Positions 1 through 64,000 of a DNA stretch of 64,000 bases are shown one piece after another. This DNA comes from a virus: positions 1-64,000 of IMG/VR virus record IMGVR_UViG_3300047564_004815; one strand, written 5' to 3'. The position numbers and the translations under genes were made by a program. The notes beneath the pieces were generated by a model. That model worked only from the letters and a program-made list of their open reading frames with translations, did no database searches and had not been told where the DNA came from. Positions within the stretch are counted from its first letter, which is position 1, and every line of letters begins with the position of its first letter.

Positions 1-316
1 CCCGACGCGCCCCGCCCGTGGGGCGATGGATCTCGACCCGGACTTGCCCGTCCGGGTAGACACACCATCGAGTCCGCCCGGTGCTTGTCTCGTGGTAAAC
101 TGCGTGGTCCTCATTAAAGTGGTCAAACCGGTATGCGGGACCCCATGTCCCGTGGCTCATGCCACAGGCCGCCATAGCGGCCGCCGCTATGGCGGCTTCC
201 GTTTTAAGTTGGAGCACCTGCTCCAGCGCTAGGCTTGTCGCCCACTCGTGCCCGAAGGCACGGGCCACTTTGTAGGCCGTCTCTAATTGTTTTTCTGTGA
301 ATCCTTGGAAACCCAT
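1..316 (-). CDS. Unknown protein, 5' part only (runs off left edge)
   Basis: Reading leftward from an ATG at 316, the frame stays open for 105 codons to the edge, so the stop lies outside the window. The start has a plausible ribosome site (AAAGGCGG about 8 bases upstream). The product begins MGFQGFTEKQLETAYKVARA, continues with an alanine-rich helix around residues 28-55, then a polar part rich in His, Asp and Arg. I do not recognise the family. It lies downstream, on the same strand, of the foldable noncoding segment at 340-611, which could be its leader. The real length is unknown. Confidence 0.72.
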   Translation of the reverse strand, partial: MGFQGFTEKQLETAYKVARAFGHEWATSLALEQVLQLKTEAAIAAAAMAACGMSHGTWGPAYRFDHFNEDHAVYHETSTGRTRWCVYPDGQVRVEIHRPTGGARR

Positions 317-413
317 GATTAACCGCCTTTTGCTCGCGACCGTTAGCCGTGCTGACGCCAGCACGTTTACACCCCGCACCACGTGTAGGTGGTCGCTTGC
401 GGGGCTAAGCAAG

Positions 414-433
414 TTAACGTCATGCTCAGGACG
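414..433. repeat. Imperfect direct repeat, copy 1
   Basis: TTAACGTCATGCTCAGGACG; 18 of 20 bases match the copy at 529-548. Both differences are transitions in the loop of a CGTC/GACG hairpin. This copy sits in the loop of the 406-412/436-442 stem. Confidence 0.7.
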
Positions 434-528
434 GGTTGCTTACTGGTCAGACTCACCACGTCTGACAGGAGTAGTCGATCAGTCAAGAGGTCATTGCGAC
501 TACTCTAAGCAATGACTTTGGAGCAGCT

Positions 529-548
529 TTAACGTCGTACTCAGGACG
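529..548. repeat. Imperfect direct repeat, copy 2
   Basis: TTAACGTCGTACTCAGGACG; second copy of the element at 414-433, starting 115 bases further on, with the same CGTC/GACG mini-hairpin. Two copies in one noncoding segment suggest a protein-binding or RNA-structural unit. Confidence 0.7.
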
Positions 549-615
549 CCCCTTTACAGCTCAACCCCTAAATAGCGAATCACCCTGCACGCAAACACGT
601 ACAGGGATCCTCAAC

Positions 616-623
616 TATATATA
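616..623 (-). promoter_or_regulatory. AT box, possible promoter -10 element
   Basis: TATATATA in otherwise GC-rich DNA. A transcript starting about 7 bases further on (near 609) would begin at the 583-606 hairpin. No clear -35 element. Immediately upstream on the minus strand is a small inverted repeat (TGGCCC 633-638 / GGGCCA 645-650) that could be an operator. Confidence 0.3.
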
Positions 624-727
624 CCGGAAATATGGCCCCATTATGGGCCACCCCCACGGGTAGGGGTGCGCGCCTACTCCCAGCGTGCTAATTGCAGCTA
701 TCGACGAAAGCAGCTTCGATTACGTGC

Positions 728-745
728 TACCCCACCTGTGGGGTA
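728..745 (-). terminator. Terminator-like hairpin after the 754-1455 gene
   Basis: Perfect 8-bp inverted repeat TACCCCAC / GTGGGGTA, 8 bases past the stop codon of the 754-1455 gene. It is GC-rich but has no T-run, so it may be a factor-dependent terminator or a processing site. Confidence 0.4.
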
Positions 746-753
746 CGGGGCCG

Positions 754-1455
754 TCAGCCGCGCCGCTGTGCCTGGTAGGCGGTCGGCACTAGGCTCCCAC
801 CCGGTGGGGTGGTGGCCGACGCGACCCGGCCGTGGGCCTCTACCGTAAACCGCGCCGGGTCTCTGTATAGCAGGCTCCGTGCGTGGTTCCAGTTTCGCCG
901 GTGCGAGTACACGATGTGGGTGATCCCACCCGTGGGGTCCTGCAGGGTTGCCACGGGCAGGTACCCACTGGTCTGGGCCGTGAGGTGGGGCTGCAGCCCG
1001 TCCGCGTTACCGATGACCCGCAGGTCTAATGCAGGGGCCGCGTCAACCGCGGGGGCGACCGGTGCGTCATCCGCTTGTTTCATCATCAGGTAGATTTGGT
1101 AGGGCCCCATGCTCGTTTGCCTCGCTATCTTCTCGACCGCAGTGGGCCGATTGAAACCGTAGTCTAATACCTTTTGCTTTTCCGACCCCATGATTGTCGG
1201 CTCTCCGTGCTTGACGTAAGGGCGCACGTACGCCGCGAACCTGATCATGTCGCCTGGCTTGAACGGCTTAAATTCTTGCGTGTGGGGAAGCCAGACGTGA
1301 TCCGTTACGTGCTCGTCCGTGTCTGTAGTGCGTACGTTCTCCAGCACCACGGTGCGTCCGTTCGAGCCGTAGCGCCCGATCCGTGCTTGGTACGTTAAAG
1401 GGGTTGCGTCGGGGTGCCGCTCTAGCGGCGCGCGTTGCGCTAAGAACTCGCGCAT
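754..1455 (-). CDS. Unknown protein with an OB-like N-terminal half
   Basis: 233 residues. Residues about 20-85 contain a pattern (VVLENVRTTDTDEHVTDHVW, then PGDMIRFAAYV) resembling a widespread phage/plasmid family predicted to adopt a beta-barrel (OB-like) fold, often linked with nucleic-acid binding. That link is from memory of the family and not proven here. The C-terminal half (about 115-233) carries an acidic, alanine-rich linker and a second beta-rich part. The start codon overlaps the stop of the upstream baseplate-J-like gene (TAATG), so translation is probably coupled. It is the last gene of the 3741-754 baseplate operon and so could be a structural or assembly protein. Confidence 0.85.
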   Translation of the reverse strand: MREFLAQRAPLERHPDATPLTYQARIGRYGSNGRTVVLENVRTTDTDEHVTDHVWLPHTQEFKPFKPGDMIRFAAYVRPYVKHGEPTIMGSEKQKVLDYGFNRPTAVEKIARQTSMGPYQIYLMMKQADDAPVAPAVDAAPALDLRVIGNADGLQPHLTAQTSGYLPVATLQDPTGGITHIVYSHRRNWNHARSLLYRDPARFTVEAHGRVASATTPPGGSLVPTAYQAQRRG

Positions 1456-2933
1456 TAGCTGATGCTCTCGATCGTGATCGCCTCGTTTATAAAACAGGCG
1501 ACACGGGGGCTAAACCCTTTAGTTAAATTCTCGGGGAACGACAGTACGTACGGGCTGCTGGTATTGAAGATCGTCCCGTCCCCGTACAGCACCTGCGCGA
1601 ACAAGTCGTAGTCTTGAATGACGTTGACGGCCCCGGCGGCGTGCACGGCGGCGGTAACTTGCGAGACTGCCACGTTCTCCTCGACCTGTAGGCCGTCCAG
1701 ATAGCTCTGAATGTTGGCGAGAGCTTGGTTTTTCTGGTCCGTCGACAGCCCTTCGGCATAGACTGTGCCAGCAAGCCAGACGGGGTGGAAGTAACGCACC
1801 AGCGTATTCGCGCAGATGACGCGGTTAATCGGGTCGTTGACGTAGTCGTCGATTCGCACCACGTCCGGGGCGTAAGAGATGTCTACCAGCAACGTTTCGT
1901 TCGTTACACCGGGGTCAACAAAAAGGTACGCCGGGTCTTTCGCCGAGAACCTCAAGCTCGGGGTGCTGCCTTGCAGGTCAAAGAACGGCGCGAGTTCAGG
2001 CTTCCCTTTTACTTTTACGCTGTGCACTTTCAAGACTGCGCGGTACGCTTCCAACGAAACCAGCGCCTCACCCGCCGCAACAAAAATTTCAACGGTGTCG
2101 CGCACAATCGGTGTTTTGACGTAGATGTCGGTGTGCCCGCCGATCGCCAGCGTTATCGTCCCTGCGACTGGGTCGTCTACTGTAATTTGATCGCGTTTCA
2201 TTTCCGGGTCTTGGTAGCCGGCCACCGCCAAACGCGAAATCGTACTAGGGAACTGCCCGTACAGCACTTTTTCAATCGACAGCCGGTTTACCAAGTTGGC
2301 CACAACCGGCGCGGTGCGAATACGCTCGGCGTACGCTGCGGCGGACTCCTGATCCCGGCCGCCGATCATTGGCGCCACAGAAATAATCTCAATCACGTTG
2401 GTGTTGCTGCTAAGTGCAGCAGACGTAAATAACGTGCCTACCGCCGCAACATACTGCGAACCCGGTTCAGCCGCGCGCAGTTGAACGCGCGTGTAAAAGT
2501 AGCCAAACGTCGGATCCTCTACTAATTGTTCCGGCGTTACTGACACATCAGCTTGCGGATAGTAGACCAGACCGTTCTGCTCGAACATATCGTTTGTAGT
2601 TAGCTGCACGCTCTGCCGCACCACGAACTTTATCGCCACGGTACCCGACGCCGCTTCCCCCGCACTACGCGTCACGAAAAAGCGGTCACCCACAGCAGCC
2701 AGCTCCGAATCCGTTAACTCGTCAGCGGCAAGCAGCGTCGTTTTACGAGCAGCAGTGTTAATCATGTCAATAATCTGCGCCACCACAGGCAACTGCGCCC
2801 GAACAAACAAGTCATACTGCGGGGTACCGGAGCGCAGGTCGAGCTCGTCACCGGTCGTCGACAGGTAGTTTGCTTTGATCGCCTCGACAAGAAACTGCTC
2901 TGCTTGCTGCAAAACAATATCGGTTACCGCCAT
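1455..2933 (-). CDS. Baseplate J-like wedge protein (T4 gp6 type)
   Basis: 492 residues, the usual size for this family. The N-terminus (GDELDLRSGTPQYDLFVRAQ) and the long middle region with 'GGRDQESAAAYAERIRTAP' (about residues 191-210) are characteristic of baseplate J/gp47-like proteins, where the segment 'GGxDxEsdeayReRI' is a hallmark. In contractile tails these proteins form the wedge ring that links the hub to the fibres. Translationally coupled with its neighbours by TAATG overlaps on both sides; the gp25-like gene lies directly upstream, the classic order in contractile-tail baseplate operons. Confidence 0.88.
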   Translation of the reverse strand: MAVTDIVLQQAEQFLVEAIKANYLSTTGDELDLRSGTPQYDLFVRAQLPVVAQIIDMINTAARKTTLLAADELTDSELAAVGDRFFVTRSAGEAASGTVAIKFVVRQSVQLTTNDMFEQNGLVYYPQADVSVTPEQLVEDPTFGYFYTRVQLRAAEPGSQYVAAVGTLFTSAALSSNTNVIEIISVAPMIGGRDQESAAAYAERIRTAPVVANLVNRLSIEKVLYGQFPSTISRLAVAGYQDPEMKRDQITVDDPVAGTITLAIGGHTDIYVKTPIVRDTVEIFVAAGEALVSLEAYRAVLKVHSVKVKGKPELAPFFDLQGSTPSLRFSAKDPAYLFVDPGVTNETLLVDISYAPDVVRIDDYVNDPINRVICANTLVRYFHPVWLAGTVYAEGLSTDQKNQALANIQSYLDGLQVEENVAVSQVTAAVHAAGAVNVIQDYDLFAQVLYGDGTIFNTSSPYVLSFPENLTKGFSPRVACFINEAITIESIS

Positions 2934-3388
2934 TATGCAATCTCCGTACTAAAAGGGATGCTCATACCAACGCTTTGACCTGCCGCGTTTGTCACTACGG
3001 CCGTCACTGTCAACATCGACTGCGTCTTATCTATTTCGATTGAGTCCGCGATTAACCGTTGCAACCGCTGGTCGTCAGGCAGCTGCTGGTCCCGCTGCCG
3101 CGCCATCAGCACCGCTTGCGCGCGGTTGAACTCCACCTGTACAAAATTCTGCAACTCTGTCACGTCGTTGACCGAGACCCGCCCCACCATCGCCGGTAGC
3201 AGTGTACCGAACTCTTCATCTGACGGTATAGAGCCCAGCGTGGTAAGCAGGCAGTAAATAACTTCAAACACTAACTTGTCTGCGCCCGTACCGTAGCGTG
3301 CGTCTGCGAAACCGCGCCGGACGTCGATGCTGTATAGCCCAAGACCGAGCTTTTCGTACACTCCGGCTGCAAATCCGAACGTTGCCAT
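2933..3388 (-). CDS. gp25-like baseplate wedge protein (GPW/gp25 family)
   Basis: 151 residues. 'LTTLGSIPSDEEFGTLLPAM' (around residues 49-68) followed by an amphipathic helix 'VNDVTELQNFVQVEFNRAQ' matches the GPW/gp25 pattern, in which a conserved Gly-x-x-Pro/Glu-x-x-Phe-Gly stretch precedes a helix. The C-terminus is the usual beta-strand. In T4, gp25 joins the wedge to the tail sheath and seeds sheath polymerisation. The gene lies immediately upstream of the baseplate-J-like gene, which supports the call. Confidence 0.85.
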   Translation of the reverse strand: MATFGFAAGVYEKLGLGLYSIDVRRGFADARYGTGADKLVFEVIYCLLTTLGSIPSDEEFGTLLPAMVGRVSVNDVTELQNFVQVEFNRAQAVLMARQRDQQLPDDQRLQRLIADSIEIDKTQSMLTVTAVVTNAAGQSVGMSIPFSTEIA

Positions 3389-3399
3389 GCGCTACTCCG

Positions 3400-3741
3400 T
3401 CAAACCCGCCCCGTCGCGTGGCGCTTTACGCGCCCATCTTCATAATTATCGACCTGCTGACGTGCAGCACGGGCGTCCTGTACATAATCTAAGAAGGACT
3501 TGTTCCGCAGCTCCACAGCGCGCTTTGACGCGGCGATGCAGTCCAGAGCCTGCTGTTCTACTGCCAGTAACCCCGGTGCCCTCGTGTCTTTTATCGCCGC
3601 CTCCAACGCTTTCGGCGCGTGCAGCGCTGCCACCACAGTTTCTGCGTAGGGTGTGAAAGTTAAATTTTCTACTGCTTGACGGTACGCCTTCCGGGCGGTT
3701 ACAAATTTCTGGAACTCAAGGTTCGGAGCAGAGTCAGCCAC
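3400..3741 (-). CDS. Small helical protein, first gene of the baseplate operon
   Basis: 113 residues, almost entirely predicted alpha-helix and rich in Ala, Lys and Arg; no family recognised. GTG start, chosen because GAGAGG lies 10 bases upstream. It heads the minus-strand baseplate operon and starts only 17 bases from the divergent plus-strand spike gene, so the two operons share a very short control region. A role in baseplate assembly is inferred from position only. Confidence 0.8.
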   Translation of the reverse strand: MADSAPNLEFQKFVTARKAYRQAVENLTFTPYAETVVAALHAPKALEAAIKDTRAPGLLAVEQQALDCIAASKRAVELRNKSFLDYVQDARAARQQVDNYEDGRVKRHATGRV

Positions 3742-3758
3742 AGTAGGTACCTCTCAGC

Positions 3759-4886
3759 GTGAAGATTCAAAAACCTAGTAAAACCGCGTACGATGACCAC
3801 CGGAAAGCAAGTGCGGATCGGCATTACGCAACTGTTCTGACGGTGGACCCCGTCAGGCATACCGCAACCGTGCTGACTTCCGACAACCGCGTGCTGCGGG
3901 ATATACCAATTATAAAAGATACGGGCGGGCACGGCGCGGGCGACTTCTCAACGCCTGAACCAGGGTGGCAGTGCGTGTTAACCCAAGCTATAGGCGTCGA
4001 AGCGATTGATTTCTGCTTTCCAGCGGCCACTTATTTCTCGGACGGGCAGCCCCCGGAGCACGACGAGAACACACAAGCGGTGAACACGTTCTTGAGCCTG
4101 ACGGGCGCGCCCGCGCCTTACCGTAAAGTAGAGAACCCCACTAAAAGTTTTCGCGGTCGCCGGCCGTATGATCTGATCGCAGGCGATCAAGGCTTCCGTA
4201 CGTCTGAGGGCGCATCGGTGTTCGCCCTGCGCGGCGGCGTCGCGGGCATCAAAGTTGACGACTTGTGCCAGATCCTACTGAACCAGGTCGACCACTTGAC
4301 ACGCGTCGTTTCTCGGCAATTCGAGCTGATGACCGACGCCGGGATTATTCAGAGCGAGAATGACAAAGGTAAAACTTCCTTTCGCGTACGCGCGAACAGC
4401 GCTGCCCGTAACACTTACTCCGACGCTTACGAGTTCGATCTCAAGGTTGGGGCTAACGCAAGCAAAGCGTTCATTGACTACGAGCTGCGCTCACCCGACA
4501 CAAGGGAACGCTCGGCGTCGCTTAAGATGGATCAGACCGGGACAAGTGTCGCGTACCAGCGCGGGGATGACCTCCGTGAGGTGGGCGGAAGACAAGGCTT
4601 AGGTGTTGCAGGTAATCAAAAAATTATCGTTGCGGGAAATCAGGATATTGAAGTTGACGGTAATCATCGTCTAAAGTGTGGAAACGTTAACTTGGGCGAT
4701 AACGGCGGGGAAAAAGCGCCAATGGGAGAACAGCTTCAAAGGTACCTGGATGAGCTGAAGTTCTTTCTTGACACACAGCTCATGGTGATGACGTCTATGG
4801 GCCCCAGTACACCCGGCGCGTTCATGAAACCTTCCCCCACAGTACCGCGCTTGCTTTCAGACGTCGTCAAGTATATCCAGCGGTAG
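3759..4886 (+). CDS. Baseplate central spike protein (gpV/gp5/VgrG-like)
   Basis: 375 residues. An N-terminal OB-like region (about 20-70: 'ATVLTVDPVRHTATVL' then 'DIPIIKDTGG') is typical of gpV/gp5/VgrG proteins. The C-terminal third contains a run of short beta repeats at about 279-310 ('VAGNQKIIVAGNQDIEVDGN'), the 'GNxxxxVxGN' pattern of the triple-stranded beta-helix needle. Such trimers form the membrane-piercing tip under the tail tube. No lysozyme domain is seen, unlike T4 gp5. GTG start. First gene of a plus-strand run that continues through large tail proteins to the portal. Confidence 0.82.
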   Translation: MKIQKPSKTAYDDHRKASADRHYATVLTVDPVRHTATVLTSDNRVLRDIPIIKDTGGHGAGDFSTPEPGWQCVLTQAIGVEAIDFCFPAATYFSDGQPPEHDENTQAVNTFLSLTGAPAPYRKVENPTKSFRGRRPYDLIAGDQGFRTSEGASVFALRGGVAGIKVDDLCQILLNQVDHLTRVVSRQFELMTDAGIIQSENDKGKTSFRVRANSAARNTYSDAYEFDLKVGANASKAFIDYELRSPDTRERSASLKMDQTGTSVAYQRGDDLREVGGRQGLGVAGNQKIIVAGNQDIEVDGNHRLKCGNVNLGDNGGEKAPMGEQLQRYLDELKFFLDTQLMVMTSMGPSTPGAFMKPSPTVPRLLSDVVKYIQR

Positions 4887-4900
4887 TTAAGGAGTACAAA

Positions 4901-5101
4901 ATGCCTTCAGCTTCGATAGCAGCGTTTAACATTTCAGAGCCCGCCGCAATGGCAGCACTGGTGCTGGCGCTGCAGGACGCGCTGCAGCCGCGCGATACAA
5001 ACCAAGTGGACCTGCAAGCCATCAAGTTGGCGAACGCCATATCGACGTACGTGAAGGCGGCGATGCTGCCCCCGCTAGGCGTTATCGACCTTTCGCCTTA
5101 A
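4901..5101 (+). CDS. Small unknown protein
   Basis: 66 residues with a strong ribosome site (AAGGAG, 7 bases before ATG). Two likely amphipathic helices (about 14-27 and 36-54) with little charge. No family recognised. Lies between the spike and a very large tail protein with short gaps, so it is likely co-transcribed; a small tail-assembly or baseplate component is possible. Confidence 0.78.
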   Translation: MPSASIAAFNISEPAAMAALVLALQDALQPRDTNQVDLQAIKLANAISTYVKAAMLPPLGVIDLSP

Positions 5102-5113
5102 AGGAACTACACC

Positions 5114-7837
5114 GTGCCACCCACCGAGGAACAAATTCGCCTGGTCACGAAAGGCCGCTTTGACTCTGGTTTCCAGGGTCTAGACGCGCTGATTCAACCT
5201 TTAGACGCAGTCGCCGAACTATTCGGTAAGATTTCGCCGCTGTTAATGGCCGCAGAGGGGCTGATTACCGCGTTTAAGCTTGCTGTGCAGATTGTACTCG
5301 GTCCCATACTGTTTTTCATGGGCCTCGTGGCCGATGCTACGGGCTTTATGCGCACGGCCGCGCAGCAGATAAAAACGAAGCTCGCGGAGTTCTTGGCCGC
5401 GGTAGACTTCGACATGGCGCAGGCCGCTTACCGCGGACCGGTCGCGCAGTTCCCGAATGCGGTTACGGCGTACTTCACCCCATACAACTCGCAGACCAGC
5501 GCCGACGCGAACATTCACGCGCACCCGGCGGAGACTGACGTGACGGCAGTGATTATCGTCACGACCGATAAGGTGGCGGCAGTCGCGCTCTCGCCCGATA
5601 ACTTTTGTGTCCCGATTGTCAGGCCCCAAAATAGTCCGACACTCCAAGCCGTAGCGGGGCCGCAGGCGGCCTTTGTCGCCGCGCCCGCCACCTCCGCCAC
5701 GCTTTACGCGGCTTACGCAATCGCGTATAAGCCCGGTACCTCAGACGAGATCGAGACGCCCGCCTCGCCTGCCGCGCGCGTGGTGGTGAAAGCCGGAGAG
5801 GCCGTACGGATCACGCTACCGGAATCCGAACTCACGCTCCCGGGCGCGCCCCCGCGTAGCCGCTACGTGTATTTAGGGACGTCCGAAATTACGATGCGCC
5901 GCGTAGGGGCGTTGACAGGCTCGGACGCCATGCTGACGGTGCAAACGCTACCGCCAACCACCGCACAGCTGCCAGTGGGTGCCACCGGAGAACCGCCTGC
6001 TGCGCAAAACAAGATTACAAACGCGCAAATTGCAGCGGACGCGGCACTCGGCGTCACTTGGAAGTCTGCCGCATCCGCGTCTAAAACTTATAGGCTAGCG
6101 CTGCTCAAGAAGCGCGCTGAACCGCGCCCAGCAGGCCCAACCAGCCCGGTCTCCGTTGCCCCGGCTGGCCTTGGCGAGCAGTTTAAAGCCAACGAGACGT
6201 ACGAGTTTAGCTACTCGTACATGGGCTTGATAGCAGACCCCGCGCGCCCAGAACAGCCGCCCCGAGAACTCGAGACGGCAGTTGCCCCGTGGCAAAAGTT
6301 CACGACCACGGACGCCACGAGTGGCCTGACCGTGACGGTGCCGGCCGTCAGCGCGTTTATCACTCTCGTGTATATGCGCCACCCGGATCGCCCCGACACG
6401 ATGTACCGCGTGCAGACGCTGATGGCGGGCAACGACACTGTTACGTGGGCGCCCACGGGCCCGCTGACTTGGGCGCACATGCAAACCGCGTGGCCTGTTG
6501 ACCCAAACTGGGACAGGTTTGAACAGAAGTTTGTAACCGAAGCCGGCGAAGTACACGCGTTTGCGTTCCCTCAAGCAGGCGTGCTCAAGGGCGAATACCG
6601 CGTTGCAGTAGCCTCCGAAGACTCGGAAATGCTGTCGCACAACGTACCTTACGAAGGCGCAAAGTTTTTCGAGACACGTACAAAAGAGACAGTGCTTGTT
6701 GACTTTCAGAGCGAGTCGGTGGTCGACGTGCAGTTTAAAACAAATTGGCTGCCTGACGCCACCGTGGACCCGTACGTCAAAGTTAGCCTAAAGGACCCGG
6801 CTGACGGCGCCCTTTACGAGAATTCTTTATCCTACGCAGACCAAGAGTTTTCCCGCTCGTCCGACGGCTTGATCACTCACCGGTGCACCCTGCCGGACGG
6901 CGCTAGCTTCGCAGCAGGCGCCAAGTACAAATTGGTGCTGGAGCTTTTGCAGCAGGGCCAAGCGCAGGACAGCGTGCTTATTGAAGGTATAGTGTACACA
7001 CCGGACTTCTTTACCGACCGCACGCCACAGGCGCTAACTGTTCAATTTACGAGCAGCACACAGGCTTCAGTCACCGGGAGAGTAGGCGCGGCGTGGGCAA
7101 GCGTACCGAACGGCACTTCGATTAAGTTCAAGTTTGAGGTCCGGTCTACTGTACCGGCGGGCACGATGTTTACGGCGCAGGCCCCTTGGACAGGCGGCGC
7201 CGTGAGCCCTTCGACCGGAACGACGGCGGTCACGCAGCAAGTCTTATTAACAACTCCGCACCTGTTTGCGCAGGGCTCAACCTACGAATTTGTAATTACG
7301 CCTGTCGTCAATGGGGAAGAACTTGTCGCGCAGCGGCTAGAAGCGGCCAAGACGTACGGTACGGCCGCGGCCCTCGCCCCGAGTATGGGCCCGTTGTGGG
7401 TGCTGCCTTTTCTGAAGGTATTTTATATTTTAAACCCTGTTAAAGATTTCTTAGGGCAAGTTGACAGCGTTCTTGAGCGCGCGTTTTCCGTGTTGAAGGA
7501 GACCGTCGATAAGGCAAGCGAGCGTAAAGCTGGTATCGAGGCAATGCTGAAGTTTTTCGACGACCTGCTCGAGAATGTGCGCAGCGCGTCTAACTCCGTG
7601 CAAGGCGCAGTCACGCGCCTGTTCTCGTTCAAGGCGTCTTTCAAGGCGGCTTTGAAACTCGGGCCCGTTTGTATATTGAAGTACGACGGTAAAGTCGGGA
7701 ACCTTGGCGCGGCGTTGGCAGCCAACGACCAGTTTGCCACGTTAGTTGACCTTGGGGCTGACACAGAGATTTACGCCACCATCTACATCGCGCAGGGCTC
7801 CGGCCGTGCGTTCGTTAGTTCGTTGCTGGGAGGCTAG
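5114..7837 (+). CDS. Large tail/baseplate structural protein with beta-sandwich repeats
   Basis: 907 residues, GTG start preceded by AAGGAAC. Residues about 40-85 form a long hydrophobic helical stretch (SPLLMAAEGLITAFKLAVQI onward) that could cross or insert in a membrane. Residues about 100-740 are beta-rich and look like successive fibronectin-III/Ig-like domains (repeated 'Y.y...i' and 'T.Y.f.y..m' strands). The last 150 residues return to helix, including a coiled-coil-like part at about 775-835. No catalytic motif seen. Coupled to the spike operon, so a baseplate or tail-tip protein is most likely; exact role unknown. Confidence 0.85.
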   Translation: MPPTEEQIRLVTKGRFDSGFQGLDALIQPLDAVAELFGKISPLLMAAEGLITAFKLAVQIVLGPILFFMGLVADATGFMRTAAQQIKTKLAEFLAAVDFDMAQAAYRGPVAQFPNAVTAYFTPYNSQTSADANIHAHPAETDVTAVIIVTTDKVAAVALSPDNFCVPIVRPQNSPTLQAVAGPQAAFVAAPATSATLYAAYAIAYKPGTSDEIETPASPAARVVVKAGEAVRITLPESELTLPGAPPRSRYVYLGTSEITMRRVGALTGSDAMLTVQTLPPTTAQLPVGATGEPPAAQNKITNAQIAADAALGVTWKSAASASKTYRLALLKKRAEPRPAGPTSPVSVAPAGLGEQFKANETYEFSYSYMGLIADPARPEQPPRELETAVAPWQKFTTTDATSGLTVTVPAVSAFITLVYMRHPDRPDTMYRVQTLMAGNDTVTWAPTGPLTWAHMQTAWPVDPNWDRFEQKFVTEAGEVHAFAFPQAGVLKGEYRVAVASEDSEMLSHNVPYEGAKFFETRTKETVLVDFQSESVVDVQFKTNWLPDATVDPYVKVSLKDPADGALYENSLSYADQEFSRSSDGLITHRCTLPDGASFAAGAKYKLVLELLQQGQAQDSVLIEGIVYTPDFFTDRTPQALTVQFTSSTQASVTGRVGAAWASVPNGTSIKFKFEVRSTVPAGTMFTAQAPWTGGAVSPSTGTTAVTQQVLLTTPHLFAQGSTYEFVITPVVNGEELVAQRLEAAKTYGTAAALAPSMGPLWVLPFLKVFYILNPVKDFLGQVDSVLERAFSVLKETVDKASERKAGIEAMLKFFDDLLENVRSASNSVQGAVTRLFSFKASFKAALKLGPVCILKYDGKVGNLGAALAANDQFATLVDLGADTEIYATIYIAQGSGRAFVSSLLGG

Positions 7838-7842
7838 AAGTT

Positions 7843-9348
7843 TTGCCCGATACATCATCTGCACTTCCTTATTGGGTCTCATCAGAGCCTATCCAATGGC
7901 AACCGCTTAACAGCTCTTTCGCTACTTTGATGACCGCAACCGCAACTTTCGTGGCAGGAGCGATCGCCATAACCGATAACTCGCGCCTGGCTGCCGAAGC
8001 CGTTAACGCGCGGCTGCTTAGCTGGTACCAGTCTGAGATACAACCTCAAGTCGCCGCCGCACAAGACCTCGCGACCGCCGCGGCCAACTTTTTAGAGGAC
8101 GTTTTCGCTTCTGGCCTACACTGGTACGTGATGCCGCCCAGTTTCGGCGGGTTCGGCGCCGTGGAAGACACGGTGCTGCCCGGGCTGTCCGATCCCACTA
8201 TACCGGACGCGCCCCGCTTCTCCGAAGACATGTACGCTGGTGGTATCTTGGTGCTCCTGACTGGCCCGCCTTACGTTTTGTACGAAGTGTCCAGTTTGCT
8301 CATCAGCACACTTGCAGCGCGACCGGCCACTGCGCAGCGCGCGTTGCAGCAGCTCAGCACACAAAGCGCGGTCGCCGGCCCCGCCATGGCGGCGCTCACG
8401 GATTTGGCCGTACTCCCGCAGGCAGCGTGGAGCGACAGCACCACAACTTTTAAAAACATGTTCAACGCCACGCCGGTAGCACAGATTCTCAAGTCCGCAT
8501 CCGAGTTCCCACAGAAATGGGTACAGAGCACCGAGGTCGAAGTGGCACGACTCGAGCCGGATGCGGTACGCGTGCGTACGCCGTTTACGCTGCAGTTATT
8601 TGGCCGGGGGTTCCTGGCTACGGACCGCGTCCGCATAAACAACGTTCTCTACACGCCGGCGGTTGCAGACGACGGTAGCGGTATGCAGGTTGAGCTGCCG
8701 GCGACCGCCTTGACTACTGCAGGGCAAACTCGGGTGGCGGTTGCGCGGGCAGGTGCCGACGCTGCGTGGCGCGACCTGACCGTAGAGCAGCCGCAAGTGC
8801 TCGAAACTTTAGCGGAGTTATCCGGCTCCGAGCTCTACGGCTGGCATCAATTTGATATATGGGCGCCTTTTTCGGGCCTAGACCCGTGGAAAGGCGTCGC
8901 GCAGTTAATACCGGGTGCCGCGCAGATCGCAAGCGCGGTAACCGCGACACTTGACGCCGTAGGCGATCCGGCAACCGGTGCCGCCGTAAATAATTTCGCC
9001 ACGTCAGCGCTACGCGCCTCAAGCCGCTCAGTCACGAGCACTGCCACTCGTGCCCGAACCGACCTGCAGCGCCTGCAAAGCGGCATACAGCAGCTGTCAA
9101 CCGCAACCGCCGCTCTCGGGGCTTCAGTCTTAGTCGTACCGCCAGTTTTAGGTGGCAACCACCAACTCGGATACGCTTTGCGCCAAGGGCTGAACGGCTA
9201 CGCACTGAACACGCCCCTCGTCGATCCGGACGCAGCAGTCGCAGGCATGTTTATTTGCGCTGGCGACACTGACCGCGCGCGCGTCATCGCGGCGCTAAAC
9301 CAAGTTTCCTCGGTCTTGCAAATGGTCCCCTGGTCCCCGCTCGCATAG
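7843..9348 (+). CDS. Structural protein with an IPT/TIG-like domain
   Basis: 501 residues. TTG start, chosen because GGGAGG lies at the correct distance, inside the end of the previous gene. Residues about 230-320 contain 'LQLFGRGFLATDRVRINNVL' followed by 'LPATALTTAGQTRVAV', the IPT/TIG immunoglobulin-like pattern also found in phage adhesion and tail proteins. The N-terminal 220 residues are helical with weakly hydrophobic stretches; the C-terminal 120 residues include a Thr/Ala/Arg-rich helix. Same operon as the 907-residue protein and possibly its partner. Confidence 0.83.
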   Translation: MPDTSSALPYWVSSEPIQWQPLNSSFATLMTATATFVAGAIAITDNSRLAAEAVNARLLSWYQSEIQPQVAAAQDLATAAANFLEDVFASGLHWYVMPPSFGGFGAVEDTVLPGLSDPTIPDAPRFSEDMYAGGILVLLTGPPYVLYEVSSLLISTLAARPATAQRALQQLSTQSAVAGPAMAALTDLAVLPQAAWSDSTTTFKNMFNATPVAQILKSASEFPQKWVQSTEVEVARLEPDAVRVRTPFTLQLFGRGFLATDRVRINNVLYTPAVADDGSGMQVELPATALTTAGQTRVAVARAGADAAWRDLTVEQPQVLETLAELSGSELYGWHQFDIWAPFSGLDPWKGVAQLIPGAAQIASAVTATLDAVGDPATGAAVNNFATSALRASSRSVTSTATRARTDLQRLQSGIQQLSTATAALGASVLVVPPVLGGNHQLGYALRQGLNGYALNTPLVDPDAAVAGMFICAGDTDRARVIAALNQVSSVLQMVPWSPLA

Positions 9349-9358
9349 GAGAAACGAA

Positions 9359-9769
9359 ATGTTGAACATCCAGTACACCTCCCAGTACAACCAACCCGAG
9401 CACGTCAAAACGGCGATTTCGGAGCTGTTGCCCTTGGTGGACTTTAGGACACGCTTTGTTCTGAAAGCACCCGACGACCCGACGTTCCAGCCTGACCAAG
9501 ACGACGACACCTTGCAGGTAATCAAACTAGACGCTGCGAGCGGCCAAACGACGCAGCTGCTGACCGACGGCGACGCTCAGTACGGCCGCCCTTACAAGTT
9601 CGGCGACGGCACCAGCCAAAAAGTGACACTACGCAACTGGAACTACGTGCTGCTGACCAACGAAATCCGCGGAGCCGATAATCAATATAGCTCGGTAAAA
9701 ACGTGCTATATTAAAGACCGCGAAGTATTTGCCGGGTTGCGCGTAGCCGTCGGTTTAGCCGCATTTTAA
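9359..9769 (+). CDS. Unknown virion-type protein
   Basis: 136 residues, good ribosome site (AGGAGAAACGAA before ATG), 10 bases after the IPT-like gene. Mostly beta, with an Asp-rich loop at about 43-50. No family recognised. Its place between tail proteins and the portal suggests a small structural component. Confidence 0.8.
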   Translation: MLNIQYTSQYNQPEHVKTAISELLPLVDFRTRFVLKAPDDPTFQPDQDDDTLQVIKLDAASGQTTQLLTDGDAQYGRPYKFGDGTSQKVTLRNWNYVLLTNEIRGADNQYSSVKTCYIKDREVFAGLRVAVGLAAF

Positions 9770-9778
9770 GGGTGAAGC

Positions 9779-10870
9779 ATGCACATTGATTTTTACGACG
9801 ATTCCACCGGGGCGATGCTACGCGACATCTTTCGCGAAGTCGGCCCGGCCAACGTTCCCGCCTTCGTCAAGTCCGCGCAGTTGGTACCCAGCGAAGAGTT
9901 TCGCCGGGACCGCTTCATCTTTGCCGACGACGCCTTAAACAAGTTCGCCTGCGACACGCCGCAGGACACGTGGTTGTCCGGCGTGTACTTTCTTAAGCAG
10001 GCCTCAAGCATGGCACCCGAGGCCCGCGAACGAATCGGTCAGATGCTGTGGGACATGCACGAGGTTCACGGCTTGGACCCCAGCTATCTGAACGAGAAGC
10101 AGGCCGCCGTTTACGAGCAGCCGGAGTATTTGATCACCAGCGCCACCGCGCCTACTGATTACATTGACCTGAGCTTGCTGCCCGTGCACACCAAAGAAGC
10201 GGTAGAAATGTCAGCCCGCGCTTTCAGCCCCGAGATACTTCCGCCCGACGAAGTGGTCAACGCTGCAAAGTTTGCAAACACCCTAGTGTCCTTGTGCGAG
10301 GATTACAACCTGCCTGTACCGGGCAGCTTGGCGTGGTACTCACAGCCCGTCAAACGCTCGCACGTTATCGACTCGGTGCGCCAGCGCATCGGGTTCGTGC
10401 TGTCCGCCAACGACGCCTATGACCACCAAGCCGGCCTGCAGAAGGCAGCAGCAGCGCGCGGTGTCGACCTTCCGTACGCGCCGCTGCCGTACGAACGATT
10501 TGATCCCAAGGTGCTGCAGGCCTACGACGAGCTGCAAAAAGCGGCGTACACCGCAGACTTGGACCAAGAGTTCTGGCACATGTACTACACGCTAGACAAA
10601 TTGGCTGGCTTGGAACAGCACCCAGGCATGGCACCCGTTTACACGATGGCCGGCCGCCCCGTGGTTGACGATATTTACGAAAATTCTATCAAGCTGGCGG
10701 GGGTGCAGGTTCTGCTGCACGAACTCCAGAAAATTGCTGACGACACGCTGACCGACATCGCCCCTGAGGCTGCCGCGCACAGGCACAACCCTGTTAAGTT
10801 TGCAACCGCGTTACGCGATCTGCATCCTACGCGGCAGCACGCCATCGTGGTGCAGCTGCGTGGTGTCTGA
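9779..10870 (+). CDS. Unknown protein upstream of the portal
   Basis: 363 residues, ATG preceded by AAGGGTGAAG. Largely helical, rich in Tyr, Asp and Pro, with no recognised motif. It overlaps the start of the next gene by about 11 bases and lies in the operon that ends with the portal. A head-assembly or neck role is possible from context only. Confidence 0.8.
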   Translation: MHIDFYDDSTGAMLRDIFREVGPANVPAFVKSAQLVPSEEFRRDRFIFADDALNKFACDTPQDTWLSGVYFLKQASSMAPEARERIGQMLWDMHEVHGLDPSYLNEKQAAVYEQPEYLITSATAPTDYIDLSLLPVHTKEAVEMSARAFSPEILPPDEVVNAAKFANTLVSLCEDYNLPVPGSLAWYSQPVKRSHVIDSVRQRIGFVLSANDAYDHQAGLQKAAAARGVDLPYAPLPYERFDPKVLQAYDELQKAAYTADLDQEFWHMYYTLDKLAGLEQHPGMAPVYTMAGRPVVDDIYENSIKLAGVQVLLHELQKIADDTLTDIAPEAAAHRHNPVKFATALRDLHPTRQHAIVVQLRGV

Positions 10871-11648
10871 GGAAGAGGAGCTCACGCCTGCCCAGCAGGC
10901 TGAGCGCGAGGCAAAGGTTCGACGAATCGTTCAAGGCTTCAAGGTGTTTGCCGACATCGGTACCAACGCCAAAAGCCGCGGCGACTTGGTCCAGCGCCTA
11001 GCTTCCAACGTAGCTGCAAGGCACGTGCTAAACGCGCAACAGCACCCCGAGCAACAGCAGCCTGTTTTAAAGACAGCAAGCGAAGTGCTTGCAGATTGGG
11101 AACCGGTCGCGTTAGCCGCAGCGGTAGAGCACCATGCAGGACCTGATTGGACGGACTACGAGCCCGAGACGTTGGCGGACGTCACAGGGTTGTCTTCCGA
11201 TTTAATCACCCGCGCGTTGTGCGCGCGGCACATTCTCCATTCAAATTCCCCGTTTACAGACTGGCATATTTTTGAGAAGATGGCGGTTGCGTGTAACGGG
11301 CGAACAATCGACTTCGAGCACGGACAAGAGCTTGAACCCCACGAGCTAGCTTGGGCGGTTGCGCAAATGCGGCTGATAGATCCGGTGTCAACGTTCAGCA
11401 ACGAGGTTAGTAACTATGTTGCTTTCCTGCTTTGGTCCGCCGGAATGGTGCGCAGTCCGATAGGGTTGGAGTGTTGTGAGCCGCATTTGCTTAAATTACT
11501 TAGCGACCATGGGCACGCCGTCCGCAAGGATTACGAGGCCGGCCGCATCACGGACGCGACGGAACACCAAGACTGGCTTAGGCGCGTCTGTTCGCGCTAC
11601 GTATCGCGCAAGTACGATAAGCTAACAAAGGAACTCGAGGCACTATGA
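10860..11648 (+). CDS. Unknown helical protein directly upstream of the portal
   Basis: 262 residues from the GTG at 10860; the frame is open further upstream to a TTG at 10800, but that would give a 71-base overlap with a non-homogeneous N-terminus (Cys/Trp-rich), so the later start is preferred. The first residues are very acidic (VVSEEEELTPAQQAEREA), followed by helices throughout and a basic C-terminus. Its stop overlaps the portal start by 4 bases (ATGA), so the two are probably translated together. No family recognised. Confidence 0.75.
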   Translation: MVSEEEELTPAQQAEREAKVRRIVQGFKVFADIGTNAKSRGDLVQRLASNVAARHVLNAQQHPEQQQPVLKTASEVLADWEPVALAAAVEHHAGPDWTDYEPETLADVTGLSSDLITRALCARHILHSNSPFTDWHIFEKMAVACNGRTIDFEHGQELEPHELAWAVAQMRLIDPVSTFSNEVSNYVAFLLWSAGMVRSPIGLECCEPHLLKLLSDHGHAVRKDYEAGRITDATEHQDWLRRVCSRYVSRKYDKLTKELEAL

Positions 11649-13645
11649 GTTGGCTCCAGCCGCAACACGACGACATGACCGGCGATTACTTCTCCGGCGG
11701 TTCACAGGGTTTGCTGCAGCAGACGTTGATGGGCCAGTCTCAGTTCTTTAACTTTGAAGGGTTCTTTCTCCCTTCGACAGTTAAGGAACTTTTCAAGTAC
11801 AGCGCGTACACGGTCCTGACTAGCTCGTCCGTAAATCCTGTTGTCGAGAAGATGGCGGAGTACCCTATCACGGACTTCGTTTTCCAGCCTTACGTGGATG
11901 AGGATTTAGACGAAAAGGACCAGCAAGCATTTCTGGACGCAAATAAAGCCCTCGTGGAGAAGTGGCAAGAGATAGCACGAGAACTACGCTTTAAAGAATT
12001 TGCGATGACCGCCGCCATGAACTACCAGACGTACGGTAATGCCTTTTCGGGCGTCTATCAGCCATTTGACCGGCACCTAGTGTGCAAGCTTTGTAAAAAC
12101 GAGGAACGCGCCAAAACTGCCAAATGGGACTGGGATAAAGGTTCGCTGCAGTTCATCCTGACGTGCAGCGCGTGCGGCAAGAAAAAGGCGGCCGACGTGC
12201 ACGATGTGATGGTGAGCGACTGGCGCCGCGTCAACCTTATTCCTTACTACCCTGGCCATTTTGACATCGACTACGACCCGTATTCGGGTGTCACGGAGTA
12301 CTATTACACTATCCAAGAAAACGAGCTCGACAAAATTAAAAAGGGCGACCGCCTGCGCCTTATCCACACGCCGATAGACGTGATCGACGCTGCGCGACTC
12401 GCGCGCGGAGGCCGCGCAAAGACGCCGCGGGTCAAGTTTTACAAGAACAACGTGTACCACCTGCCTCGTGCGTCGTTCAACCTGCCTGGCACAGAGACGC
12501 CTTGGGGCATCCCAAATACGATCGCCGCGTTACGCGACATGTTCTATTTGAACATGATGAAGCGCGCCCAGCTCGCGTTGCTGCTTGAGCATATCGTGCC
12601 CTTGCAAATCATATTCCCTGCTGTTGACGTCGGCGTAAACACGACGATTCCGATTAACTTGAACGACTGGCGCAAGACTTACCAGAAGGAGCTAATCAAG
12701 TGGAAGCGCGACCCGCTTTACAAGATCCTGTCGCCTATCCCACTGTCTAGCACGCAGCTGGGCGGCCAGGGCAAGGCCCTGATGCTTTATCCGGAGATGG
12801 AGCAAACCGAAAACTCGATTGTAAACGCCCTGAACGCGCCGATCGAGTTTATTCGCGGCGGCTTGACTTACACCGGGTCCAGCGTGAGCCTGCGCATGTT
12901 AGAGAATTCGCTACTCAACCAAGTAGCAGGGCTCACGCGCATGTTTCAGTGGATCGTTAACAACATCTCTAACATCAGCGGCTTGAAGCGCGTGAAGGTT
13001 AGCTTCAAGAAGTTCAAGATGGCGGACGACATCCAAGGTAAGCAGTTGTTGACGACGCTTTATCAGCTTGGGCTAGTGTCCGGCGAGACGTTGCTACGGT
13101 CGCATGACCTTGACTACGAGTACGAGACCAAGACGCGTACGGCGGAGAACCTTGAAAAGGCGCTCACGGACGCCAAGGCGCAGGCGCAAGCTGCCACTAA
13201 CTTGCAGGCGCTGCAGTCGATCCTAACTAACGCCCTTCCGCCGGAGACGACGATCGCCGCGCCGACCATCCCCGCCAACCAAGTCGAAATGCTGTTCGAG
13301 ACGTTCCAGCGGATGCAGCCCGCTCAGGCACAGAAAGCGCTGCAGACACTCAGCGAACAGAGCCCTGAAGCTGCCCGCGCGCTGCAGACGCGGCTCAGTA
13401 CTGACCCCGGCGCGGCAGCTAACCAAACAAAGCAGCTGATGACAATGGCGCCGGAGCAGCGCGACATGGCTTTGCAGGATCTCAGCCAGCAAAACCCGGT
13501 TATGGCGGCCATCGTCGAAAATATGATGGCGCAGTTTGGGCCGGCTACGGTCCAGCTGGGCCAGCAGCCGCAAGGTAACGGCAAGGTAGAGAAGGCGATG
13601 CCCGAGCAGCGCCCGCCCACCCGCGCAGGGGGAAGTCCGGTCTAA
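11645..13645 (+). CDS. Portal protein with inserted zinc-binding knuckle pair
   Basis: 666 residues. The order (N-terminal 'FKYSAYTVLTSSSVNPVVEK', a wing with 'MTAAMNYQTYGNAFSGVYQP', and the stem/crown region 'LNAPIEFIRGGLTYTGSSVS' at about 397-416) matches portals of large myophages, where the 'P.Ef..GG..y.gssvs' block is highly conserved. The dodecameric portal is the DNA gate and the terminase docking site. An unusual insertion carries C147-x2-C150 and C174-x2-C177, a probable zinc site in the wing. The C-terminal 120 residues are Gln/Ala/Pro-rich, low complexity. Last gene of the plus-strand run; converges with the fibre genes only 3 bases away. Confidence 0.85.
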   Translation: MSWLQPQHDDMTGDYFSGGSQGLLQQTLMGQSQFFNFEGFFLPSTVKELFKYSAYTVLTSSSVNPVVEKMAEYPITDFVFQPYVDEDLDEKDQQAFLDANKALVEKWQEIARELRFKEFAMTAAMNYQTYGNAFSGVYQPFDRHLVCKLCKNEERAKTAKWDWDKGSLQFILTCSACGKKKAADVHDVMVSDWRRVNLIPYYPGHFDIDYDPYSGVTEYYYTIQENELDKIKKGDRLRLIHTPIDVIDAARLARGGRAKTPRVKFYKNNVYHLPRASFNLPGTETPWGIPNTIAALRDMFYLNMMKRAQLALLLEHIVPLQIIFPAVDVGVNTTIPINLNDWRKTYQKELIKWKRDPLYKILSPIPLSSTQLGGQGKALMLYPEMEQTENSIVNALNAPIEFIRGGLTYTGSSVSLRMLENSLLNQVAGLTRMFQWIVNNISNISGLKRVKVSFKKFKMADDIQGKQLLTTLYQLGLVSGETLLRSHDLDYEYETKTRTAENLEKALTDAKAQAQAATNLQALQSILTNALPPETTIAAPTIPANQVEMLFETFQRMQPAQAQKALQTLSEQSPEAARALQTRLSTDPGAAANQTKQLMTMAPEQRDMALQDLSQQNPVMAAIVENMMAQFGPATVQLGQQPQGNGKVEKAMPEQRPPTRAGGSPV

Positions 13646-13648
13646 CGC

Positions 13649-15169
13649 TTAGCGATAGAGGAACGTTAAAACGTCTAGCGCTTTAACAGGCACCACCGCG
13701 TCGTGGTACAGCACCGCGTTGTCGTTCACGATAAATTCCGTAGGTTGCACGATCCGAGCACCGTTTAAGGCAGCGATGACCGCACTCGGTTCAACGGGTG
13801 GCCGCCGCAACGAATAAACTAATGGTTTACCGCTCTCTGCTACGGTGACCTGGTGCGTCTCTAACGTCAACCGCGCGGCCAGCATCAGGCTCTTAAAAAA
13901 CACGACCGTAACGCGGTCTGTTGGCAGCAACGGGAAAGGGCCGGCCCACGTCACTTGTCGATTACTGGGAAACTGCAAAAACGGGCTTCCCACGTACATC
14001 TCTCCACCGTACGTTTCGCCAGCAGAGACTACAACGAGCGACTTGCGAATATCGGCCGCTTTTTCGTTCAGGTCGAAAGTTGGAAACCCAGAGTAACCTG
14101 TAAATTCAGCAAACTTTACCGCGTCGGCCGCGGGCTGCTCTACAAATCCTAATAGGGAGAGCACGTCGCCTACGCCGATGTTTAGCGCGTCGTCCCAGGT
14201 CAACGCGCCTTGCGAGAGCGTGTACCCGGATCCCTGTACGTACACCAAGCCGTTGACTGATAGCAGCGACTTCTTTGACGGGTTGTCGATCGGCAACGGT
14301 CCGGTAAGCGGTGCGCTGAGCGCCCGCGTCGTAGTCCTGAACACCTGCCGGCCTAAGCGCCCCGTTTCATTTACTTTCTTGAAGTATGTCGAGTCTGCCA
14401 AGTGCGCAAACGTCACCAGCTCACCGTGACTCGCCTGCAGGGGTGTCAGCAGTGACACGTCGTCGCCCGCCACCGCGTAGTCCGAATCGACGAAGTAACG
14501 CAGCCCACGGAAGTACACGCGGCTGCTATGCGGTTGGGTGGCTTGTAAACTGAGACGGAAGTTATTAGGTGACGAGGGCTGTACAGGCACAGCTTCATAG
14601 TGTTGCAGCTCAGCGCCCTCCGCAGTACGGGCCAAGATGATTACTAGCCGGTCTGTGGGCTTTAACCCCCCGGATGCCCACTCCAAATAATTTTGCCGAA
14701 TACGGAACGCCCCTGACGCGTTGCCGAAGAAGAATCCGTTAAGAAATACTTCCACATCGTAGCCCCGCGGCTCGGTTAGTAACTCAAACCTACGTTGGCC
14801 TACGTGTGTGATAGGCAAAACTTGCTTGTACCGGTGCTGTTGCTCCGCGCCTACGGCTTCAAATGTTAAGACCGTACCCACGGGCAGCACCCCGAGCTGC
14901 CATATCAGGGCTTTCTTTTCGATCCGAAAATCGGGTTCAAAATAGGTTTTACGGTTGATGACCACCGAACGAATGCTGCCCGCTGGCGGCTCTTGGGCAA
15001 GCCCGAAGCGCGTCTGGTGCAGCAGACCGACCGTCAGCACTTCACGCTGGGTCGGGTACGCCGTGGTTTCGTTGGCTATGACCGGAACCTCAAGAAACGA
15101 GGGCAGGTGGTTGCCTGAGCGGTTAATGCCGGACTCCGAAATATGGACGTCGCGTTCGTTAAAGCTCAT
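13649..15169 (-). CDS. Fibre-like virion protein with repeated beta modules
   Basis: 506 residues. A module of about 40 residues recurs: 'VFLNGFFFG...YLEWA..LKPTDRLVI', 'LSVNGLVYVQGSGYTLSQGA' with following 'LTWDD', and 'VIAALNGARIVQPTEFIVND' near the C-terminus. The pattern (V.vNG..., then L.W....l...D.l.) is a common beta-hairpin unit in phage tail-fibre and adaptor proteins. RBS GGAG before ATG. Downstream of the 1088-residue fibre-like gene with only a 2-base gap, so probably part of the same fibre or baseplate-peripheral complex. No receptor-binding tip or chaperone domain is recognisable. Confidence 0.82.
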   Translation of the reverse strand: MSFNERDVHISESGINRSGNHLPSFLEVPVIANETTAYPTQREVLTVGLLHQTRFGLAQEPPAGSIRSVVINRKTYFEPDFRIEKKALIWQLGVLPVGTVLTFEAVGAEQQHRYKQVLPITHVGQRRFELLTEPRGYDVEVFLNGFFFGNASGAFRIRQNYLEWASGGLKPTDRLVIILARTAEGAELQHYEAVPVQPSSPNNFRLSLQATQPHSSRVYFRGLRYFVDSDYAVAGDDVSLLTPLQASHGELVTFAHLADSTYFKKVNETGRLGRQVFRTTTRALSAPLTGPLPIDNPSKKSLLSVNGLVYVQGSGYTLSQGALTWDDALNIGVGDVLSLLGFVEQPAADAVKFAEFTGYSGFPTFDLNEKAADIRKSLVVVSAGETYGGEMYVGSPFLQFPSNRQVTWAGPFPLLPTDRVTVVFFKSLMLAARLTLETHQVTVAESGKPLVYSLRRPPVEPSAVIAALNGARIVQPTEFIVNDNAVLYHDAVVPVKALDVLTFLYR

Positions 15170-15171
15170 GC

Positions 15172-18100
15172 TTACTCCACGTAGTTCGCGTCGCAGTACG
15201 TCACAAATGCTTTGGCGGGGTCGCTGATCGAAAAGGCGTTGTCCTGTGAGACGTAGGCCAACACCCGCACGTTACGCTGGTCTTTGACTAAGCACGCCCA
15301 CGCCAAGAAGCCGGCACCGGGAGTACCGACGCCCAGCCCGAAGTCAACCGAACCATCAATACCAAACTGCGTCCCTTCGACTGGCAGCAGCCCCCGCGAT
15401 TGCAAGGTTACGGGGTCATTAAACACGGTCTCCGGGTCGGCAGCGCCGAGCCCGAGCACCGCACCTTTAACGCCAGGAAGCTTTTCAGCAAGCGGCGCAA
15501 AGTAATTAGGGGAGCGGTTTGCAGCGCTGCTGTTACTCGCAATCACAAGGCCACGGTGCAACAGCTCAAACTGCTCGCCTCCCGCAATCGGTGCAAACGG
15601 GTGGCTGGCGTAAGCATACAGTATGCGCAGCTGGTCCGTAGGCGCAAGCGCTGCCGACCACAAAATGGCAAGCTGCAAATTAAACGAGCCGGCGTTTAAA
15701 ATGTAGTAACCCTGCACCGGATCAAGCTGCCATTTTCCTTGTTGAGTGACAGGCAGCGCGGCAAAGTCCGCAGCGCTCAGCGTGAGATTGACCTGCACAA
15801 AGTTACGGTCCACCCCGGTTACTGTGGCAGGGTAAAGGTACCCGTCAAGGAATGCGCCCTGCACCGTCGCGGAGTTCGCCACGCGCACAAAGTTGTACAC
15901 CCCGCGCAAGACTCTGCCCTCTGGCAGCGCAACGCCATATACTGGCCGCTCACCCAGCACCGTTGTACTGTGAAGCACGGCCTCTGCGAAATCCGTAACC
16001 GCGCGGTTTTCAGGTATGATGTTGCACACCCTACCCGCCATCAACAACTCGAGCCGCGCTTCGTCTCCGGCGGCTACCGCCGCGGTCAAAACTACGGAAT
16101 GATTTGCACCGCCGAGCTGCACAGTCTTAATACCCAATACGGCATCGTCGGCCACCCGCACGACACTGCGCACGCCAATAACAGCAACTCCGCCGATTTC
16201 GGCCGGCACGCTTAGCAGCGACGTACCGTCCGCCACGGCCACGAGGTTGACAGTAAAAGCCCCGCACGCGTCCACCGGGCCTACCGGCCGCAGTTGCGCG
16301 GGTAAGCTGTTAAACGTGAAATTTTGCGCGGGCCCGGGTGTCGCAGCGTTCAACGGCGCCCCGTTCAGCGTCACTTCTAAAATCTGTGACGGAACGTTAC
16401 TCAGGAACGCCTCAGGGCGCTGGGTGGCGGCAAAAGAGACCGAGATTAAGCCTGCGGCCTGGAACGTCGCAGCGGAAGCGTCCACCGTGCCGACTGCGCT
16501 TACAGCGTCCGCGCCAACCGTCCACGGTCCTGTGAGTTGTACGGGTTGCCCCGTCGATACCCACACCAGCTGCACTACCGGCTGCACGCCGCCGGCTCCG
16601 CCTAGGAAAAGGTTTGCACCCGACGGCGCATTAAGCGTCAGCGCGCGGGTACCGTCTTCAAAAGCAATCACCGGCCCCGTCGCGTCCAAGTTTGCCACAA
16701 AATTAGCGCCGACCCAGTAAACTGCCGACGCCGCCGACCAGTCACGCCGCGCACCGTCCGGCGCGCCGAACATGTGCGCACCCGCAAGCACCGTGCCTGC
16801 AAGAGCGTCGAGTTGTACAGGACGCTTGCTTCGGTACCAAGGCAACTGCGTAGCGGCCCCGAGCTTGTTCGGGTGCGCACCGCGCAGAATGGCCTGCAGC
16901 GCACGGCCGAAAGCAGCAGCGTGGTTTAACCCGTGCTGGCGCAGCACCGGCCCTGGCAACTCAACCTCGTCCATGTGAATAAAATTGTGCTGCTTACCGT
17001 CAGGTCTCGTAGCGGCTGCGCCGCCCGTTAAATTCGTGTCGGCAAACGGGGCCTGATTGAATCGGTACACCAGCGCCAAAGGCAGCGCATAGCTCTTACC
17101 GTCAGCTGCGTCGGCGTAGGAGCTGAAGAAGTGCCCATCAGCCGCCCGTGCGAATGTGCCGCCCCCAAGCCCCGTGATGTTGGGCTGGAGCATTAGCACC
17201 TGTGCGTCCGCGTACTGTACGCCCGGCACTACAACGAGGCGCGCGCGCGCGACGATGTAGCCCCCACCGGGCACTGCTTGGAAAAACTCGCCATTTACAG
17301 GCGGGGAAGGCTCTACCCGGCGATACAGCTCTACAAAGAGCAAGTCTAGCCGTCCGTCCGTAGTTGGTGCGTCGGGGAAGCTCACCGGCTGTTCTGGGAT
17401 GTTATACTCAACACCATCCACCACCGCGACGTTTTGATGCAAGAGCAGATACTTCTGTACCAGAGCTGAGGTACTGACACGCACGGGGCGCACAAACCCT
17501 GACGGCAATGTCATATTTTGGACAACGATCGAGGTCCCGGACTGGGGATTGGAGTCCGTGGTCTGCGAGGCGAGCACCCACCTGACTACCTGTAACCCGG
17601 TAGCGCCGAACGGCACATCGCCGTAGGCCACCAAGATACCCGCTCCGGGAATGTACGCCAGCCCTGCCTCTACCTCGCCGGATGCCGGGTTAACCCAAAT
17701 GTAGATGCGTTCGCCGATAATCGCGGGTACGTCGTAGGTAAATGTGTAGTCTGTTTTGGTCTCAATAACGGTGTAGGCTACGCCCTGCGGTGTCAGGTAC
17801 CGCCGCAGGACCCGCACAGGGTGAACGGTCAAGGTCGGCCCAGAACCTTCAATATCTGACGCGCGCGCGACAACGAAGTTAAACTCGTCGCTATTACGTG
17901 CCACCACTTCGCCCTGCAGCACTTCACCCAGCACAGAGAAGGCGATCAGAGGCTTGTTAAATTCGGCATCGCCAAACCGCATGCCCGCTGTGTACAAGTC
18001 TTGCGCGTCCAGCGGGTTGTAGCTCGTGAGCAAGCGCGACACTTGCCGCTCATCAAACGACAAAGAGAGTTGCTGCAGGGCGGTCGCGCCCGCGGGCCAG

Positions 18101-18438
18101 CTAACCTTGGCAAGCACAATAAATCCGGTGGTCGGCTCGGCAATCAAGGTGATGTCGTTAGTGACCGCGGCGTCGAACGCTACGAATGCGTGCCCTGCCT
18201 GCGCGGAGATAAGCAATGTGTAAATAGGCGCGTCTAAGGGTGACGGCCGGGTTGCAGAGAAGGAAAAGGGGGACTGCAGCTGCCCAAATTGCACGACAAC
18301 TTTTCGGCCCGGTGCACCGAACCCCAAATTGCGCCCGTCCTCAGTCCGCACAGTCATCGCGGTGACGTCAATACCGGTCTGCAACGTGTTTATGGTGACG
18401 TTACCGCCGTGAAATACGCCATACGATCCTACTTGCAT
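15172..18438 (-). CDS. Very large tail-fibre/baseplate-peripheral protein
   Basis: 1088 residues, beta-rich throughout. The N-terminal half has 'LTSYNPLDAQDLYTAGMRFG' and 'TTDGRLDLLFVELYRRVEPS', resembling the structural fibre proteins (DUF4815-like) of large myophages; this is a pattern impression, not an alignment. The C-terminal half includes beta modules like those of the next gene ('LEVTLNGAPLNAATPG', 'WQLDPVQGYYILNAGSFNLQ'). The end (about 1000-1088) is Gly-rich and may form a globular tip. No catalytic motif. Flanked by a short collar-like protein and the 506-residue repeat protein in one operon. Confidence 0.82.
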   Translation of the reverse strand: MQVGSYGVFHGGNVTINTLQTGIDVTAMTVRTEDGRNLGFGAPGRKVVVQFGQLQSPFSFSATRPSPLDAPIYTLLISAQAGHAFVAFDAAVTNDITLIAEPTTGFIVLAKVSWPAGATALQQLSLSFDERQVSRLLTSYNPLDAQDLYTAGMRFGDAEFNKPLIAFSVLGEVLQGEVVARNSDEFNFVVARASDIEGSGPTLTVHPVRVLRRYLTPQGVAYTVIETKTDYTFTYDVPAIIGERIYIWVNPASGEVEAGLAYIPGAGILVAYGDVPFGATGLQVVRWVLASQTTDSNPQSGTSIVVQNMTLPSGFVRPVRVSTSALVQKYLLLHQNVAVVDGVEYNIPEQPVSFPDAPTTDGRLDLLFVELYRRVEPSPPVNGEFFQAVPGGGYIVARARLVVVPGVQYADAQVLMLQPNITGLGGGTFARAADGHFFSSYADAADGKSYALPLALVYRFNQAPFADTNLTGGAAATRPDGKQHNFIHMDEVELPGPVLRQHGLNHAAAFGRALQAILRGAHPNKLGAATQLPWYRSKRPVQLDALAGTVLAGAHMFGAPDGARRDWSAASAVYWVGANFVANLDATGPVIAFEDGTRALTLNAPSGANLFLGGAGGVQPVVQLVWVSTGQPVQLTGPWTVGADAVSAVGTVDASAATFQAAGLISVSFAATQRPEAFLSNVPSQILEVTLNGAPLNAATPGPAQNFTFNSLPAQLRPVGPVDACGAFTVNLVAVADGTSLLSVPAEIGGVAVIGVRSVVRVADDAVLGIKTVQLGGANHSVVLTAAVAAGDEARLELLMAGRVCNIIPENRAVTDFAEAVLHSTTVLGERPVYGVALPEGRVLRGVYNFVRVANSATVQGAFLDGYLYPATVTGVDRNFVQVNLTLSAADFAALPVTQQGKWQLDPVQGYYILNAGSFNLQLAILWSAALAPTDQLRILYAYASHPFAPIAGGEQFELLHRGLVIASNSSAANRSPNYFAPLAEKLPGVKGAVLGLGAADPETVFNDPVTLQSRGLLPVEGTQFGIDGSVDFGLGVGTPGAGFLAWACLVKDQRNVRVLAYVSQDNAFSISDPAKAFVTYCDANYVE

Positions 18439-18451
18439 GTTTTAGCCCTTT

Positions 18452-18970
18452 TCAGATGAAACGGATCTGCCAGTTCACCGAGAGGCGAAGCTGCTGGAAT
18501 TTGTAAACTCCGGGAAACTTAAACCGGGCAAACAGAAGCCCCCCTGCAGACTTGAGGCCGACTTCCGTATACGTGTAGCCCGTACCGACGTCACGGGGCA
18601 GGGTGCTTGAAAACACGACGCTGTCTTCCTCGGCGGGATACCCGACAGGGCGAATGATGTTCGACGCGATGATCTCGTTATTCAGCGCGGTGTCTGTCCG
18701 CAGAGGCTCGGTCGTAGTACCATCTGCTTGCCCGACGCCCCACGCCACGGTCGCAATCGGCCCATCCGTTTCACCCGCGAGCGACCGCGCCATAATTTTC
18801 CGTGCGCTGTACGTGATCGTATTGAACCGGTGGTAAGAAACCACCTTACCGTGATCGGGGCTGGTAGGGTCGTCGATTGTCCCCTCAATTCCGACGATAC
18901 CGAAGTAACCCGTGTCGACGTGCTCGATCTTTTTCAGGATCTCCGCCTCGGAGGGTGGTTTATCGTGCAT
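18452..18970 (-). CDS. Collar/fibre N-terminal-type structural protein
   Basis: 172 residues. 'FNTITYSARKIMARSLAGET' followed by 'IATVAWGVG' and 'GYTYTEVGLKSAGGLLFARF' resembles small phage tail-fibre attachment proteins, in which a helix precedes a 'W.G.G' strand and ends with a 'yt.tEvGL' strand. It sits between the sigma-like gene and the giant fibre-like gene, with short gaps. Role inferred: link between baseplate and fibre. Confidence 0.75.
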   Translation of the reverse strand: MHDKPPSEAEILKKIEHVDTGYFGIVGIEGTIDDPTSPDHGKVVSYHRFNTITYSARKIMARSLAGETDGPIATVAWGVGQADGTTTEPLRTDTALNNEIIASNIIRPVGYPAEEDSVVFSSTLPRDVGTGYTYTEVGLKSAGGLLFARFKFPGVYKFQQLRLSVNWQIRFI

Positions 18971-18974
18971 GAAC

Positions 18975-19850
18975 TTAAAGTCCTATATCGTGCAGAACGT
19001 CGCCCATCTCGGCCGCTATTCGTTTACGCAGCTGTAACAGCGTCTCTTCTAAGTCTTTACTAATCTGATTATAGCTCCGACCGATCTGTACGCCAAAGCC
19101 ATTAACCCCAGGGACCAGTTCACCGTCTTCAATTACTGTTAGCTTACCTGTAATCGCTCGTTTGTTGTGCTCGGCGTCTTCAAAGTAGATTCCAAGGTAC
19201 TGGCAAACCAGAACACCCTCTACCGCAGGCAGTTCCGCAAGCAGCTCCAGTATCTCCTTTGTGAGGGCTGCGGAGACGTACTGGTTCTCGGCCGAACCTG
19301 AAACGAGTTGCGCGTCGGCGGCCAGCGCCGCGACCGCGGAGAAGTCATCGTCGGTAGTATCGGTGCCAGTTTCGTACTGCCTGAAGTTAGGGGCGTCAAA
19401 CGACCACGTGCCCGCGGCCAGCGCACGAAGTTGAAACTTGCTGAACTTTTCGTAACTTTTACGCTCCGCTTCCGTCACGCTGTTGGGGTCGCGCTCCAGC
19501 TTGTTCAAGTGCGTCTTCAGCTCAACGAGCTTCAGGAAAGGAATGGTAGCCATGTAACCCATTTTGCTCATGTGATCCGTCAACGCGCGCTTAATAATCC
19601 AAAAGGCATACGTTATCAACTTGTTCTTGCAGGTCAGGTCGAACGTTTTGATAGCCGTCATCATGCCGATGTTGGCCTCTTGCATGACGTCTTCCATCGC
19701 CACCCAATCTGGGTACGTGATACGGTTAACGAGCATCTTTATAAAAGAGCGGTGCCGCTTCAGCAGCGCCATCATCGCATCGCCATCTCCGGACTGCGCA
19801 CGGCGGATGAGTTCAAGCTCGTCAGTCTTTTCTTTGCTCACTCTGGGCAT
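18975..19850 (-). CDS. Sigma-70 family transcription factor (phage sigma 1)
   Basis: 291 residues. Region 2 is clear at about 15-100: 'LIRRAQSGDGDAMMALLKRH', 'MEDVMQEANIGMMTAIKTFD' (2.1-2.2, core-binding helix) and 'LITYAFWIIKRALTDHMSKM' (2.3-2.4, -10 melting/recognition). The middle is acidic and unlike region 3. A C-terminal helix-turn-helix-like part ('VQIGRSYNQISKDLEETLLQ', about 250-270) is a plausible region 4. It would direct a polymerase, either the host's or the one encoded at 44420-55682, to phage late promoters. Overlaps the upstream gene by 29 bases. Located amid structural genes, not in an early module. Confidence 0.85.
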   Translation of the reverse strand: MPRVSKEKTDELELIRRAQSGDGDAMMALLKRHRSFIKMLVNRITYPDWVAMEDVMQEANIGMMTAIKTFDLTCKNKLITYAFWIIKRALTDHMSKMGYMATIPFLKLVELKTHLNKLERDPNSVTEAERKSYEKFSKFQLRALAAGTWSFDAPNFRQYETGTDTTDDDFSAVAALAADAQLVSGSAENQYVSAALTKEILELLAELPAVEGVLVCQYLGIYFEDAEHNKRAITGKLTVIEDGELVPGVNGFGVQIGRSYNQISKDLEETLLQLRKRIAAEMGDVLHDIGL

Positions 19851-20232
19851 TCGTCTTTATCCTGTACTGTACTGTAGGGTCATTCTGGTAAGACAACACG
19901 GCACGTCGGACTACTAATGAGTGAGTGTCGTGCAACTGCTTTGGCGCGCAGACCATCAGGATAGTTCTACTGAGATCAGTTAGGTCAAAATTCTCGGGCC
20001 GTTCCGCCGTGGCGGCTAACGCCTCAAACTCTAACCGGTTCTCATCAAAGGTTAAGCTGAAGTCACGGCAAAAGCAACCGTTTTCTGCAAGCAGAATTAA
20101 CGATGTTTCAACAGCCACACAAAATTCTAAAAAGTTCATTGCTTTTTCTGCGCTCGCCTGCGCAAGCATTTCCTGTACGGCGGCAGTCGCCTGCGTTGTC
20201 AAGTCGCACTCGGAAACTTTTTCGGAAATCAT
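19822..20232 (-). CDS. Unknown protein upstream of the sigma-like gene
   Basis: 136 residues, RBS AGAAAGG before ATG. Helical N-terminal half, then a beta part with 'LTDLSRTILMVCAPKQLHDT'. No family recognised. Its 3' end overlaps the start of the sigma-like gene by 29 bases, suggesting translational coupling; a sigma partner or anti-sigma is conceivable but is only inference. Confidence 0.75.
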   Translation of the reverse strand: MISEKVSECDLTTQATAAVQEMLAQASAEKAMNFLEFCVAVETSLILLAENGCFCRDFSLTFDENRLEFEALAATAERPENFDLTDLSRTILMVCAPKQLHDTHSLVVRRAVLSYQNDPTVQYRIKTNAQSEQRKD

Positions 20233-20263
20233 CGCGCACCTTTCTGTAGAATTAGAATGTTTA

Positions 20264-20278
20264 GGTGATAACTATAAT
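20264..20278 (+). promoter_or_regulatory. Candidate promoter of the sheath/tube operon
   Basis: GGTGATAACTATAAT lies 20 bases before the sheath start codon, in the divergent gap. TATAAT is a perfect -10 box; AGGTGATAA also occurs upstream of other genes (27321, 47848). There is no good -35 element at 17 bases, which fits a phage-specific or activator-dependent promoter. Confidence 0.42.
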
Positions 20279-20298
20279 GAGCACCCAAGGAGGACACT

Positions 20299-22239
20299 AT
20301 GGCAGTACAGAGAATGATTCGACCTGGCGTCGAAATTCAACAAGAGTTCGCATCCCAGACAGCTTCGCTGTCAGCGGCCCCGCTCCTCCCGACGGTAATC
20401 GTTGGGGTGAACGTGCAGTCCGTCGCCGGAGCGTCTGCTGGTGATTATACTGGTACCAGCTTGGTTTTTGCATACCCAAATTTGGAATTTGGCGCAGTCG
20501 TCGACCTTAGCTCGGTCGCGGTCACGTTGAAGAACGTAAAGCTGCGCGTTTTGGCTCGCGCCACCGTCGACACGACTTTCACGAACGACGTTGCCACCAG
20601 CAGCTCAAGTAACTTCCTGACGGCCAACGTTGCGCCCGACGACTTGTTTATTGCCACTTCTGGTAGCATCTCGTACACCGCTAAGGTGCTGGCGGTCGTG
20701 TCCGCGACAGAATTGAAACTCGATCGGTACCTGCCATTCGCGACCGCTTCGTTTAAGATCCTGCGCGCTTCGTCCGACCTGCAGGTGGCCGCCGCGAACG
20801 TTACGGCCGACACCTCGACGGTCACGGTTGCCGCGAGCTTGGCGGTCGGCGGGTTGCCGATTGACGCCGGCAACGTCTTCGTGTCGTTTGACGCCGTGCG
20901 CACCTTGACGCAGAACACGCTGACCGAAATTACAACGGCCGCCGAGATTACCGGTAAGCTGGGCGCTCCGTCGCTGAAGAACAAGTTGGCGCTCGGGGTA
21001 CAGTGCGCGAAGGGCAACACGATCACGCCTGTTTACGCCCTCGCAATCGCCAACGAGTCGCCCGCCGCGTATTTGGAAGCTTTCGACTTTTTGACCAACA
21101 GCCAGGCCGGTACGGACGGCATTTACACTATTGTTGCCTTGACGCAGGACACCACTGTTGCCTCGATGCTCAAGCAGCACGTTGAGCAGATGGCCGACCC
21201 GGTGCGGTCTAAGTTCCGTACGGCCATCGTCAACTTGCCGCATCCGACCGAAGCCACCGTTATTCAGCAGACCGAAGTAGGCAGCTTGACACGGGCGTCT
21301 GGCTTCGTTACGTTGGCCCACCCGACGGCCAGCTTTAGCGGCGTCGTGAACGTCGGCGATTACGTGACGGTCTCGGCGCGTACGACTACTGCGCCGCTGA
21401 CGGCCAATGCGGCCCGTGCCGGCGTGTACCGGGTGTTGGCGGTTCAAAGCAACGGCGTGTTGCAGTTGGACAGCCAGTTTTACACGGGCGGCAACGGCAA
21501 CTACGTTACGGGCGCAGCGATCGCAGCCGATTTCGCAGCAGACTCGGTGGACTTCAAAATTATTCGCGTACTGGATAAAGCCGGCCAAGCGCAAGCGATC
21601 GCTGAGACCGCTTCCTCCTTCGGTAACCGCCGCATCATCTACGTGACCAACGCCACCTGCACGCTGACAATCGGCACAGCAGACGTACAAGTCCCTGGCT
21701 ACTATTTGGCAGCCGCCATCGCGGGCATGTCGTCCGGCAACCAGCCGCATCAAGGCTTCACCAACCTTGGCCTGAGCGGTGTCAAAGCCGTGCAATTTGG
21801 CAACACCTACTTTAAAGAAGACCAGATGGGTCTGATTGCGGGCTCTGGCGGGTTCTTGGTGGAGCAGCGCTCGCCGACTGCGCTTCCGACTGCGTTCTAC
21901 CAGACCACCACGGACACCAGCCGCTTGGAGACCAAGGAATACTCGATCACCAAGACTGTTGACTACTTCTGCATCGGGCTCAAAGCGCAGCTGCAGCGCC
22001 AGATTGGCATCGCAAACGTGTACGCCGGGACTCTGGCGGCGTTGGCGAACGCGGTCGAAGCGTGGCACACGTACTTGAAGGACCGCTCATTCCCCTTGAT
22101 CGGTTCGCCGTTGCTCGACGCCAAGCTGTCCTCAGTCGTGCAAGATCCACTGCAACGCGACACGGTTATCATCGTGGATGACATCACTGTTCCGACCCCC
22201 CTGAACCGCGTCCGCGTGCGCGTACGTGTAGCCATCTAA
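20299..22239 (+). CDS. Contractile tail sheath protein
   Basis: 646 residues. N-terminus 'MAVQRMIRPGVEIQQEFASQ' followed by a Pro-rich strand is the classic sheath start (the arm that reaches the neighbouring subunit). The variable outer domains lie at about 60-420, and the conserved C-terminal domain (about 520-646) has 'NVYAGTLAALANAVEAWHTY', 'FPLIGSPLLDAKLSSV' and a final basic beta-strand 'LNRVRVRVRVAI', the handshake strand of sheath proteins. Strong RBS AAGGAGG. Followed by two tube genes. A 487-codon open frame on the opposite strand is judged an artefact of codon bias in this highly expressed gene. Confidence 0.92.
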   Translation: MAVQRMIRPGVEIQQEFASQTASLSAAPLLPTVIVGVNVQSVAGASAGDYTGTSLVFAYPNLEFGAVVDLSSVAVTLKNVKLRVLARATVDTTFTNDVATSSSSNFLTANVAPDDLFIATSGSISYTAKVLAVVSATELKLDRYLPFATASFKILRASSDLQVAAANVTADTSTVTVAASLAVGGLPIDAGNVFVSFDAVRTLTQNTLTEITTAAEITGKLGAPSLKNKLALGVQCAKGNTITPVYALAIANESPAAYLEAFDFLTNSQAGTDGIYTIVALTQDTTVASMLKQHVEQMADPVRSKFRTAIVNLPHPTEATVIQQTEVGSLTRASGFVTLAHPTASFSGVVNVGDYVTVSARTTTAPLTANAARAGVYRVLAVQSNGVLQLDSQFYTGGNGNYVTGAAIAADFAADSVDFKIIRVLDKAGQAQAIAETASSFGNRRIIYVTNATCTLTIGTADVQVPGYYLAAAIAGMSSGNQPHQGFTNLGLSGVKAVQFGNTYFKEDQMGLIAGSGGFLVEQRSPTALPTAFYQTTTDTSRLETKEYSITKTVDYFCIGLKAQLQRQIGIANVYAGTLAALANAVEAWHTYLKDRSFPLIGSPLLDAKLSSVVQDPLQRDTVIIVDDITVPTPLNRVRVRVRVAI

Positions 22240-22249
22240 GAGGTGACCA

Positions 22250-23023
22250 ATGGCGGATAAAATTAGCGATCTCCTTAAACGTCTCGACGCGCTGTACCCT
22301 GTCGTTAAGAACACGGACGACCTCAACCCTTGGGATAAAATGGTTCAGTTCGAGGACGACGCAAATAAAGTGGCGTCGGGCGACACCACGATTGCGTTTT
22401 CGGGGCCGCCTATCTTCAGAAAGGGCGGCAACACGACGATAGACATTGCGACGTGGGAGCAATTCTTGGTTCCCATCGGGGCGCTCCAAGGCTTCTCGGA
22501 CAACTCGACTAACAACGTCGTGCCGTTTCCGGAAATCGGAAGCCGCCTGAAGCGCGCTGCGCGCGGCCAAGCCAGCTATCAGCTTAGCATCCAGCGGGTA
22601 CTCACCTACCACTCTAACATTATGCACGCGTGTTACGCGTGGTTGAAGAACATGACAAACACGGCGGGCGGAGTTGATCTCCACCGGTTCCCTAGCGAAA
22701 AGAAGCGGCCAACAGACTCCGGGTCAACGTCCCCCCATTTCACCACGTTCGAATCCGAGTTGTTTGGGGTGCCGTTCGGGCTGCTGCTGGCGACGCTGAC
22801 CGCTGACGGCACCGTTATGTGTCAAGAGTATTACGAGCGCTGCTACCTCTTAAACCACGGCAAGCAAGTGGGGGCAGGCCAGCCTATGATCCAAGAGGCG
22901 GTCAGTATAATGGCGAGCCGCAAGGTGCCAGCCGACGATCTGACACTCTCGATGGAGGCTACCGCGCTAAGCACCTACAACTGGCCAGATCCGGACGCGG
23001 GCACCACGACCACCGCTATATAA
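22250..23023 (+). CDS. Tail tube protein, paralogue A
   Basis: 257 residues. 'YQLSIQRVLTYHSNIMHACY' (about 105-124) aligns with 'HSLTLQRVIGLYANLVGALY' in the next gene, and 'SELFGVPFGLLLATLT' aligns with its 'SDLLHVPFGLYVCQTT', so the two are paralogues. Position directly after the sheath is the standard place for the inner tube of contractile tails. RBS GAGGTG. Two tube-like genes in tandem suggest a mixed tube or a separate initiator/terminator ring. Confidence 0.85.
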   Translation: MADKISDLLKRLDALYPVVKNTDDLNPWDKMVQFEDDANKVASGDTTIAFSGPPIFRKGGNTTIDIATWEQFLVPIGALQGFSDNSTNNVVPFPEIGSRLKRAARGQASYQLSIQRVLTYHSNIMHACYAWLKNMTNTAGGVDLHRFPSEKKRPTDSGSTSPHFTTFESELFGVPFGLLLATLTADGTVMCQEYYERCYLLNHGKQVGAGQPMIQEAVSIMASRKVPADDLTLSMEATALSTYNWPDPDAGTTTTAI

Positions 23024-23036
23024 CGGGTAATTTATC

Positions 23037-23801
23037 TTGGCTAGCAGCCTGCACACTATCCTTGGGCAGTTGTTGGGATACACCGCCACCACCGGTAAGC
23101 CCGCAGCCGCCCAAGACAAAGACTACGTCGGTACACCGGAGACGCCTCTACTTCTGGCGTCTCCGGATCATACATTCATTTGCGCCGGGCCACCGCTTCT
23201 CCGCCTAGTGCCAGCTTATGCGCCCGTTCCGATCGGCCTCATCAGCGGCTTTGTTGAAACCAACCAGCGCCCCAGTATGGCGGTTACGGAGTTCGGCGCA
23301 AACTACCGGCAAACTCTCAGTGGCGTGGCGTCGCACAGCTTGACGCTGCAGCGCGTGATCGGCCTTTACGCAAACTTAGTTGGCGCGCTTTACGCGTGGC
23401 TCCCAAAAGACGTCGTTTTTGACTTGGAGCCGAATGTAGCCGGCGCGCAAGCTGGCCAAAAGGTTAGCTTCACCAGCGACTTGCTGCACGTGCCCTTTGG
23501 TTTGTATGTATGCCAGACAACCGAAGCACTAGAGTTTATCAGCGCGACCTACTACGAGAATTGTCTCATTTCAGGCCGCGGCCGGGCGATTACCGCCGGC
23601 GAAGCGGTTATTACCGAGAATGTGCAGTTGGCTTTTGAGCGCGACCTCCCCGCACAAAACCTTCTAACAAAACTTGGTACCCACGCGTTTAACTTCCCTG
23701 CCACCGCCGGCCCGCACGCGCCTAGCGCCCCGGAGGATTTCGCGGCGGCGGCACCACCGGTCCTGCTTGCCCCCCGTTCAGGCGCGCCGCCGAACCCGTA
23801 G
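23037..23801 (+). CDS. Tail tube protein, paralogue B
   Basis: 254 residues from a TTG start (no better start codon; weak upstream GGGTAA). Paralogue of the preceding gene, with the same helix-strand core and the same 'YYENCLISGRGRAITAGEAV' versus 'YYERCYLLNHGKQVGAGQPM' segment near residue 175. The C-terminal tail is Pro/Ala-rich and absent from paralogue A. Ends 2 bases from the convergent neck gene. Whether both proteins build the same tube cannot be told from sequence. Confidence 0.83.
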   Translation: MASSLHTILGQLLGYTATTGKPAAAQDKDYVGTPETPLLLASPDHTFICAGPPLLRLVPAYAPVPIGLISGFVETNQRPSMAVTEFGANYRQTLSGVASHSLTLQRVIGLYANLVGALYAWLPKDVVFDLEPNVAGAQAGQKVSFTSDLLHVPFGLYVCQTTEALEFISATYYENCLISGRGRAITAGEAVITENVQLAFERDLPAQNLLTKLGTHAFNFPATAGPHAPSAPEDFAAAAPPVLLAPRSGAPPNP

Positions 23802-23803
23802 GC

Positions 23804-24763
23804 TTACTGGTAGTAGCCAGTGATTGGATCTTTTTGTCCAGGTGCACGTGGAGCTGCTGGAGCAGGTTGTTCGTCGGTGGTGGGGGCAGCAAATGCGCCC
23901 GTATTTTCCTTAGAAAATTCATCGCTTAACCTCGCAAACATCGCGTCAAAGTCTTCGCCCTCCCAGTTCTGAAAGAATACGTCTTTGCGATCAGGGAAGG
24001 CGAAGTCGGTAGGGATTGGCAGGAAGTTAATCACGTTACCGTGATCGACCTCGTTGACCGTCAGCAGCTGCCGAACCGCCGAACGATAACGCTCACTAAG
24101 TTGAACGCCTGTAACGCGCCAGAACGTGTTAGGTGGAACCATCTCAACGATTACGTCTTCGGGCGTTATAATTGTCCAGTTTGATGTCCACATATTAGAG
24201 TTTGCGCTTTCCTTGACACGGTTGTCCATCAAGTTAGACCCCTTTGCCGTCAGCGCCTGCTTTGCGAGGTATATAGGGGACGGACGGTAGTAGCCACCCT
24301 CCATACCGGTGCCGAAACACAGTTTACACTCGATGCCCATGTCGCCTAGCGGCGCCACCGTGCTCGTGCAGCGCGGGCAAGGCGGCCCCGACCGCCTCCG
24401 TGTGTAGAGAAACGCCGGTACGCCGTCGAACTTGGCGAGTTTAAACCGTTCGCGTTTCTGCAACCGCAGGACGTCATTGTTCGGCGCGTTAAGCAAGCTC
24501 ACCATGTTAGACCTTACTTCACTGCCGTCCGGCGCGGTGTAGCTGCAGTAATAGTACAGGGACTTGTACTTCGATTGGTTGTTAATCGCGTCAACATGCG
24601 CCAGCTTGTCGGCATGCTGTAGCACAGGCTCAAAGCCGCCCGCAGCCGACTCAGAACGCCACAGCGTAAACCGAACTGGGAATAGGATGTTCTCTGAAAA
24701 CGACCAGCGCAGTGCAATTCGGTCGAAAGCGACAAATAAGGTTTCCAGCTTAAACGCGGACAT
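23804..24763 (-). CDS. Neck-type structural protein with a DnaJ-like zinc site
   Basis: 319 residues from the ATG at 24763; a GTG at 24778 in the same frame, overlapping the upstream stop, is possible. Residues 1-95 look like a fibronectin-III domain. At 129-152, C129-x2-C132 and C146-x2-C149 with 'GTGMEGGY' after them resembles a DnaJ-type cysteine-rich half-site. The C-terminal 50 residues are Pro/Ala/Gln-rich. The arrangement (downstream of connector-like and capsid genes, converging on sheath/tube) suggests a neck or head-tail joining protein. Confidence 0.82.
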   Translation of the reverse strand: MSAFKLETLFVAFDRIALRWSFSENILFPVRFTLWRSESAAGGFEPVLQHADKLAHVDAINNQSKYKSLYYYCSYTAPDGSEVRSNMVSLLNAPNNDVLRLQKRERFKLAKFDGVPAFLYTRRRSGPPCPRCTSTVAPLGDMGIECKLCFGTGMEGGYYRPSPIYLAKQALTAKGSNLMDNRVKESANSNMWTSNWTIITPEDVIVEMVPPNTFWRVTGVQLSERYRSAVRQLLTVNEVDHGNVINFLPIPTDFAFPDRKDVFFQNWEGEDFDAMFARLSDEFSKENTGAFAAPTTDEQPAPAAPRAPGQKDPITGYYQ

Positions 24764-24765
24764 AC

Positions 24766-25233
24766 TTAGAGTAACCACAACGGCGAGCTAACGCCCGCGC
24801 CACCCAGCGCCTGCGCGATGTTGATCTGTGTCTTGAGCCGGTCCATGCGCAAGTCCAGCTTTGCGCGAACGTTCTCCGCGATCTGCATCAGCGGCTGCCA
24901 CTGTTCGTGGATGGGCACCTCTAAGCCGGCGTCAGAGGCAGAGAACTGGTTGCGTGCATGCCACATGTAAAGCTGCTGCAACGACTCGTACACCGCGGCA
25001 TCTAACAACATATACCGGTCAGGGAAGTCGTACGCTGAATAGTTTGAGACAAACGGCGGGCGCAGGTTAAAGTCGTTCATCGCGCGCAAAATGTTCTCAA
25101 GGTACTCTTGGTCCGTTAAGTCTTGGGCAATAATTTCGTTAAATTTTGGAAGGTCACGCAACCGCGCGCGTACCATCGGCACATGCACTGCTACGTTGGG
25201 CGCCCCGTTCAGGATGTCTTCTTCCATACCCAT
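24766..25233 (-). CDS. Probable head-tail connector/adaptor
   Basis: 155 residues from the ATG at 25233, chosen because GGGGG lies 7 bases upstream; the frame extends 17 codons further but runs into a terminator hairpin. Almost all helix ('LENILRAMNDFNLRPPFVSN', then 'MLLDAAVYESLQQLYMWHAR'). All-helical proteins of this size between capsid and tail genes are typically the adaptor ring under the portal; inferred from position and secondary structure. Ends 2 bases before the neck gene. Confidence 0.75.
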   Translation of the reverse strand: MGMEEDILNGAPNVAVHVPMVRARLRDLPKFNEIIAQDLTDQEYLENILRAMNDFNLRPPFVSNYSAYDFPDRYMLLDAAVYESLQQLYMWHARNQFSASDAGLEVPIHEQWQPLMQIAENVRAKLDLRMDRLKTQINIAQALGGAGVSSPLWLL

Positions 25234-25242
25234 AATAGACCC

Positions 25243-25277
25243 CCATAAAAATAAACCGCCAGCCTTCGCCAGCGGTT
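25243..25277 (-). terminator. Rho-independent terminator
   Basis: Arms 25254-25263 and 25268-25277 form a 10-bp stem with two wobbles and a GAAG loop, followed on the minus strand by TTTATTTTT. It lies just after the 25291-25674 gene and before the connector gene, so it would separate capsid from neck expression or act as a partial attenuator. Confidence 0.75.
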
Positions 25278-25290
25278 CAGGCACCTATGC

Positions 25291-25674
25291 TTAACGCCGT
25301 TTACGCTTCGAGCCGTGGGCTTCAGTTTCAGTCTCGGTTTCGGGCTTTGGCGCCGAGTCATCGGCTGCCGCCGGGGTGTCCGGTTGTGCGTCAGGCTCGG
25401 CTTCCTCAATCGAGGGGGTAGTAGGCACAGTGAAGGCGTCCGGCACCGTCTCCTCCACGGGACGGGCAGGCGCGATGACGCCGCCGTTCAGGGGAGCTTG
25501 CGCTTCTGCGTGGATTTCTGCTATCATACCTGCGTCCAGCAGCCGGTGTCCGCCACCATTAAACCATTTGGTGTAACGCACCTGTTCCACGTTGCGCATT
25601 TCGCCTGGTGGAATATGTGTGAAGGCCACTACCGCCGTTGCATCTTGCATGTTATTCTTGATGATCACGAACAT
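25291..25674 (-). CDS. Unknown capsid-region protein with acidic linker and basic tail
   Basis: 127 residues, RBS AGGAGAAACG. The N-terminal 65 residues look globular ('VAFTHIPPGEMRNVEQVRYT' then a Lys-Trp-Phe pair). From about residue 68 it is a Pro/Glu/Asp/Thr-rich disordered linker ending in the basic GSKRKRR. Between major capsid and connector genes; a capsid accessory or DNA-contacting tail is a guess. Followed by a strong terminator. Confidence 0.8.
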   Translation of the reverse strand: MFVIIKNNMQDATAVVAFTHIPPGEMRNVEQVRYTKWFNGGGHRLLDAGMIAEIHAEAQAPLNGGVIAPARPVEETVPDAFTVPTTPSIEEAEPDAQPDTPAAADDSAPKPETETETEAHGSKRKRR

Positions 25675-25732
25675 CGTTTCTCCTACTGATTGGGGGTGAG
25701 CCGGTAACTATGCGAGCATTGTTTAGCACGAA

Positions 25733-25761
25733 CGGCTTTCCGGCTGTTAACCGAAAAGCCG
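25733..25761 (-). terminator. Strong hairpin after the major capsid gene
   Basis: CGGCTTTCCGG (25733-25743) pairs with CCGAAAAGCCG (25751-25761), 11 bp with one wobble, loop of 7. No T-run follows, so it may be an RNA-processing or stability hairpin or a weak terminator rather than an intrinsic terminator. Confidence 0.5.
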
Positions 25762-25787
25762 CTCGCTCATCCCGTTCACTACCGATG

Positions 25788-26729
25788 TTAGGCCAAGGTT
25801 TGCTTGATAGGACCACGAGGATTGAGGATATTACGGGCGACGATTTCACGGGTGTTAGTCCGCAAGATGCCGTCACGGAACTCCAAGAACTGCTCGGCGT
25901 CGGCCAACATGTAGGCCACGCCCAAGAACCGCTGCGGCGGCAAGTAGTACAAGATGTTCTCGGGGATGACGTCCTCGTTGTTGGTCAGAACCCACTTGAG
26001 GCCGAACCACGACTTGTACTTGAACTGCTCGCCCTTAGGCCCGAATTCGATGATGGGCTCCATCACCAAGCTGCCGACTTCGGCGGAGTTCCACTTCAGG
26101 ACGTCGTGGTACGTGATTTCGTTCGTCATCACGAGTTCCATGTCCAAGCGGTTACGCGACATCGCCTTCTTGGCGTCGGCAATGATGTCCTTGGTCAGCG
26201 GCGCAGCGGTAGCCAACGCGTTGGTGGCCGCAAATCGCGCCACACAGCGCTCAATCGCTTCGACCAGCGAGATGTCTTCGACGACCAGAATGTCGTTATG
26301 TGCAATGCTTTCCAGGTAACTTCTGATGGGGAAGCTGTTGGCCAGCAACTGCATCTCGGTCAAAGTGATCATTTTGGTCTTGATGGGCTTGAAGTAAACC
26401 CGCGCCAAACGCGACCGGAACCACACTTCCTTCGACGGCTGCATGAAGTCAACGGCCGTGGCGAGGTACTCGCCAAACCGTGGCTCAACCGGCACCAGGG
26501 TCGAAGGAACGTCCGGGTTCCGCTCGTCGGGCTGCAACTCGGCGTTGCTGATCGGGCGGTAGGCCAAAACACGACGCGAGATACCGTCCTCGCGGAGGAT
26601 AGACAGAATCAATTCTTCTTTAATGACGCTGGCCAACTTGCTGATGGTTTCAGCGTTTCCGGACTTCAACCGAGCCACGAAGCCTTCGTTAACGGCTTGC
26701 GTCTCAGCAAAACTCATAGGGTGATCCAT
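25788..26729 (-). CDS. Major capsid protein (probable, HK97-like)
   Basis: 313 residues. The pattern 'LREDGISRRVLAYRPISNAE', 'EVWFRSRLARVYFKPIKTKM', 'ITLTEMQLLANSFPIRSYLE', then 'NILYYLPPQRFLGVAYMLAD' near the end is like the compact HK97-type capsid proteins of several large myophages. Codon use is strongly biased (GC-rich, few rare codons), as expected for the most abundant virion protein, and this bias also produces a 533-codon open frame on the other strand. RBS GAGAGG. Neighbours fit: accessory capsid protein upstream, connector downstream, prohead protease and packaging genes nearby. No direct alignment could be made. Confidence 0.75.
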   Translation of the reverse strand: MDHPMSFAETQAVNEGFVARLKSGNAETISKLASVIKEELILSILREDGISRRVLAYRPISNAELQPDERNPDVPSTLVPVEPRFGEYLATAVDFMQPSKEVWFRSRLARVYFKPIKTKMITLTEMQLLANSFPIRSYLESIAHNDILVVEDISLVEAIERCVARFAATNALATAAPLTKDIIADAKKAMSRNRLDMELVMTNEITYHDVLKWNSAEVGSLVMEPIIEFGPKGEQFKYKSWFGLKWVLTNNEDVIPENILYYLPPQRFLGVAYMLADAEQFLEFRDGILRTNTREIVARNILNPRGPIKQTLA

Positions 26730-26753
26730 TTTCGGCGACCTCTCTTACGTGAA

Positions 26754-27296
26754 TTACAAGGTGATGCGGCACTGAACCGAGGTGGTTCCAGTGACAGCAC
26801 TAGGGGCTTCCACATATCCGATGACCCGGTCACCGACAACCGTACCGAAGTCAGCAGGGCACAATTTACCGTTAAGCACAGTCAGCGACCGGCCGGCGGT
26901 GTAGCTCGCGAGCGTGACAGCCGCGCCACCGTGCGTACCAATGAACAGCGCTTCGACCGGCCACACCGCAAGGATAGAACCGAACAGGCCCGTCGGGGCG
27001 TCGGTCAGTTCGGAGCCGGGGAACTCGTCCGCGATGACGGGCTGCTGAATGATGACTTCAGCATTACCGGTGAAGACCAAGTACGTGGAGCGCTTGGCGT
27101 CCGCCGCCTGCTCAAACTTGCCAGGGGCCGCAACCGACGGCGCAAGGAAGAAGCCGTCGTGGACGATGTCGGCCGCCACCGCGCCTGCCACCAAGGGGCA
27201 AGGAACGCGGGCGTACACGCCGCCTTGCATTTCAAATTTGTTGTCTTGGAACGTTTTGCGCAGGCTACCCGGCGCGCCGAAAGAAATGTTTGCCAT
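26754..27296 (-). CDS. Probable capsid decoration/accessory protein
   Basis: 180 residues, beta-rich with many Gly, Val and Thr, strong RBS (AGAGGAG). The N-terminus ('FGAPGSLRKTFQDNKFEMQG') and a Gly-rich body resemble head-decoration or capsid-stabilising proteins placed directly upstream of major capsid genes in many phages. Codon bias is similar to the major capsid gene, suggesting high expression. No specific family is recognised, so the call rests on position and composition. Confidence 0.68.
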   Translation of the reverse strand: MANISFGAPGSLRKTFQDNKFEMQGGVYARVPCPLVAGAVAADIVHDGFFLAPSVAAPGKFEQAADAKRSTYLVFTGNAEVIIQQPVIADEFPGSELTDAPTGLFGSILAVWPVEALFIGTHGGAAVTLASYTAGRSLTVLNGKLCPADFGTVVGDRVIGYVEAPSAVTGTTSVQCRITL

Positions 27297-27320
27297 TTTA
27301 ATCTCCTCTAAGCCGAGTGA

Positions 27321-27329
27321 ATTATCACC
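27321..27329 (-). promoter_or_regulatory. Candidate promoter for the capsid accessory/major capsid genes
   Basis: Minus strand reads GGGTGATAATT 23-33 bases before the start codon, leaving room for a transcript start and an AGAGGAG ribosome site. Shares the GGTGATAA core with the elements at 20264 and 47848. No -35 element seen. Confidence 0.4.
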
Positions 27330-27343
27330 CTGTAACGCAAAAC

Positions 27344-28300
27344 TTACCGATTGAGCTGGGAAAGACAGAAATCATCGAAACTGGTACCGCGGCCAGCGTT
27401 AAAGCCCCCGTCCGCCCCTGCGACGTCAGAAATTACTTCACCTAGCCGTGCAGACTTGGCGTGCGCCGGTGCAATCCGCTGCACGGTCTGCGCGAGCACG
27501 TCCGAAGCTTCGGGGCTACCGTAGAATACAGCGGCATACTTATCAATCTCATCTGTAGCGATCGCACCGGACGCGCAAAGCTCGTTCGCTCTTTTGAGCG
27601 CTTCGTCGCGCTTTGGGATGTCCGCTAGGATCGCTGCAGCTTTCTCAAGGCTAGTTAGCGCCTCTTGTATACGAGCAATTTTAGGGTCCATGTTCTGCGC
27701 GCCCTCCTGCGGTTTTAAGCCTTCTGCTTGATGAATTTGATTCATAATCGTGCCGGATCCAACCAGTGTAGCGGTGTCGGTACTGAAGTTCTTGACCTTT
27801 TTACCTAGCTCGCCGCCTACGCCGGGCACGGCGACACCGTGCAGGGTATGGGCATAAGCACTTGGGTTACGCCCGTGCTCCGTCAGTACTTTTGCCAAGT
27901 CTAGGTCGGAGTGTGAGTGTTCCCTTATCAAGTTATCTAAACTTTGCCGCAAGCTTGCACCGTGCTGCTGCAGCTTCGCGTCGCTAGAGCCCTCGTAGTG
28001 TTGTAGAGTGTCTTTAATGCGCTTTATGTGCTCAGGTTCCAGCTTTATGTCTTCTTTACGTGCGTGACCAAGCCAGTTGCCCACCGTGTAATCAACTTTT
28101 TCCCCGGCACGGGCTGCGGTCTCACCCCACTTTGCAGGGCTCAGTGCACTGGGAACGTTAAGCGCCGGGTTTCCTGTCGCCTTTCGTAGGGCCCACTGCG
28201 CGGGCCTGTGCGTCAGGTAATCCGCCGCCCCCAGTACAAGACTGGAGTTGCGGGGGTTTACCAGCAAGCTATGAAGTTCGGAGTTGATAGGCGTGGGCAT
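27344..28300 (-). CDS. Unknown protein in the head operon
   Basis: 318 residues. N-terminal 150 residues helical and basic with several His; a Gly-rich part at about 150-165; C-terminal part helical and alanine-rich ('ALTSLEKAAAILADIPKRDE'). Weak ribosome site. No family recognised. Position between repeated-module proteins and the capsid accessory gene suggests an internal or assembly protein of the head. Confidence 0.78.
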   Translation of the reverse strand: MPTPINSELHSLLVNPRNSSLVLGAADYLTHRPAQWALRKATGNPALNVPSALSPAKWGETAARAGEKVDYTVGNWLGHARKEDIKLEPEHIKRIKDTLQHYEGSSDAKLQQHGASLRQSLDNLIREHSHSDLDLAKVLTEHGRNPSAYAHTLHGVAVPGVGGELGKKVKNFSTDTATLVGSGTIMNQIHQAEGLKPQEGAQNMDPKIARIQEALTSLEKAAAILADIPKRDEALKRANELCASGAIATDEIDKYAAVFYGSPEASDVLAQTVQRIAPAHAKSARLGEVISDVAGADGGFNAGRGTSFDDFCLSQLNR

Positions 28301-28318
28301 AGCGCGTGCAGTCTGTGG

Positions 28319-28519
28319 CTACTGCGGGTTCTGCAAAGCGTTTACATAACTGGCATACTGCAGGTTTTTGTAAATGTTTACCAAAGCCGCAGTTTTATAC
28401 GCTTCTTGCTGCGCGCCCACCAACTCCGGTAGCTCCAGCTCCAACGTTTCTCTTGCTGTCTTTAAAATATCTTGTGCTTCTTTAAGGAGCGCGTCGCGCT
28501 CCGACAGCCATTTCGACAT
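28319..28519 (-). CDS. Small helical head-region protein
   Basis: 66 residues from the ATG at 28519 (RBS GGCAGG); a longer frame from 28567 would overlap the upstream gene and add a stretch of arginines, so it is not preferred. Fully helical ('WLSERDALLKEAQDILKTAR', then 'ELPELVGAQQEAYKTAALVN'). One base separates it from the upstream 77-residue module protein. No family recognised. Confidence 0.7.
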   Translation of the reverse strand: MSKWLSERDALLKEAQDILKTARETLELELPELVGAQQEAYKTAALVNIYKNLQYASYVNALQNPQ

Positions 28520-28520
28520 T

Positions 28521-28754
28521 CTATACCTGCCCGTACGCCGCAAGCGTCTCGTAATACGCCTGGTCAAATGCCAACTTCTCCTGCTCTGCCTGCAGGATCT
28601 GCGCGTATTCAGGATCCAGTGCAGCTAGCTTCGCTGTGTGCTCGTTAAACGCGGCGTCGAACAGCGCCTCTGTCTGCTCCGCTTCGTAAACGGCCGCCTG
28701 CTTAAGCAGCTCCTGCTCGTAAGCTTGATGTTGCAGTTGTGCGTAGATACTCAT
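28521..28754 (-). CDS. Repeated-module protein 3 (77 residues)
   Basis: Residues about 30-72 carry the module 'ALFDAAFNEHTAKLAALDPE' + 'YAQILQAEQEKLAFDQAY', shared with the next two genes. Helical and acidic. Preceded by a 'LLKQAAVYEAEQ' stretch that also recurs in the family. Tandem paralogues in a head operon may be internal head, scaffold-like or protease-processed proteins; function unknown. Confidence 0.82.
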   Translation of the reverse strand: MSIYAQLQHQAYEQELLKQAAVYEAEQTEALFDAAFNEHTAKLAALDPEYAQILQAEQEKLAFDQAYYETLAAYGQV

Positions 28755-28787
28755 TTCGTACTCCTGTTGGTTATGACGGGGACGGGT

Positions 28788-29018
28788 TTAAGCGATGCCA
28801 TACTGCGCCAGCGTAGCGCGGTAGGCCTCGTCGAAGGCTATTTTCTGCTGCTCAACCTGCAGCATCTCCGCATAGCTAGGGTCAAGCGCAGCCAGCTTTG
28901 CCGTGTGCTCGTCGAACGCGGCGTCAAACAGGTCGGCGTAAGCCGTCTCCGCGGCGCTTTTTTGCACGTACGCGGCCCAAAATGCGTTCTCAGTAAGCGC
29001 GTCTTCTACGGACTTCAT
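28788..29018 (-). CDS. Repeated-module protein 2 (76 residues)
   Basis: Same module at about residues 29-70: 'DLFDAAFDEHTAKLAALDPS' + 'YAEMLQVEQQKIAFDEAY'. RBS GGAGG lies inside the end of the upstream gene. About 60 percent identical over the module to the 28521-28754 product. See that entry for possible roles. Confidence 0.83.
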   Translation of the reverse strand: MKSVEDALTENAFWAAYVQKSAAETAYADLFDAAFDEHTAKLAALDPSYAEMLQVEQQKIAFDEAYRATLAQYGIA

Positions 29019-29020
29019 TT

Positions 29021-29587
29021 TTAGAAACCTCCAAACTGATTAAAACCGCGGGCCCCCATCTGTTGTTGCACGTGCAGGACGGCATCCTCAAAGCCTTGGT
29101 TAAAGGCCGCCTTCTCTTGTTCCGCCGCCAATAGCTGAGCGTAGCTAGGATCGAGGCTTGCCAGCTTTGCAGTGTGCAGCTCAAAAACTTCGTTGAACAG
29201 GTCAGCTTCTGCTTGCGCTTCACCTGCTTGCTTGAGCGGCTCCGGTGCGGTGGTTCCAAAAACGTTTTGCCGCGCCATGTCGGCAAGGAACAAAGACGTC
29301 GCTTCCGCAGCGGCCAGTTTGCGCAGGTCTTCAGGCAGCGCCTCGAGGCCCGCAAGGAGATCAAACTCGGTGCTAGCGGACTTTTTCTCGTCCTCTTCTC
29401 CGCCCTTTTCCTTGGCCCGGCGCATGCGCTCTCTGAAAGCGTTGTCTCGCTCCGTCTTTTCGTCCTTGGAATGTTCTTTATCTTTATCTTTGTCTTTCTC
29501 GTCTTTTTTGTCGCTGTCTGCCGCCAGCTTCACACCTTCTTCAGTAAGCTGGCTAATCAGACTCTGTATAAATTCGTTGCTGGCCAT
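29021..29587 (-). CDS. Repeated-module protein 1 with charged N-terminal arm (scaffold-like)
   Basis: 188 residues from the ATG at 29587, chosen for its GAGGAGG site; a GTG at 29611 is less likely. Residues about 20-75 are an extremely charged Lys/Asp/Glu stretch, then a helical part, then the family module at about 135-175 ('DLFNEVFELHTAKLASLDPS' + 'YAQLLAAEQEKAAF'). A charged coiled region plus position between prohead protease and capsid genes is scaffold-like, but no scaffold family is recognised. Confidence 0.78.
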   Translation of the reverse strand: MASNEFIQSLISQLTEEGVKLAADSDKKDEKDKDKDKEHSKDEKTERDNAFRERMRRAKEKGGEEDEKKSASTEFDLLAGLEALPEDLRKLAAAEATSLFLADMARQNVFGTTAPEPLKQAGEAQAEADLFNEVFELHTAKLASLDPSYAQLLAAEQEKAAFNQGFEDAVLHVQQQMGARGFNQFGGF

Positions 29588-29615
29588 TAAAGCATCCTCC
29601 TCAGTAGGCACTTAA

Positions 29616-29621
29616 ATTATA
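29616..29621 (-). promoter_or_regulatory. Candidate promoter for the repeated-module genes
   Basis: Minus strand TATAAT (followed by TTAAG) 29 bases before the ATG at 29587, with a GAGGAGG ribosome site in between. It overlaps the stop region of the upstream gene. No -35 element. Confidence 0.42.
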
Positions 29622-29931
29622 CGCGCGGGTGCACTTCGTCGTGTAAGCCGTAGAATTTGCGCGCTGTACGCCGCACTAAACTTGTTGCGGCGTCCGCAAT
29701 CGGCCGCATCAGCACGCCGTCGATAACGCCGCCCATACTACCACCAAGTAAAGACGTGCCGCCGGCACCGCGCGGATTACTCATGAGCCCGTACGCGACG
29801 TTGTTGAGTGAGTTACGCGCCATATCGGCTTTGTGCGCGTCGAAGTATGCCGCAGTCGCACGTGCGTGCTGCTGCACGTCTTCCATTACGGCCCCGTGCT
29901 TGATTAGCTGGTACGCCTCGAACGGCCGCAT
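29617..29931 (-). CDS. Small Gly-rich head-region protein
   Basis: 104 residues. N-terminus 'MRPFEAYQLIKHGAVMEDVQ' resembles the short N-terminal pattern of several neighbouring proteins (see findings). A Gly/Leu-rich stretch at about 58-80 ('GTSLLGGSMGGVIDGVLM') could be membrane-interacting. Start overlaps the stop of the protease gene (TAATG). No family recognised. Confidence 0.78.
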   Translation of the reverse strand: MRPFEAYQLIKHGAVMEDVQQHARATAAYFDAHKADMARNSLNNVAYGLMSNPRGAGGTSLLGGSMGGVIDGVLMRPIADAATSLVRRTARKFYGLHDEVHPRV

Positions 29932-31361
29932 TAAAAGTCTCCAAAGCTCGTGGTGTAGGCGCTGTGCAGCTGCGCCGCACCGTAGCCAAATTCGCCGCTA
30001 GCTTTCTTGTGAATTCCGTGGTACACCGCCAAGTACGGAAGCAGCCCCGCGTCTAGGTTAACGCGTAAGTTTGCCGCTTTAATTATAGGCGCGCGCATGC
30101 GCCGCGGAGTGACGAACGGTTCTATGTACGAACGTTTCTCTGCAAATGGCCGAACTAGGTTCATTACACGCTCTACGTTCGCAAAACTTTTACGCGCAAA
30201 CTTAATTTGCGCGTTTTGCGCAATTTCATCCCGCCAGCCATCAACGGGCGGAACGTACACCACAGCTTGGTCCAGTTCGTACGCGAGTTTTGGTGTGAGC
30301 GCATCCGAACCGAACGTAACGTAGTACAGTTCTGAGGGGCGCAAGCACATACCGAGTTTAGCCAAACCGGCGGTCACTTCGTCTAAACTAAACTGCCTCA
30401 GCTTGTCCAGGACGGGCGGCGGCAGTACCGGCTCGTTTTGGTACAGGGTTTGAAACTCGTCCAAGACCACATCCAGCGGGAGATCCGGTCCCTGTTTCTC
30501 AATCTTCGCCGATTTTGCCACCGGGTTGCTCGCGAGAGTACGCGTGTCTAAGCGCGCCTGATCACGCGCCACCTTCATGATTGAAAGGGCCTCCGGCGCA
30601 GCGGGACTCTCGACGCAAGACTCGTCGAAGAAATGCGGGAAGTCATTTATCATGCAGACCGGCGTACCGTCTTCTTTAATTTGCCGCAAGCTGTACGCGC
30701 TGGTACCGGGCTTGATGTGTACGCAATACTGCGCGCGGGTGGGCGCAAGGTTTTGGCAAATGCTGCACCGGTCAAACGGCACGCGCGCTGCCATCGAGGT
30801 CCCGATCGTTGCCCCGTTATCTAGCCTGTCTGCCCACTTTTTACCTTTGGTGCGGTCAATCCAGATTAGGTTCTCTACGCGGTGCATCCGGTTGTTCCAA
30901 AACGTGTTCTGGATTCCGCCGATTGCCAACCGGGGATCCGTATTACGATGCTCCTCAAACACATGGCCTTTAAGAAAGGTCTTGTAGCCCCAGCCTGGAC
31001 GGATACGAGCTTTGAACTTATCGAAGAAGCTCATAGCTGTGTCTGCCGGCGGAAGCCCGAGCAGCGCTTTCTCCGGGAACGCGTCGCCGTTGTTGTTGAC
31101 GCCCCAAAATTCGCTCGCGCCCAAGCCGATTACCAAGGCGTACACCCTGCCCGGTACGGCTTTTACGTTGTGGCACTCCGCTAAAGCTTCTTCCGCCGCC
31201 GCAGTCTTAACTTGGTGCTGCCCAACGGAGCGCCGGTCGTCGACCTCTAAGCCACGAGACGTTTGCGCCAGTTTAACTACGCGCGACTCACCTGTGTTCA
31301 ACGAGTGGTCGTCACCGAGCGCGATGTGCTTCTCAAGGTGGGGCGGGTGTTGCATTTTCAT
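29931..31361 (-). CDS. Prohead maturation protease
   Basis: 476 residues. Residues 73-100 ('YALVIGLGASEFWGVNNNGD') followed by 'KGHVFEEHRNTDPRLAIGGI' (131-150) and 'NGATIGTSMAARVPFDRCSI' (182-201) match the gp21/SPO1-type prohead protease pattern: an Asn-Gly-Asp block, a catalytic His in 'H.N.Dp..aiG' (H138) and a Ser in 'G..iG.SM' (S189). C199, C202, C213 and H215 form a likely zinc site after the Ser, also seen in large-phage relatives. The C-terminal 250 residues are an extra helical part. It would trim capsid and internal proteins before packaging. The scaffold-like and capsid genes follow in the same direction. Confidence 0.83.
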   Translation of the reverse strand: MKMQHPPHLEKHIALGDDHSLNTGESRVVKLAQTSRGLEVDDRRSVGQHQVKTAAAEEALAECHNVKAVPGRVYALVIGLGASEFWGVNNNGDAFPEKALLGLPPADTAMSFFDKFKARIRPGWGYKTFLKGHVFEEHRNTDPRLAIGGIQNTFWNNRMHRVENLIWIDRTKGKKWADRLDNGATIGTSMAARVPFDRCSICQNLAPTRAQYCVHIKPGTSAYSLRQIKEDGTPVCMINDFPHFFDESCVESPAAPEALSIMKVARDQARLDTRTLASNPVAKSAKIEKQGPDLPLDVVLDEFQTLYQNEPVLPPPVLDKLRQFSLDEVTAGLAKLGMCLRPSELYYVTFGSDALTPKLAYELDQAVVYVPPVDGWRDEIAQNAQIKFARKSFANVERVMNLVRPFAEKRSYIEPFVTPRRMRAPIIKAANLRVNLDAGLLPYLAVYHGIHKKASGEFGYGAAQLHSAYTTSFGDF

Positions 31362-31362
31362 A

Positions 31363-32214
31363 TTAGAGATTTAGGTCTTTTTTGTAGTTATGGTGCAGCA
31401 TAGCAGCAGCTGCCTCACCCACAACCGGCGCGAAGGGCCCAGTGGGGAGCGCCAATGTGGAGGTCCCAAGCGACGTCAAGTATGGGTGCTTAACGACAAA
31501 AGGAAGCTCGCCAGACCGCCCTTGCGCTTTCTCGCGGTCAGCGTAATGCGAACGCGCGGTGTAGTGCAATACAGGCGCGGCGCCATACATTGCACCCGCA
31601 GCGGCAAACGGGCCGCCCACCAGCGAGGCGGGTATTCCCAGTGCGTAACGGGTAGCGTACGGGTGGTTTAAGGCGAAAGACTCGACTTTATCCTGAAAAG
31701 AAGGTTCCGTAGCCGTAGGCGAGGAGGCTTCAGCCGGGACAACCGCCGTCTCGGCCGCAATCTTAGCCATCGCAAATTGGTACCCTGCAGCGTACGCTGC
31801 GTCTAGCCGCTGGTTGTACATTTGACCCGTCCTTTCGGTTGCTGAGCTCATTTTCTGTAAAGCAAACGGGTCTGTCGCGCCGTACGCCTGCTCTACCGCC
31901 TTGCGCTTGTTATCGACGTCGTTGTGCCCCTTCATGGCGCCCGCGCCCAAGCCCACAAGTCCGCCAGCGCCGGCCATACCGAGCGTGCCGCGGAACCCCG
32001 CGTTGTGCTTACGGAGCAAGATACCTGTACCTATGCCCACCGCGCTACCTACGGCGCCGCCCTCTAAAATACCTTTCGCGTAGTGCGGCGTGGGATTTAT
32101 GACCACGTCAGTAGGGTCGTCCTCGTGACGCGCGAATGAAAACTGGCTCGCGGCCTTAAGGCCCGTGTTTTGCGTTTGCAAGCTGCTTACGGCTAAAGAT
32201 CCAAGAGTGTGCAC
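31363..32214 (-). CDS. Gly-rich membrane-active candidate of the HPY family
   Basis: 283 residues, GTG start with AGGAGG. Two Gly/Ala-rich hydrophobic zones: about 48-95 (glycine-zipper pattern 'GGAVGSAVGIGTGILL') and about 190-275. It has 'NHPYATRYALGIPASLVGG' and 'ELPFVVKHPYLTSLGTST', the second matching a motif shared with the 55685 and 56995 products. A middle helix carries 'AGYQFAMAKIAAE'. Such proteins may be packed in the head and inserted in the host membrane at DNA entry; that is inference. Adjacent to the protease gene. Confidence 0.8.
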   Translation of the reverse strand: MHTLGSLAVSSLQTQNTGLKAASQFSFARHEDDPTDVVINPTPHYAKGILEGGAVGSAVGIGTGILLRKHNAGFRGTLGMAGAGGLVGLGAGAMKGHNDVDNKRKAVEQAYGATDPFALQKMSSATERTGQMYNQRLDAAYAAGYQFAMAKIAAETAVVPAEASSPTATEPSFQDKVESFALNHPYATRYALGIPASLVGGPFAAAGAMYGAAPVLHYTARSHYADREKAQGRSGELPFVVKHPYLTSLGTSTLALPTGPFAPVVGEAAAAMLHHNYKKDLNL

Positions 32215-32287
32215 CGCGTCGCCTCCTAAGGTTGCACGAGCCAGCGGTAGGCCGGCTCGTGCGCTGTGCCGTTTTACTTATCTATTG

Positions 32288-33067
32288 CTAGATCAGCCCC
32301 ATCTGCCGCAACGCGAATTGCTGGCCCAGATAGGCGGCGGCCTTAACTTCGTCGCCCGCGGGCTGCATCATCTGATGTACACCGTAACCGAGCCCGCCAG
32401 CCGCCGCGACTCCCAGACCGGCGATGCCAGCGCGCTCCAAACGGCTCCGATTATGCCACAAGGCGTCAGCGGCCTGCGAACCGAGACTGCGAACCGCGGG
32501 CGTATGGCTCTGTGGGCCCGGTACTTTTTTGTTTGCTTCTTGGCGGATTTCAAGCATGTCTTGCAGCACCTGCTGCTTTTCTTGCTCCTTTAGAAACGCG
32601 TCTTGGCGCTGCTGTAAACTCTTGGGGCTAACCGGCTGCCGCTTAATTACATTGCCATTCGCGTCGTACTGCCCGCGTTCAGGCGCACTCAGGTTCTCTT
32701 TCATTTTGTTAATTGCGAATTGGCGCTGTTCTTCGGTCAGCGCCTGCTTGTTCATCATGTAAACGTACTCGGCGAACTTGATCGCTTCGTCCACCACAGC
32801 GGCGGCCTTCACGTCAGCCTGCATCTGCATCGAGGGCGAAGAGCCAGGGGCAGGAGTCGAGTAGCCGGCTCCGGCGTCAGCCGAACCCGAGATCAGCGCC
32901 ATAGCCTGCATGTTAGCGCGGTTTTGTGCCAAGGCGGACGACGTTGCCTCGACAGCGTCGCTGTCCATGTGCCCGCTGTTCACGCCCATGCCCACTTGCC
33001 CTGGAATCAAGGCATCAGACGCCTGCTTCGACAGCAGGTCTACGTACAGATCGTAAGGGGTTGTCAT
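32288..33067 (-). CDS. Unknown virion-type protein, Ala/Gln-rich
   Basis: 259 residues, RBS GGAGG. N-terminus 'MTTPYDLYVDLLSKQASDAL' fits the shared 'PYxxYLxK' pattern. Middle part is a Gln/Lys/Glu-rich coiled-coil-like helix (about 120-185). C-terminus has a Gly-rich hydrophobic hairpin ('GIAGLGVAAAGGLGYGVHQM') followed by 'AYLGQQFALRQMGLI', similar to the helix motif in the 31363 product. Preceded by a 130-base gap with a conspicuous inverted repeat. Likely an internal head protein. Confidence 0.78.
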   Translation of the reverse strand: MTTPYDLYVDLLSKQASDALIPGQVGMGVNSGHMDSDAVEATSSALAQNRANMQAMALISGSADAGAGYSTPAPGSSPSMQMQADVKAAAVVDEAIKFAEYVYMMNKQALTEEQRQFAINKMKENLSAPERGQYDANGNVIKRQPVSPKSLQQRQDAFLKEQEKQQVLQDMLEIRQEANKKVPGPQSHTPAVRSLGSQAADALWHNRSRLERAGIAGLGVAAAGGLGYGVHQMMQPAGDEVKAAAYLGQQFALRQMGLI

Positions 33068-33097
33068 TTTGTAGCTTCCTCCACAGTCAGCTTTGTA

Positions 33098-33147
33098 TGT
33101 GCAATCACGTCACCAGAGAGATTATCGAACCGTGATCAAATTGCACA
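33098..33147. promoter_or_regulatory. Inverted repeat in the leader of the 32288 gene
   Basis: Perfect 8-base arms TGTGCAAT (33098-33105) and ATTGCACA (33140-33147), extended inward by CACG (33106-33109) / CGTG (33131-33134) with a 5-base bulge. It lies 31 bases upstream of the 33067 start codon. It could be an operator or an RNA leader hairpin; no T-run, so not an intrinsic terminator. Confidence 0.5.
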
Positions 33148-33197
33148 TTTTGGGGCCCTTTTAAATTGAGTAAAAGTGTAAATCCGGAGCGTACTGG

Positions 33198-33770
33198 TCA
33201 TAACAAAGGCGAAACAAGCTTCGATCCGACATCCGCGGCCTGCAGCAGTGGCATGAAGGGCGCAGAACGCGTTTTTGTCATAGACTCTTGCGTGCGCACC
33301 AGTTCCATATACGTTGTGTGGTCGACGCCGTCGTAGTTCAACATGCGTTTAATTAAGGAGCCGGCGACGATGTGGTCTTTTGCGACGTCCGGCGCGGCGC
33401 GGGAGATGGACACGAAAAGCTCGCGCACGCGGCTTGGCTCTTCGCGCGCCAGTTCAGGGTAGCGCTGCAGCATGTCCTTGTAGGCGGAGTTTAACTGCAT
33501 CTGCGAAACACTCGCCGCACCGCCTAACATAGCACCTGCCGCTGCAGTTGCGGTGCCCAACGCCATCAACCCGTGCCCGGGCATAAAAGCGCTCCGCGCG
33601 TTAGCCGGCAAAGACCTCGGAAAGTTACGGTTCAGGAGCATACCTGCACCGGCAAGGAGCCCGCCGCCTATACCGCCTGTAAGGAGGCTTGGAATAGCCG
33701 CCGAGACTGGCGACGCGTAAGCGGTAATCGGAGCGTGTGTTACGCTGGGCAACTGACGGTCGTTATACAT
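33198..33770 (-). CDS. Gly-rich head-region protein
   Basis: 190 residues. Two short hydrophobic glycine-zipper segments at about 29-46 ('LLTGGIGGGLLAGAGMLL') and about 68-88 ('LMALGTATAAAGAMLGGAAS'), then a helical C-terminal half ending with 'LLQAADVGSKLVSPLL'. The composition resembles the neighbouring glycine-rich proteins although the HPY motif is absent. Start overlaps the end of the upstream gene by 8 bases. Confidence 0.78.
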   Translation of the reverse strand: MYNDRQLPSVTHAPITAYASPVSAAIPSLLTGGIGGGLLAGAGMLLNRNFPRSLPANARSAFMPGHGLMALGTATAAAGAMLGGAASVSQMQLNSAYKDMLQRYPELAREEPSRVRELFVSISRAAPDVAKDHIVAGSLIKRMLNYDGVDHTTYMELVRTQESMTKTRSAPFMPLLQAADVGSKLVSPLL

Positions 33771-34542
33771 CTGCGCTCACTCCATTCTTTGCCGCCCGTA
33801 TTGCGGCGTTAATTTTTGCAAGTTTTGCTTGGGCCTCACCCGTCGTCTGCGCTAGCGCCACCAACTTCGCGCTCGCGGCCTTCATGTGTTCAAAATCTCT
33901 CAGCGCCTGCGGCACCAACATCGCGATCGTCTGCCCGACCATTTCTTGCCGCTGGCTAGCCGCCTTCTCCAACACCGCCTCCAGCATCGACGCGACGGGG
34001 CCGCCGCACGCGTTCAATAGCTGCTGAAATTCAGCGGTCTTCTCCAAGCCCAACCGTTTGATCAAGTGCGCTTGGTGGCTCATCTTTTCCATTCCCAGAC
34101 GAATTTCAGTGAGGCCAGTTTGGATCGCCGCCTCGCACGCAACCTTATCTCGGTGCAGCTGCTGCTGTACGGCTCGGGTGTAGTCCACGGACGTAATGTT
34201 TTCAGTAGTAACGGACGCTGTCTTGGACCGCAGCTCTTCGCCTTCTCCTCGCGCCACCTTCACGGGCAGCGCCGCGGGTACTGACCGAGTAGCCAGCTTG
34301 GCTTGTGCCAGCTTGACAGCGGCAGCGTCTGCAATTGCAGGCTCGTCGTGACGGTCGAGCTGCATCGCGGTCTTAAAACTATGCCGGTTGACGCACGCAG
34401 TTAGCGCGTCAGTCACCTTCGGGCTGTAGCCGTGGTCGGAGGCGTATTTCGCAACCAGCTCGTTTATGTCGCCGCCAGACGATCGGTGATTCTCGACGAT
34501 GCACTGCGCGTCGGCCATGAGCTGAGGCTTAATATCCGGCAT
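33763..34542 (-). CDS. Long helical protein, possible internal head protein
   Basis: 259 residues, nearly all alpha-helix with heptad-like Ala/Leu/Lys patterns; 'MEKMSHQAHLIKRLGLEKTA' and 'RDFEHMKAASAKLVALAQTT' are typical segments. No family recognised. In the same minus-strand run as the glycine-rich proteins. Upstream is a possible -10 box (CATAAT, 34577-34582) and a 7-bp hairpin. Confidence 0.78.
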   Translation of the reverse strand: MPDIKPQLMADAQCIVENHRSSGGDINELVAKYASDHGYSPKVTDALTACVNRHSFKTAMQLDRHDEPAIADAAAVKLAQAKLATRSVPAALPVKVARGEGEELRSKTASVTTENITSVDYTRAVQQQLHRDKVACEAAIQTGLTEIRLGMEKMSHQAHLIKRLGLEKTAEFQQLLNACGGPVASMLEAVLEKAASQRQEMVGQTIAMLVPQALRDFEHMKAASAKLVALAQTTGEAQAKLAKINAAIRAAKNGVSADV

Positions 34543-34546
34543 AGTT

Positions 34547-34573
34547 AAAGACCTCGTTTCAGAAGGGGTCTTT
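34547..34573 (-). terminator. Terminator-like hairpin after the 34587 gene
   Basis: AAAGACC (34547-34553) pairs with GGTCTTT (34567-34573), 7 bp with a 13-base loop, followed by only a short T-run. It lies just after the 34587-34967 gene and before the start at 34542; on the other strand it would read GGTCTTTT. Confidence 0.35.
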
Positions 34574-34586
34574 TGAATTATGCGCC

Positions 34587-34967
34587 TTACCAGCCGCGGT
34601 TCTTTGTGCTGATCCTTTTGGTGTCAACGATGGGCGCGTTGATGATCTCCGCGCGGTCTACGTCGTCTTCTGCGTACTTAGCGATGCCTTTTTGGCGCAT
34701 GTGCTTGTAAATAATCTGCGCCAGACTGTTATACACTTGGTGCACGCTCTCTGAATCGACTTCAAACACCATATCTTCGCGCGTGTTACCTTCCTCGTCA
34801 GCACGAAACACCACGACTACTTCGTTATCGGAGCAGACGAACTTTTCGATCGCTGTATAAGGAATCACTTCTCCGCGGAAGCGCAAACCATTGTGACCCA
34901 GTTCGGGCGGAAGGTCGTGGCCGACGATCGGCAACGCAAACGTAGAGAGATCCATTGGACTTGCCAT
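34587..34967 (-). CDS. Unknown protein divergent from the terminase
   Basis: 126 residues with an excellent ribosome site (AAGGAG/AAAGG). Residues about 15-95 alternate beta strands with one helix ('FRGEVIPYTAIEKFVCSDNE', 'VVVVFRADEEGN', then 'VHQVYNSLAQIIYKHM'), like a small PH-like or bacterial regulatory fold. No family recognised. First gene of the leftward head operon, divergent from the terminase across a gap of about 70 bases. Confidence 0.8.
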   Translation of the reverse strand: MASPMDLSTFALPIVGHDLPPELGHNGLRFRGEVIPYTAIEKFVCSDNEVVVVFRADEEGNTREDMVFEVDSESVHQVYNSLAQIIYKHMRQKGIAKYAEDDVDRAEIINAPIVDTKRISTKNRGW

Positions 34968-35036
34968 TTGACCTTTACTCCTTATAAAAGACGTGTTAGG
35001 ATGACCCTTGCCAGTATACGCAGCAGCGAGAAGCGA

Positions 35037-37886
35037 ATGTCAACTAGCGATGATGCTTCAAAGACGGTTGTTACGACAGACCGTATGCGGATTGCGGAAG
35101 GTAATTTTTACCTAAAAGGTAAACCTTTTTCGCTTAACCAGCACCCGCCGTTCCGCGCTATATACCAAATTCAAGCGCCGAAGCTGGTTATATGCAGTGG
35201 GAGACAAGTTGGGAAGACCGGAGTAGGCAGCGCGCTCGTTGGCTCTTGGAACGGCTTACCTAAACGGCTGGACCAGATGCAAATAGGCGACCGGGTGATT
35301 GCTATGTCCCCACGCCACGCTTTAGTTGAGGGCGTTGTAACTGGCACCGTAGCGTCCGGCGATAAGCTCTGCGTACGCATCACGACGCGTATGGGCCACG
35401 TATTGGACGTCGCGCTGACCCACCCGATTCGCAGACTGCGGGACTATTTGCCGGCCGGTAAAATTTCCGTCGGCGATCGCATAGCCGCAGTCCGCAAGGG
35501 CGGCAGCTTTACAGGTAGCAGTGAATTTACCGATGCAGACGTGAAGCTGCTGGGTTACGGCTTAGGCGATGGGCATTTCACAAGGAATACAATTAGTTTT
35601 GTAAATACCAAACCGTCCGTTCTGGCGGACTTTGAAAGCGCGGCCGAAGCATTAGGCGGCAGCTGTAAACGGTACCCGAAAAAGGGTACGCCTGCTACAG
35701 ACATACGTGTTCGCGTGACGCCTGCCATTACGCGGTTAATTGCGGACTGCGGCTTAGCGGAAACACGCTCAGCCACCAAATTCGTTCCTGACGCTGTTTT
35801 CGACTTGAGCCGCGAAAAGACAGCCCTTTTTATTAACCGGCTGTGGTCCTGCGACGGCACAGTCAAGCAAAACCGCCCTGGCCAGTACGACATAAGCTAC
35901 TGTTCTATTTCAGAGCGCCTTGTGCGCGGGCTTCAGGCGCTTCTCTGGAAATTTGGTGTACCGACCTCGTGCCGCACAAAAATTCCGCCTACCTACGAGG
36001 GCACTGATAAGAAAGCCTACATTTTGCGTGTCGAGACACAAGAGGGCGTGCGACGTTTCCTGACAGAGATCGGGGCGCTTGGAAAAAGCGAAAACGTACC
36101 GTTACCGGCAGTTAACAGCAACAATAATCGCGACACTGTCCCGCAAGAAGTTCAGCTGTTGCTCGACAACATTTTTACGCGCACCGACGCGAAGCGGCTC
36201 ACCGCAAACCGTGGCCACCACACCACAAAAGGCGTACGGCCTACCGATCAAGGTTTGCGCCGTAAGCTCAAGTACCCACCCACTCCTGATAAGCTACTCG
36301 CGTACGTAGCGTTTTTCACAGAGCTAGGTCTCACAGACGACCCGGACGTAGAGCTATTGCGCGACATCGCGACTGGCGACGTGGTTTGGGACGAGGTCGT
36401 CTCGGTCAAACCTATCGGCTCGCACCCTTGTTTCGACATTGAAGTTGCCGAATACCATAATTACGTGCTGAACGGCGTGGTTACTCATAACAGCACGTTG
36501 GCGAGCACTTTCACGGTCGCTGACGCAGTGGGTAACCCGTTTTGGGAGTCTTTAACCGTCCACCCATCCCTCGCGCAGTCGCGTCGATTCTCTAACATGC
36601 GTATTGCGCCCATTATTGACCAATCCCCCGCCATAAAAAAATACTTTTTCGACACCACGTGCAGGCACAACACGTCCGAGCGCAGCCTCAAGAACAACGC
36701 CGTGATGTATTTCGGCGCGATGAGCCAGATGGAGAACCTTCGTGGTTTGTCCGCCAACTCGGTAAACGAGGACGAGGTGCAGGACATGGTAGGCGAAGAA
36801 CTGGCGATCGTGGAAGAGGTCATGTCCGGTCAGCACTCCTCGAAGCGCTTTGTTGTACGGACAGGCACAGCAAAAACTGTCGGTAACATTCTGGAATCGA
36901 CATTCCGCGAATCTACGATGAACGAATGGATCGTGCCTTGTCCCTCCGGGCACTGGAATATCCCTTCCGTAGAGAACATTGGCCCGCACGGCTTCATCTG
37001 CAAAAAATGTAAAAGCCTCTGTGACGTACGCCAAGGGAAATGGCGCGCTATGCGGAAGGCAGAGGATGTTGCGTGGGTGGGCTTCCGTATTCCTCAGATA
37101 ATCTTGCCCACGCACACCGAAGACCCTGGTGCGTGGAAAGAAATAAACCACAAGCTGCACCACACTGACCCAGTGCAGTTCTCTAATGAAGTCATGGGGC
37201 ACGCTGCGGGCTCGGGTATCAGCATCCTGACTGAGGACCACTTAAAAGCCTGCTGCCAGCCGGAATACGATATGATCGAGGACTACATCCCCACAAACGA
37301 CCGCTACTACGCAGTATTTGCGACCATCGACTGGGGCCTCACCGCACGCAAGTCTTTCACTGTCGTAGGGGTGTGGGGCATCGCAGAGGACCACCGGATC
37401 AGACTGATTTACGCTAAGCGCTACCAAGAAACGGACGTGCTGAAACAAGTGGAAGACATCGGGCACATCTGTTTACGGTTTGCTGTGGATATGGTCTGCG
37501 CGGACTGGGGCGCGGGCATTACACAGAGCAGGTTGTTAGAGCAGCAGTTGAACCGCTCGGTGAACCGTATGATGTACGTCAGCGAGCAGCACGAGTTGAT
37601 TCGGTGGGACCCGCGCGGCGAGGTGTACAAGGTCAACCGCACGCAGGCCATGACTGAGACTTTCGTAAAGATGCGCATGGGGAATTTTCATTTCCCGCGC
37701 TGGCCGGAATTTCAGAAGTTTGCAAAAGACATTCTTGTCGTATACGAGGAGCCACTGGACGACAGAAACTCGAACGATAAAATAAAATACGACCATCCGG
37801 AGGATAAGCCTGACGACTTCACGCACGTGTGCGTCGGCGCTGTTCTAGCTGTGCACCTACTCACAGGGCAAGTCCGCAGCCGCTAG
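35037..37886 (+). CDS. Terminase large subunit, interrupted by an intein
   Basis: 949 residues as translated, about 525 after splicing. Start at 35037 is preferred over 35001 (AGG too close) and over the 34893 frame extension, which would overlap the divergent gene. N-terminal ATPase: Walker A 'GRQVGKT' at 55-61, split from its continuation 'STLASTF' at 486 by the intein. A Cys/His knuckle lies at C635, C655, C658, C662. Nuclease (RNase H-like) domain: 'ATIDWGLTARKSF' (D765) and 'VCADWGAG' (D823), with 'DDFTHVCVGA' near the end. It drives DNA into the prohead through the portal and cuts the concatemer. Without splicing the P-loop is broken, so packaging would depend on splicing. Confidence 0.9.
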   Translation: MSTSDDASKTVVTTDRMRIAEGNFYLKGKPFSLNQHPPFRAIYQIQAPKLVICSGRQVGKTGVGSALVGSWNGLPKRLDQMQIGDRVIAMSPRHALVEGVVTGTVASGDKLCVRITTRMGHVLDVALTHPIRRLRDYLPAGKISVGDRIAAVRKGGSFTGSSEFTDADVKLLGYGLGDGHFTRNTISFVNTKPSVLADFESAAEALGGSCKRYPKKGTPATDIRVRVTPAITRLIADCGLAETRSATKFVPDAVFDLSREKTALFINRLWSCDGTVKQNRPGQYDISYCSISERLVRGLQALLWKFGVPTSCRTKIPPTYEGTDKKAYILRVETQEGVRRFLTEIGALGKSENVPLPAVNSNNNRDTVPQEVQLLLDNIFTRTDAKRLTANRGHHTTKGVRPTDQGLRRKLKYPPTPDKLLAYVAFFTELGLTDDPDVELLRDIATGDVVWDEVVSVKPIGSHPCFDIEVAEYHNYVLNGVVTHNSTLASTFTVADAVGNPFWESLTVHPSLAQSRRFSNMRIAPIIDQSPAIKKYFFDTTCRHNTSERSLKNNAVMYFGAMSQMENLRGLSANSVNEDEVQDMVGEELAIVEEVMSGQHSSKRFVVRTGTAKTVGNILESTFRESTMNEWIVPCPSGHWNIPSVENIGPHGFICKKCKSLCDVRQGKWRAMRKAEDVAWVGFRIPQIILPTHTEDPGAWKEINHKLHHTDPVQFSNEVMGHAAGSGISILTEDHLKACCQPEYDMIEDYIPTNDRYYAVFATIDWGLTARKSFTVVGVWGIAEDHRIRLIYAKRYQETDVLKQVEDIGHICLRFAVDMVCADWGAGITQSRLLEQQLNRSVNRMMYVSEQHELIRWDPRGEVYKVNRTQAMTETFVKMRMGNFHFPRWPEFQKFAKDILVVYEEPLDDRNSNDKIKYDHPEDKPDDFTHVCVGAVLAVHLLTGQVRSR
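35220..36491 (+). other. Intein with LAGLIDADG homing endonuclease in the terminase
   Basis: About 421-424 residues. C-terminal splice site is clear: '...CFDIEVAEYHNYVLNGVVTHN' followed by Ser (positions 36489-36494), the canonical His-Asn-Ser end. Block A is recognisable as 'ALVGSWNGLPKRLDQMQIGD' and block B as 'VLDVALTHPIRRL'. The first residue is uncertain: no Cys is present; the Ser at 35229 or a residue just after Walker A Thr (35220) are the candidates. Two LAGLIDADG motifs: 'LLGYGLGDGHF' (about 171-181) and 'FINRLWSCDGTV' (about 265-276). The insertion lies in the ATPase P-loop, a favoured site for inteins. Confidence 0.85.
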
Positions 37887-38030
37887 CTAGGTGTCGATAA
37901 ACCACTCCCAGTCGCAATCTGCGCACACGGCCACGTAGGCAGACATGCCAGTTTCAGCGTCCGTTTCTGGAAACTCAAACAAGTCTACGCTCCCACATTC
38001 CGGGCAGCAGAGGCGGTCTTTTTTGATCAT
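37887..38030 (-). CDS. 47-residue zinc-ribbon protein
   Basis: Found by reading the gap after the terminase. ATG at 38030, TAG at 37887. The product has 'CCPECGSVDLF' and 'VCADCDWEW', a two-knuckle (CxxC...CxxC) zinc ribbon with acidic middle, as in small transcription-factor-like or ribbon-helix phage proteins. Its stop abuts the terminase stop on the opposite strand. Ribosome site is weak (GGAG 13 bases upstream). Function unknown. Confidence 0.65.
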   Translation of the reverse strand: MIKKDRLCCPECGSVDLFEFPETDAETGMSAYVAVCADCDWEWFIDT

Positions 38031-38078
38031 TGGACGGCAGGCGCTCCAAACTACGAACTAAACGGGCTCCCGCATCAG

Positions 38079-38101
38079 TTATCTACCCTGCACGTAGATA
38101 A
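38079..38101. promoter_or_regulatory. AT-rich inverted repeat in a divergent gap
   Basis: TTATCTAC and GTAGATAA flank a 7-base loop; perfect 8-bp arms. It lies between the minus-strand zinc-ribbon gene (start 38030) and the plus-strand gene at 38149, so it could be an operator for one or both. A -10-like TTATACA follows at about 38130. Not GC-rich enough for a good terminator. Confidence 0.4.
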
Positions 38102-38148
38102 TTTCTACAGGTTTTACGGGCCCATACTTATACACGGGAGTCAGCTAA

Positions 38149-38865
38149 ATGCAAGAAGCCGAGCGCCGAATCGCAACTGGTGCATATTTTGCCAAGGTTG
38201 CGGCGCGTATAAAGACCGCGAGCGGCGGGCCTATGGGATTCGCTTGGATAGGCGACGCGCCAGAAATTGGCCGCGCGTACCCTAACGAAAAGCTCGAAGC
38301 TGACTTTCAAATGCAGCACCCAATTATGTCCACTCTGCACCCCGGCGTGTACGGCGGCGCAGCTGTAGGCGGATTGGCGGGCTACGCCGCCCGTGGGCTA
38401 CCTGGCGCAGCGGCTGGCGCGTCAATAGGCTTGCTCGCTGGCTCGCTTGGCGAAGGTGCGTTGCGGTACAGGCATTTGATGAACGCGCGCGAGCGCATGC
38501 TGGCGGGTAAAAATCCGGTCGACCCTAATTTGTCGCTGGACCAGTTCGGAAAGCACGCTAGCTTAGAGATGATCTCGGTCGTACCTTCTATGGGTGGGCA
38601 CTTTGCCGACCATCGACTTGAGCAAGACTACGTTATGAAGCACCCTACAACGTCTACGCTGCACCCCGGTATTTATCTGGGCGCCGCGGGCGGTGCTGCG
38701 CTAGGCGCGCTTCGCGGGCACGCGGCCACCGGCTTGCTACTCGGCGGGTCCGCCGGCATGCTGGCTGAAGGGGTGATGCGCGCGAATTACTTACTTGACG
38801 CTCGGCGTAAACTGCTGGCCAAGCAAAACCCCGTCGACACTCGGTTTTCTTTTAGCCAGTTTTAA
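38149..38865 (+). CDS. Gly-rich protein with two tandem repeats
   Basis: 238 residues, GGGAG before ATG. Two halves of about 95-100 residues align: 'HPIMSTLHPGVYGGAAVGG' with 'HPTTSTLHPGIYLGAAGGA', and 'NPVDPNLSLDQF' with 'NPVDTRFSFSQF' at their ends. Each repeat has a Gly/Ala-rich hydrophobic helix able to span a membrane. The N-terminus 'GAYFAKVAARIKTAS' resembles other candidate internal proteins. Likely related in function to the HPY family at 55685-57660. Second copy ends at the stop, so duplication is exact. Confidence 0.82.
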   Translation: MQEAERRIATGAYFAKVAARIKTASGGPMGFAWIGDAPEIGRAYPNEKLEADFQMQHPIMSTLHPGVYGGAAVGGLAGYAARGLPGAAAGASIGLLAGSLGEGALRYRHLMNARERMLAGKNPVDPNLSLDQFGKHASLEMISVVPSMGGHFADHRLEQDYVMKHPTTSTLHPGIYLGAAGGAALGALRGHAATGLLLGGSAGMLAEGVMRANYLLDARRKLLAKQNPVDTRFSFSQF

Positions 38866-38872
38866 TGGGCGC

Positions 38873-40015
38873 ATGCACAACTTCGATTTTCTCGAGTTCG
38901 ATCCCAACCTCGTGCTGCCGACTGCACCGCCGAAGAGTAGCTACATTCGGTCGTTAGACACGTTTGTGGCGCTGACGCAGCGCTTTGCGGATGAGTGGAA
39001 GCTGGATGTGGTCCAGGATACTGAGGCGGCCGAACAGTTAAAGGTCGGCTACTACCCGGACAAAGCTTCGTTTGAGCCGTACGTCACGCATGGATTTTAC
39101 GAGCGGTTACCCGCCGCGCACGGGTTGACTTTTCCTTATACACGTGACGGGACCGTCACCATGCTCGTTATTAGCGAGATGTTGAACGAAACCGAGTTAG
39201 CCCAAGACACTCGTACTTACCTCTATGGGCAAGGCTACAACTTTTATAGCCGTCAGGGGATATTTGGCGTCCACCGACTGCGCGGCAAGGGTCGTCGCGA
39301 GGTAGTGCTCACCGATAACGAGCTAGAGGTGTGTCGCACACCGAACGCTGTCGCCGTACAAGAGCTATGCGATTACTCCTTGAATTTGCTGGACCGCCGG
39401 GCCAAGCATATCGTGCTGCTAAGCGACAACCGAAACTGGTTAACGAAAATGATGAAGCTCAGCAAACTAGGCTTTGATATTTCGGTCGATAGCCAGCACG
39501 TACTGGAGTACGTTGCCAAGCAAATCAGTGACTTGGCGTTGTCGGGTATTTCTGAGGCTAAGCTGGCGCGTAAAGCAGCGAAACTCCTGCGCTGCCTAAC
39601 CGAGGTAGAGCAGACCGCCGTAGTTTCGGCTGTTGCCAAGTTCACCGGCGTAAGGGTGCCGACAGCCCTCGTGCGCGTCGATCGGCCCGACTACATCTCG
39701 GAGACGGCGTACTACGAGCAGGTAAAGTCGGTGCTGTTCACAGAAATTACCCACGCTACGTTGACGCGCGACGTGGTGCTTCTAGGGTTAAAATCGGGCG
39801 CTGAGCAGCGGCTGCCGATTCAACCGAGCGCCGTGGCTGCCGTTATCTGCCCGCTGTTCGACGTGAAAGAGGACTTGGTTCAATGGTCCTATAACTACTT
39901 TAACGGGATACCGAAATCAGTCAGCGAGGCTGGCCCGAGCCGCTGGGCGCATAACTTAGCCATTGCGGAGCTGATACTGTCTATTTTAACCCGTCACGCA
40001 GATATTTTGGAGTAA
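38873..40015 (+). CDS. Unknown protein
   Basis: 380 residues from the ATG at 38873 (8 bases after the upstream stop); a longer frame from 38795 overlaps the previous gene and is rejected. Mixed alpha/beta with no recognised motif; C-terminal half helical ('LARKAAKLLRCLTEVEQTAV'). In the plus-strand run with fibre-like genes. A virion or assembly role is only positional inference. Confidence 0.78.
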   Translation: MHNFDFLEFDPNLVLPTAPPKSSYIRSLDTFVALTQRFADEWKLDVVQDTEAAEQLKVGYYPDKASFEPYVTHGFYERLPAAHGLTFPYTRDGTVTMLVISEMLNETELAQDTRTYLYGQGYNFYSRQGIFGVHRLRGKGRREVVLTDNELEVCRTPNAVAVQELCDYSLNLLDRRAKHIVLLSDNRNWLTKMMKLSKLGFDISVDSQHVLEYVAKQISDLALSGISEAKLARKAAKLLRCLTEVEQTAVVSAVAKFTGVRVPTALVRVDRPDYISETAYYEQVKSVLFTEITHATLTRDVVLLGLKSGAEQRLPIQPSAVAAVICPLFDVKEDLVQWSYNYFNGIPKSVSEAGPSRWAHNLAIAELILSILTRHADILE

Positions 40016-40018
40016 CAA

Positions 40019-40525
40019 ATGTCGGCATATAAAATGTATTTAGAGACGCAAAAGTCTGCGAATATGCTTTCCACGATCGGCAACGCGCACACCACCGTGA
40101 TGAACCCTGCAATGGCTGGCGGCGTCATAAACGCGCTCGGTTCAGGGCTTAAGAGCCTTGGTGGGTTTATTAAGGGTAAAACGACGGCTGGCGCGCGGCA
40201 TGCTACCGGTAATTTTTTAGAGCGCGCAGGTAAAGGCTCCGAAAAATTGGGCGAGTACACTTCCGATGTGGCGCACGGTATCCTGAACGCCGGCCCCGGA
40301 ATCGAATACGACGCGTCGAAGCTGCCGTCGTTGATGGGTTTTGAGCAACGCATCGGGACAGGTAAAAAAACAAAACTTACGGCGCAGCGCGGGCTTCTGT
40401 GGGCGGGCGGCGCCGTAGGTGCCGGAGAGGCCGCGGGCGCGCTGATGAAAGCTTTCAAGGGGCCCGAAAAGCAGGCCCGGGAAGACGCGGCGGCGCTGAT
40501 CGCGTTCTGGGAGAATTCTGTATGA
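40019..40525 (+). CDS. Small Gly/Ala-rich protein
   Basis: 168 residues, GGAG before ATG. N-terminus 'MSAYKMYLETQKSANMLSTI' fits the shared 'Y..YL..K.A' pattern. Residues about 25-70 are Gly-rich with a hydrophobic segment; C-terminus has 'LLWAGGAVGAGEAAGALMKA'. Overlaps the next gene by 4 bases (ATGA). Possibly an internal or membrane-active virion protein. Confidence 0.75.
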   Translation: MSAYKMYLETQKSANMLSTIGNAHTTVMNPAMAGGVINALGSGLKSLGGFIKGKTTAGARHATGNFLERAGKGSEKLGEYTSDVAHGILNAGPGIEYDASKLPSLMGFEQRIGTGKKTKLTAQRGLLWAGGAVGAGEAAGALMKAFKGPEKQAREDAAALIAFWENSV

Positions 40526-40995
40526 GTATGTTCAGGGTGTTTCAATTGCAGCTGCGCAACATGGCGGCAGCGGCAGACAAATTCTTGCGGATGTCGCGCG
40601 AATCTTATCACGCCAACTTGGCGCTGATCGACGTGCTTAGCGAAAAGCGCTACGAGTATTTCGGGCTAGGCGAGGACATTCTGAGCAAGTCGCCGGAAGT
40701 AATCACCGAGAACGGAAAGCTGAGCGTAGCGCTTACCGCCCCAGGGCCCGGTACCGTAGTATTTCACACACGCACTGCGGCTTATGCGGTCTTGAACACC
40801 CGTGTGCTGCTGGAAGGAAAAGGCGTCTCATGGCAGTTAAAGAAGACCTACGGCGCCTCAGCTGCGCAGCCGCCGGTGTTCTTCTCTAGCGGTCAGCTTC
40901 CGTTGCTGTCGGACAACATACAGCTAATCGTAGCCATACAGCCCGGTGGCGAGTTTACCGCTGCGGCTGTGCTGCAAGAAATCACCATGCTGTAG
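40522..40995 (+). CDS. Unknown fibre-region protein
   Basis: 157 residues from the ATG at 40522, which overlaps the upstream stop (ATGA); the longer frame from 40399 is an out-of-frame read-through of the previous gene and is Arg-rich, so rejected. N-terminal helix, then beta-rich ('TVVFHTRTAAYAVLNTRVLL', 'LPLLSDNIQLIVAIQPGGEF'). Probably a small tail-fibre or baseplate component by position. Confidence 0.75.
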   Translation: MSMFRVFQLQLRNMAAAADKFLRMSRESYHANLALIDVLSEKRYEYFGLGEDILSKSPEVITENGKLSVALTAPGPGTVVFHTRTAAYAVLNTRVLLEGKGVSWQLKKTYGASAAQPPVFFSSGQLPLLSDNIQLIVAIQPGGEFTAAAVLQEITML

Positions 40996-41004
40996 GGGCA
41001 GCGC

Positions 41005-41010
41005 TATAAT
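41005..41010 (+). promoter_or_regulatory. Candidate promoter of the fibre/TIM-barrel genes
   Basis: TATAAT followed by TACTAAG, 31 bases before the ATG at 41041, with GGAGG (41033-41037) as ribosome site. Matches the 'TATAATT' pattern of other gaps. No -35 element. Confidence 0.42.
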
Positions 41011-41040
41011 TACTAAGAGCGCGCCCGAGCGGAGGTTGGC

Positions 41041-41502
41041 ATGGCAATTCGCGTAAAGCAGATCATTTTTGATGAAGACATCAATATCTCTGGCTTTAAT
41101 TTGACGGGCCTGCGCCGGTTCATTTTTACAGAGCTGCCCGACGGTACAAGCCCGCTTCCGAACGAGATTTTATACGCAGACGACACGTTGAAAGTGGATC
41201 GGCTGCTGGTTGTATCCCGGCTGCAAGCAGGCGCTGGGAATACGGCGTTGTTCATCCGCCGCGCAATCGAGGCCGTGCTGGATACCCGAAACGTCACGTG
41301 GGCGTATGACTCCGCAAATCGAGTAACGCAGCTGCAGGAGCGCGACGGAGCCAACCCCGTCAAAACGTTGAGCTTCACGTATGACAGTTTGAACCGTGTC
41401 GCGACCGCAACCGAAATCACACTTGCCGGTACGCTTATTAGCACTTACACTTACGTAGGCGCTAGTTTTGACATCGCCACAGTAACTAGGACGGTCAGTT
41501 AG
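41041..41502 (+). CDS. Small structural protein with YD-repeat-like stretch
   Basis: 153 residues, GGAGG site. C-terminal half has 'WAYDSANRVTQLQERDG' and 'FTYDSLNRVATATEI', two copies resembling the YD (Rhs) repeat 'YD..nRl....' seen in surface-exposed shell and tail proteins. N-terminal half beta-rich. First gene after a candidate promoter and before the repeat fibre protein, so probably part of a fibre complex. Confidence 0.75.
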   Translation: MAIRVKQIIFDEDINISGFNLTGLRRFIFTELPDGTSPLPNEILYADDTLKVDRLLVVSRLQAGAGNTALFIRRAIEAVLDTRNVTWAYDSANRVTQLQERDGANPVKTLSFTYDSLNRVATATEITLAGTLISTYTYVGASFDIATVTRTVS

Positions 41503-41503
41503 C

Positions 41504-42460
41504 ATGAGCGATCAACTTGTAGCACTTCTAAACCTGCGCCAGCGTATTTCGACGCTTGGTTCCGGTGGCGGCGGAGGTGGCGGTGACGTCACAGTCGCCC
41601 AATTCAACGCGCTGCGAAATGCCGTGGCGCAGTTGGACCTACTCACGCCGCGCGTGAAAATCCACCCGATTCAAACCGCGACGGAAGGGCAGACCGTGTT
41701 CACGCTCCCGGACCCGTTCTCAGTTAGCACCGGGCAGCTCTTCGTTTACTCCGGCGGGGTTCTAGTCGATACCTACACCCTCACTTCACCCACTGAAATT
41801 ACGTTCACCTCTGGGCGAGAGGACGGGGAGAAGATACGCGTCGTCGAAGTGCAGCTGGGCTCAGATACCGGTACCACTGTGGTTGACGGTATAACTGCAA
41901 CGGGCTCTGTAACGTCCGCGGACTTTGAGGCGCTTGTAGCCGCTGTCGCGCTGTTGGATCGGCTCACTGCCCGCGTCAAGACATTCTCGTTCTCAGCTAC
42001 TGCTGGGCAGACCGTCTTCACCTTGCCCGAGACATACGAAGTCGGCCAGAACGCGTTACTGGTTTTTTCAGGCGGCGTGCTAGTGGACACTTACACTGAG
42101 ACGTCCCCCGCACAAATTACATTCACTTCTGCCAGGGAGCTAGGGGAAAATATCCAGATTATAAAGGTGCAGCTTGGCGCTGCGGCCGGCGTAACCGTCG
42201 TCGACGGGTTTACGCTCGGGCCTGCAATTACAGCCGAGACGCCTACTGGGCTCATAACCAGCACCGACGGCACAAATGGTAATGGTACGTTTACTGTCGC
42301 CTTCCCTGTGGACGCGGCGATTACTCCGCGCGTGCTGGTCAGCGGCCTAGAGCTTTCGCCTGTAATGTTCTCGCGTACTGGGCAGACGTTCGTCGTTAAC
42401 GCCCCGTATAAGCCTGTAATCGGCGAAACCGTCAGCATTCTCTACAAACGGAGTTCGTAA
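41504..42460 (+). CDS. Fibre-like protein with duplicated beta domain
   Basis: 318 residues. A Gly-rich linker (about 20-27) is followed by two near-identical modules of about 100 residues: 'ATEGQTVFTLPDPFSVSTGQ' + 'FVYSGGVLVDTYTLTSP' and 'ATAGQTVFTLPETYEVGQNA' + 'FSGGVLVDTYTETSP', then a third, shorter beta part. Each begins with a helix like 'FNALRNAVAQLDLLTPRVK'. This organisation (helical neck plus repeated beta sandwich) is common in phage fibre shafts and host-binding arms. Confidence 0.82.
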   Translation: MSDQLVALLNLRQRISTLGSGGGGGGGDVTVAQFNALRNAVAQLDLLTPRVKIHPIQTATEGQTVFTLPDPFSVSTGQLFVYSGGVLVDTYTLTSPTEITFTSGREDGEKIRVVEVQLGSDTGTTVVDGITATGSVTSADFEALVAAVALLDRLTARVKTFSFSATAGQTVFTLPETYEVGQNALLVFSGGVLVDTYTETSPAQITFTSARELGENIQIIKVQLGAAAGVTVVDGFTLGPAITAETPTGLITSTDGTNGNGTFTVAFPVDAAITPRVLVSGLELSPVMFSRTGQTFVVNAPYKPVIGETVSILYKRSS

Positions 42461-42461
42461 C

Positions 42462-43286
42462 GTGAACAAGAACAACCTGCTGTTTTACTTAGGTCAGTTT
42501 TCGAGAATGGGTGACGTCGCCGGCGGTATTTCTGCAGTGCTAGGCGTGTGCGATCAATTCGACGTCATTGTGGCGCGGCGACAGTTGGCGCCCGAGGAAT
42601 CGAAAGCCATGCGGTCTGTGATCGCCGGGTGGCGGATTAGCAATCCTGCCAGCAAGTTCTTCGCATACACCTCTTTGGGTGCCTCGCTCGATCTAGCTGC
42701 TTGGGTGGCGGAGGTGGAAGCCAACATGGCAGAGTTTGGTACTGCACTGACCGGCATCTTTATTGATAACTTCGGCTTCGACTCAGCGCTTAGCACCCGT
42801 ACAAACCAGAACGCCGCTGTTGAGTTTTGTCACGACCGCGGACTCGCTGTGTTCGTACGCGCCAAGAACGTGATTGATGTATTTGACACGATTAGCAGCC
42901 CGATTACGCCGGCGATCGGTCGGTTGCCTACGATCAAAGACGCCGTGCTGTTGACCGACTTTTACCAGATTAACTCAAGTGACCACGCGCCCGCCTCAGA
43001 GCCGCAAGCCAGCGTCATCGGTAGGCTGCAGTTTAGCTTGCAAGCTCGGACCGACCGCAGCGCGTGGCCCAATACGAATTTGAACCTAGAGTTCGGCGCA
43101 ATTATCGGTGCGGGGCTGCTCAGTGAGATCGACCTTCGGAATGTATGGGTGCCGGCGGCTAACGCCACTCAGCAGTATAAAGTGGAGTATCTGGGCGTCG
43201 TTCCTTCGGATGAAAGCGCGAGCACGAATAAGTTTTTCATCCGCAACATCGCTAACCAGTTTGTCTACGCCCCACCTGCGCCCTAA
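42462..43286 (+). CDS. TIM-barrel glycosidase-like tail protein
   Basis: 274 residues, GTG start. 'FFAYTSLGASLDLAAWVAEV' and 'GTALTGIFIDNFGFDSALST' (about 66-112), then 'FCHDRGLAVFVRAKNVIDVF', follow the alternating beta/alpha layout of a TIM barrel with the 'GiFiDn.g.d' acidic strand of spherulin-4/GH114-like domains (D102 the candidate acid). Such domains in fibres may cut or bind surface polysaccharide. C-terminus ends with a beta tail and Pro. Could also be a non-catalytic carbohydrate-binding barrel. The stop overlaps the convergent stop of the next gene by 4 bases. Confidence 0.68.
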   Translation: MNKNNLLFYLGQFSRMGDVAGGISAVLGVCDQFDVIVARRQLAPEESKAMRSVIAGWRISNPASKFFAYTSLGASLDLAAWVAEVEANMAEFGTALTGIFIDNFGFDSALSTRTNQNAAVEFCHDRGLAVFVRAKNVIDVFDTISSPITPAIGRLPTIKDAVLLTDFYQINSSDHAPASEPQASVIGRLQFSLQARTDRSAWPNTNLNLEFGAIIGAGLLSEIDLRNVWVPAANATQQYKVEYLGVVPSDESASTNKFFIRNIANQFVYAPPAP

Positions 43287-43678
43287 AGCTCGAAGCGCAG
43301 GTTGTCCCAAGCCCGTTTCAGCTCGCGACGCGTTAGCTGTTGGCCCTCAACCGGTCTTACCAGTTTGCGCTGCTGAAACCGGGCCAGTTCAGTTTTAAAT
43401 ACTTCTAACCGTGCCTGCTTACCGCTTTTCTGCTGCTCGCCGTCTTCAATCTGGGATTGTAGCGCGCGCAAGATAACGCCTTCGGGGATCATATCCGCAC
43501 GGCGCTTACGGGCTAACGCCGCGGCAGAGCGGCAGTCTTCACAGATTAAAAGCCACTTCTTTCCGCGTGCGGCAGCGCCTTTACGGCGGTCGAACCAACC
43601 CTTACAGCGCGTGCACATACCTAAGTTGCCCGTTCCTGGCTCAGCAACTCGGTGGGCCGGCCGTTTGCGTCTAGGCAT
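43283..43678 (-). CDS. Basic zinc-finger protein
   Basis: 131 residues from the ATG at 43678 (AGGGGC upstream); a start at 43696 adds 6 residues and lacks a better site. C-x2-C at about 22-25 ('MCTRCKGWF') and about 47-50 ('ICEDCRSAA') make a likely zinc site in a Lys/Arg-rich region, consistent with nucleic-acid binding. The rest is helical. Overlaps the upstream tail gene by 8 bases. Function unknown; could act in transcription with the RNAP gene upstream. Confidence 0.78.
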   Translation of the reverse strand: MPRRKRPAHRVAEPGTGNLGMCTRCKGWFDRRKGAAARGKKWLLICEDCRSAAALARKRRADMIPEGVILRALQSQIEDGEQQKSGKQARLEVFKTELARFQQRKLVRPVEGQQLTRRELKRAWDNLRFEL

Positions 43679-44420
43679 CGTCTGCCCCTGGTACATTTAT
43701 GCGCTGAATGATTCGTGCAGCGTTGGCGCGGATCAAGAGCAGAATCTTTTTAATGACCAAAGGGTCTTGCCGTACGCGGAAGGCAGGGATCGTCAACACC
43801 TGTAAATTCAACGTGCACTCGAACAGGTCGTCATACTCCTCAGTTAGTACCGGGCCGTTCAAATCAGGGTACCCTACGTACTGAAGGTTAAAAGCTTGCT
43901 GTATGTCTAGGCGGCTAGCGATGAGCGCGCCGCGTATGCGCTGAGCCAGCAGGGTCGCGCGTAACGAATCGCGGTCAAGCACCTGAATTTGGTAGATCAA
44001 GGTTTCGCGCACGGCCCGTCGGTCGTCTTGCGGGGCGTCTGCACCCGCCATCTTGACGGCGTCTCGCATCGCATGGGTCTCTGCCTGCGCGCGCCCAAAC
44101 TTTACGACGATTAAAGGCCGCTTATCCCGAGCGGCCATTTCGTTGCGCCGAAGGTCTTTTGCAATCAGCACCGCGGAGCGCTCCGGATCCTCGGGGAAAT
44201 AAATAAAATCGTCATCAGTCATGAACCGGTGCTCGATCACGCTGAGGATGCCACTCTGCACGAGAAGCGGCAGAAACTCGTAATTGGTTGAGGCGATTGC
44301 GCTCAGGTGCGACATCAAGGTCGCAACGGACGCCTGCGCAAACTCGTTAGGGTCGTTGTTTATTGCAAGCGGGTCGTTGCCGTTAGGGTCGGGGTAACCT
44401 GCGAATGGCTCGATCGACAT
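43671..44420 (-). CDS. Possible tail-terminator/neck protein
   Basis: 249 residues. 'RPLIVVKFGRAQAETHAMRD', 'LIYQIQVLDRDSLRATLLAQ' and 'EEYDDLFECTLNLQVLT' form an alternating strand-helix pattern like gpU/gp15-type tail-terminator or minor neck proteins that cap the tube; this resemblance is weak and positional support is limited. Start overlaps the RNAP C-half stop (TAATG). Confidence 0.62.
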   Translation of the reverse strand: MSIEPFAGYPDPNGNDPLAINNDPNEFAQASVATLMSHLSAIASTNYEFLPLLVQSGILSVIEHRFMTDDDFIYFPEDPERSAVLIAKDLRRNEMAARDKRPLIVVKFGRAQAETHAMRDAVKMAGADAPQDDRRAVRETLIYQIQVLDRDSLRATLLAQRIRGALIASRLDIQQAFNLQYVGYPDLNGPVLTEEYDDLFECTLNLQVLTIPAFRVRQDPLVIKKILLLIRANAARIIQRINVPGADDA

Positions 44421-46270
44421 TAGTACTTACCATCTTTCCCTTGCCCGAAATACTGACCGTGCACGTAAGCGGGCACGGGATTAAACGTATCCCGAATCTG
44501 CGTGCGCGCCCCCGTCGCGGCGTTTTGGCGGAAGGTCTGGTTGACGAATCGGAACGCTAGGTTAGCCATCCAGTCGTCCTTATGGAGGGCGGCGCGCTCG
44601 GTTCCGAGCATAATCGGTTTAACTATTAAACTGTTCTGCTTGAACACTGGAACGTGCGAGATGTTCTGGTCCTTCAACTGCTTAACTGTTGCGGGGGTCA
44701 AAACCGTATACGGCGAAGCAGTACCGGTTTCGTGTGCAAGGATTCGGCCTTCAGCTTTCCCTAACTCCACCGTGTCATGAGCGGTGGGTAAATGCTGCTG
44801 GATGCTATTCCAGTGCACAACTTCCCCAGGCACGTAGTCGTGCGTTCCCGGGTGAATAACTTGGCCCAAGTTCAAGATACCGCGCGTCACAACTTCGGTA
44901 ACACGTGAATTGCTACGGATACCCGCATCGGCATATATCTGCCGAAGCCTTGACGCGAAAAATTCGCGGCCCGCTTCCATGCCTTTGTGCTCAACCACGT
45001 CTACAGGGTTTATCTCGCCGTGAGATAAGGGGTCACCCTTCGCAACCCGCTGCCCAGGCTTGACTGTAACATCCAAGCCCGGTGCGACATAGTGCTTAAT
45101 GTTTTTCACTGTCACGTTGAGCCCACCTGCCGCAGCTGGCTCGACGTGCGTAACCTCGCCCGACACGTGCGCGAGCGTCGCTGCACCTGCAAACATCTTC
45201 GGCGCGTGCATAAATTGAAGGATGGTCTGGAGCGGAGATTTGCTTGCGCCCACGACGCCACCAGCGTGCTTTTGGTTCAAGGCGAGCTGGGTCAAAGGCG
45301 CGGTCAAGCCTTGCGCGGCCTTCAAGCCGACGTGCTCACCCACTGGCGGCAGCCGCCCTTCTTCGTTCAGACCGGTGCATACTGCGCACACGCCTTTTGG
45401 CGCGGTGCAGAACAACGGACTGCGTATCTTTACGACGGTGCGCTGCTTCGCCAACCGCTCCCGCATCACGTTGGTGATAATGTCATTCCGGTGCCCGACG
45501 CCCGGTACGTCCTCAGCCAACGCCCGACCAATCAAGTCCGGGCTGTTCGCGGGCAGCTCGCGGCCGTGCGTAGTCTTACAGTCGTGGTCGGTTACCACCA
45601 TATCCATGTGAATGGTGTTCAACTCTTTAGCGAACGCGCCCGGATCACGTACAGCGGTGTAGGTGTTGACCAAGCCGCGTCTAGCGCCTTGCGCGTGCAC
45701 ATAGAAGTCGATAGGGCTCATTCCCTCACTGAAGCTTCGTTGCGCGATTACCGGCAGCAGGTGATTGCTAGTATCGAGGTTTAGTCCCACCATCCCCAGC
45801 ATCTGCCTGCCCATCGACGTGTCACCGCGTGCACCGGACTTGATCCAGCTAGTCAAATTATTCGGCCGGCTCTCGATCGCTGCTTTGATGCCGTTGTTTA
45901 CGTGCTCTTCCACTTTTGCAAACAGCTCTAACTTTTTCTGCTGGAACGGTAAGCTGCGGTTCAATTCTGGATTAAGCGCAGCCTCGTGGCGCAGACGCAG
46001 CAGCTGCGGCATGTGCGACTTAAACGCGGCGTCGCGAAGGTCTGTATGAGGTTTCAGGTCGTTGATGCTGAAGCTCGAGCCCGACTCCAACGCGATCTGG
46101 TTACCGACGTCACGAAGATTTTGCACAACTGTCCCGTACTGCTTCGGGTGATGCTCGGCGATTGTTTGCAAAAGCTTACTTGTACCACCCTTATCCAACG
46201 GCCCCTGCAACGCAACGTCCGGCGGTAGCGCGCCTTGAATAAGAAGCTGCCCAATGGTAGTGGTCGACAT
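44420..46270 (-). CDS. RNA polymerase beta-prime, C-terminal half
   Basis: 616 residues of clear bacterial-type beta-prime. Residues 1-75: 'TIGQLLIQGALPPD' and 'YGTVVQNLRDVGNQIALESG' (region before the bridge helix). Bridge helix at 145-166 ('SGARGDTSMGRQMLGMVGLN'). Trigger loop at 180-222 ('IDFYVHAQGARRGLVNTYTA'). Zinc site 2: C231, C288, C295, C298, with the same 7- and 3-residue spacings as in E. coli. Then 'GLKAAQGLTAPLTQLALNQ' (309-335, as 'GviAAQSIGEPgTQLT'). The first half of beta-prime is missing here and found fused to beta at 51393-55682. Would supply the nucleotide-addition moving parts of a phage polymerase. Confidence 0.9.
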   Translation of the reverse strand: MSTTTIGQLLIQGALPPDVALQGPLDKGGTSKLLQTIAEHHPKQYGTVVQNLRDVGNQIALESGSSFSINDLKPHTDLRDAAFKSHMPQLLRLRHEAALNPELNRSLPFQQKKLELFAKVEEHVNNGIKAAIESRPNNLTSWIKSGARGDTSMGRQMLGMVGLNLDTSNHLLPVIAQRSFSEGMSPIDFYVHAQGARRGLVNTYTAVRDPGAFAKELNTIHMDMVVTDHDCKTTHGRELPANSPDLIGRALAEDVPGVGHRNDIITNVMRERLAKQRTVVKIRSPLFCTAPKGVCAVCTGLNEEGRLPPVGEHVGLKAAQGLTAPLTQLALNQKHAGGVVGASKSPLQTILQFMHAPKMFAGAATLAHVSGEVTHVEPAAAGGLNVTVKNIKHYVAPGLDVTVKPGQRVAKGDPLSHGEINPVDVVEHKGMEAGREFFASRLRQIYADAGIRSNSRVTEVVTRGILNLGQVIHPGTHDYVPGEVVHWNSIQQHLPTAHDTVELGKAEGRILAHETGTASPYTVLTPATVKQLKDQNISHVPVFKQNSLIVKPIMLGTERAALHKDDWMANLAFRFVNQTFRQNAATGARTQIRDTFNPVPAYVHGQYFGQGKDGKY

Positions 46271-46278
46271 GCTCGCTC

Positions 46279-47841
46279 CTATTGTCGCTGCGGGGCGTGA
46301 AGGGGGCGCCGTAAAAGGTCCGTCAGTTGGTTATTCAACCGTGTTTTCTTATTCGCTACCGTGTACGTCCACTCGTCTACCGTGGCCCCTGCGGCCGGAT
46401 TACGAAACATGCCAAATATCTTCGGCTGCACGCTCACGTAGCGGTTCACATGCACTTCGGGCACCGGAGAGCCCGCCCGAATGCCTCGTGCTTCTGCCTG
46501 CTGCGTCACCTCGGGGTTGAAGTTAGGGTCGAGGGTTACGTGCAAAGTAGTTCCTGGAAGGTTGAGGCCCTCCGTGCCCGCAGAGTTAATCACCATGACT
46601 CGCTTCTTGCCCTTCATATAATCGTCAATGTGTTGCAGCCGTTCGGCCTTGCCCTGGTGCGTCTGCCCGACAAACACCCCCGGCTCGTAACCGTGGTGCT
46701 TCAGGCCCGCCACCGCGGCGTCTACTCCGCCGGTCACAAGATTCGTGTAAACAATCGCTTTGTTATTCGGGTCGGCTTTAAGGTGCGAGTCTACGTCCTT
46801 CAACGCGCGCTGCAGCTTGGGTGTTGCTAGCGCGCCTGACAAGGCGTCATGCCGGGCGTCCATCGTATGCACGCTGTTCGCCACTTGGCGCGCGCGAATG
46901 ATCTTTGCCAGCATACTCCGTGCTTCGCTCGAGCTAACAGGAACGTTATTGCGAACCTTGGCCGCAATCGCTGGTGAAACATTTGCCATTGCGTAGTCGT
47001 ATAATTCTTTTTGGTGGGCGCTCATCTCTACTGGAATATTGTGCACGATTTTGCGCGGCATGTTTGTTGCCACCGCCTCTACGGGGACGTAATGAAGATG
47101 CTTATCAAGTTCCTCTTTAAGGTAGCGCATGTTTTTAAGCGCTGGCTCCACGGTCCGGACGCCCATGCCAAACGCAGCAAACGGCCCGTGCGTTTCTACG
47201 CGTTGCCCCACGTACATACGATCAAACTGTTTGGGCGTACCAAGCTTATGTTTGCCATCTGTCACGATGTCGACAAGCGGGACGATGTCGTGGGGGTGAT
47301 TCATGACCGGGGAGCCCGAAAGCGCAATAAAATTCTTCACCTTTCGCCGCGCTTCGCGCATCGCGGAAAAATTAAGCGACTGATCATTACGCCCCTTATG
47401 CGCCTCGTCCCAAATAATCGTGTCCGCTTGGGTCTTGGCGACATATGCGTGCGGATCCTTTCGGAACAACTCGTTGCTTACAACGTAGTAGTGCGCGTTC
47501 GGAAGTTCTTGGTCAATCTGAAGGCTGCCTTTTTCATTCTTCGGCCCGAATTTAAGGGCCTTACTCGTAGTGAATTTGTTTACGCCTTGTTCTATGAAAT
47601 TTTCCCGCAGGCTCGACGGCACGACGACAAGCGCGCGCTTCGCTTTACCCGAATCCCGCAAGTGCTCAAAGATGGCGGCGGAACTCAGCGTCTTACCGGT
47701 TCCGACCCCGTGCGCGAGCAAGATTGAGCCGTTGTTAGCGACCGCACGGTCTACAGCATCGCGCTGGTGCGGCTGCAGGGTCACGTCTGGCCGCAGCGCG
47801 CCCATTTTGGCGAGATAGCACTGGTACGGTGTCATGTACAT
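46279..47841 (-). CDS. SNF2-family ATPase/helicase
   Basis: 520 residues. Motif I 'GVGTGKT' (45-51), motif II DEAH (145-148), III 'LSGSPVM', V 'INSAGTEGLNLPG', VI 'QQAEARGIRAGS' (normally 'QaxxRxxRiGQ'). This order and spacing are those of SNF2-type translocases, without a specific substrate domain. N-terminus 'MYMTPYQCYLAKMGALRP' fits the 'PYxxYLxK' pattern of putative virion proteins. Directly downstream of RNR and upstream of the RNAP C-half, so it may act with the polymerase (as RapA or poxvirus NPH-I do) or be a DNA translocase; not decidable from sequence. Confidence 0.88.
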   Translation of the reverse strand: MYMTPYQCYLAKMGALRPDVTLQPHQRDAVDRAVANNGSILLAHGVGTGKTLSSAAIFEHLRDSGKAKRALVVVPSSLRENFIEQGVNKFTTSKALKFGPKNEKGSLQIDQELPNAHYYVVSNELFRKDPHAYVAKTQADTIIWDEAHKGRNDQSLNFSAMREARRKVKNFIALSGSPVMNHPHDIVPLVDIVTDGKHKLGTPKQFDRMYVGQRVETHGPFAAFGMGVRTVEPALKNMRYLKEELDKHLHYVPVEAVATNMPRKIVHNIPVEMSAHQKELYDYAMANVSPAIAAKVRNNVPVSSSEARSMLAKIIRARQVANSVHTMDARHDALSGALATPKLQRALKDVDSHLKADPNNKAIVYTNLVTGGVDAAVAGLKHHGYEPGVFVGQTHQGKAERLQHIDDYMKGKKRVMVINSAGTEGLNLPGTTLHVTLDPNFNPEVTQQAEARGIRAGSPVPEVHVNRYVSVQPKIFGMFRNPAAGATVDEWTYTVANKKTRLNNQLTDLLRRPLHAPQRQ

Positions 47842-47847
47842 ACGCTA

Positions 47848-47857
47848 ATTATCACCT
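47848..47857 (-). promoter_or_regulatory. Candidate promoter element next to the helicase start
   Basis: AGGTGATAAT on the minus strand, 7 bases before ATG 47841, immediately after a terminator. A transcript from this box would begin at or very near the ATG, implying a leaderless message. Shares GGTGATAA with 20264 and 27321. Alternatively it is only the ribosome site (AGGTGA). Confidence 0.35.
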
Positions 47858-47896
47858 GAAAATAAAAGCCACTCCCGGAAAGTTTCCGGAAGTGGC
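47858..47896 (-). terminator. Rho-independent terminator after the RNR gene
   Basis: GCCACT plus CCGGAAA (47868-47880) pairs with TTTCCGG plus AGTGGC (47883-47896), a stem of 13 bp with a single mismatch, followed on the minus strand by TTTTATTTTC. It ends the RNR message 20 bases past its stop and leaves only 16 bases before the helicase ATG. Confidence 0.88.
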
Positions 47897-47915
47897 GACC
47901 AGTACTGTTAGAGGG

Positions 47916-50900
47916 TTAGCCGCACTTAGAGAAGCCGCAACTGAGGTCAGAACACTTGCAGCAGCCTTCCTCAAACTTTAAGGCACTGCCGCAATCTGGG
48001 CACTCAGGACTCTCACCAAAAATGGTGACAGCCTCATCAACATAAACTTGCTCGGTCGACAAGCTTAAATTGCTGAACGACAACTCCGTTTGCAACGCGT
48101 CAAGAGCTTCTGAGCCGGCGCCTTGGAAGAACGCGGGAGCAGCTTTGAGCGCCTTGCCCAGACCGTCCGGGATGCTCAAGACTTTGTTCGGCCCCAAGCC
48201 CGCTTGGTCTGCGCTACGGATACCGATCAGCGTCCGTGCTACGTCATCCACCGGCGCCCCGTGCTGCAACGCCATGGACGCCAAGCGCCCAATGGCCTCA
48301 GCCAAGCTGTGGATCGTACCACCGGAGCGGCCAATCGTGAGCAGCACCTCGCGAAGACCAAGCTCGTCGTAGTTGAAGGTGGTCAACATTTTCCCGTTAC
48401 CGGTGTGGATCACGCTGGTGAAGCCCGCCAACGTCTCGGGACGCGGGCGCGGCGTACCACCCCTAGTCGCCGTAGGCACCGTGGCTTCCAACTGCGCAGC
48501 TTCGGCTAGCTCCTTGCTGGACTTTGTACCGGTGGTAAGCGGTTGGAACGAACGCGAACCGTCGCGGTATACGGTGATGCCTTTGCACCCCAGAGACAAC
48601 GCCATGTCGTACGCGTCAAGCACGTCTGCTACTGTGGCGGTGGCAGGCAGGTTAATCGTCTTAGACGTGGCCGAGTCGTTAAACCCTTGCAAAATCGCCT
48701 GCATCTTAACGTGCGCGTCAGGGCGTATGTCACCGGCGGTAACAAACACCTCGCACAGCTCAGTTAGCTCTTCTTTGCCGAGCCAGTAGTCTAGCGCGCC
48801 CGCAGCTGCAGCCGCGTCTACCGAGCCTTGATGCCGCGCCACGATCTCAAGAATCTCATCGCGTTCAGCTTCGTTAAACGCCGAGAGCGCCGCTACAAAC
48901 TCTGGATCGCCGTCGCGCATCTCCAAGCCAGCCTGGAAACGCGAAAAGACTAAGCCAAACAACGGCTCGCAGCCGCCAGTTGTGTCGTGAAACACCGACA
49001 ACGTCCCTGTTGGCGCAATCGTCGTGGTCGTCGAGTTGCGAATACCGGTTTCGGTAACTCGGGTTTGGCACTCGACGTAAGTGTCCATGATATGGTGCCA
49101 AATCGGTTCCAGCGCTCTTACGGCGTTATCGGAAGCCGTCTGCGCCTTTTCAATTCGACGCGCCAGCAGGTCTTGGTGGAACGCAACCGACTCGTCCCAA
49201 TTATTTACAAAATAGGGATAGGCGCCGCGCTCAGTCGCCAAGTCGATAGACGCGCGCTTGGCCTCGGCGTCGATAAACGCGTACAGCGCAGCAGCTGTGT
49301 TGCGGCCTTCTCTTGAATCGTACGCAAGCCGCAGTTTGAACAACGCCCGTGCAAGGCCCATAATACCGAGCCCGAGCTTACGGGTAGTCATAGCGATCTC
49401 TTTAATTTGTGGAACTTTCGGAACGTACGCGTTGGCTTCTACCACGTTGTCCATAAACCGAATACTCAGATGAACGGCCGCGCGCAAACCTGACCAGTCA
49501 ATAATCGCGTCGGGCCCGGAGCCAATAACGAACTGGTCCAACGTGATTGAACCTAAGTTGCACGACTCGTAAGGAATCAAAGGCTGTTCCCCGCAGTTCG
49601 CAGACAGTATCCCGTCGTGCTCACCGCAGGCGACAAAGTACCGGTGCGTGTCGTCTACGGTCCCGTTGTACACGTCCGCAAGCTCGCCTGTTCTTACAAC
49701 TTTTACAACTTTGTGGTTTACAACAGCCTGGTCTTTTTCAGGACGAACCCAGCCTAGTCGTTTCATAACAGTGTATTTTGAGCAGCCCACTTCAGCGGCT
49801 ATTTGCTTAAAGCTCTTGCCACTTTCCCGAAGAGCGGTCAGCTGAGCGTCGTCGAGGTCGCGACGATAACGGCCATTGTTTTCACCGTCTGTAGGGATTA
49901 AGTAGAGCGGGTTACGCTCGTCCCAGACACCGTACATAGGGTTCTTATCGCCCTGCATGTGCTCCGAGTTATGCTCAGTACCTAGCTTAATTTCAAGATT
50001 CGTAGGCCGGTTGTCACTTCTATCCTCGTTAATGTGGTGACAGTGTTCAGCCGGATAGTCAGGGCGCCGGCCCGTGTGGCCGCTGACCATGACGTGATGG
50101 TACAGCGGGGCCTCAATGCCGTTCGATATTCTCAGGTAGCCTTTCGTGTTTGCCTTATACCGGTAAACGCTCATCAAAGAGTCGTTAGGTTTCAAGTCTT
50201 GAACTTGAACCTTCATACCGTTCCGCAGGTACAAATTATGGTCTAATGTGGCCTTCAAGACTGTACCGTCGTCCAAATGTAGCTCTGCAACCTCAACCGC
50301 CTGCCGGGTTAACCGGGGCGCGCGCATCAGCTTGACCACGAAATTACCTTGATCGTCTTGGGACAACACTTGTACACCGGTGCCGCGCTCCGCAAGGTCT
50401 TTGAAAGAGACGTGCCCGTCAACAGTCCATACCTGCGTGTCCCCAGTCCAGCACGGATTTGTCGCCTCGTACGCACCCAATCTTGGAACAGGGTTGTCAC
50501 GGTTCATGCGGTCGATAAAGGCCAGACCAGGCTCGCCTGTTGCGTGTGCCCGCTCCGCGATGTGGCGCCACACCTCACGCGCGCTCAGAAATTCCCCCGT
50601 CGGTCCCGAGCGCGGATTGATTAACTCGTAGCGGTCGTCGTCGGCTTCGAGCGCCGTCAGGAACGCGTCAGTGACTGCAACCGAGACGTTAAAGTTTGTC
50701 AGCTGCGACAAGTCGCTTTTGAGGTCAATGAACTCCAAAATGTCAGGCGAGTCGACACGCAAGATGCCCATGTTCGCGCCGCGCCGAATACCGCCTTGCT
50801 TAATAGCCTCTGTGGCGGCGTTAAAAACTTTCATAAAAGGAACTGGCCCGGAACTCGCGCCTTTCGTGCTGCCCACAGTGTCGTTTTTGGGCCGCAGGCG

Positions 50901-51317
50901 CGTGAAAGCGAAGCCGGTTCCGCCACCTGTTTGATGTATAAGCGCCGCGTGCTTTATCGTGTCAAAAATGCCGGAGAGGTCGTCTTCCACAGGCAGTACG
51001 TAGCACGCGCTGAACTGGCCAGTCCGGATACCCGCGTTGGCAAGCGTCGGCGAGTTAGGCAGAAACTGCCGCCCGCGCATCAATTCAAAAAAAGCTCTGT
51101 GGAGCTCTGCAACTTTATCCGCGCCGCCAAACGCGGCTTCGGCCGCCGCCATCACTTCGGCAGTGCGCCAGTACATCCCGTCTACGTCTTCTAAAATTGT
51201 CTGGTCGTCTAACTTGTTGAAATAACGTTTCTCCATGACACTGACGGCGTTTGCCGACACCGGCGGCGCGGTTTCGACCCACGCCTGGACATCCGAAGGT
51301 AAATCCGACAAAAACAT
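47916..51317 (-). CDS. nrdJ: Class II (B12-dependent) ribonucleotide reductase with intein
   Basis: 1133 residues as translated, 847 after intein removal. Start at 51317 (GAGGT 6 bases upstream), not 51341. N-terminal part has 'FLPNSPTLANAG' and 'FSACYVLPVEDDLSGIFDTI'; central 'HQTGGGTGFAFTRLRPKND' and 'KQGGIRRGANMGILRV' are class II hallmarks; the catalytic-Cys loop 'NPCGEQPLIPYESCNLGSI' is formed across the intein. C-terminus carries 'CPDCGSALKFEEGCCKCSDL', the redox/zinc tail. It reduces NTPs to dNTPs via adenosylcobalamin. A terminator follows, then the SNF2 ATPase. Confidence 0.93.
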   Translation of the reverse strand: MFLSDLPSDVQAWVETAPPVSANAVSVMEKRYFNKLDDQTILEDVDGMYWRTAEVMAAAEAAFGGADKVAELHRAFFELMRGRQFLPNSPTLANAGIRTGQFSACYVLPVEDDLSGIFDTIKHAALIHQTGGGTGFAFTRLRPKNDTVGSTKGASSGPVPFMKVFNAATEAIKQGGIRRGANMGILRVDSPDILEFIDLKSDLSQLTNFNVSVAVTDAFLTALEADDDRYELINPRSGPTGEFLSAREVWRHIAERAHATGEPGLAFIDRMNRDNPVPRLGAYEATNPCWTGDTQVWTVDGHVSFKDLAERGTGVQVLSQDDQGNFVVKLMRAPRLTRQAVEVAELHLDDGTVLKATLDHNLYLRNGMKVQVQDLKPNDSLMSVYRYKANTKGYLRISNGIEAPLYHHVMVSGHTGRRPDYPAEHCHHINEDRSDNRPTNLEIKLGTEHNSEHMQGDKNPMYGVWDERNPLYLIPTDGENNGRYRRDLDDAQLTALRESGKSFKQIAAEVGCSKYTVMKRLGWVRPEKDQAVVNHKVVKVVRTGELADVYNGTVDDTHRYFVACGEHDGILSANCGEQPLIPYESCNLGSITLDQFVIGSGPDAIIDWSGLRAAVHLSIRFMDNVVEANAYVPKVPQIKEIAMTTRKLGLGIMGLARALFKLRLAYDSREGRNTAAALYAFIDAEAKRASIDLATERGAYPYFVNNWDESVAFHQDLLARRIEKAQTASDNAVRALEPIWHHIMDTYVECQTRVTETGIRNSTTTTIAPTGTLSVFHDTTGGCEPLFGLVFSRFQAGLEMRDGDPEFVAALSAFNEAERDEILEIVARHQGSVDAAAAAGALDYWLGKEELTELCEVFVTAGDIRPDAHVKMQAILQGFNDSATSKTINLPATATVADVLDAYDMALSLGCKGITVYRDGSRSFQPLTTGTKSSKELAEAAQLEATVPTATRGGTPRPRPETLAGFTSVIHTGNGKMLTTFNYDELGLREVLLTIGRSGGTIHSLAEAIGRLASMALQHGAPVDDVARTLIGIRSADQAGLGPNKVLSIPDGLGKALKAAPAFFQGAGSEALDALQTELSFSNLSLSTEQVYVDEAVTIFGESPECPDCGSALKFEEGCCKCSDLSCGFSKCG
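49596..50453 (-). other. Intein with HNH endonuclease in the RNR
   Basis: 286 residues, replacing nothing: the host reads 'EATNP' + 'CGEQPL', with intein residue 1 = Cys289 ('CWTGDTQVWT', block A) and last residue Asn574 ('HDGILSAN'), followed by Cys. Block B 'VLKATLDHNLYL'; block F 'VYNGTVDDTHRYFVACG'. HNH region 'EHCHHINEDRSDNRPTNLEI' and a helix-turn-helix ('SFKQIAAEVGCSKYTVMKRL') follow. The penultimate residue is Ala, not His. Insertion within the RNR active-site loop is a well-known intein site. Confidence 0.9.
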
Positions 51318-51392
51318 AGCTACCTCTAATAAAGCGAGCACGACAAACGCGTCCTTTTAAACGCGCGCGTAGGGGTACCTGCGGCAAACTAC

Positions 51393-54300
51393 CTATTCGA
51401 TCGAAATCGGATCGTTAATACGAATCCGTCCCTCTCGGTAAGCAGCGATTGCCTCCTCTTTTGTCCGGAACCGTGCTACGGGGCTGCTACCCTGCGGCGC
51501 GGTCGCCTTCCACAAACCCAGTACCGTCTCTTGCGACGGCACGTGCATTGGCGCATGATTTAGTGGGTTAAACAAGTTGTTTGACGGTAACATTTTGTAA
51601 ACATCCTTGACGCCTTCCGGCGTAACGGGAATGTTCACACCCATCTGGTCTCCGTCAAAGTCAGCGTTTAAGCCCTTCAGCACCAACGTGTTCATGTGTA
51701 AACTCTTTCCGTCAACAATACGGGGCTTCAGCCCCACCAAATTAAACTTATGCAAACTAGGTGCGCGGCTCAGGACGAGAGGAGTTTTGGCCATCACGTT
51801 TAGCACCGCTTGAGAAGCTGTTGGCGTCTTATCCTCGAAATGGCGGGCGGCTACCGGCAACGGCATACCGCCCTGAACAAGATCACCTATCGCGTGGTTG
51901 CGATAAATTTTCATAGCCATGTCGTGGGGAATTCCAACTTCATCTATACCAAGAGACGGATCGGGAACGATAACCCCGCGGCCAGTAATGTCCTGGCGGC
52001 GGCTAAGAAGTTTGCTTTGGAAATAACCATCTTTTGCCTGCCCGCTTCCTGCAATCACTTTCAGGAACCCTTGTGCAGGTCGTTCACCTCGCATGTTTTC
52101 AACCACCGGGTCAAGCCCCTGCACTTTTTCAAACGCCTCGTGTAAACCCTTGCGTAGGTCCCGTATCGTGGTAGGGTCGCCGATCTTTTTATGCTCTGTG
52201 AGCTGATCGTTGACCAACATCAGCGATTTGTACAGGTGATTTGCGTCAGATACTACGAGGCGGCCAGTTTCGGAATCAGGGTATATTGGCCGCATAGCGG
52301 GAGGAATTACCGGAACGTGATTCAAAATGTAAGCGTCTTGCGGTTTTAAATCTGCTTGGTCTAAAGCTTTAAGAAACTTTAATTGTTTGTAGATAGCGTC
52401 CTTTTTTGAGACAGAATTAGTGCTGTTTACTTCTGAACTTAGTTGTTTGATCTTAGTCTTTACATCAATCTTTGATAACTGTTCTTTAATGTGTTCGGCG
52501 CCGTGGTTGTATAGCGTATCAGCGTATGACTGCTTCGTCAAGCCCAGCAGCGTACGCGTTGCGTTAGCGAATAAAGGGTTGACAATCGGCTCCGTCAAAT
52601 TGATGTGCGACCAGCGGTTGCCGACAAGGCCGCCCGTGCTACGGGTGTCGAAAAGTCCACCCTCTTCGGGACGGTAAGGCAGGCCGGTCGTAGGATCAGG
52701 TTTATCGTGCACCGTTAGCGGCTGCGTGACTGCGCCCGAAGACATGGTTAGCACGTCCTTGTTAGTCATCGGAAGCAGCGCAATCGAGTTGCCTTCCTTT
52801 TTAAGGTTCAAGCCCATACCTTGAAGCATACCCTCAAACTTTTTGAACGCAAACGTGGGCTTTGCCGGCGGCAGCGGCTTGCCCTGCCACATGGCCTGGA
52901 GCACCTCGGGGTTCGCTTCGCTCTTGTGCTGCACGTCCTGTAACAGCGCACGGCTGCCTTGGGCGAGAAGACTGTACAGGTCAAGCGTGCCGATGCTCTT
53001 GGCGCCTTCTTCGCCGCCTTTCGCTGGTCGAAGGTCAATGTCGTACTCGCCGCCAGACCGCGCGCTAAACCCGGTTTCGGCCTGCTTGAACAGCTTCAGC
53101 ATGTACATCGGCCCCATCAACGTACGGCCAAGAGAACGCTTCGTAGTCGGATCAAAAAGCTCCTCGGTTCCATCCGTGCCCGCCTTACGCGCCAGCTCGT
53201 TCACTTTTTCCCAGACGTTCCCGGTTTGAAAGTGCGGAAATACTTGCTGCTTGATTCCAAGCTTCTGTAACGACTTAGCGGCAATCGTCTCGAATATCTG
53301 CCCGTTGTTCATACGTGAGGTCAACCCGGCAGAGTTCAGGATCACGTCGGGGATCTGCCCGTCGGCAGTCCGTGGCGCCTCGTGGTCGGGGATGATTGCA
53401 GAGATGACGCCTTTGTTACCGTGCCGACCTGAAAGCTTGTCCCCGACCTGCACTGTGGCTTTGGCGGAGATGGCGACTTTTATCCCCTCGGGCGTCTTCT
53501 CCACCGCCATGACTTTTCCTTCGTACGGCCGGTCCCACACGACGGCCTTATTTGCGTAGGGCTGGCGGAAGCCTTTGTTTGCGCGCCCGAGAATCAACTC
53601 TTCCGGCGTAACGAGGCGTTTGCGCAAGCCCAACATAATAGGGTCGCCGTTCGTTAACACCTGCCCGACCTTCACAACGCCGTGCTCATCCACCTTCGCA
53701 AAGTGCTTATTTTCAAACTCGGTCGGGAAGTGCGCCTTGAACTTCGCCAAGTCAAAAACGGAGCGTTCGTCAATGAGCGCCTCTTCGGTGTGCAGGTGCT
53801 GGCTGACCAGCTTGTCGGCGCCTTGACGCGTCACCACGATCGCGTCTTCGTGGTTCAGTCCCTTATACGGCATAAACGCGACGGTTAGATTTTTACCGAG
53901 TGCAGCAGCAGCGCCGGTCGTAAAGTTGTTGCCCGCGAGCAACTGCCCGGGTGTCACCTTGTCGCCAGGCTTGACTTGCAGGTCGCCGTGCAAGAAACTG
54001 CCGCCATTCAAGGGAAACTCGTGCGGGTAGTTTACTTTGACGACTTGCCCTTGGGCGGTCTTCAAATGAATGACACCGGGATCAATTTTGTGAACAGTGC
54101 CTGCGGCGGGGCTTCGTACAACGAAGTCTTCCAGCGCGTTACGCGCAAACGGCGTGTCCACGATTGGCGGTTCGCGGTCCACTAAACTTACTGCCTGCCC
54201 CAGCATCTTCGCGCCCATCGCAGCGCGGTGCGCGTGTGTCGACTGGATGAACGGCACCATGGTGGTAGACACTGTGAACTGCGAACCTGTCGGAATGCGG

Positions 54301-55682
54301 TACTGTACGTGCTGCGGCTTGGCGTCAATCACCATACCCTGGTGCACTGCGCGCACCAAGCCGTGCTCTGTCGGCTCCGTATCGTGCGCAACGACCGAGT
54401 CGAAGAGTTCAACCGGCGTCTTGAACTCGGGTTTACCTGTCCGTGCGTTGAGCACGCGGGTCATTAACTGCTTACCCTGCTTCGTAGCACTCAGCGCAAG
54501 ACGCACGTCCACGCCCGCGCTGGCGTTGTCGGGCGTACGTACGGGGTCGATAAACCCCATGCTTGATGGGTGAACGGCGCGAACCTCCGAGCCGATCGCG
54601 TGGGTATCACCAATTGCGCCCTCGCCCAGAGACGACAGTTTAAACGCGTTTTCCTTCATCTCAAGCGGGTTAATTTGCATGACGTGGTTAGACTGCGCGG
54701 ACTGCGTGAAAAACTGATCAATGAACGGCTGCACATACCGGTGGAGGCCCACGTCCCCCAGCGCTTCGGCTTTATCCACGCGAGGGCGAAGTTTATACGC
54801 CAAGTTAAACCGGTTTTTCTCCAGTCGTTCGCGCACGAAATCTTCGACGCCGTGAATCTCCGTAAACGCGAGCTGGTCTTTACCCGTCGGGTCTTTTTCT
54901 TTCCGGTGCACTGCCAAGACTTGTTTCGCAGCGGCCTGCAGCACGGGCGCGGTTATTTTGTCGGCCTCAAGGCCTAAAGTTAAACGGTTGACCCCGGGAT
55001 CCATCTGCACATTGTGAAAATACTCGCGGATATTTGTCCGCAGCTCTGGCAGCGCCGTCGGCACGGGCTTGTTTGGTTGAATCATGCTGTGCATTGTACT
55101 GAGCGCCGCGTGCTCGTCTTTCTCCGAAAACGGCGTGTCGAAAGCCTTGCCCAAGCCTAAACTGTCGGCACCGAGAACGTGCTTCAGCACTGGGTTTAGC
55201 GGAACGCGAGTGTTGCCGAACTTGATGTTGAACTGATTTGCTTCGGGGTCGAGGGTCAGCGCGAAGTTCCGGCCTTTTGCCAAGTTGAAGTCTGCGACAG
55301 CCTCGCCAAGACGATTAACTTTGGTGTACGCTGCCGGCCGCAATCGCCGTTGCATGTTCACCTGGTACTCCTTACCGTTAATGACAAACGTGTGCCGGTT
55401 CGTAGGTGTGGGCAGAAAACCAATCCGCACAACCTTTTTGTCCAGCAGCTTGTTGTCGGCCCCGTGCATGGCTACAGTGGCCTTGACAGGCACGCCCCAA
55501 GTTCCGCCAGACATGATCGCCTGCTTCTGCCCGTTGTAGTCCGTCGGGTCAGGCATATCCGGCGCGTGAACCTGCGTCACTGTGAGCGTGCGGTTCGCGT
55601 TGGTCACCACAGGGAAAGTGTTTTTAACGCCCTCACTGAACTGGTGCATCATGGCTTGAAAAGTTTCTTGAGGTGTACGCAC
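51393..55682 (-). CDS. RNA polymerase beta fused to beta-prime N-terminal half
   Basis: 1429 residues, GTG start. Beta part (1 to about 985): 'TFVINGKEYQVNMQRRLRPA' (98-117), 'AFMPYKGLNHEDAIVV' (E612, D613), 'GDKLSGRHGNKGVISAII' (747-764; K749 and K757 contact the nucleotide), 'LNSAGLTSRMNNGQIFETIA', and the C-terminal 'MLKLFKQAETGFSARSGGEY'. Beta-prime part (about 1000-1429): 'GLFDTRSTGGLVGNRWSHIN' with no first zinc ribbon, 'VVSDANHLYKSLMLVNDQL', 'LLSRRQDITGRGVIVPDPSL', and catalytic 'NADFDGDQM' with D1341, D1343, D1345. It ends shortly after 'MHVPSQETVLGLWKAT'. The rest of beta-prime is a separate gene. Catalytic residues are intact, so it should be active. Confidence 0.95.
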   Translation of the reverse strand: MRTPQETFQAMMHQFSEGVKNTFPVVTNANRTLTVTQVHAPDMPDPTDYNGQKQAIMSGGTWGVPVKATVAMHGADNKLLDKKVVRIGFLPTPTNRHTFVINGKEYQVNMQRRLRPAAYTKVNRLGEAVADFNLAKGRNFALTLDPEANQFNIKFGNTRVPLNPVLKHVLGADSLGLGKAFDTPFSEKDEHAALSTMHSMIQPNKPVPTALPELRTNIREYFHNVQMDPGVNRLTLGLEADKITAPVLQAAAKQVLAVHRKEKDPTGKDQLAFTEIHGVEDFVRERLEKNRFNLAYKLRPRVDKAEALGDVGLHRYVQPFIDQFFTQSAQSNHVMQINPLEMKENAFKLSSLGEGAIGDTHAIGSEVRAVHPSSMGFIDPVRTPDNASAGVDVRLALSATKQGKQLMTRVLNARTGKPEFKTPVELFDSVVAHDTEPTEHGLVRAVHQGMVIDAKPQHVQYRIPTGSQFTVSTTMVPFIQSTHAHRAAMGAKMLGQAVSLVDREPPIVDTPFARNALEDFVVRSPAAGTVHKIDPGVIHLKTAQGQVVKVNYPHEFPLNGGSFLHGDLQVKPGDKVTPGQLLAGNNFTTGAAAALGKNLTVAFMPYKGLNHEDAIVVTRQGADKLVSQHLHTEEALIDERSVFDLAKFKAHFPTEFENKHFAKVDEHGVVKVGQVLTNGDPIMLGLRKRLVTPEELILGRANKGFRQPYANKAVVWDRPYEGKVMAVEKTPEGIKVAISAKATVQVGDKLSGRHGNKGVISAIIPDHEAPRTADGQIPDVILNSAGLTSRMNNGQIFETIAAKSLQKLGIKQQVFPHFQTGNVWEKVNELARKAGTDGTEELFDPTTKRSLGRTLMGPMYMLKLFKQAETGFSARSGGEYDIDLRPAKGGEEGAKSIGTLDLYSLLAQGSRALLQDVQHKSEANPEVLQAMWQGKPLPPAKPTFAFKKFEGMLQGMGLNLKKEGNSIALLPMTNKDVLTMSSGAVTQPLTVHDKPDPTTGLPYRPEEGGLFDTRSTGGLVGNRWSHINLTEPIVNPLFANATRTLLGLTKQSYADTLYNHGAEHIKEQLSKIDVKTKIKQLSSEVNSTNSVSKKDAIYKQLKFLKALDQADLKPQDAYILNHVPVIPPAMRPIYPDSETGRLVVSDANHLYKSLMLVNDQLTEHKKIGDPTTIRDLRKGLHEAFEKVQGLDPVVENMRGERPAQGFLKVIAGSGQAKDGYFQSKLLSRRQDITGRGVIVPDPSLGIDEVGIPHDMAMKIYRNHAIGDLVQGGMPLPVAARHFEDKTPTASQAVLNVMAKTPLVLSRAPSLHKFNLVGLKPRIVDGKSLHMNTLVLKGLNADFDGDQMGVNIPVTPEGVKDVYKMLPSNNLFNPLNHAPMHVPSQETVLGLWKATAPQGSSPVARFRTKEEAIAAYREGRIRINDPISIE

Positions 55683-55684
55683 GG

Positions 55685-56974
55685 TCAGATGGCCTCCGAC
55701 GCTTCTACAGCTTCGCCGTTCATCGCTCTGTGCATGTCCTCGAGCTCTTTTGCTGTGTTAACTTCCTCGGTTGCGGTGAGCCCGTACCTGTCCATGCTTA
55801 ACGTAGGCACCCGGCTCTGAAAGAAATGCTTCCGCTCGTTGTGCGACAGTGCGTTACCGAGCACCCCAGCGGTCATACCCGCCAGCGACGCGTTGGTCGC
55901 GGCGTTTAGCACGCGTAAACCGGCGCCTGTTCCAGGTCCCACATGACGCGCTAATTCGCGAACGGCCGCGTGTGGGCGCGCTAAACCGTATGCGGCAGCC
56001 AGCACGGATGGCCCCGCGGTCATTAAGTAGGGGTGTCGCGCCATAAATGGGATGCGCTCCCCTGATTCCTGCTCAAATTTATGTACCGCTTCATCGTGCT
56101 TTTTGACACGCGAAACGGCTCGTGTCAACGCGCCAGCTCCAAGCCCGAGAGCCGCGCCGCCCAGTAAGCCCGCGACGCCGCCCCCGGCGCGCACGGTACC
56201 TGCGCCCAGCTCCTTCGCGAGGTCTGGTACATGGCGCACTAGCGCGTGCGCCGCTGCTAGCCCCGCTAAGCCTCCCAAGGTCGCGCCGCCGGCCGCAAAA
56301 TTCAAATGCTGACCCCGGCGTGTTGCTGACTCCTCGATGTTTTGCGGCCGCTCAACCAGCCCGGGGTGCAACAGCCGCGGATCCGCGAGTACCGCAGCTG
56401 ACTTGCCCATCTGATACGGGGCAAAATAAGCTTCACGAGCCGCCTGTGCGTAGTTCGCCGCCAGTGGCGTCACCGTGAGCCCGCTAGCGAGCGCCCCAAC
56501 GCCGGCACCAGCGAGGCGGCCTAGGCCGATACTTGGAGCAGCGAGCGCGCCCACAGCCGCGCCGGCCAACACTGGTGCGGAGTTGACGAGGTACGGGTGC
56601 CTCTCCATAAACGGTAGCACTCGGCCCGTCTGCTGTTCAAACTCATGAGCCGCCGCTGCGTGGCGGTTGAGCTTATCGTTGAAGCGCTGCGCAACGGCCG
56701 TCGCCCACCCTAACCCCCCTCCGATAGCCATAGCCGTTCGTACCGCGTCTGGGCCGGTAAGCGCCGCTACTCGCCTCGCATTCGCAGGGCTGCTGCCCCA
56801 ACGAGTACTTGGCAGCAAGCGATTAAGGGCGAAAGTCCCTGCGCCACCCAGCGCGGCGCCGACCACTGTACCGAGGAATCTTTTATCCGCGCGCTCCTCG
56901 CCCGCCTCTAGCGCGGCTTGGCCTGACGGCTTGGCTGCAAGATTTGGATGAAGCAGGATACGATCAAATGACAT
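55685..56974 (-). CDS. Gly-rich protein with two HPY repeats
   Basis: 429 residues, RBS AGGAG. Two repeats of about 170 residues: first 'GRVLPFMERHPYLVNSAPVL' (about 140), second 'GERIPFMARHPYLMTAGPSV' (about 306). Each repeat has a 'FALNRLLPSTRWG'/'LAAAHALVRHVPDLAKELGA' helix, an Ala/Gly-rich zipper, then the HPY motif and another Gly-rich helix, so up to four or more hydrophobic segments. Adjacent to two more proteins with the same motif. Likely an internal or membrane-inserting virion protein, directly upstream of the RNAP fusion gene. Confidence 0.85.
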   Translation of the reverse strand: MSFDRILLHPNLAAKPSGQAALEAGEERADKRFLGTVVGAALGGAGTFALNRLLPSTRWGSSPANARRVAALTGPDAVRTAMAIGGGLGWATAVAQRFNDKLNRHAAAAHEFEQQTGRVLPFMERHPYLVNSAPVLAGAAVGALAAPSIGLGRLAGAGVGALASGLTVTPLAANYAQAAREAYFAPYQMGKSAAVLADPRLLHPGLVERPQNIEESATRRGQHLNFAAGGATLGGLAGLAAAHALVRHVPDLAKELGAGTVRAGGGVAGLLGGAALGLGAGALTRAVSRVKKHDEAVHKFEQESGERIPFMARHPYLMTAGPSVLAAAYGLARPHAAVRELARHVGPGTGAGLRVLNAATNASLAGMTAGVLGNALSHNERKHFFQSRVPTLSMDRYGLTATEEVNTAKELEDMHRAMNGEAVEASEAI

Positions 56975-56994
56975 GCTGATCTCCTAGGGCTGGC

Positions 56995-57660
56995 CTACGC
57001 CGTATAAATTGAGTCGCTGTCTTCTAGCTCATTTGCACGCAACTTTAGGTGCGGGAAAGCGTCCGCTAGTTGGTCGCGTCGCATCTTGTTAATGAGCGGC
57101 TCCGCTAGGGTGCTCCCGATCGCGGCCCCTAACCCCAACCCCGCTACCGGATGCCGCCCTAGCGCGGTGGCGGCGGCCGCGCCAACGGCCATACCCGCCG
57201 GCCCCGCGATGAATGGCGCTGCCATGGCTGCAGCGTAAGGGTGCCGCACCAAAAAGGGGAGCGGTTTACCGCCATGCGCATAATAGTTATCCACGGCCGC
57301 CTGATGCTTGTGGACCTTATCCAGCGTACTGGTGACGGCGTGCGCACCTACGCCTGCGATCGAACCAAAAGACGCGCTAACAAGTGGCGCGACCGCATGC
57401 GCGTAGCGGGCCAAAACACGCAGGGACGGGTCGCTGACAGTCTTAGGGATAAGTTTTCGCGCAAGCAGCCCCGCTCCTGCGCCTAGTGACGCCCCTATAC
57501 CGATTTTCGCTGCAAGGGCTTCGCGGCGATCCGCCAGTTCGTTGAGGTCCGCCGGAGCGTTGCCTTTCCACGGGTAGCGCAAAATTGTGTCGGGCGCGTA
57601 AGGTTCGGGCGGTGCGGCTGCCGCGCGCTTTAAGAGGTACAGGTGATAAGGTAACGACAT
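56995..57660 (-). CDS. Gly-rich protein with one HPY repeat
   Basis: 221 residues, RBS AGGGAAGGGG. N-terminus 'MSLPYHLYLLKRAAAAPPEP' fits the 'PYxxYLxK' pattern. Contains 'GKPLPFLVRHPYAAAMAAPF' at about 137-156, matching the HPY motif of the 55685 product, followed by a long Gly/Ala hydrophobic stretch. Same orientation and spacing as the 429-residue family member, of which it is about half the size. Confidence 0.85.
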   Translation of the reverse strand: MSLPYHLYLLKRAAAAPPEPYAPDTILRYPWKGNAPADLNELADRREALAAKIGIGASLGAGAGLLARKLIPKTVSDPSLRVLARYAHAVAPLVSASFGSIAGVGAHAVTSTLDKVHKHQAAVDNYYAHGGKPLPFLVRHPYAAAMAAPFIAGPAGMAVGAAAATALGRHPVAGLGLGAAIGSTLAEPLINKMRRDQLADAFPHLKLRANELEDSDSIYTA

Positions 57661-57678
57661 CTACTATCCCCTTCCCTC

Positions 57679-57684
57679 ATTATA
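57679..57684 (-). promoter_or_regulatory. Candidate promoter of the HPY/RNAP genes
   Basis: Minus strand TATAAT (followed by GAGGG) 19 bases before ATG 57660, with AGGGAAGGGG as ribosome site. Overlaps the stop codon of the upstream gene, so it may be coincidental. Confidence 0.3.
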
Positions 57685-57985
57685 GGCCAAACATAGACCG
57701 GTAGTACCGAAGGTTGGCCAGCTGCACCTCTTGCGGTGTGAGGCGCACCTGCGGCGGATTTATTGCGGAAAAGTTCGTCGCGAGCGCGGCTATATCTGCG
57801 GCGCTACGCGCCTTGGCTAGGACGGTGAGCGGATGGCTGTTCAACCTGAATGCACGTAACTGCGACACGGGATCCCCATGCGCGTCTTCCGGAAAAGGCG
57901 ACGTGGCCGTGTCATTCGATTCCAAGAACCGGTTGGTCGGCAGGTCGACGGGGCGGAATATAGAGTAAGCGCTTTTATCTAGCAT
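57680..57985 (-). CDS. Small unknown protein
   Basis: 101 residues from the ATG at 57985 (AAAGGGGACGCG upstream); the frame start at 58018 would overlap the previous gene. Pro/Asp-rich N-terminal half ('PEDAHGDPVSQLRAFRLNSH'), helical C-terminal half ('ALATNFSAINPPQVRLTPQE'). No family recognised. Confidence 0.75.
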   Translation of the reverse strand: MLDKSAYSIFRPVDLPTNRFLESNDTATSPFPEDAHGDPVSQLRAFRLNSHPLTVLAKARSAADIAALATNFSAINPPQVRLTPQEVQLANLRYYRSMFGL

Positions 57986-57995
57986 CGCGTCCCCT

Positions 57996-58379
57996 TTAAA
58001 CAGTATTAGCCGTTCCACCGAACACGCCTAAAACTCCACCCACTATGCGCTGCTCCAGCTTCGGGCGCGCTGGGATAGGTTTACGTGTAGGGTCCCAAAG
58101 TTTTTTCGCTGTCGCGTGATAGCCTTTTCCAAGTAAGGGGAAGGCGACACCGCCCAGCGCCCCGGCTGCAACGGCACCCCCGACGGCCCCCCTTAAGGCG
58201 CGTTGCCCTAAACTGGTTTGCCCGTCGTCGTTTAGCGCGCCAGCCGCAGCACCGGTCACTGCACCTGTGCCGGTGTGCCGCGCAACGTGCGCCACCGCCG
58301 AGCCAAAGCTCGCTTGCTTTACGGCGCGTGCACGGGCGAAGGCGGAACGAGCCAAGTAACCAGCAGTCTGAGAGTCCAT
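57996..58379 (-). CDS. Small Gly/Ala-rich protein
   Basis: 127 residues. Gly-rich hydrophobic regions at about 35-50 ('GTGAVTGAAAGALNDDGQTS') and 62-85 ('LRGAVGGAVAAGALGGVAFP') resemble the internal-protein candidates nearby. N-terminus 'GYLARSAFARARAVKQASFG' is basic and amphipathic. Two bases separate it from the sigma-like gene. Confidence 0.78.
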   Translation of the reverse strand: MDSQTAGYLARSAFARARAVKQASFGSAVAHVARHTGTGAVTGAAAGALNDDGQTSLGQRALRGAVGGAVAAGALGGVAFPLLGKGYHATAKKLWDPTRKPIPARPKLEQRIVGGVLGVFGGTANTV

Positions 58380-58381
58380 GT

Positions 58382-59185
58382 CTAACTCCGTAAATAATCT
58401 ACAGCGCGAGTATAGCGTTGCGTCTGCTCCGCAATTTCCGTGCGTAGCGCCTGGATGCGCGCGGGCGTTACCTTAAGCTTTTCCGCGAGTTGCTGCCCGC
58501 TTAACACTGGCGCGCCCTTGTACCCGACGGTGTGTTCGAACACCACTTTGTGCACAGGGCTGAAATCGTGGTGCAAAAAGTCCAGCACCATTTCCCGGTG
58601 GCCAGTTTGTTCCATAGCCGGCTGGTTCGCTCCCGCAGCTTCGGTGGCGGAATACAGGCTCGTTTGCGCCCGGTGCAGGTCGCCTAGCCGGTGCGGCGCA
58701 ACACCGAGGCGCTGCGCAATTTGCGTCGGTGTCGGTTCCGTACCGAGCTCTAGGCGTAAGTCGGCTTGTGCTGTTATCGCCTTATTCCGCATATACGCGC
58801 GATCAAGGGGCATGCGAACATCTGACCTGTGCGTCATTACAAACCCGTCTAACTTCCGTAAGTGGTTTGTAAAGTGCGTGCCCAGCGTACCTTTAGCAGG
58901 GTCGTAGCTGGGCAGGGATTGCGCCATCAAACGCTTTGCTTCCGCCTCCAAGACGACCCGCGGCAGCCCTGACGCCTCCCACCGCGAGACCTCGCGATGC
59001 ACTAACGGCGCGTACTGCTCAAAAACTGCGTTAGCTGAATTCTTTTTCGGCGCGGGGCTTTCCGTAGCCGCCGCTCCGGTGCTCGCCACACTATCGGCGC
59101 CTAACATCTGCTCCTCGAACGAGGGGCGCTTGACCGCAGGTTTGGCAGCCTGTTTCTTTTTAAGCTGCTCAATAAAATTAGCCAC
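58382..59185 (-). CDS. Second sigma-70-like protein (phage sigma 2)
   Basis: 267 residues, GTG start. About 55-115: 'YAPLVHREVSRWEASGLPRV' and 'YDPAKGTLGTHFTNHLRKLD' resemble region 2 (helix, then 'kg.F.tya...i...l'). About 140-175: 'LELGTEPTPTQIAQRLGVAP' is a clear region 3-type 'LGrePT..EIA..Lg'. About 230-250: 'VLSGQQLAEKLKVTPARIQA' is a candidate region 4 helix-turn-helix. The N-terminal 50 residues are Ala/Lys/Pro-rich, unlike host sigma factors. Located directly among virion-type genes near the RNAP fusion; overlaps the next gene by 8 bases. Confidence 0.76.
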   Translation of the reverse strand: MANFIEQLKKKQAAKPAVKRPSFEEQMLGADSVASTGAAATESPAPKKNSANAVFEQYAPLVHREVSRWEASGLPRVVLEAEAKRLMAQSLPSYDPAKGTLGTHFTNHLRKLDGFVMTHRSDVRMPLDRAYMRNKAITAQADLRLELGTEPTPTQIAQRLGVAPHRLGDLHRAQTSLYSATEAAGANQPAMEQTGHREMVLDFLHHDFSPVHKVVFEHTVGYKGAPVLSGQQLAEKLKVTPARIQALRTEIAEQTQRYTRAVDYLRS

Positions 59186-59804
59186 TGGTAAGCCTCGGCG
59201 GCTCGGGTTGCAGCGCGGAGTAATGTGCCGCGCGCGCTAGCGCGCTGTCCAAGACCTGCCGTTTAGCGGCGCGCGCAGCAGCTGAGTCCGCGAAATAGCC
59301 AGCGGCCAACGTACCGGCTACGGCGCCTCCGAGGCCGGCTGCGGGGCCCACTGTGCGGTAAAGTGGCACGCCCGCAGCGAGGCCGCCCGTTATGGCCCCC
59401 GCCAACGTAAGCGGGTAAAGCTCGCGTCGGCGCGCCATGTACTCTGCGCGGCTGGTAGGATCATTCGCTAGCGCGTACTGAAACAACGGCTCTTCTAAGT
59501 GTGGCGGCAACGCAGCGACTTTTTGCTGTGCTTGCGCGGGCGAAAGCCGCGCGGTTTTCTCCAGTACAGCTGCCCACTTTTCAAGCCTCGACAAGGTGCC
59601 ATACGCTTCGCGCACAGCAGCACGGGACGCCACTTTTTCCACGTGGGTGGCCCGGTGCCAGTTAGCTACACAAGTTTCTTGCGCCTTCTTGGCAAACTCC
59701 TGCAGGTGTGCCGCGTGCGCGGTATTCCGCTCGTCGAACGCTTCGCCTAGTCCGGCGGCCTTTATAACGCTGTCAGCGAGTACTTTTAAATCTGCGGAAG
59801 CCAT
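59178..59804 (-). CDS. Gly/Ala-rich protein with helical N-terminus
   Basis: 208 residues. Helical first 125 residues ('MASADLKVLADSVIKAAGLG' and 'TCVANWHRATHVEKVASRAA'); two Gly/Ala-rich hydrophobic stretches at about 136-180 ('GAITGGLAAGVPLYRTVGPA', 'AGLGGAVAGTLAAGYFADSA'). Composition resembles the HPY-type proteins though the motif is absent. Between the hub-like and sigma-like genes. Confidence 0.78.
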   Translation of the reverse strand: MASADLKVLADSVIKAAGLGEAFDERNTAHAAHLQEFAKKAQETCVANWHRATHVEKVASRAAVREAYGTLSRLEKWAAVLEKTARLSPAQAQQKVAALPPHLEEPLFQYALANDPTSRAEYMARRRELYPLTLAGAITGGLAAGVPLYRTVGPAAGLGGAVAGTLAAGYFADSAAARAAKRQVLDSALARAAHYSALQPEPPRLTSG

Positions 59805-59830
59805 ATACGCTCCTACCCCGTCAAGCGACG

Positions 59831-62800
59831 TTAATCGTTATGCGGCAACGCCTCGAACTGGCGCACGTGTAAATTATGCCTAAGAACTAGGCCCCTAATG
59901 TTATTATCGAACACCAGTACGGCCCCGGGGTCTTTGCGCACTCCGTTGGCGAAAATAGGAGGTTGCTTGTACACAACAATTTGCTCAGGGATACCTTTTA
60001 CCCCCGTGGGTAGCTTAGCTGCGGTCTGGGTCGTTTTTTGTACCGTGGTCGCGTCGGCGGCTGCCTCCTCCTCGGCGGCGGTGTTCTCGATGTCTTCTTT
60101 TAACGCGTAATCGACTAAACTGGCGTTAGCAGCGGCTAGATTGTTTTGCCCTAAGCGCTGCACGCCCCGGCGGTTGTACGCGTAGGCTTGCTGGACGGAA
60201 AGCGTACGCGACACGTTGCGGATGGTGTCCGCAAAAATAAAATTGGATTCCACGTTCAGTAAGGGCTTCTGGTTGTTGGCAGCTTGGTTGTACCCTAGAT
60301 ACACGGCGTAAGTGTTAAAGTTGCGCACGTTTGCTGTCAGGCCCGTTCGCGCCTTTTGTGCCGCCTTCTGGTCCACCCGCCCAAGACCGAACCCGCCATC
60401 GTAAACAAAGATGGGCGGCAGCTTCGTTTCGAGGTCATGAAGTTGGATCGGTAAGAACGTGCTGGGTATGACGCACGGCTTATCGGCAGTTTGGGCTAAG
60501 CGCTGGAGGTACGTGTAGTACAGCTCCGGGTCGCGCGCAATCGTCAAATTCGATAACGGCTCATTATCTGGTCCCTTTAACGGCTCTAACCCTAACTTAG
60601 ACATAATCGTGCCATTGTTGATCGGGGCCAACATAACAAACTGGTTCGTCAGCGTTTTACTAAAGGGAATCATGGCTTCGCGCTGCAGCATGTTAAAGGA
60701 TGCTTTCGGCACCGTCCCTTTGGCGCGGTCCGTTTGCGTTTGTTCGTTTTGCGCGATCGCTTCAAACGCTTCTATGTCCTCCGCGTCCTCCGTGATCGTT
60801 CGCCGCACGTGCGTCAGCGTCACTGTCGTCTGCATACCGGTGGGAGTAAAGTCGTGCGCCACGGCGTGCACGTAACCGACAAGGTCGTAGCCTGTGCGGG
60901 TGGTGTCAAGAACTAGCGCGGGGTAACCAGGCGTAACGTACGGGTGAAAAGGTAACGAGACGTTTAGCGTGTGCGGCGCGACCCGTGCTGAGTAAAATTG
61001 ATAGTTCAAGAACCCCCGCAAGAAGCCAAAAGTTATCTCGTTGAATTCGGGGATGTTTAGCTCTGCGGCGTTAGCCGGTGCTTGAACAAGGTCCTGGATG
61101 GCCGCTTGGGGCGCTTCGGCGGGCGCAGCACGTTTAGTGCCTGTACCTGTCGCTTGTGTAGGCGTGGGCGTAGCCGCGGCGCCGTTCGCTGCAGCCTCGG
61201 GGTACTGAGCAGAAAACTGGCGCGCGGCAGCGCTGGGCGCCGTGGTGCGCGATTCCGAAGCCGCCCCCTGCCGGCCTTCAGTTTGCGGTATTTTCTCGGC
61301 GGTAGCGGCGACGTCAGCCGGGGCAGTCGTCAGCGGGATGAACTGCGCACCCGAGCCAGAGCCGGTCAACCCTTTATCCCACGCGTTAAACTCCTCAAAC
61401 AACTTGGTGCGAAAAGTGGAAATTAAAGATTGCAAGTCCTGCATGGCGGGCAAGTTATGCTGCCCGTTTAGCGCCGCCATCGACACGTTAAAGTACTCAT
61501 TTAGGGGCTTGACGGGTAAGGTCCCGGACTGCTTCGCGGGCTTGTCGAGAGTGCCGACTGAAGTCACCTGCAGCTCCTGAACCGCCGCAATTAACCTGGC
61601 GAGCGCGGTTTTCTGACTGTCGGTAACGCGGCCGTCTCGGCCTAAGTCGATTGCAATCGTTAAATTACGCTCGTTTCCGGTGTCCTCGACGACACTAAGG
61701 CCGAACTTAGACACGACAGCGCTTTTCGCGTCAGCGAGCAACCTGAAAGCGTTACGCACGCTGGTCGCTTTCCAAGCGCCGCTACCGGCTTGGCAGAAAA
61801 ACCAAGGCTTCACTGTCGACGAGTCAGGTACCTTCTCAAGTGTGACGGGCGCGCGCGAGGGTAGCGCCGCGCCAGGCGCCTGCGCGGCCCCCGGTGCGTC
61901 AATGATGACGCGGTAAACGACTGCGCCTTGGTCGTCCTCTGCGGTCCCGACGGTGAGCACTTCGGCTCTCACCTCTTGCTGTGCTGCTTTGCCAAACGGG
62001 ATTAGGGCCCGGACGCGTCCCGACCTGAAGTCGTTAAGCTGCGCTGCACGCAGCGGGCGCTCAGGTGAAAAACTCCAGCCCCCGGTAGGCTCTAAGCGCC
62101 CGTCGCGTGTCTCGAACCTGAACACGAGCGCGTAGCGTTGATCGGCGCCCGCCAGCTTGACGATCTCGACATTAACCGCGTCGGCCCGTACAGTCTGGCT
62201 CCGCCATCCGGTGTATGACTTACCGTAAACAGGCGTGCTGTTATTGAGTGTCGCGTCGAGCGTCGGACTTGAGCCGGCTAGCTTAACTCCCAGCGGCACG
62301 GCGCTGGATTCCGCAAACCTGTGGTAGCTCCTAGAAAGCAGCTGCACCACCTTACCGTCCCGTAGTACCAAATAGTTCGTGTTGATGCCCTGCACCGCGG
62401 CGCGGCTAAGTGTTTCGTTTCTTTGAAAACTGTACCTGACGGGCACTAACGTGATACGCGTAGGCACGGCAAGAAAGTTGCTAGACGCGCTAGAAAAAAC
62501 TCTGATTGACCCGCGAAGTGCCGCTGCGGTCTCATACGTCTTCGCGTCTAACCCGCCGTCGCCAAGCGCCACGCAAAGAAACGCCATGTACTTAGCGCGG
62601 CGGTCTTCGGGTTGCGCGGAGAACAGCTGCTGGGACAACGCATACTTTCGCTCAGTAGGATCGGAGTGCTTAGGCAGCTCCGGTAAGCCCGGTGCCCCAT
62701 CGGTTTTTGACGTGCGCAGCGTCTGGCTGAGGACGACCGTATTCAGCAGCGGCGGCACCGTGTACTGCATCGTAACAATCCCGCGCCGATCCTCTTCGTG

Positions 62801-63997
62801 CGTTAGAAACGGCACGCCGTCCGCAGGTTTAAAAAACGTGAGCGGGCGCTTCTGCTCGTTCTTGGGCGGAGCGGGTGCTCCCGTAGCCGTTGCATCGAGT
62901 ATTTTGCGCCACAGATACTGCAGCTCGGACGGCGCAAACATTGTGAGCTCTCGCTGAAACAACGTCAGGTCAAATTCGCCCGCGGTACCCAAGGGCGCGA
63001 ACATCGTCTGCAGCCGTGTTGGCTGGCTGGCAAAATTTTCCCTAAACGCCAGTCCGCCAGTCATGCTGGGGAAAAACACGTTGCACCGCGGCACGGCATT
63101 AAAATGTGTTAAAGGTTTGATTTGAACCTGCTTGGTCACCGATTCCGCGTTTGGTATGACGTGTACCCCGTGCAGGAAGAACTGGCATATACCACGTATG
63201 ACGTCCAGAAAAGTTTGCGAACCTCCTGCCTGCTGCGGGCCCTGAACAAGTAATTGAGCCATAAGCTTGGAGTAGACCTCCGACCAATCTATGAGATCGG
63301 GATCGGGAAACTGGAAACGAGCAATCAGCTGGTGCATGTCCACTGCAACGCTGGTGTATGTGTCACTGAGCCGGCTGTTGCGGAATATCTTCCGGTAAAG
63401 TAGAAACGCGCCAAGAACAACGTCCCTGACCGTCAACTGCGTCGCGTTTGGCGTACGGTTAGGTGTTTTCACCGCGCTGGTCGCCGCAAGGGCGGTGTCC
63501 ACTCTGGCCGTAGCCGAGAACTCGCGTAGGTCGGCCGTCAGCTGCTCGACGTTTAAAAGCTCTAGAATGTTTCCGGTGAACGCGGCGTTCACTTGCGTGC
63601 CGCCTAGGTTACCTGCGCCCCCTAACGCCTGAATTGAAGTCGTGGTATCGAGCGTGGTAATCTCGTACTGGTCTAAGTGCGAGGTGACGTGCACCGCGGT
63701 GAACGTCAAGTTTCGAGTATCGTCCCCCTTTTCAAACCCTCGTTCGGTAATCTCGAACTCGCCCATGACAATCACGTTGTGCGGGGGCGCCGGCTCCACA
63801 GCGATTAAGTGTACACGTGCGCGCGGGCCGACGTGACGCAGTTCTGGCGTAGCCGGCACGGTAATCGCGATGTAGGGTATTCCGCCCTCTTCGGTCATCA
63901 TCTGAACGGAGACAAACCGGCACTTCACGCCCTCAATGTACAGCGCTACTGTGTCGCGAGGAGCGAAGGCCGGGTTCGACTGGAAGCTTTCGGTCAT
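59831..63997 (-). CDS. Very large hub-like tail protein (possibly continues beyond window)
   Basis: 1388 residues from ATG 63997, 3 bases from the edge; an earlier start outside cannot be excluded. The N-terminal 140 residues ('DTVALYIEGVKCRFVSVQMM', 'RARVHLIAVEPAPPHNVIVM', 'GEFEITERGFEKGDDTRNLT') look like the beta-barrel of phage hub proteins (gp27/gp44-like); a second similar part at about 1000-1075 ('NVSLPFHPYVTPGYPALVLD' then 'GYVHAVAHDFTPTGMQTTVT') fits the second barrel domain of such hubs. Between them is a huge inserted region. Ala/Pro/Thr-rich linker at about 905-970. No lytic motif seen. Confidence 0.85.
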   Translation of the reverse strand: MTESFQSNPAFAPRDTVALYIEGVKCRFVSVQMMTEEGGIPYIAITVPATPELRHVGPRARVHLIAVEPAPPHNVIVMGEFEITERGFEKGDDTRNLTFTAVHVTSHLDQYEITTLDTTTSIQALGGAGNLGGTQVNAAFTGNILELLNVEQLTADLREFSATARVDTALAATSAVKTPNRTPNATQLTVRDVVLGAFLLYRKIFRNSRLSDTYTSVAVDMHQLIARFQFPDPDLIDWSEVYSKLMAQLLVQGPQQAGGSQTFLDVIRGICQFFLHGVHVIPNAESVTKQVQIKPLTHFNAVPRCNVFFPSMTGGLAFRENFASQPTRLQTMFAPLGTAGEFDLTLFQRELTMFAPSELQYLWRKILDATATGAPAPPKNEQKRPLTFFKPADGVPFLTHEEDRRGIVTMQYTVPPLLNTVVLSQTLRTSKTDGAPGLPELPKHSDPTERKYALSQQLFSAQPEDRRAKYMAFLCVALGDGGLDAKTYETAAALRGSIRVFSSASSNFLAVPTRITLVPVRYSFQRNETLSRAAVQGINTNYLVLRDGKVVQLLSRSYHRFAESSAVPLGVKLAGSSPTLDATLNNSTPVYGKSYTGWRSQTVRADAVNVEIVKLAGADQRYALVFRFETRDGRLEPTGGWSFSPERPLRAAQLNDFRSGRVRALIPFGKAAQQEVRAEVLTVGTAEDDQGAVVYRVIIDAPGAAQAPGAALPSRAPVTLEKVPDSSTVKPWFFCQAGSGAWKATSVRNAFRLLADAKSAVVSKFGLSVVEDTGNERNLTIAIDLGRDGRVTDSQKTALARLIAAVQELQVTSVGTLDKPAKQSGTLPVKPLNEYFNVSMAALNGQHNLPAMQDLQSLISTFRTKLFEEFNAWDKGLTGSGSGAQFIPLTTAPADVAATAEKIPQTEGRQGAASESRTTAPSAAARQFSAQYPEAAANGAAATPTPTQATGTGTKRAAPAEAPQAAIQDLVQAPANAAELNIPEFNEITFGFLRGFLNYQFYSARVAPHTLNVSLPFHPYVTPGYPALVLDTTRTGYDLVGYVHAVAHDFTPTGMQTTVTLTHVRRTITEDAEDIEAFEAIAQNEQTQTDRAKGTVPKASFNMLQREAMIPFSKTLTNQFVMLAPINNGTIMSKLGLEPLKGPDNEPLSNLTIARDPELYYTYLQRLAQTADKPCVIPSTFLPIQLHDLETKLPPIFVYDGGFGLGRVDQKAAQKARTGLTANVRNFNTYAVYLGYNQAANNQKPLLNVESNFIFADTIRNVSRTLSVQQAYAYNRRGVQRLGQNNLAAANASLVDYALKEDIENTAAEEEAAADATTVQKTTQTAAKLPTGVKGIPEQIVVYKQPPIFANGVRKDPGAVLVFDNNIRGLVLRHNLHVRQFEALPHND

Positions 63998-64000
63998 GTT

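Follow-up and report, generated by a model that had tools for sequence, protein, structure and literature searches.

In the window analysed here, a 64-kb stretch of a 75-kb virus record, positions 317-753 form a non-coding gap between two minus-strand ORFs, neither with a family match: an upstream gene (754..1455), whose stop lies at 754 and whose next upstream neighbour is a baseplate J-like gene (1455-2933), and a downstream gene (2..316), which starts at 316 and has an AAAAGG ribosome-binding site (331-326, minus strand) ending 9 nt before the start codon. Elsewhere in the window, a fragment resembling the RNA polymerase beta' subunit (44420-46270, minus strand; Rpb1 domains 4 and 5) has Vibrio phage D181 and Salmonella phage Arash as its nearest named relatives, at about 27% identity, and a terminase large subunit gene (34893-37886, plus strand) is split by an intein with a LAGLIDADG domain. 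No DNA relatives of window positions 1-2000 were found among phages, and for the proteins of the flanking genes IMG/VR yielded no relatives, so that the gap cannot be aligned to kin.

The initial annotation had singled out this gap for its abundance of inverted repeats, beyond what chance would give, and both points were borne out: 16 pairs of at least 7 bp lie within 280-800, and the gap holds 15 perfect 7-mer stems against 6.0 +/- 3.1 in dinucleotide shuffles, a fraction of 0.008 of which reached that count or a higher one. Folding is likewise strong on the plus strand (-164.5 kcal/mol, z -4.46) and on the minus strand (-180.7 kcal/mol, z -4.54), with 0 of 100 shuffles as good in either case. 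Among the repeats are a 7-bp hairpin (GUCAGAC/GUCUGAC, 446..466, minus strand) between the two conserved pseudoknots described below, and an imperfect long inverted repeat (652-672/723-743, minus strand; overall 652..743), which follows the upstream gene and appears both in the inverted-repeat list and in the folding. The feature that proved key, a 20-nt direct repeat (414-433/529-548), had been overlooked.

A hairpin containing a second stem had been noted at 372-404, and these two helices correspond, on the minus strand, to P1 and P3 of an HDV-like ribozyme (336..405) that fills the leader of the downstream gene. It consists of P1 405-399/377-371, with G.U at the cut, P2 396-391/341-336, P3 390-388/380-378, and P4 365-359/354-348, and has the HDV-like layout of a P1-P2-P3-P4 double pseudoknot with a 7-bp P1 and a catalytic C in J4/2, for which C346 is the candidate. 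Its match to Rfam RF02682 (24.9 bits, E 0.037) does not reach the gathering score of 44, and the element is therefore classed as HDV-like, outside RF02682. A loose HDV descriptor matched falsely at many sites downstream of pseudoknots; the strict one used in its place matches only once in the window, both strands considered, at 405 minus. The predicted cut lies between 406 and 405, and the ribozyme is presumably active, with an RNA 3' end forming at this point in vivo.

The suggestion of a structured RNA or complex leader was right, the leader itself being the HDV-like ribozyme, but a single large ornate RNA is not what the gap contains. Despite the strong fold across the entire gap, the idea that all of it forms a single large, structured noncoding RNA akin to GOLLD or ROOL is scarcely tenable: an Rfam search that included both families gave no match at gathering score across the gap, which is also short for these families, and what lies inside it can be separated into modules that are known or recur.

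Two interleaved stems had further been taken to form an H-type pseudoknot with zero bases between their inner strands. The stems are present and longer than first described (469-477/497-505, 9 bp, and 490-497/509-516, 8 bp), with the zero spacing as claimed, and their compact H-type order, read 5' to 3', is found on the minus strand only (470..516; S1 516-509/497-490, S2 505-498/477-470). This layout occurred in 0 of 1000 shuffles and in 0 of 144 other windows of the same genome; the pseudoknot is real beyond chance, stands without relatives for covariation, and might, speculatively, be an unrecognised cutter. An H-type pseudoknot is present in the gap, but the best-supported ones are two others, at 548-521 and 433-407.

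A recurrent phage pseudoknot

On the minus strand, the direct repeat 414-433/529-548 is the 5' part of a compact H-type pseudoknot that is present twice and is identified by this repeat, by a descriptor of both stems, and by covariation in the family. Copy 2 (521..548) has S1 548-545/536-533, S2 542-538/525-521, and loop 3 UUAAAGC 532-526, and the pseudoknot at 470..516 begins 4 nt past its end; copy 1 (407..433) has S1 433-430/421-418, S2 427-423/411-407, and loop 3 UUAACU 417-412, and is followed by one A (406) and then by the predicted cut. The family consensus, 27-28 nt long, is NNNC-CU-RRRYA-N-GNNN-UUAAAC-UGYYY, in which the UUAAAC loop likely forms triples in the S1 groove. On the window genome the both-stem descriptor finds exactly these two copies, both within this gap.

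A family with both stems is established by its recurrence and by covariation. Among the matches listed, which make the counts of the IMG/VR pseudoknot scans lower bounds, the 20-nt direct repeat was found in more than 119 stretches, against a rough chance estimate of about 2, and the both-stem descriptor gave 421 copies in 3.4 Mb of fetched loci versus 1 in reversed sequence. When the search pattern left S1 unspecified (109 distinct sequences), S1 was fully paired in 76, compared with 13.4 expected, by 37 different fully paired stems; when it left S2 unspecified (128 sequences), S2 was fully paired in 99, compared with 48.8 expected, the variants including GAGCA/UGCUC, GGACA/UGUCC, GGGCA/UGCCC, GGUCA/UGACC, AAACA/UGUUU, and CAGCA/UGCUG. 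A 44-sequence alignment, misfits included, contains 77 cells changed on both sides versus 17 in shuffles, and every shifted stem register in it fails; because these 44 were hand-picked for diversity, the counts from the 109 and 128 sequences with an unconstrained stem are the less biased. By these counts the covariation of both stems is strong, each stem having been assessed in sequences collected with that stem unconstrained, and this applies to the family and not to this genome, because the pseudoknots of the window are without close kin. None of the 4227 families of Rfam 15 matches at the pseudoknot positions, and no description of the motif was found in the open-access literature, although it may have been published elsewhere.

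Named phages carrying the pseudoknot include crAss-like cr7_1 and phages of Staphylococcus, Lactobacillus, Synechococcus, Nostoc, Paracoccus, Roseobacter, Rhizobium, and Moorella; loop 3 or a stem is altered in several of these and in Labelle (Mycobacterium), Molivia (Arthrobacter), and Vibrio D456. Carriers of the motif include Lactobacillus phage phig1e, Roseophage SIO1, and Synechococcus phage S-EIVl. Scanning of 257 Gb of bacterial and archaeal genomes yielded 49 stretches with the pseudoknot, probably for the most part prophage. Some contigs have 4-7 copies, all on the same strand.

Downstream neighbours and gene context

An HDV-like ribozyme stands 1 nt after the pseudoknot both in the window and in a second locus (L030). 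Type III hammerheads follow it in L227 (50.5 bits) and, by a combined pattern, in 9 contigs, several of them near-duplicates; a second hammerhead in L277 and one in L278 have no upstream knot. A pistol ribozyme (54.4 bits) directly follows the pseudoknot in L058; about 1.1 kb separates it from a type-P5 twister (12411-13646, minus strand), and only the pistol clearly follows a pseudoknot. Of 23 pattern-selected stretches, several of which are near-duplicates, 21 gave a tRNA call; tRNAs of nine isotypes begin 3-26 nt, mostly 4-7 nt, past the pseudoknot, and annotated tRNAs lie close after it in Nostoc phage NMeng1 and Arthrobacter phage Molivia. At loci outside the tRNA-scan fetch, a tRNA is present in 5 of about 240, versus 8 of 2423 control windows. 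The tRNA and hammerhead scans were targeted, and since pattern scans choose what they find, the share of copies with each type of neighbour is uncertain.

Other structured RNAs were seen at individual loci. In L264 (4380-4482), the pseudoknot is followed by a U-tract and then directly by a GP20-b RNA (RF03003) that sits in the next gene's leader; L137 combines a dense array of phage tRNAs and a manA RNA with one pseudoknot just before a tRNA-Gly; and a DUF805b RNA (RF02914) lies just after the apparent 3' end of a tRNA in L239 (5149-5185, minus strand). Structured sequences with no Rfam match, candidates for unrecognised cutters, follow the pseudoknot in crAss-like cr7_1 (L395, 1530-1620) and in Microcystis phage Mwe-JY13 (L287, 1530-1650).

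U-tracts occur after the pseudoknot in 57 of 380 cases, versus 12.5 expected, mostly 0-2 nt past S2, as they might if the pseudoknot were part of a transcription terminator or pause signal. This explanation is nevertheless improbable, in that about 85% of the copies have no U-tract, ribozymes and tRNAs come next in many other copies, and the pseudoknot is depleted at convergent junctions (7.7%, versus 13.6% for other gene ends). Neither copy in the window is followed by a U-tract. The junctions at which the pseudoknot occurs are mostly co-directional, and the depletion at convergent ones also makes a plain operon-end element unlikely.

According to simple, ORF-based gene calls, the pseudoknot starts exactly 5 nt past the upstream stop codon in 89, and 6 nt past it in 32, of the 326 copies with an upstream gene, and this anchoring holds with the next start codon near or far. 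The upstream genes are mixed, encoding DNA polymerase, portal, minor head protein, RNR, and thymidylate synthase, and scaffolding proteins are frequent among the downstream ones; because the flanking genes are so mixed, a general mRNA role is favoured and a single-pathway riboswitch is unlikely. A/C-rich leaders, about 20-36 nt long and with no obvious Shine-Dalgarno sequence, are frequent in genes downstream of the pseudoknot (L022, L007, and L286). TAA triplets do lie 5-6 nt before the copies in the window, but probably by coincidence, since the open frames leading up to them are only 12 and 18 codons long.

In 139 copies the next start codon lies 20-29 nt after the pseudoknot, also when the stop codon is far away. 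This spacing, the frequent scaffolding genes downstream, and the precedent of the T4 gene 32 pseudoknot, including the UUAA(A) repeats 3' of the knot (PMC3014915), would suit a role as translational operator, or as initiation element, for the downstream gene. We consider such a role unlikely, if less so than that of a terminator, since cutting by the HDV-like ribozymes and hammerheads would part the pseudoknot from the downstream gene, the stop-codon anchoring persists with a distant next start, and tRNAs or U-tracts often come next instead. A recoding stimulator, acting in stop-codon readthrough or frameshifting, could also be imagined from the spacing peak at 5 nt, from the zero frame being open through the motif, and from the resemblance of this spacing and of the small loops to what is generally known of luteoviral frameshift pseudoknots; it is very improbable, given that zero-frame extensions of at least 40 codons are found in 35 of 180 versus 17.7% in controls, and that no XXXYYY slippery site is present in the 7 nt before the stop.

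Possible role and known systems

Referring to these neighbours and positions, we judge it moderately probable that the gap is an RNA-processing module in which the pseudoknot family serves as a 3'-end cap against 3'-to-5' exonucleases. That the 27-nt pseudoknot is, phage-wide, a general mRNA 3'-end cap, with cutting just after it by ribozymes and at some tRNAs, is put forward more tentatively, as a possibility falling somewhat short of probable. In the window, a minus-strand phage transcript would contain the pseudoknot (two copies), 1 nt, and then the HDV-like ribozyme in the next leader; after self-cleavage between 406 and 405, the upstream RNA would have the pseudoknot and a single A at its 3' end, and the downstream mRNA would open with the folded ribozyme, followed by the AAAAGG ribosome-binding site. 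At other copies the end might be made by a ribozyme, by RNase P at a tRNA, by a terminator, or by another nuclease. What HDV, hammerhead, and RNase P processing and termination have in common is that each generates a new 3' end a short way past the pseudoknot; upon HDV and hammerhead cutting, the pseudoknot would stay on the upstream RNA. Its compact fold might then halt 3'-to-5' exonucleases, at a site where a terminating ribosome should not melt it. We infer this exonuclease resistance from the observed positions and neighbours only.

Several observations count against a cap. Most copies, copy 2 of the window among them, are without a recognised cutter, convergent junctions are depleted, the HDV match in the window is sub-threshold, the tight distance to the start codon is what a downstream role would predict, and no gene ends just before copy 1 or copy 2 in the window. 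In addition, the cut of a pistol ribozyme is expected close to its own 3' end, so that most of the ribozyme would remain on the upstream RNA.

What self-cleaving ribozymes do in phages is largely an open question, and most minimal HDV-like ones are poorly understood (PMC10879173). If true, the 3'-end cap would account for the retention of such ribozymes between the genes of dsDNA phages: a knot located just upstream of HDV-like, hammerhead, and pistol ribozymes and of tRNAs would give them the concrete role of producing mRNA 3' ends that are already capped. The spread of the family over many hosts means that existing RNA-seq data could test this role, and the pseudoknot, if a cap, would be a very small natural RNA-stabilising part.

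The phage pseudoknot is worth comparing with several known systems. Luteoviral frameshift pseudoknots have a short loop 1, a 1-nt junction, and an A-rich loop 3, all of which the phage family shares, whereas the latter follows a stop codon, with no slippery site or extended frame found. In the P1-pseudoknot unit of the pistol ribozyme (RF02679), a hairpin loop pairs downstream and UUAAA comes after the hairpin, again as in the phage family; however, the phage knot is without the catalytic half, and the pistol itself follows the knot in L058. In T7, RNase III leaves hairpins at mRNA 3' ends, and these, like the phage pseudoknot, are intercistronic and proposed to shield the 3' end of the upstream mRNA once it has been cut, but the phage family consists of a conserved pseudoknot whose cutters are many and varied. 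The leader pseudoknot of T4 gene 32, located 67 nt before the start codon and bound by gp32 (PMC3014915), is likewise a phage H-type pseudoknot near a UUAAA sequence, whereas the present family is found in many phages, where it follows the stop codons of numerous unrelated genes. Finally, compared with RF02682 (HDV-F-prausnitzii) and the theta ribozymes of gut phages (PMC10879173), the ribozyme of the window scores below the Rfam gathering threshold and is preceded by a pseudoknot and not by a tRNA, but it shares with them the nested double-pseudoknot layout, the G.U at the cut, C-U-A-A in J4/2, the phage context, and a cut that is predicted to fall at the 3' end of an RNA structure lying upstream.

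Follow-up and report, generated by a model that had tools for sequence, protein, structure and literature searches.

Two polymerase genes and their neighbours

The window, the whole 64,000-nucleotide stretch analysed here (positions 1 to 64,000 of the IMG/VR virus record IMGVR_UViG_3300047564_004815), encodes an RNA polymerase (RNAP) divided between two genes on the minus strand. The larger protein (chain A; 51393–55682, minus strand) is an intact open reading frame of 1429 aa with a GTG start, on which the Pfam domains Rpb2_3, Rpb2_6, Rpb1_1, and Rpb1_2 follow one another in that order. Residues 1–961 (52800–55682, minus strand) form a complete β subunit, including the double-psi barrel with the K1065/K1073 equivalents, as assigned by the two Rpb2 domains, alignment, and phmmer against PDB sequences (residues 81–961 matched to bacterial β, Synechocystis, E 5e-68). 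Residues 962–1429 (51393–52799, minus strand) are the N-terminal half of β' (Rpb1_1 and Rpb1_2; residues 1059–1428 matched to bacterial β', E ~1e-53), in which the clamp, clamp helices, rudder, and double-psi barrel were identified from the alignment and key residues, with the catalytic NADFDGD motif at residues 1339–1345 (51648–51668, minus strand; alignment and residue table). The smaller protein (chain B; 44420–46270, minus strand) is an intact 616-aa reading frame with Rpb1_4 and Rpb1_5 that matches β' from approximately residue 660 (M. tuberculosis/Streptomyces numbering) to beyond residue 1160 (phmmer against PDB sequences, E 3e-41) and extends to the natural β' C-terminus. It holds the bridge helix (residues 186–223; 45602–45715, minus strand), predicted as a single long helix, the zinc site 2 cysteines C231, C288, C295, and C298 (45377–45580, minus strand), and the trigger loop region (residues 314–343; 45242–45331, minus strand). 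The sequence-only reading had proposed this division, with all of β and β' through NADFDGD on one chain and the bridge helix, trigger loop, and zinc site 2 on the other, and Pfam, phmmer, and alignment agree with it.

In a joint alignment with Salmonella RpoB and RpoC, the two chains together make up one polymerase in collinear order. Where the end of β (...GMGLNLK) runs into the start of β' (...GNSIALLPMTNKDVL), approximately 18 residues of the β end and β' start have been lost. At the break, an approximately 20-residue linker is missing between ‘ARVKVRI’ and ‘TTVGR’, with chain A ending just past the region homologous to the former and chain B starting just ahead of the latter.

The residue table shows that the β' positions kept include the three Asp of DxDxD, R425/P427, the zinc site 2 cysteines, Q929, and H936, and those of β include E813/D814, R678, K1065, K1073, and R1106. 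The three Asp of NADFDGD are invariant across five aligned fused sequences, and the zinc site 2 cysteines along with trigger-loop Q328 and H335 (chain B numbering) are invariant in an alignment of 22 β' C-half sequences. An earlier statement that all catalytic residues are kept holds for most of these positions and fails for trigger-loop R933 and for β H1237, K1242, and R540, all of which are changed, as are several positions of the rifampicin pocket, from which the phage enzyme would be expected to withstand rifampicin; R933 and N458 of NADFDGD are also variable among relatives. By its DxDxD motif, bridge helix, trigger loop, and β lysines, the window enzyme is a bacterial-type multisubunit RNAP, and it resembles bacterial RNAPs more closely than it does phiKZ-type enzymes, as had been proposed. 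The clamp helices, the landing site for sigma, are recognisable in the fused chain. The β' N-terminal zinc ribbon is deleted, with C70, C72, C85, and C88 gone in the five aligned clade members.

AlphaFold models of each chain folded alone were of moderate confidence (pLDDT 75–76; 75.8 for the AlphaFold2 model of chain B) and in Foldseek matched bacterial β and β', a check suggested by the sequence-only reading, with large rmsd values because the chains were folded alone. In a well-predicted stretch of the model, the fusion junction consists of a helix and, after it, a β-hairpin of two strands, which suggests that a short turn links the two termini that lie together in cellular RNAP.

Between the two RNAP genes lie a SNF2-family ATPase adjoining the β' C-half gene (46279–47841, minus strand; SNF2-rel_dom, phmmer 4e-53), homologous to gp217 of Salmonella phage Arash, and a ribonucleotide reductase with an HNH intein (47916–51341, minus strand; sequence analysis), both as originally described. 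The reductase was considered as a functional part of the RNAP unit and rejected as a passenger because it was not found between the RNAP genes in the related locus L001. The gene run also includes, further upstream, a 267-aa sigma-like protein (58382–59185, minus strand), a homologue of the Arash virion sigma gp10 (phmmer 1e-9) with a weak Sigma70_r3 match just under the Pfam cut-off (7e-5), and between it and the fused gene are two related Gly/Ala-rich proteins (55685–57660, minus strand) that occupy the corresponding position in L002 and L007. The position of this sigma is conserved in L001, L002, and L007, which share with the window a run of w1388 (a ~1300-aa protein), sigma, fused RNAP, SNF2, and β' C-half; in these three loci the run also holds a 249-aa protein after the β' C-half, and L008 retains from this run the genes for RNAP and SNF2. 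A second sigma-like protein of 291 aa (18975–19850, minus strand; Sigma70_r2 5e-13) lies far from the RNAP genes and is a weak homologue of Arash gp196 (phmmer 8e-4). Across the clade, sigma region 2 was detected in nine of ten records tested, and the remaining record, from a one-chain phage, encodes a protein related to the upstream sigma. Such a relative occurs in two of the three one-chain phage records. The α subunit domain PF01000 was absent from all ten clade genomes or records searched, some of them fragments, whereas 13 of the 14 control genomes had it. A search of the DNA upstream of genes in the window genome and in Arash gave no convincing shared promoter motif.

Distribution, chain layouts, and phylogeny

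Using tblastn against 50,697 phage records, the full fused protein was found in Salmonella phage Arash and Vibrio phages D69, D148, and D181, whose proteins are 32–34% identical to that of the window. Arash and D69 share the window's arrangement, with a fused β–β' N-half of 1525–1527 aa and a separate β' C-half of 606–609 aa. In D148 and D181 the match is in two pieces around a homing endonuclease, and Rfam identified a group I intron interrupting the fused gene in D181 and at the same β site in contig L028. Profile scans yielded 66 loci from IMG/VR and three metagenome-assembled genome (MAG) contigs from GTDB genomes; loci were sorted with local HMMs for β, the β' N-half, and the β' C-half. 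Three candidates that resembled phage or MAG relatives, OR846602 (L075), L076, and the MAG contig L073, proved to have ordinary separate bacterial rpoB and rpoC and were used as the bacterial outgroup. The other two MAG contigs (L071 and L072) encode the fused chain, and their label as two-chain members is provisional because no phage-type β' C-half was found in their MAGs, where only a cellular-size β' was seen.

The fusion of β to β' was present in all 56 sufficiently complete phage loci, some of which are near-duplicates, and these divided into one-chain (n = 3), two-chain (the window layout; n = 23), and three-chain (n = 30) forms. The one-chain form is a single protein of 2035–2405 aa, with a LAGLIDADG-type intein in one of the three loci (read from the sequence, with no Pfam call). 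In the two-chain set, the β' C-half partner was seen in 19 loci, and two contigs were too short. The three-chain form consists of β fused to the first ~80–100 residues of β', a ~385-aa β' middle protein with its own gene start, and the β' C-half. The fused chains share their C-terminal end within three residues in the alignment of five. With four isolates and dozens of IMG/VR contigs sharing it, the β–β' combination is not a one-off, and the uniqueness that had been suggested for the arrangement is not supported. The one- and three-chain relatives, the loss of the zinc ribbon, and the virion data described below were all absent from that first reading.

In a tree with bacterial outgroups, the comparison that had been recommended for the enzyme, the fused polymerases form one group (SH-aLRT 100) in which the end points of the fused chain are shared. 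Within it, the three-chain form is one group (SH-aLRT 98), as is the one-chain form (SH-aLRT 100), and two-chain forms occupy the deepest positions. Carin-5/GN1-type phages, with separate β' and β genes, branch outside the clade on a long branch. The one-chain enzymes do not have a ~35-residue segment at the break that is common to bacterial and two-chain enzymes and, because of this, the one-chain form is derived. The simplest history would be one β–β' fusion and one break after the double-psi barrel, followed by one additional break in the clamp and one re-fusion. This order of events is one that we infer, given the long stem between the clade and bacteria and the weakly supported root inside the clade, where several forks fall below 95. 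Overall, fusion, breakage, and apparent re-fusion can be followed on one tree.

Comparison with known polymerases

Neither the fusion nor the β' break is new alone. The RpoC1–RpoC2 enzymes of cyanobacteria and plastids are broken between the double-psi barrel and the bridge helix, and the cyanobacterial break lies almost where that of the window enzyme does, residue 14 of RpoC2 being matched to chain B residue 25 by phmmer. In these polymerases β is separate and α is present. Both barrels are held on a single chain, as in the window, by the bacterial fusions of Helicobacter and Wolbachia, which retain the whole of β', and by crAss gp66 and the P23-45 enzyme. These latter single-chain RNAPs are highly divergent (PMC7886860, PMC10770324).

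The phiKZ/AR9-type enzymes share with the window a β' break after the double-psi barrel, the lack of α, and a SNF2/Rad25-type helicase near the β' C-half gene (PMC7598289, PMC7824862), and their β' split site has been noted as common to phiKZ-type and cyanobacterial RNAPs (PMC7598289). In contrast, phiKZ/AR9-type β is itself split, β and β' are not joined, and no sigma is encoded, whereas the window β is whole and fused and accompanied by sigma-like genes; the window enzyme falls within this type by its β' split and outside it by its undivided β and its sigma-like genes. Further, the AR9 β' N-half (gp270) ends approximately 35 residues earlier in the alignment than that of the window.

A published precedent for the combination, which the sequence-only reading had not known of, is the RNAP of yeast killer plasmids, where K2ORF6p and K2ORF7p form a β–β' fusion and a detached β' C-terminal part, with an SF2 helicase in the complex (PMC6211774). 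In these virus-like elements, the break is further downstream (β' a15/a16), most of the clamp is missing, and a capping enzyme occurs, not a sigma, whereas the window enzyme is broken upstream of the bridge helix and has clamp helices. With the downstream break and largely missing clamp of the yeast enzymes, the likeness is assigned to convergence and not to membership. A version of the yeast element with the fusion cut apart was unable to take the place of the wild type (PMC6211774).

Bacterial-like β and β' were previously reported from Caudovirales contigs in IMG/VR as mReC RNAPs (Weinheimer and Aylward 2020, PMC7481178), a survey that very likely overlaps the fused clade, though its text describes no fusion and its filters (β' ≥800 aa, NADxDGD) would have dropped three-chain and Arash-type members. 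A literature search of mostly open-access journal articles returned no description of this clade, of the ways in which its enzyme is divided into chains, or of that enzyme combined with sigma.

Virion evidence and a proposed role in early transcription

Arash, which also encodes the SNF2 homologue and sigma gp10, carries all four transcription proteins in its virions (OQ632216, PMC10585845). The fused gp206 is the most-detected particle protein (128 unique peptides, 3516 spectra), accompanied by the separate β' C-half chain gp216 (40 unique peptides, 1210 spectra), the SNF2 protein gp217 (38 unique peptides, 1148 spectra), and the sigma gp10 (24 unique peptides, 467 spectra), while the other Arash helicases and the ligase have just two unique peptides each (PMC10585845). 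The authors annotate gp206 as β and gp216 as β', with no mention of a fusion in the text (PMC10585845). Spectra per residue, derived from the same data, are 2.31 for gp206, 2.00 for gp216, 2.43 for gp217, and 2.00 for gp10 compared to 1.51 for the portal, where spectral counts are a rough measure and Arash is the sole proteome, with a fused protein only 33% identical to that of the window. These counts fit a stoichiometric transcription complex in the particle, though spectral counts are rough and carry-over is possible. The window encodes homologues of all four proteins (fused chain, β' C-half, sigma, and SNF2). On the virion proteomics proposed as a check, the Arash data are supportive, and packaging in the window phage itself may be expected by homology.

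The two chains are probably the core of a sigma-dependent, α-less, bacterial-type phage RNAP that is packaged in the virion for early transcription together with sigma and SNF2. Observed directly are the sequence, its collinearity with bacterial RNAP, the retained key residues, conservation throughout the clade, and the mass-spectrometric signal of all four homologues in particles of Arash. In the proposed mechanism, chain A would join β to β' by a tight hairpin where the C- and N-termini normally meet and supply both double-psi barrels, and chain B would add the bridge helix, trigger loop, zinc site 2, and β' tail, so that the active site would exist only in the A–B complex. The sigma-70-family protein (58382–59185) would recognise promoters while bound to the retained clamp helices, the SNF2 ATPase would act together with the phage RNAP, and the four proteins, carried by the particle into the cell along with the DNA, would transcribe early genes independently of the host RNAP. 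Assembly, activity, promoter use, packaging in the window phage, and the role of SNF2 are what we infer. The SNF2 protein may act like RapA, by analogy with the RapA-like role already proposed for phiKZ-group phages (PMC7824862).

An unlikely alternative is an active, non-virion RNAP for middle or late genes, with the Arash particle peptides representing carry-over. The Arash authors themselves allow for carry-over of abundant proteins (PMC10585845), phiKZ-type phages do possess a second, non-virion enzyme (PMC7598289), and only one RNAP set was found in the 75-kb fragment record of the window virus, so no separate virion enzyme was seen. Carry-over is at odds with per-residue spectra that exceed those of the portal for all four transcription proteins while other enzymes yielded few unique peptides, and with the location of the Arash RNAP genes among virion genes.

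It is improbable that the enzyme owes its split to descent from an ancient polymerase of many parts and is not a bacterial-type enzyme that was re-cut later. Such an origin is the view taken for phiKZ-type RNAPs (PMC7824862), an ancient origin has been argued for the mReC enzymes by Weinheimer and Aylward (PMC7481178), and the long stem between the clade and bacterial RNAPs would be in keeping with it, but the three-chain and one-chain forms each arise once within the clade, and the missing ~35-residue segment marks the one-chain form as derived.

More improbable still is that the fused chain is made and then cut by a protease into an ordinary β and β' N-half. Phage virion proteins are often processed, and the full peptide coverage of gp206 by mass spectrometry is compatible with cleavage, but in the model the junction is a tight hairpin that leaves no flexible linker, and it persists throughout the clade, even in the three-chain forms with a new break elsewhere. 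A frameshift or assembly error joining separate genes, named at the outset as what would undo the finding, has nothing to recommend it beyond the rarity of the arrangement and can be dismissed, because the same fused gene recurs in 22 other loci from independent contigs and genomes, phage isolates included, and the frame is open with the same end points in further loci.

Returning to the reading of a packaged, sigma-dependent enzyme, it can be extended tentatively, with a little less than even confidence, to the clade as a whole, whose bacterial-type RNAP, partitioned into one, two, or three chains and always with β joined to β', would be packaged as a sigma holoenzyme with SNF2, the fusion substituting for the α scaffold. 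If true, this would be a self-contained, α-free transcription particle with a sigma and a SNF2 motor. Without α, the β–β' join plausibly helps assembly. Other phage multisubunit RNAPs either consist of one very divergent chain (crAss, P23-45) or are heavily split and sigma-less (phiKZ), whereas the enzymes of this clade resemble bacterial RNAP enough for residue-by-residue reading and seem to combine a virion polymerase with a sigma factor. The clade, with Arash and D69 as cultured members, opens to experiment the question of what cuts and joins are tolerated in a core RNAP, how the core assembles without α, and how a ~2,000-residue polymerase passes from virion to cell.

Zinc-site-2 domain outside RNAP

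The zinc-site-2 domain of beta'C was also present as a stand-alone domain in gp7 of the Salmonella phage Arash, a virion protein of 226 amino acids (L078:7425-8105), which matched the beta'C of many relatives (phmmer, 1e-6 to 1e-8). A weak match resembling this case occurred in the record of another compared RNAP locus, L065 (G012:85420-85668). Arash gp7 may represent a fragment of RNAP that was co-opted to serve in the virion or as a tether.

Single-chain and bacterial-type polymerases

Single-chain beta-beta' polymerases of 2035-2405 amino acids, near bacterial RNAP in sequence, were encoded at three RNAP loci (L009:9980-16084, L018:9947-16081 and L070:9914-17128), the last with a LAGLIDADG-type intein within beta. 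Several GenBank 'phage' records, including OR846602 (L075), OR844998, OR849902 and similar entries, carried apparently ordinary bacterial rpoB-rpoC and probably represent host contamination.

Inteins and introns

Within the window, the ribonucleotide reductase gene (47916-51341, - strand) contained an intein (about 49587-50411) with HNH endonuclease and HTH domains, and the terminase large subunit (34893-37886, + strand), a homologue of Arash TerL, contained a LAGLIDADG intein (about 35367-36491). Group I introns interrupted the fused RNAP genes of Vibrio phage D181 (L005:13476-13756) and a metagenomic relative (L028:11497-11778) at one shared site, near beta residue 480, with an additional group I intron at L005:9679-9886.

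Other window proteins

Between the sigma and RNAP genes lie the genes of a related pair of Gly/Ala-rich proteins (55685-56974 and 56995-57660, - strand) that contain hydrophobic segments and are kept at loci L002 and L007; they may be internal proteins or function in ejection. A 318-amino-acid protein (41504-42460, + strand) containing two similar units of ~100 amino acids (...TVFTLP...LVFSGGVLVDTYT...) is probably tail-associated.
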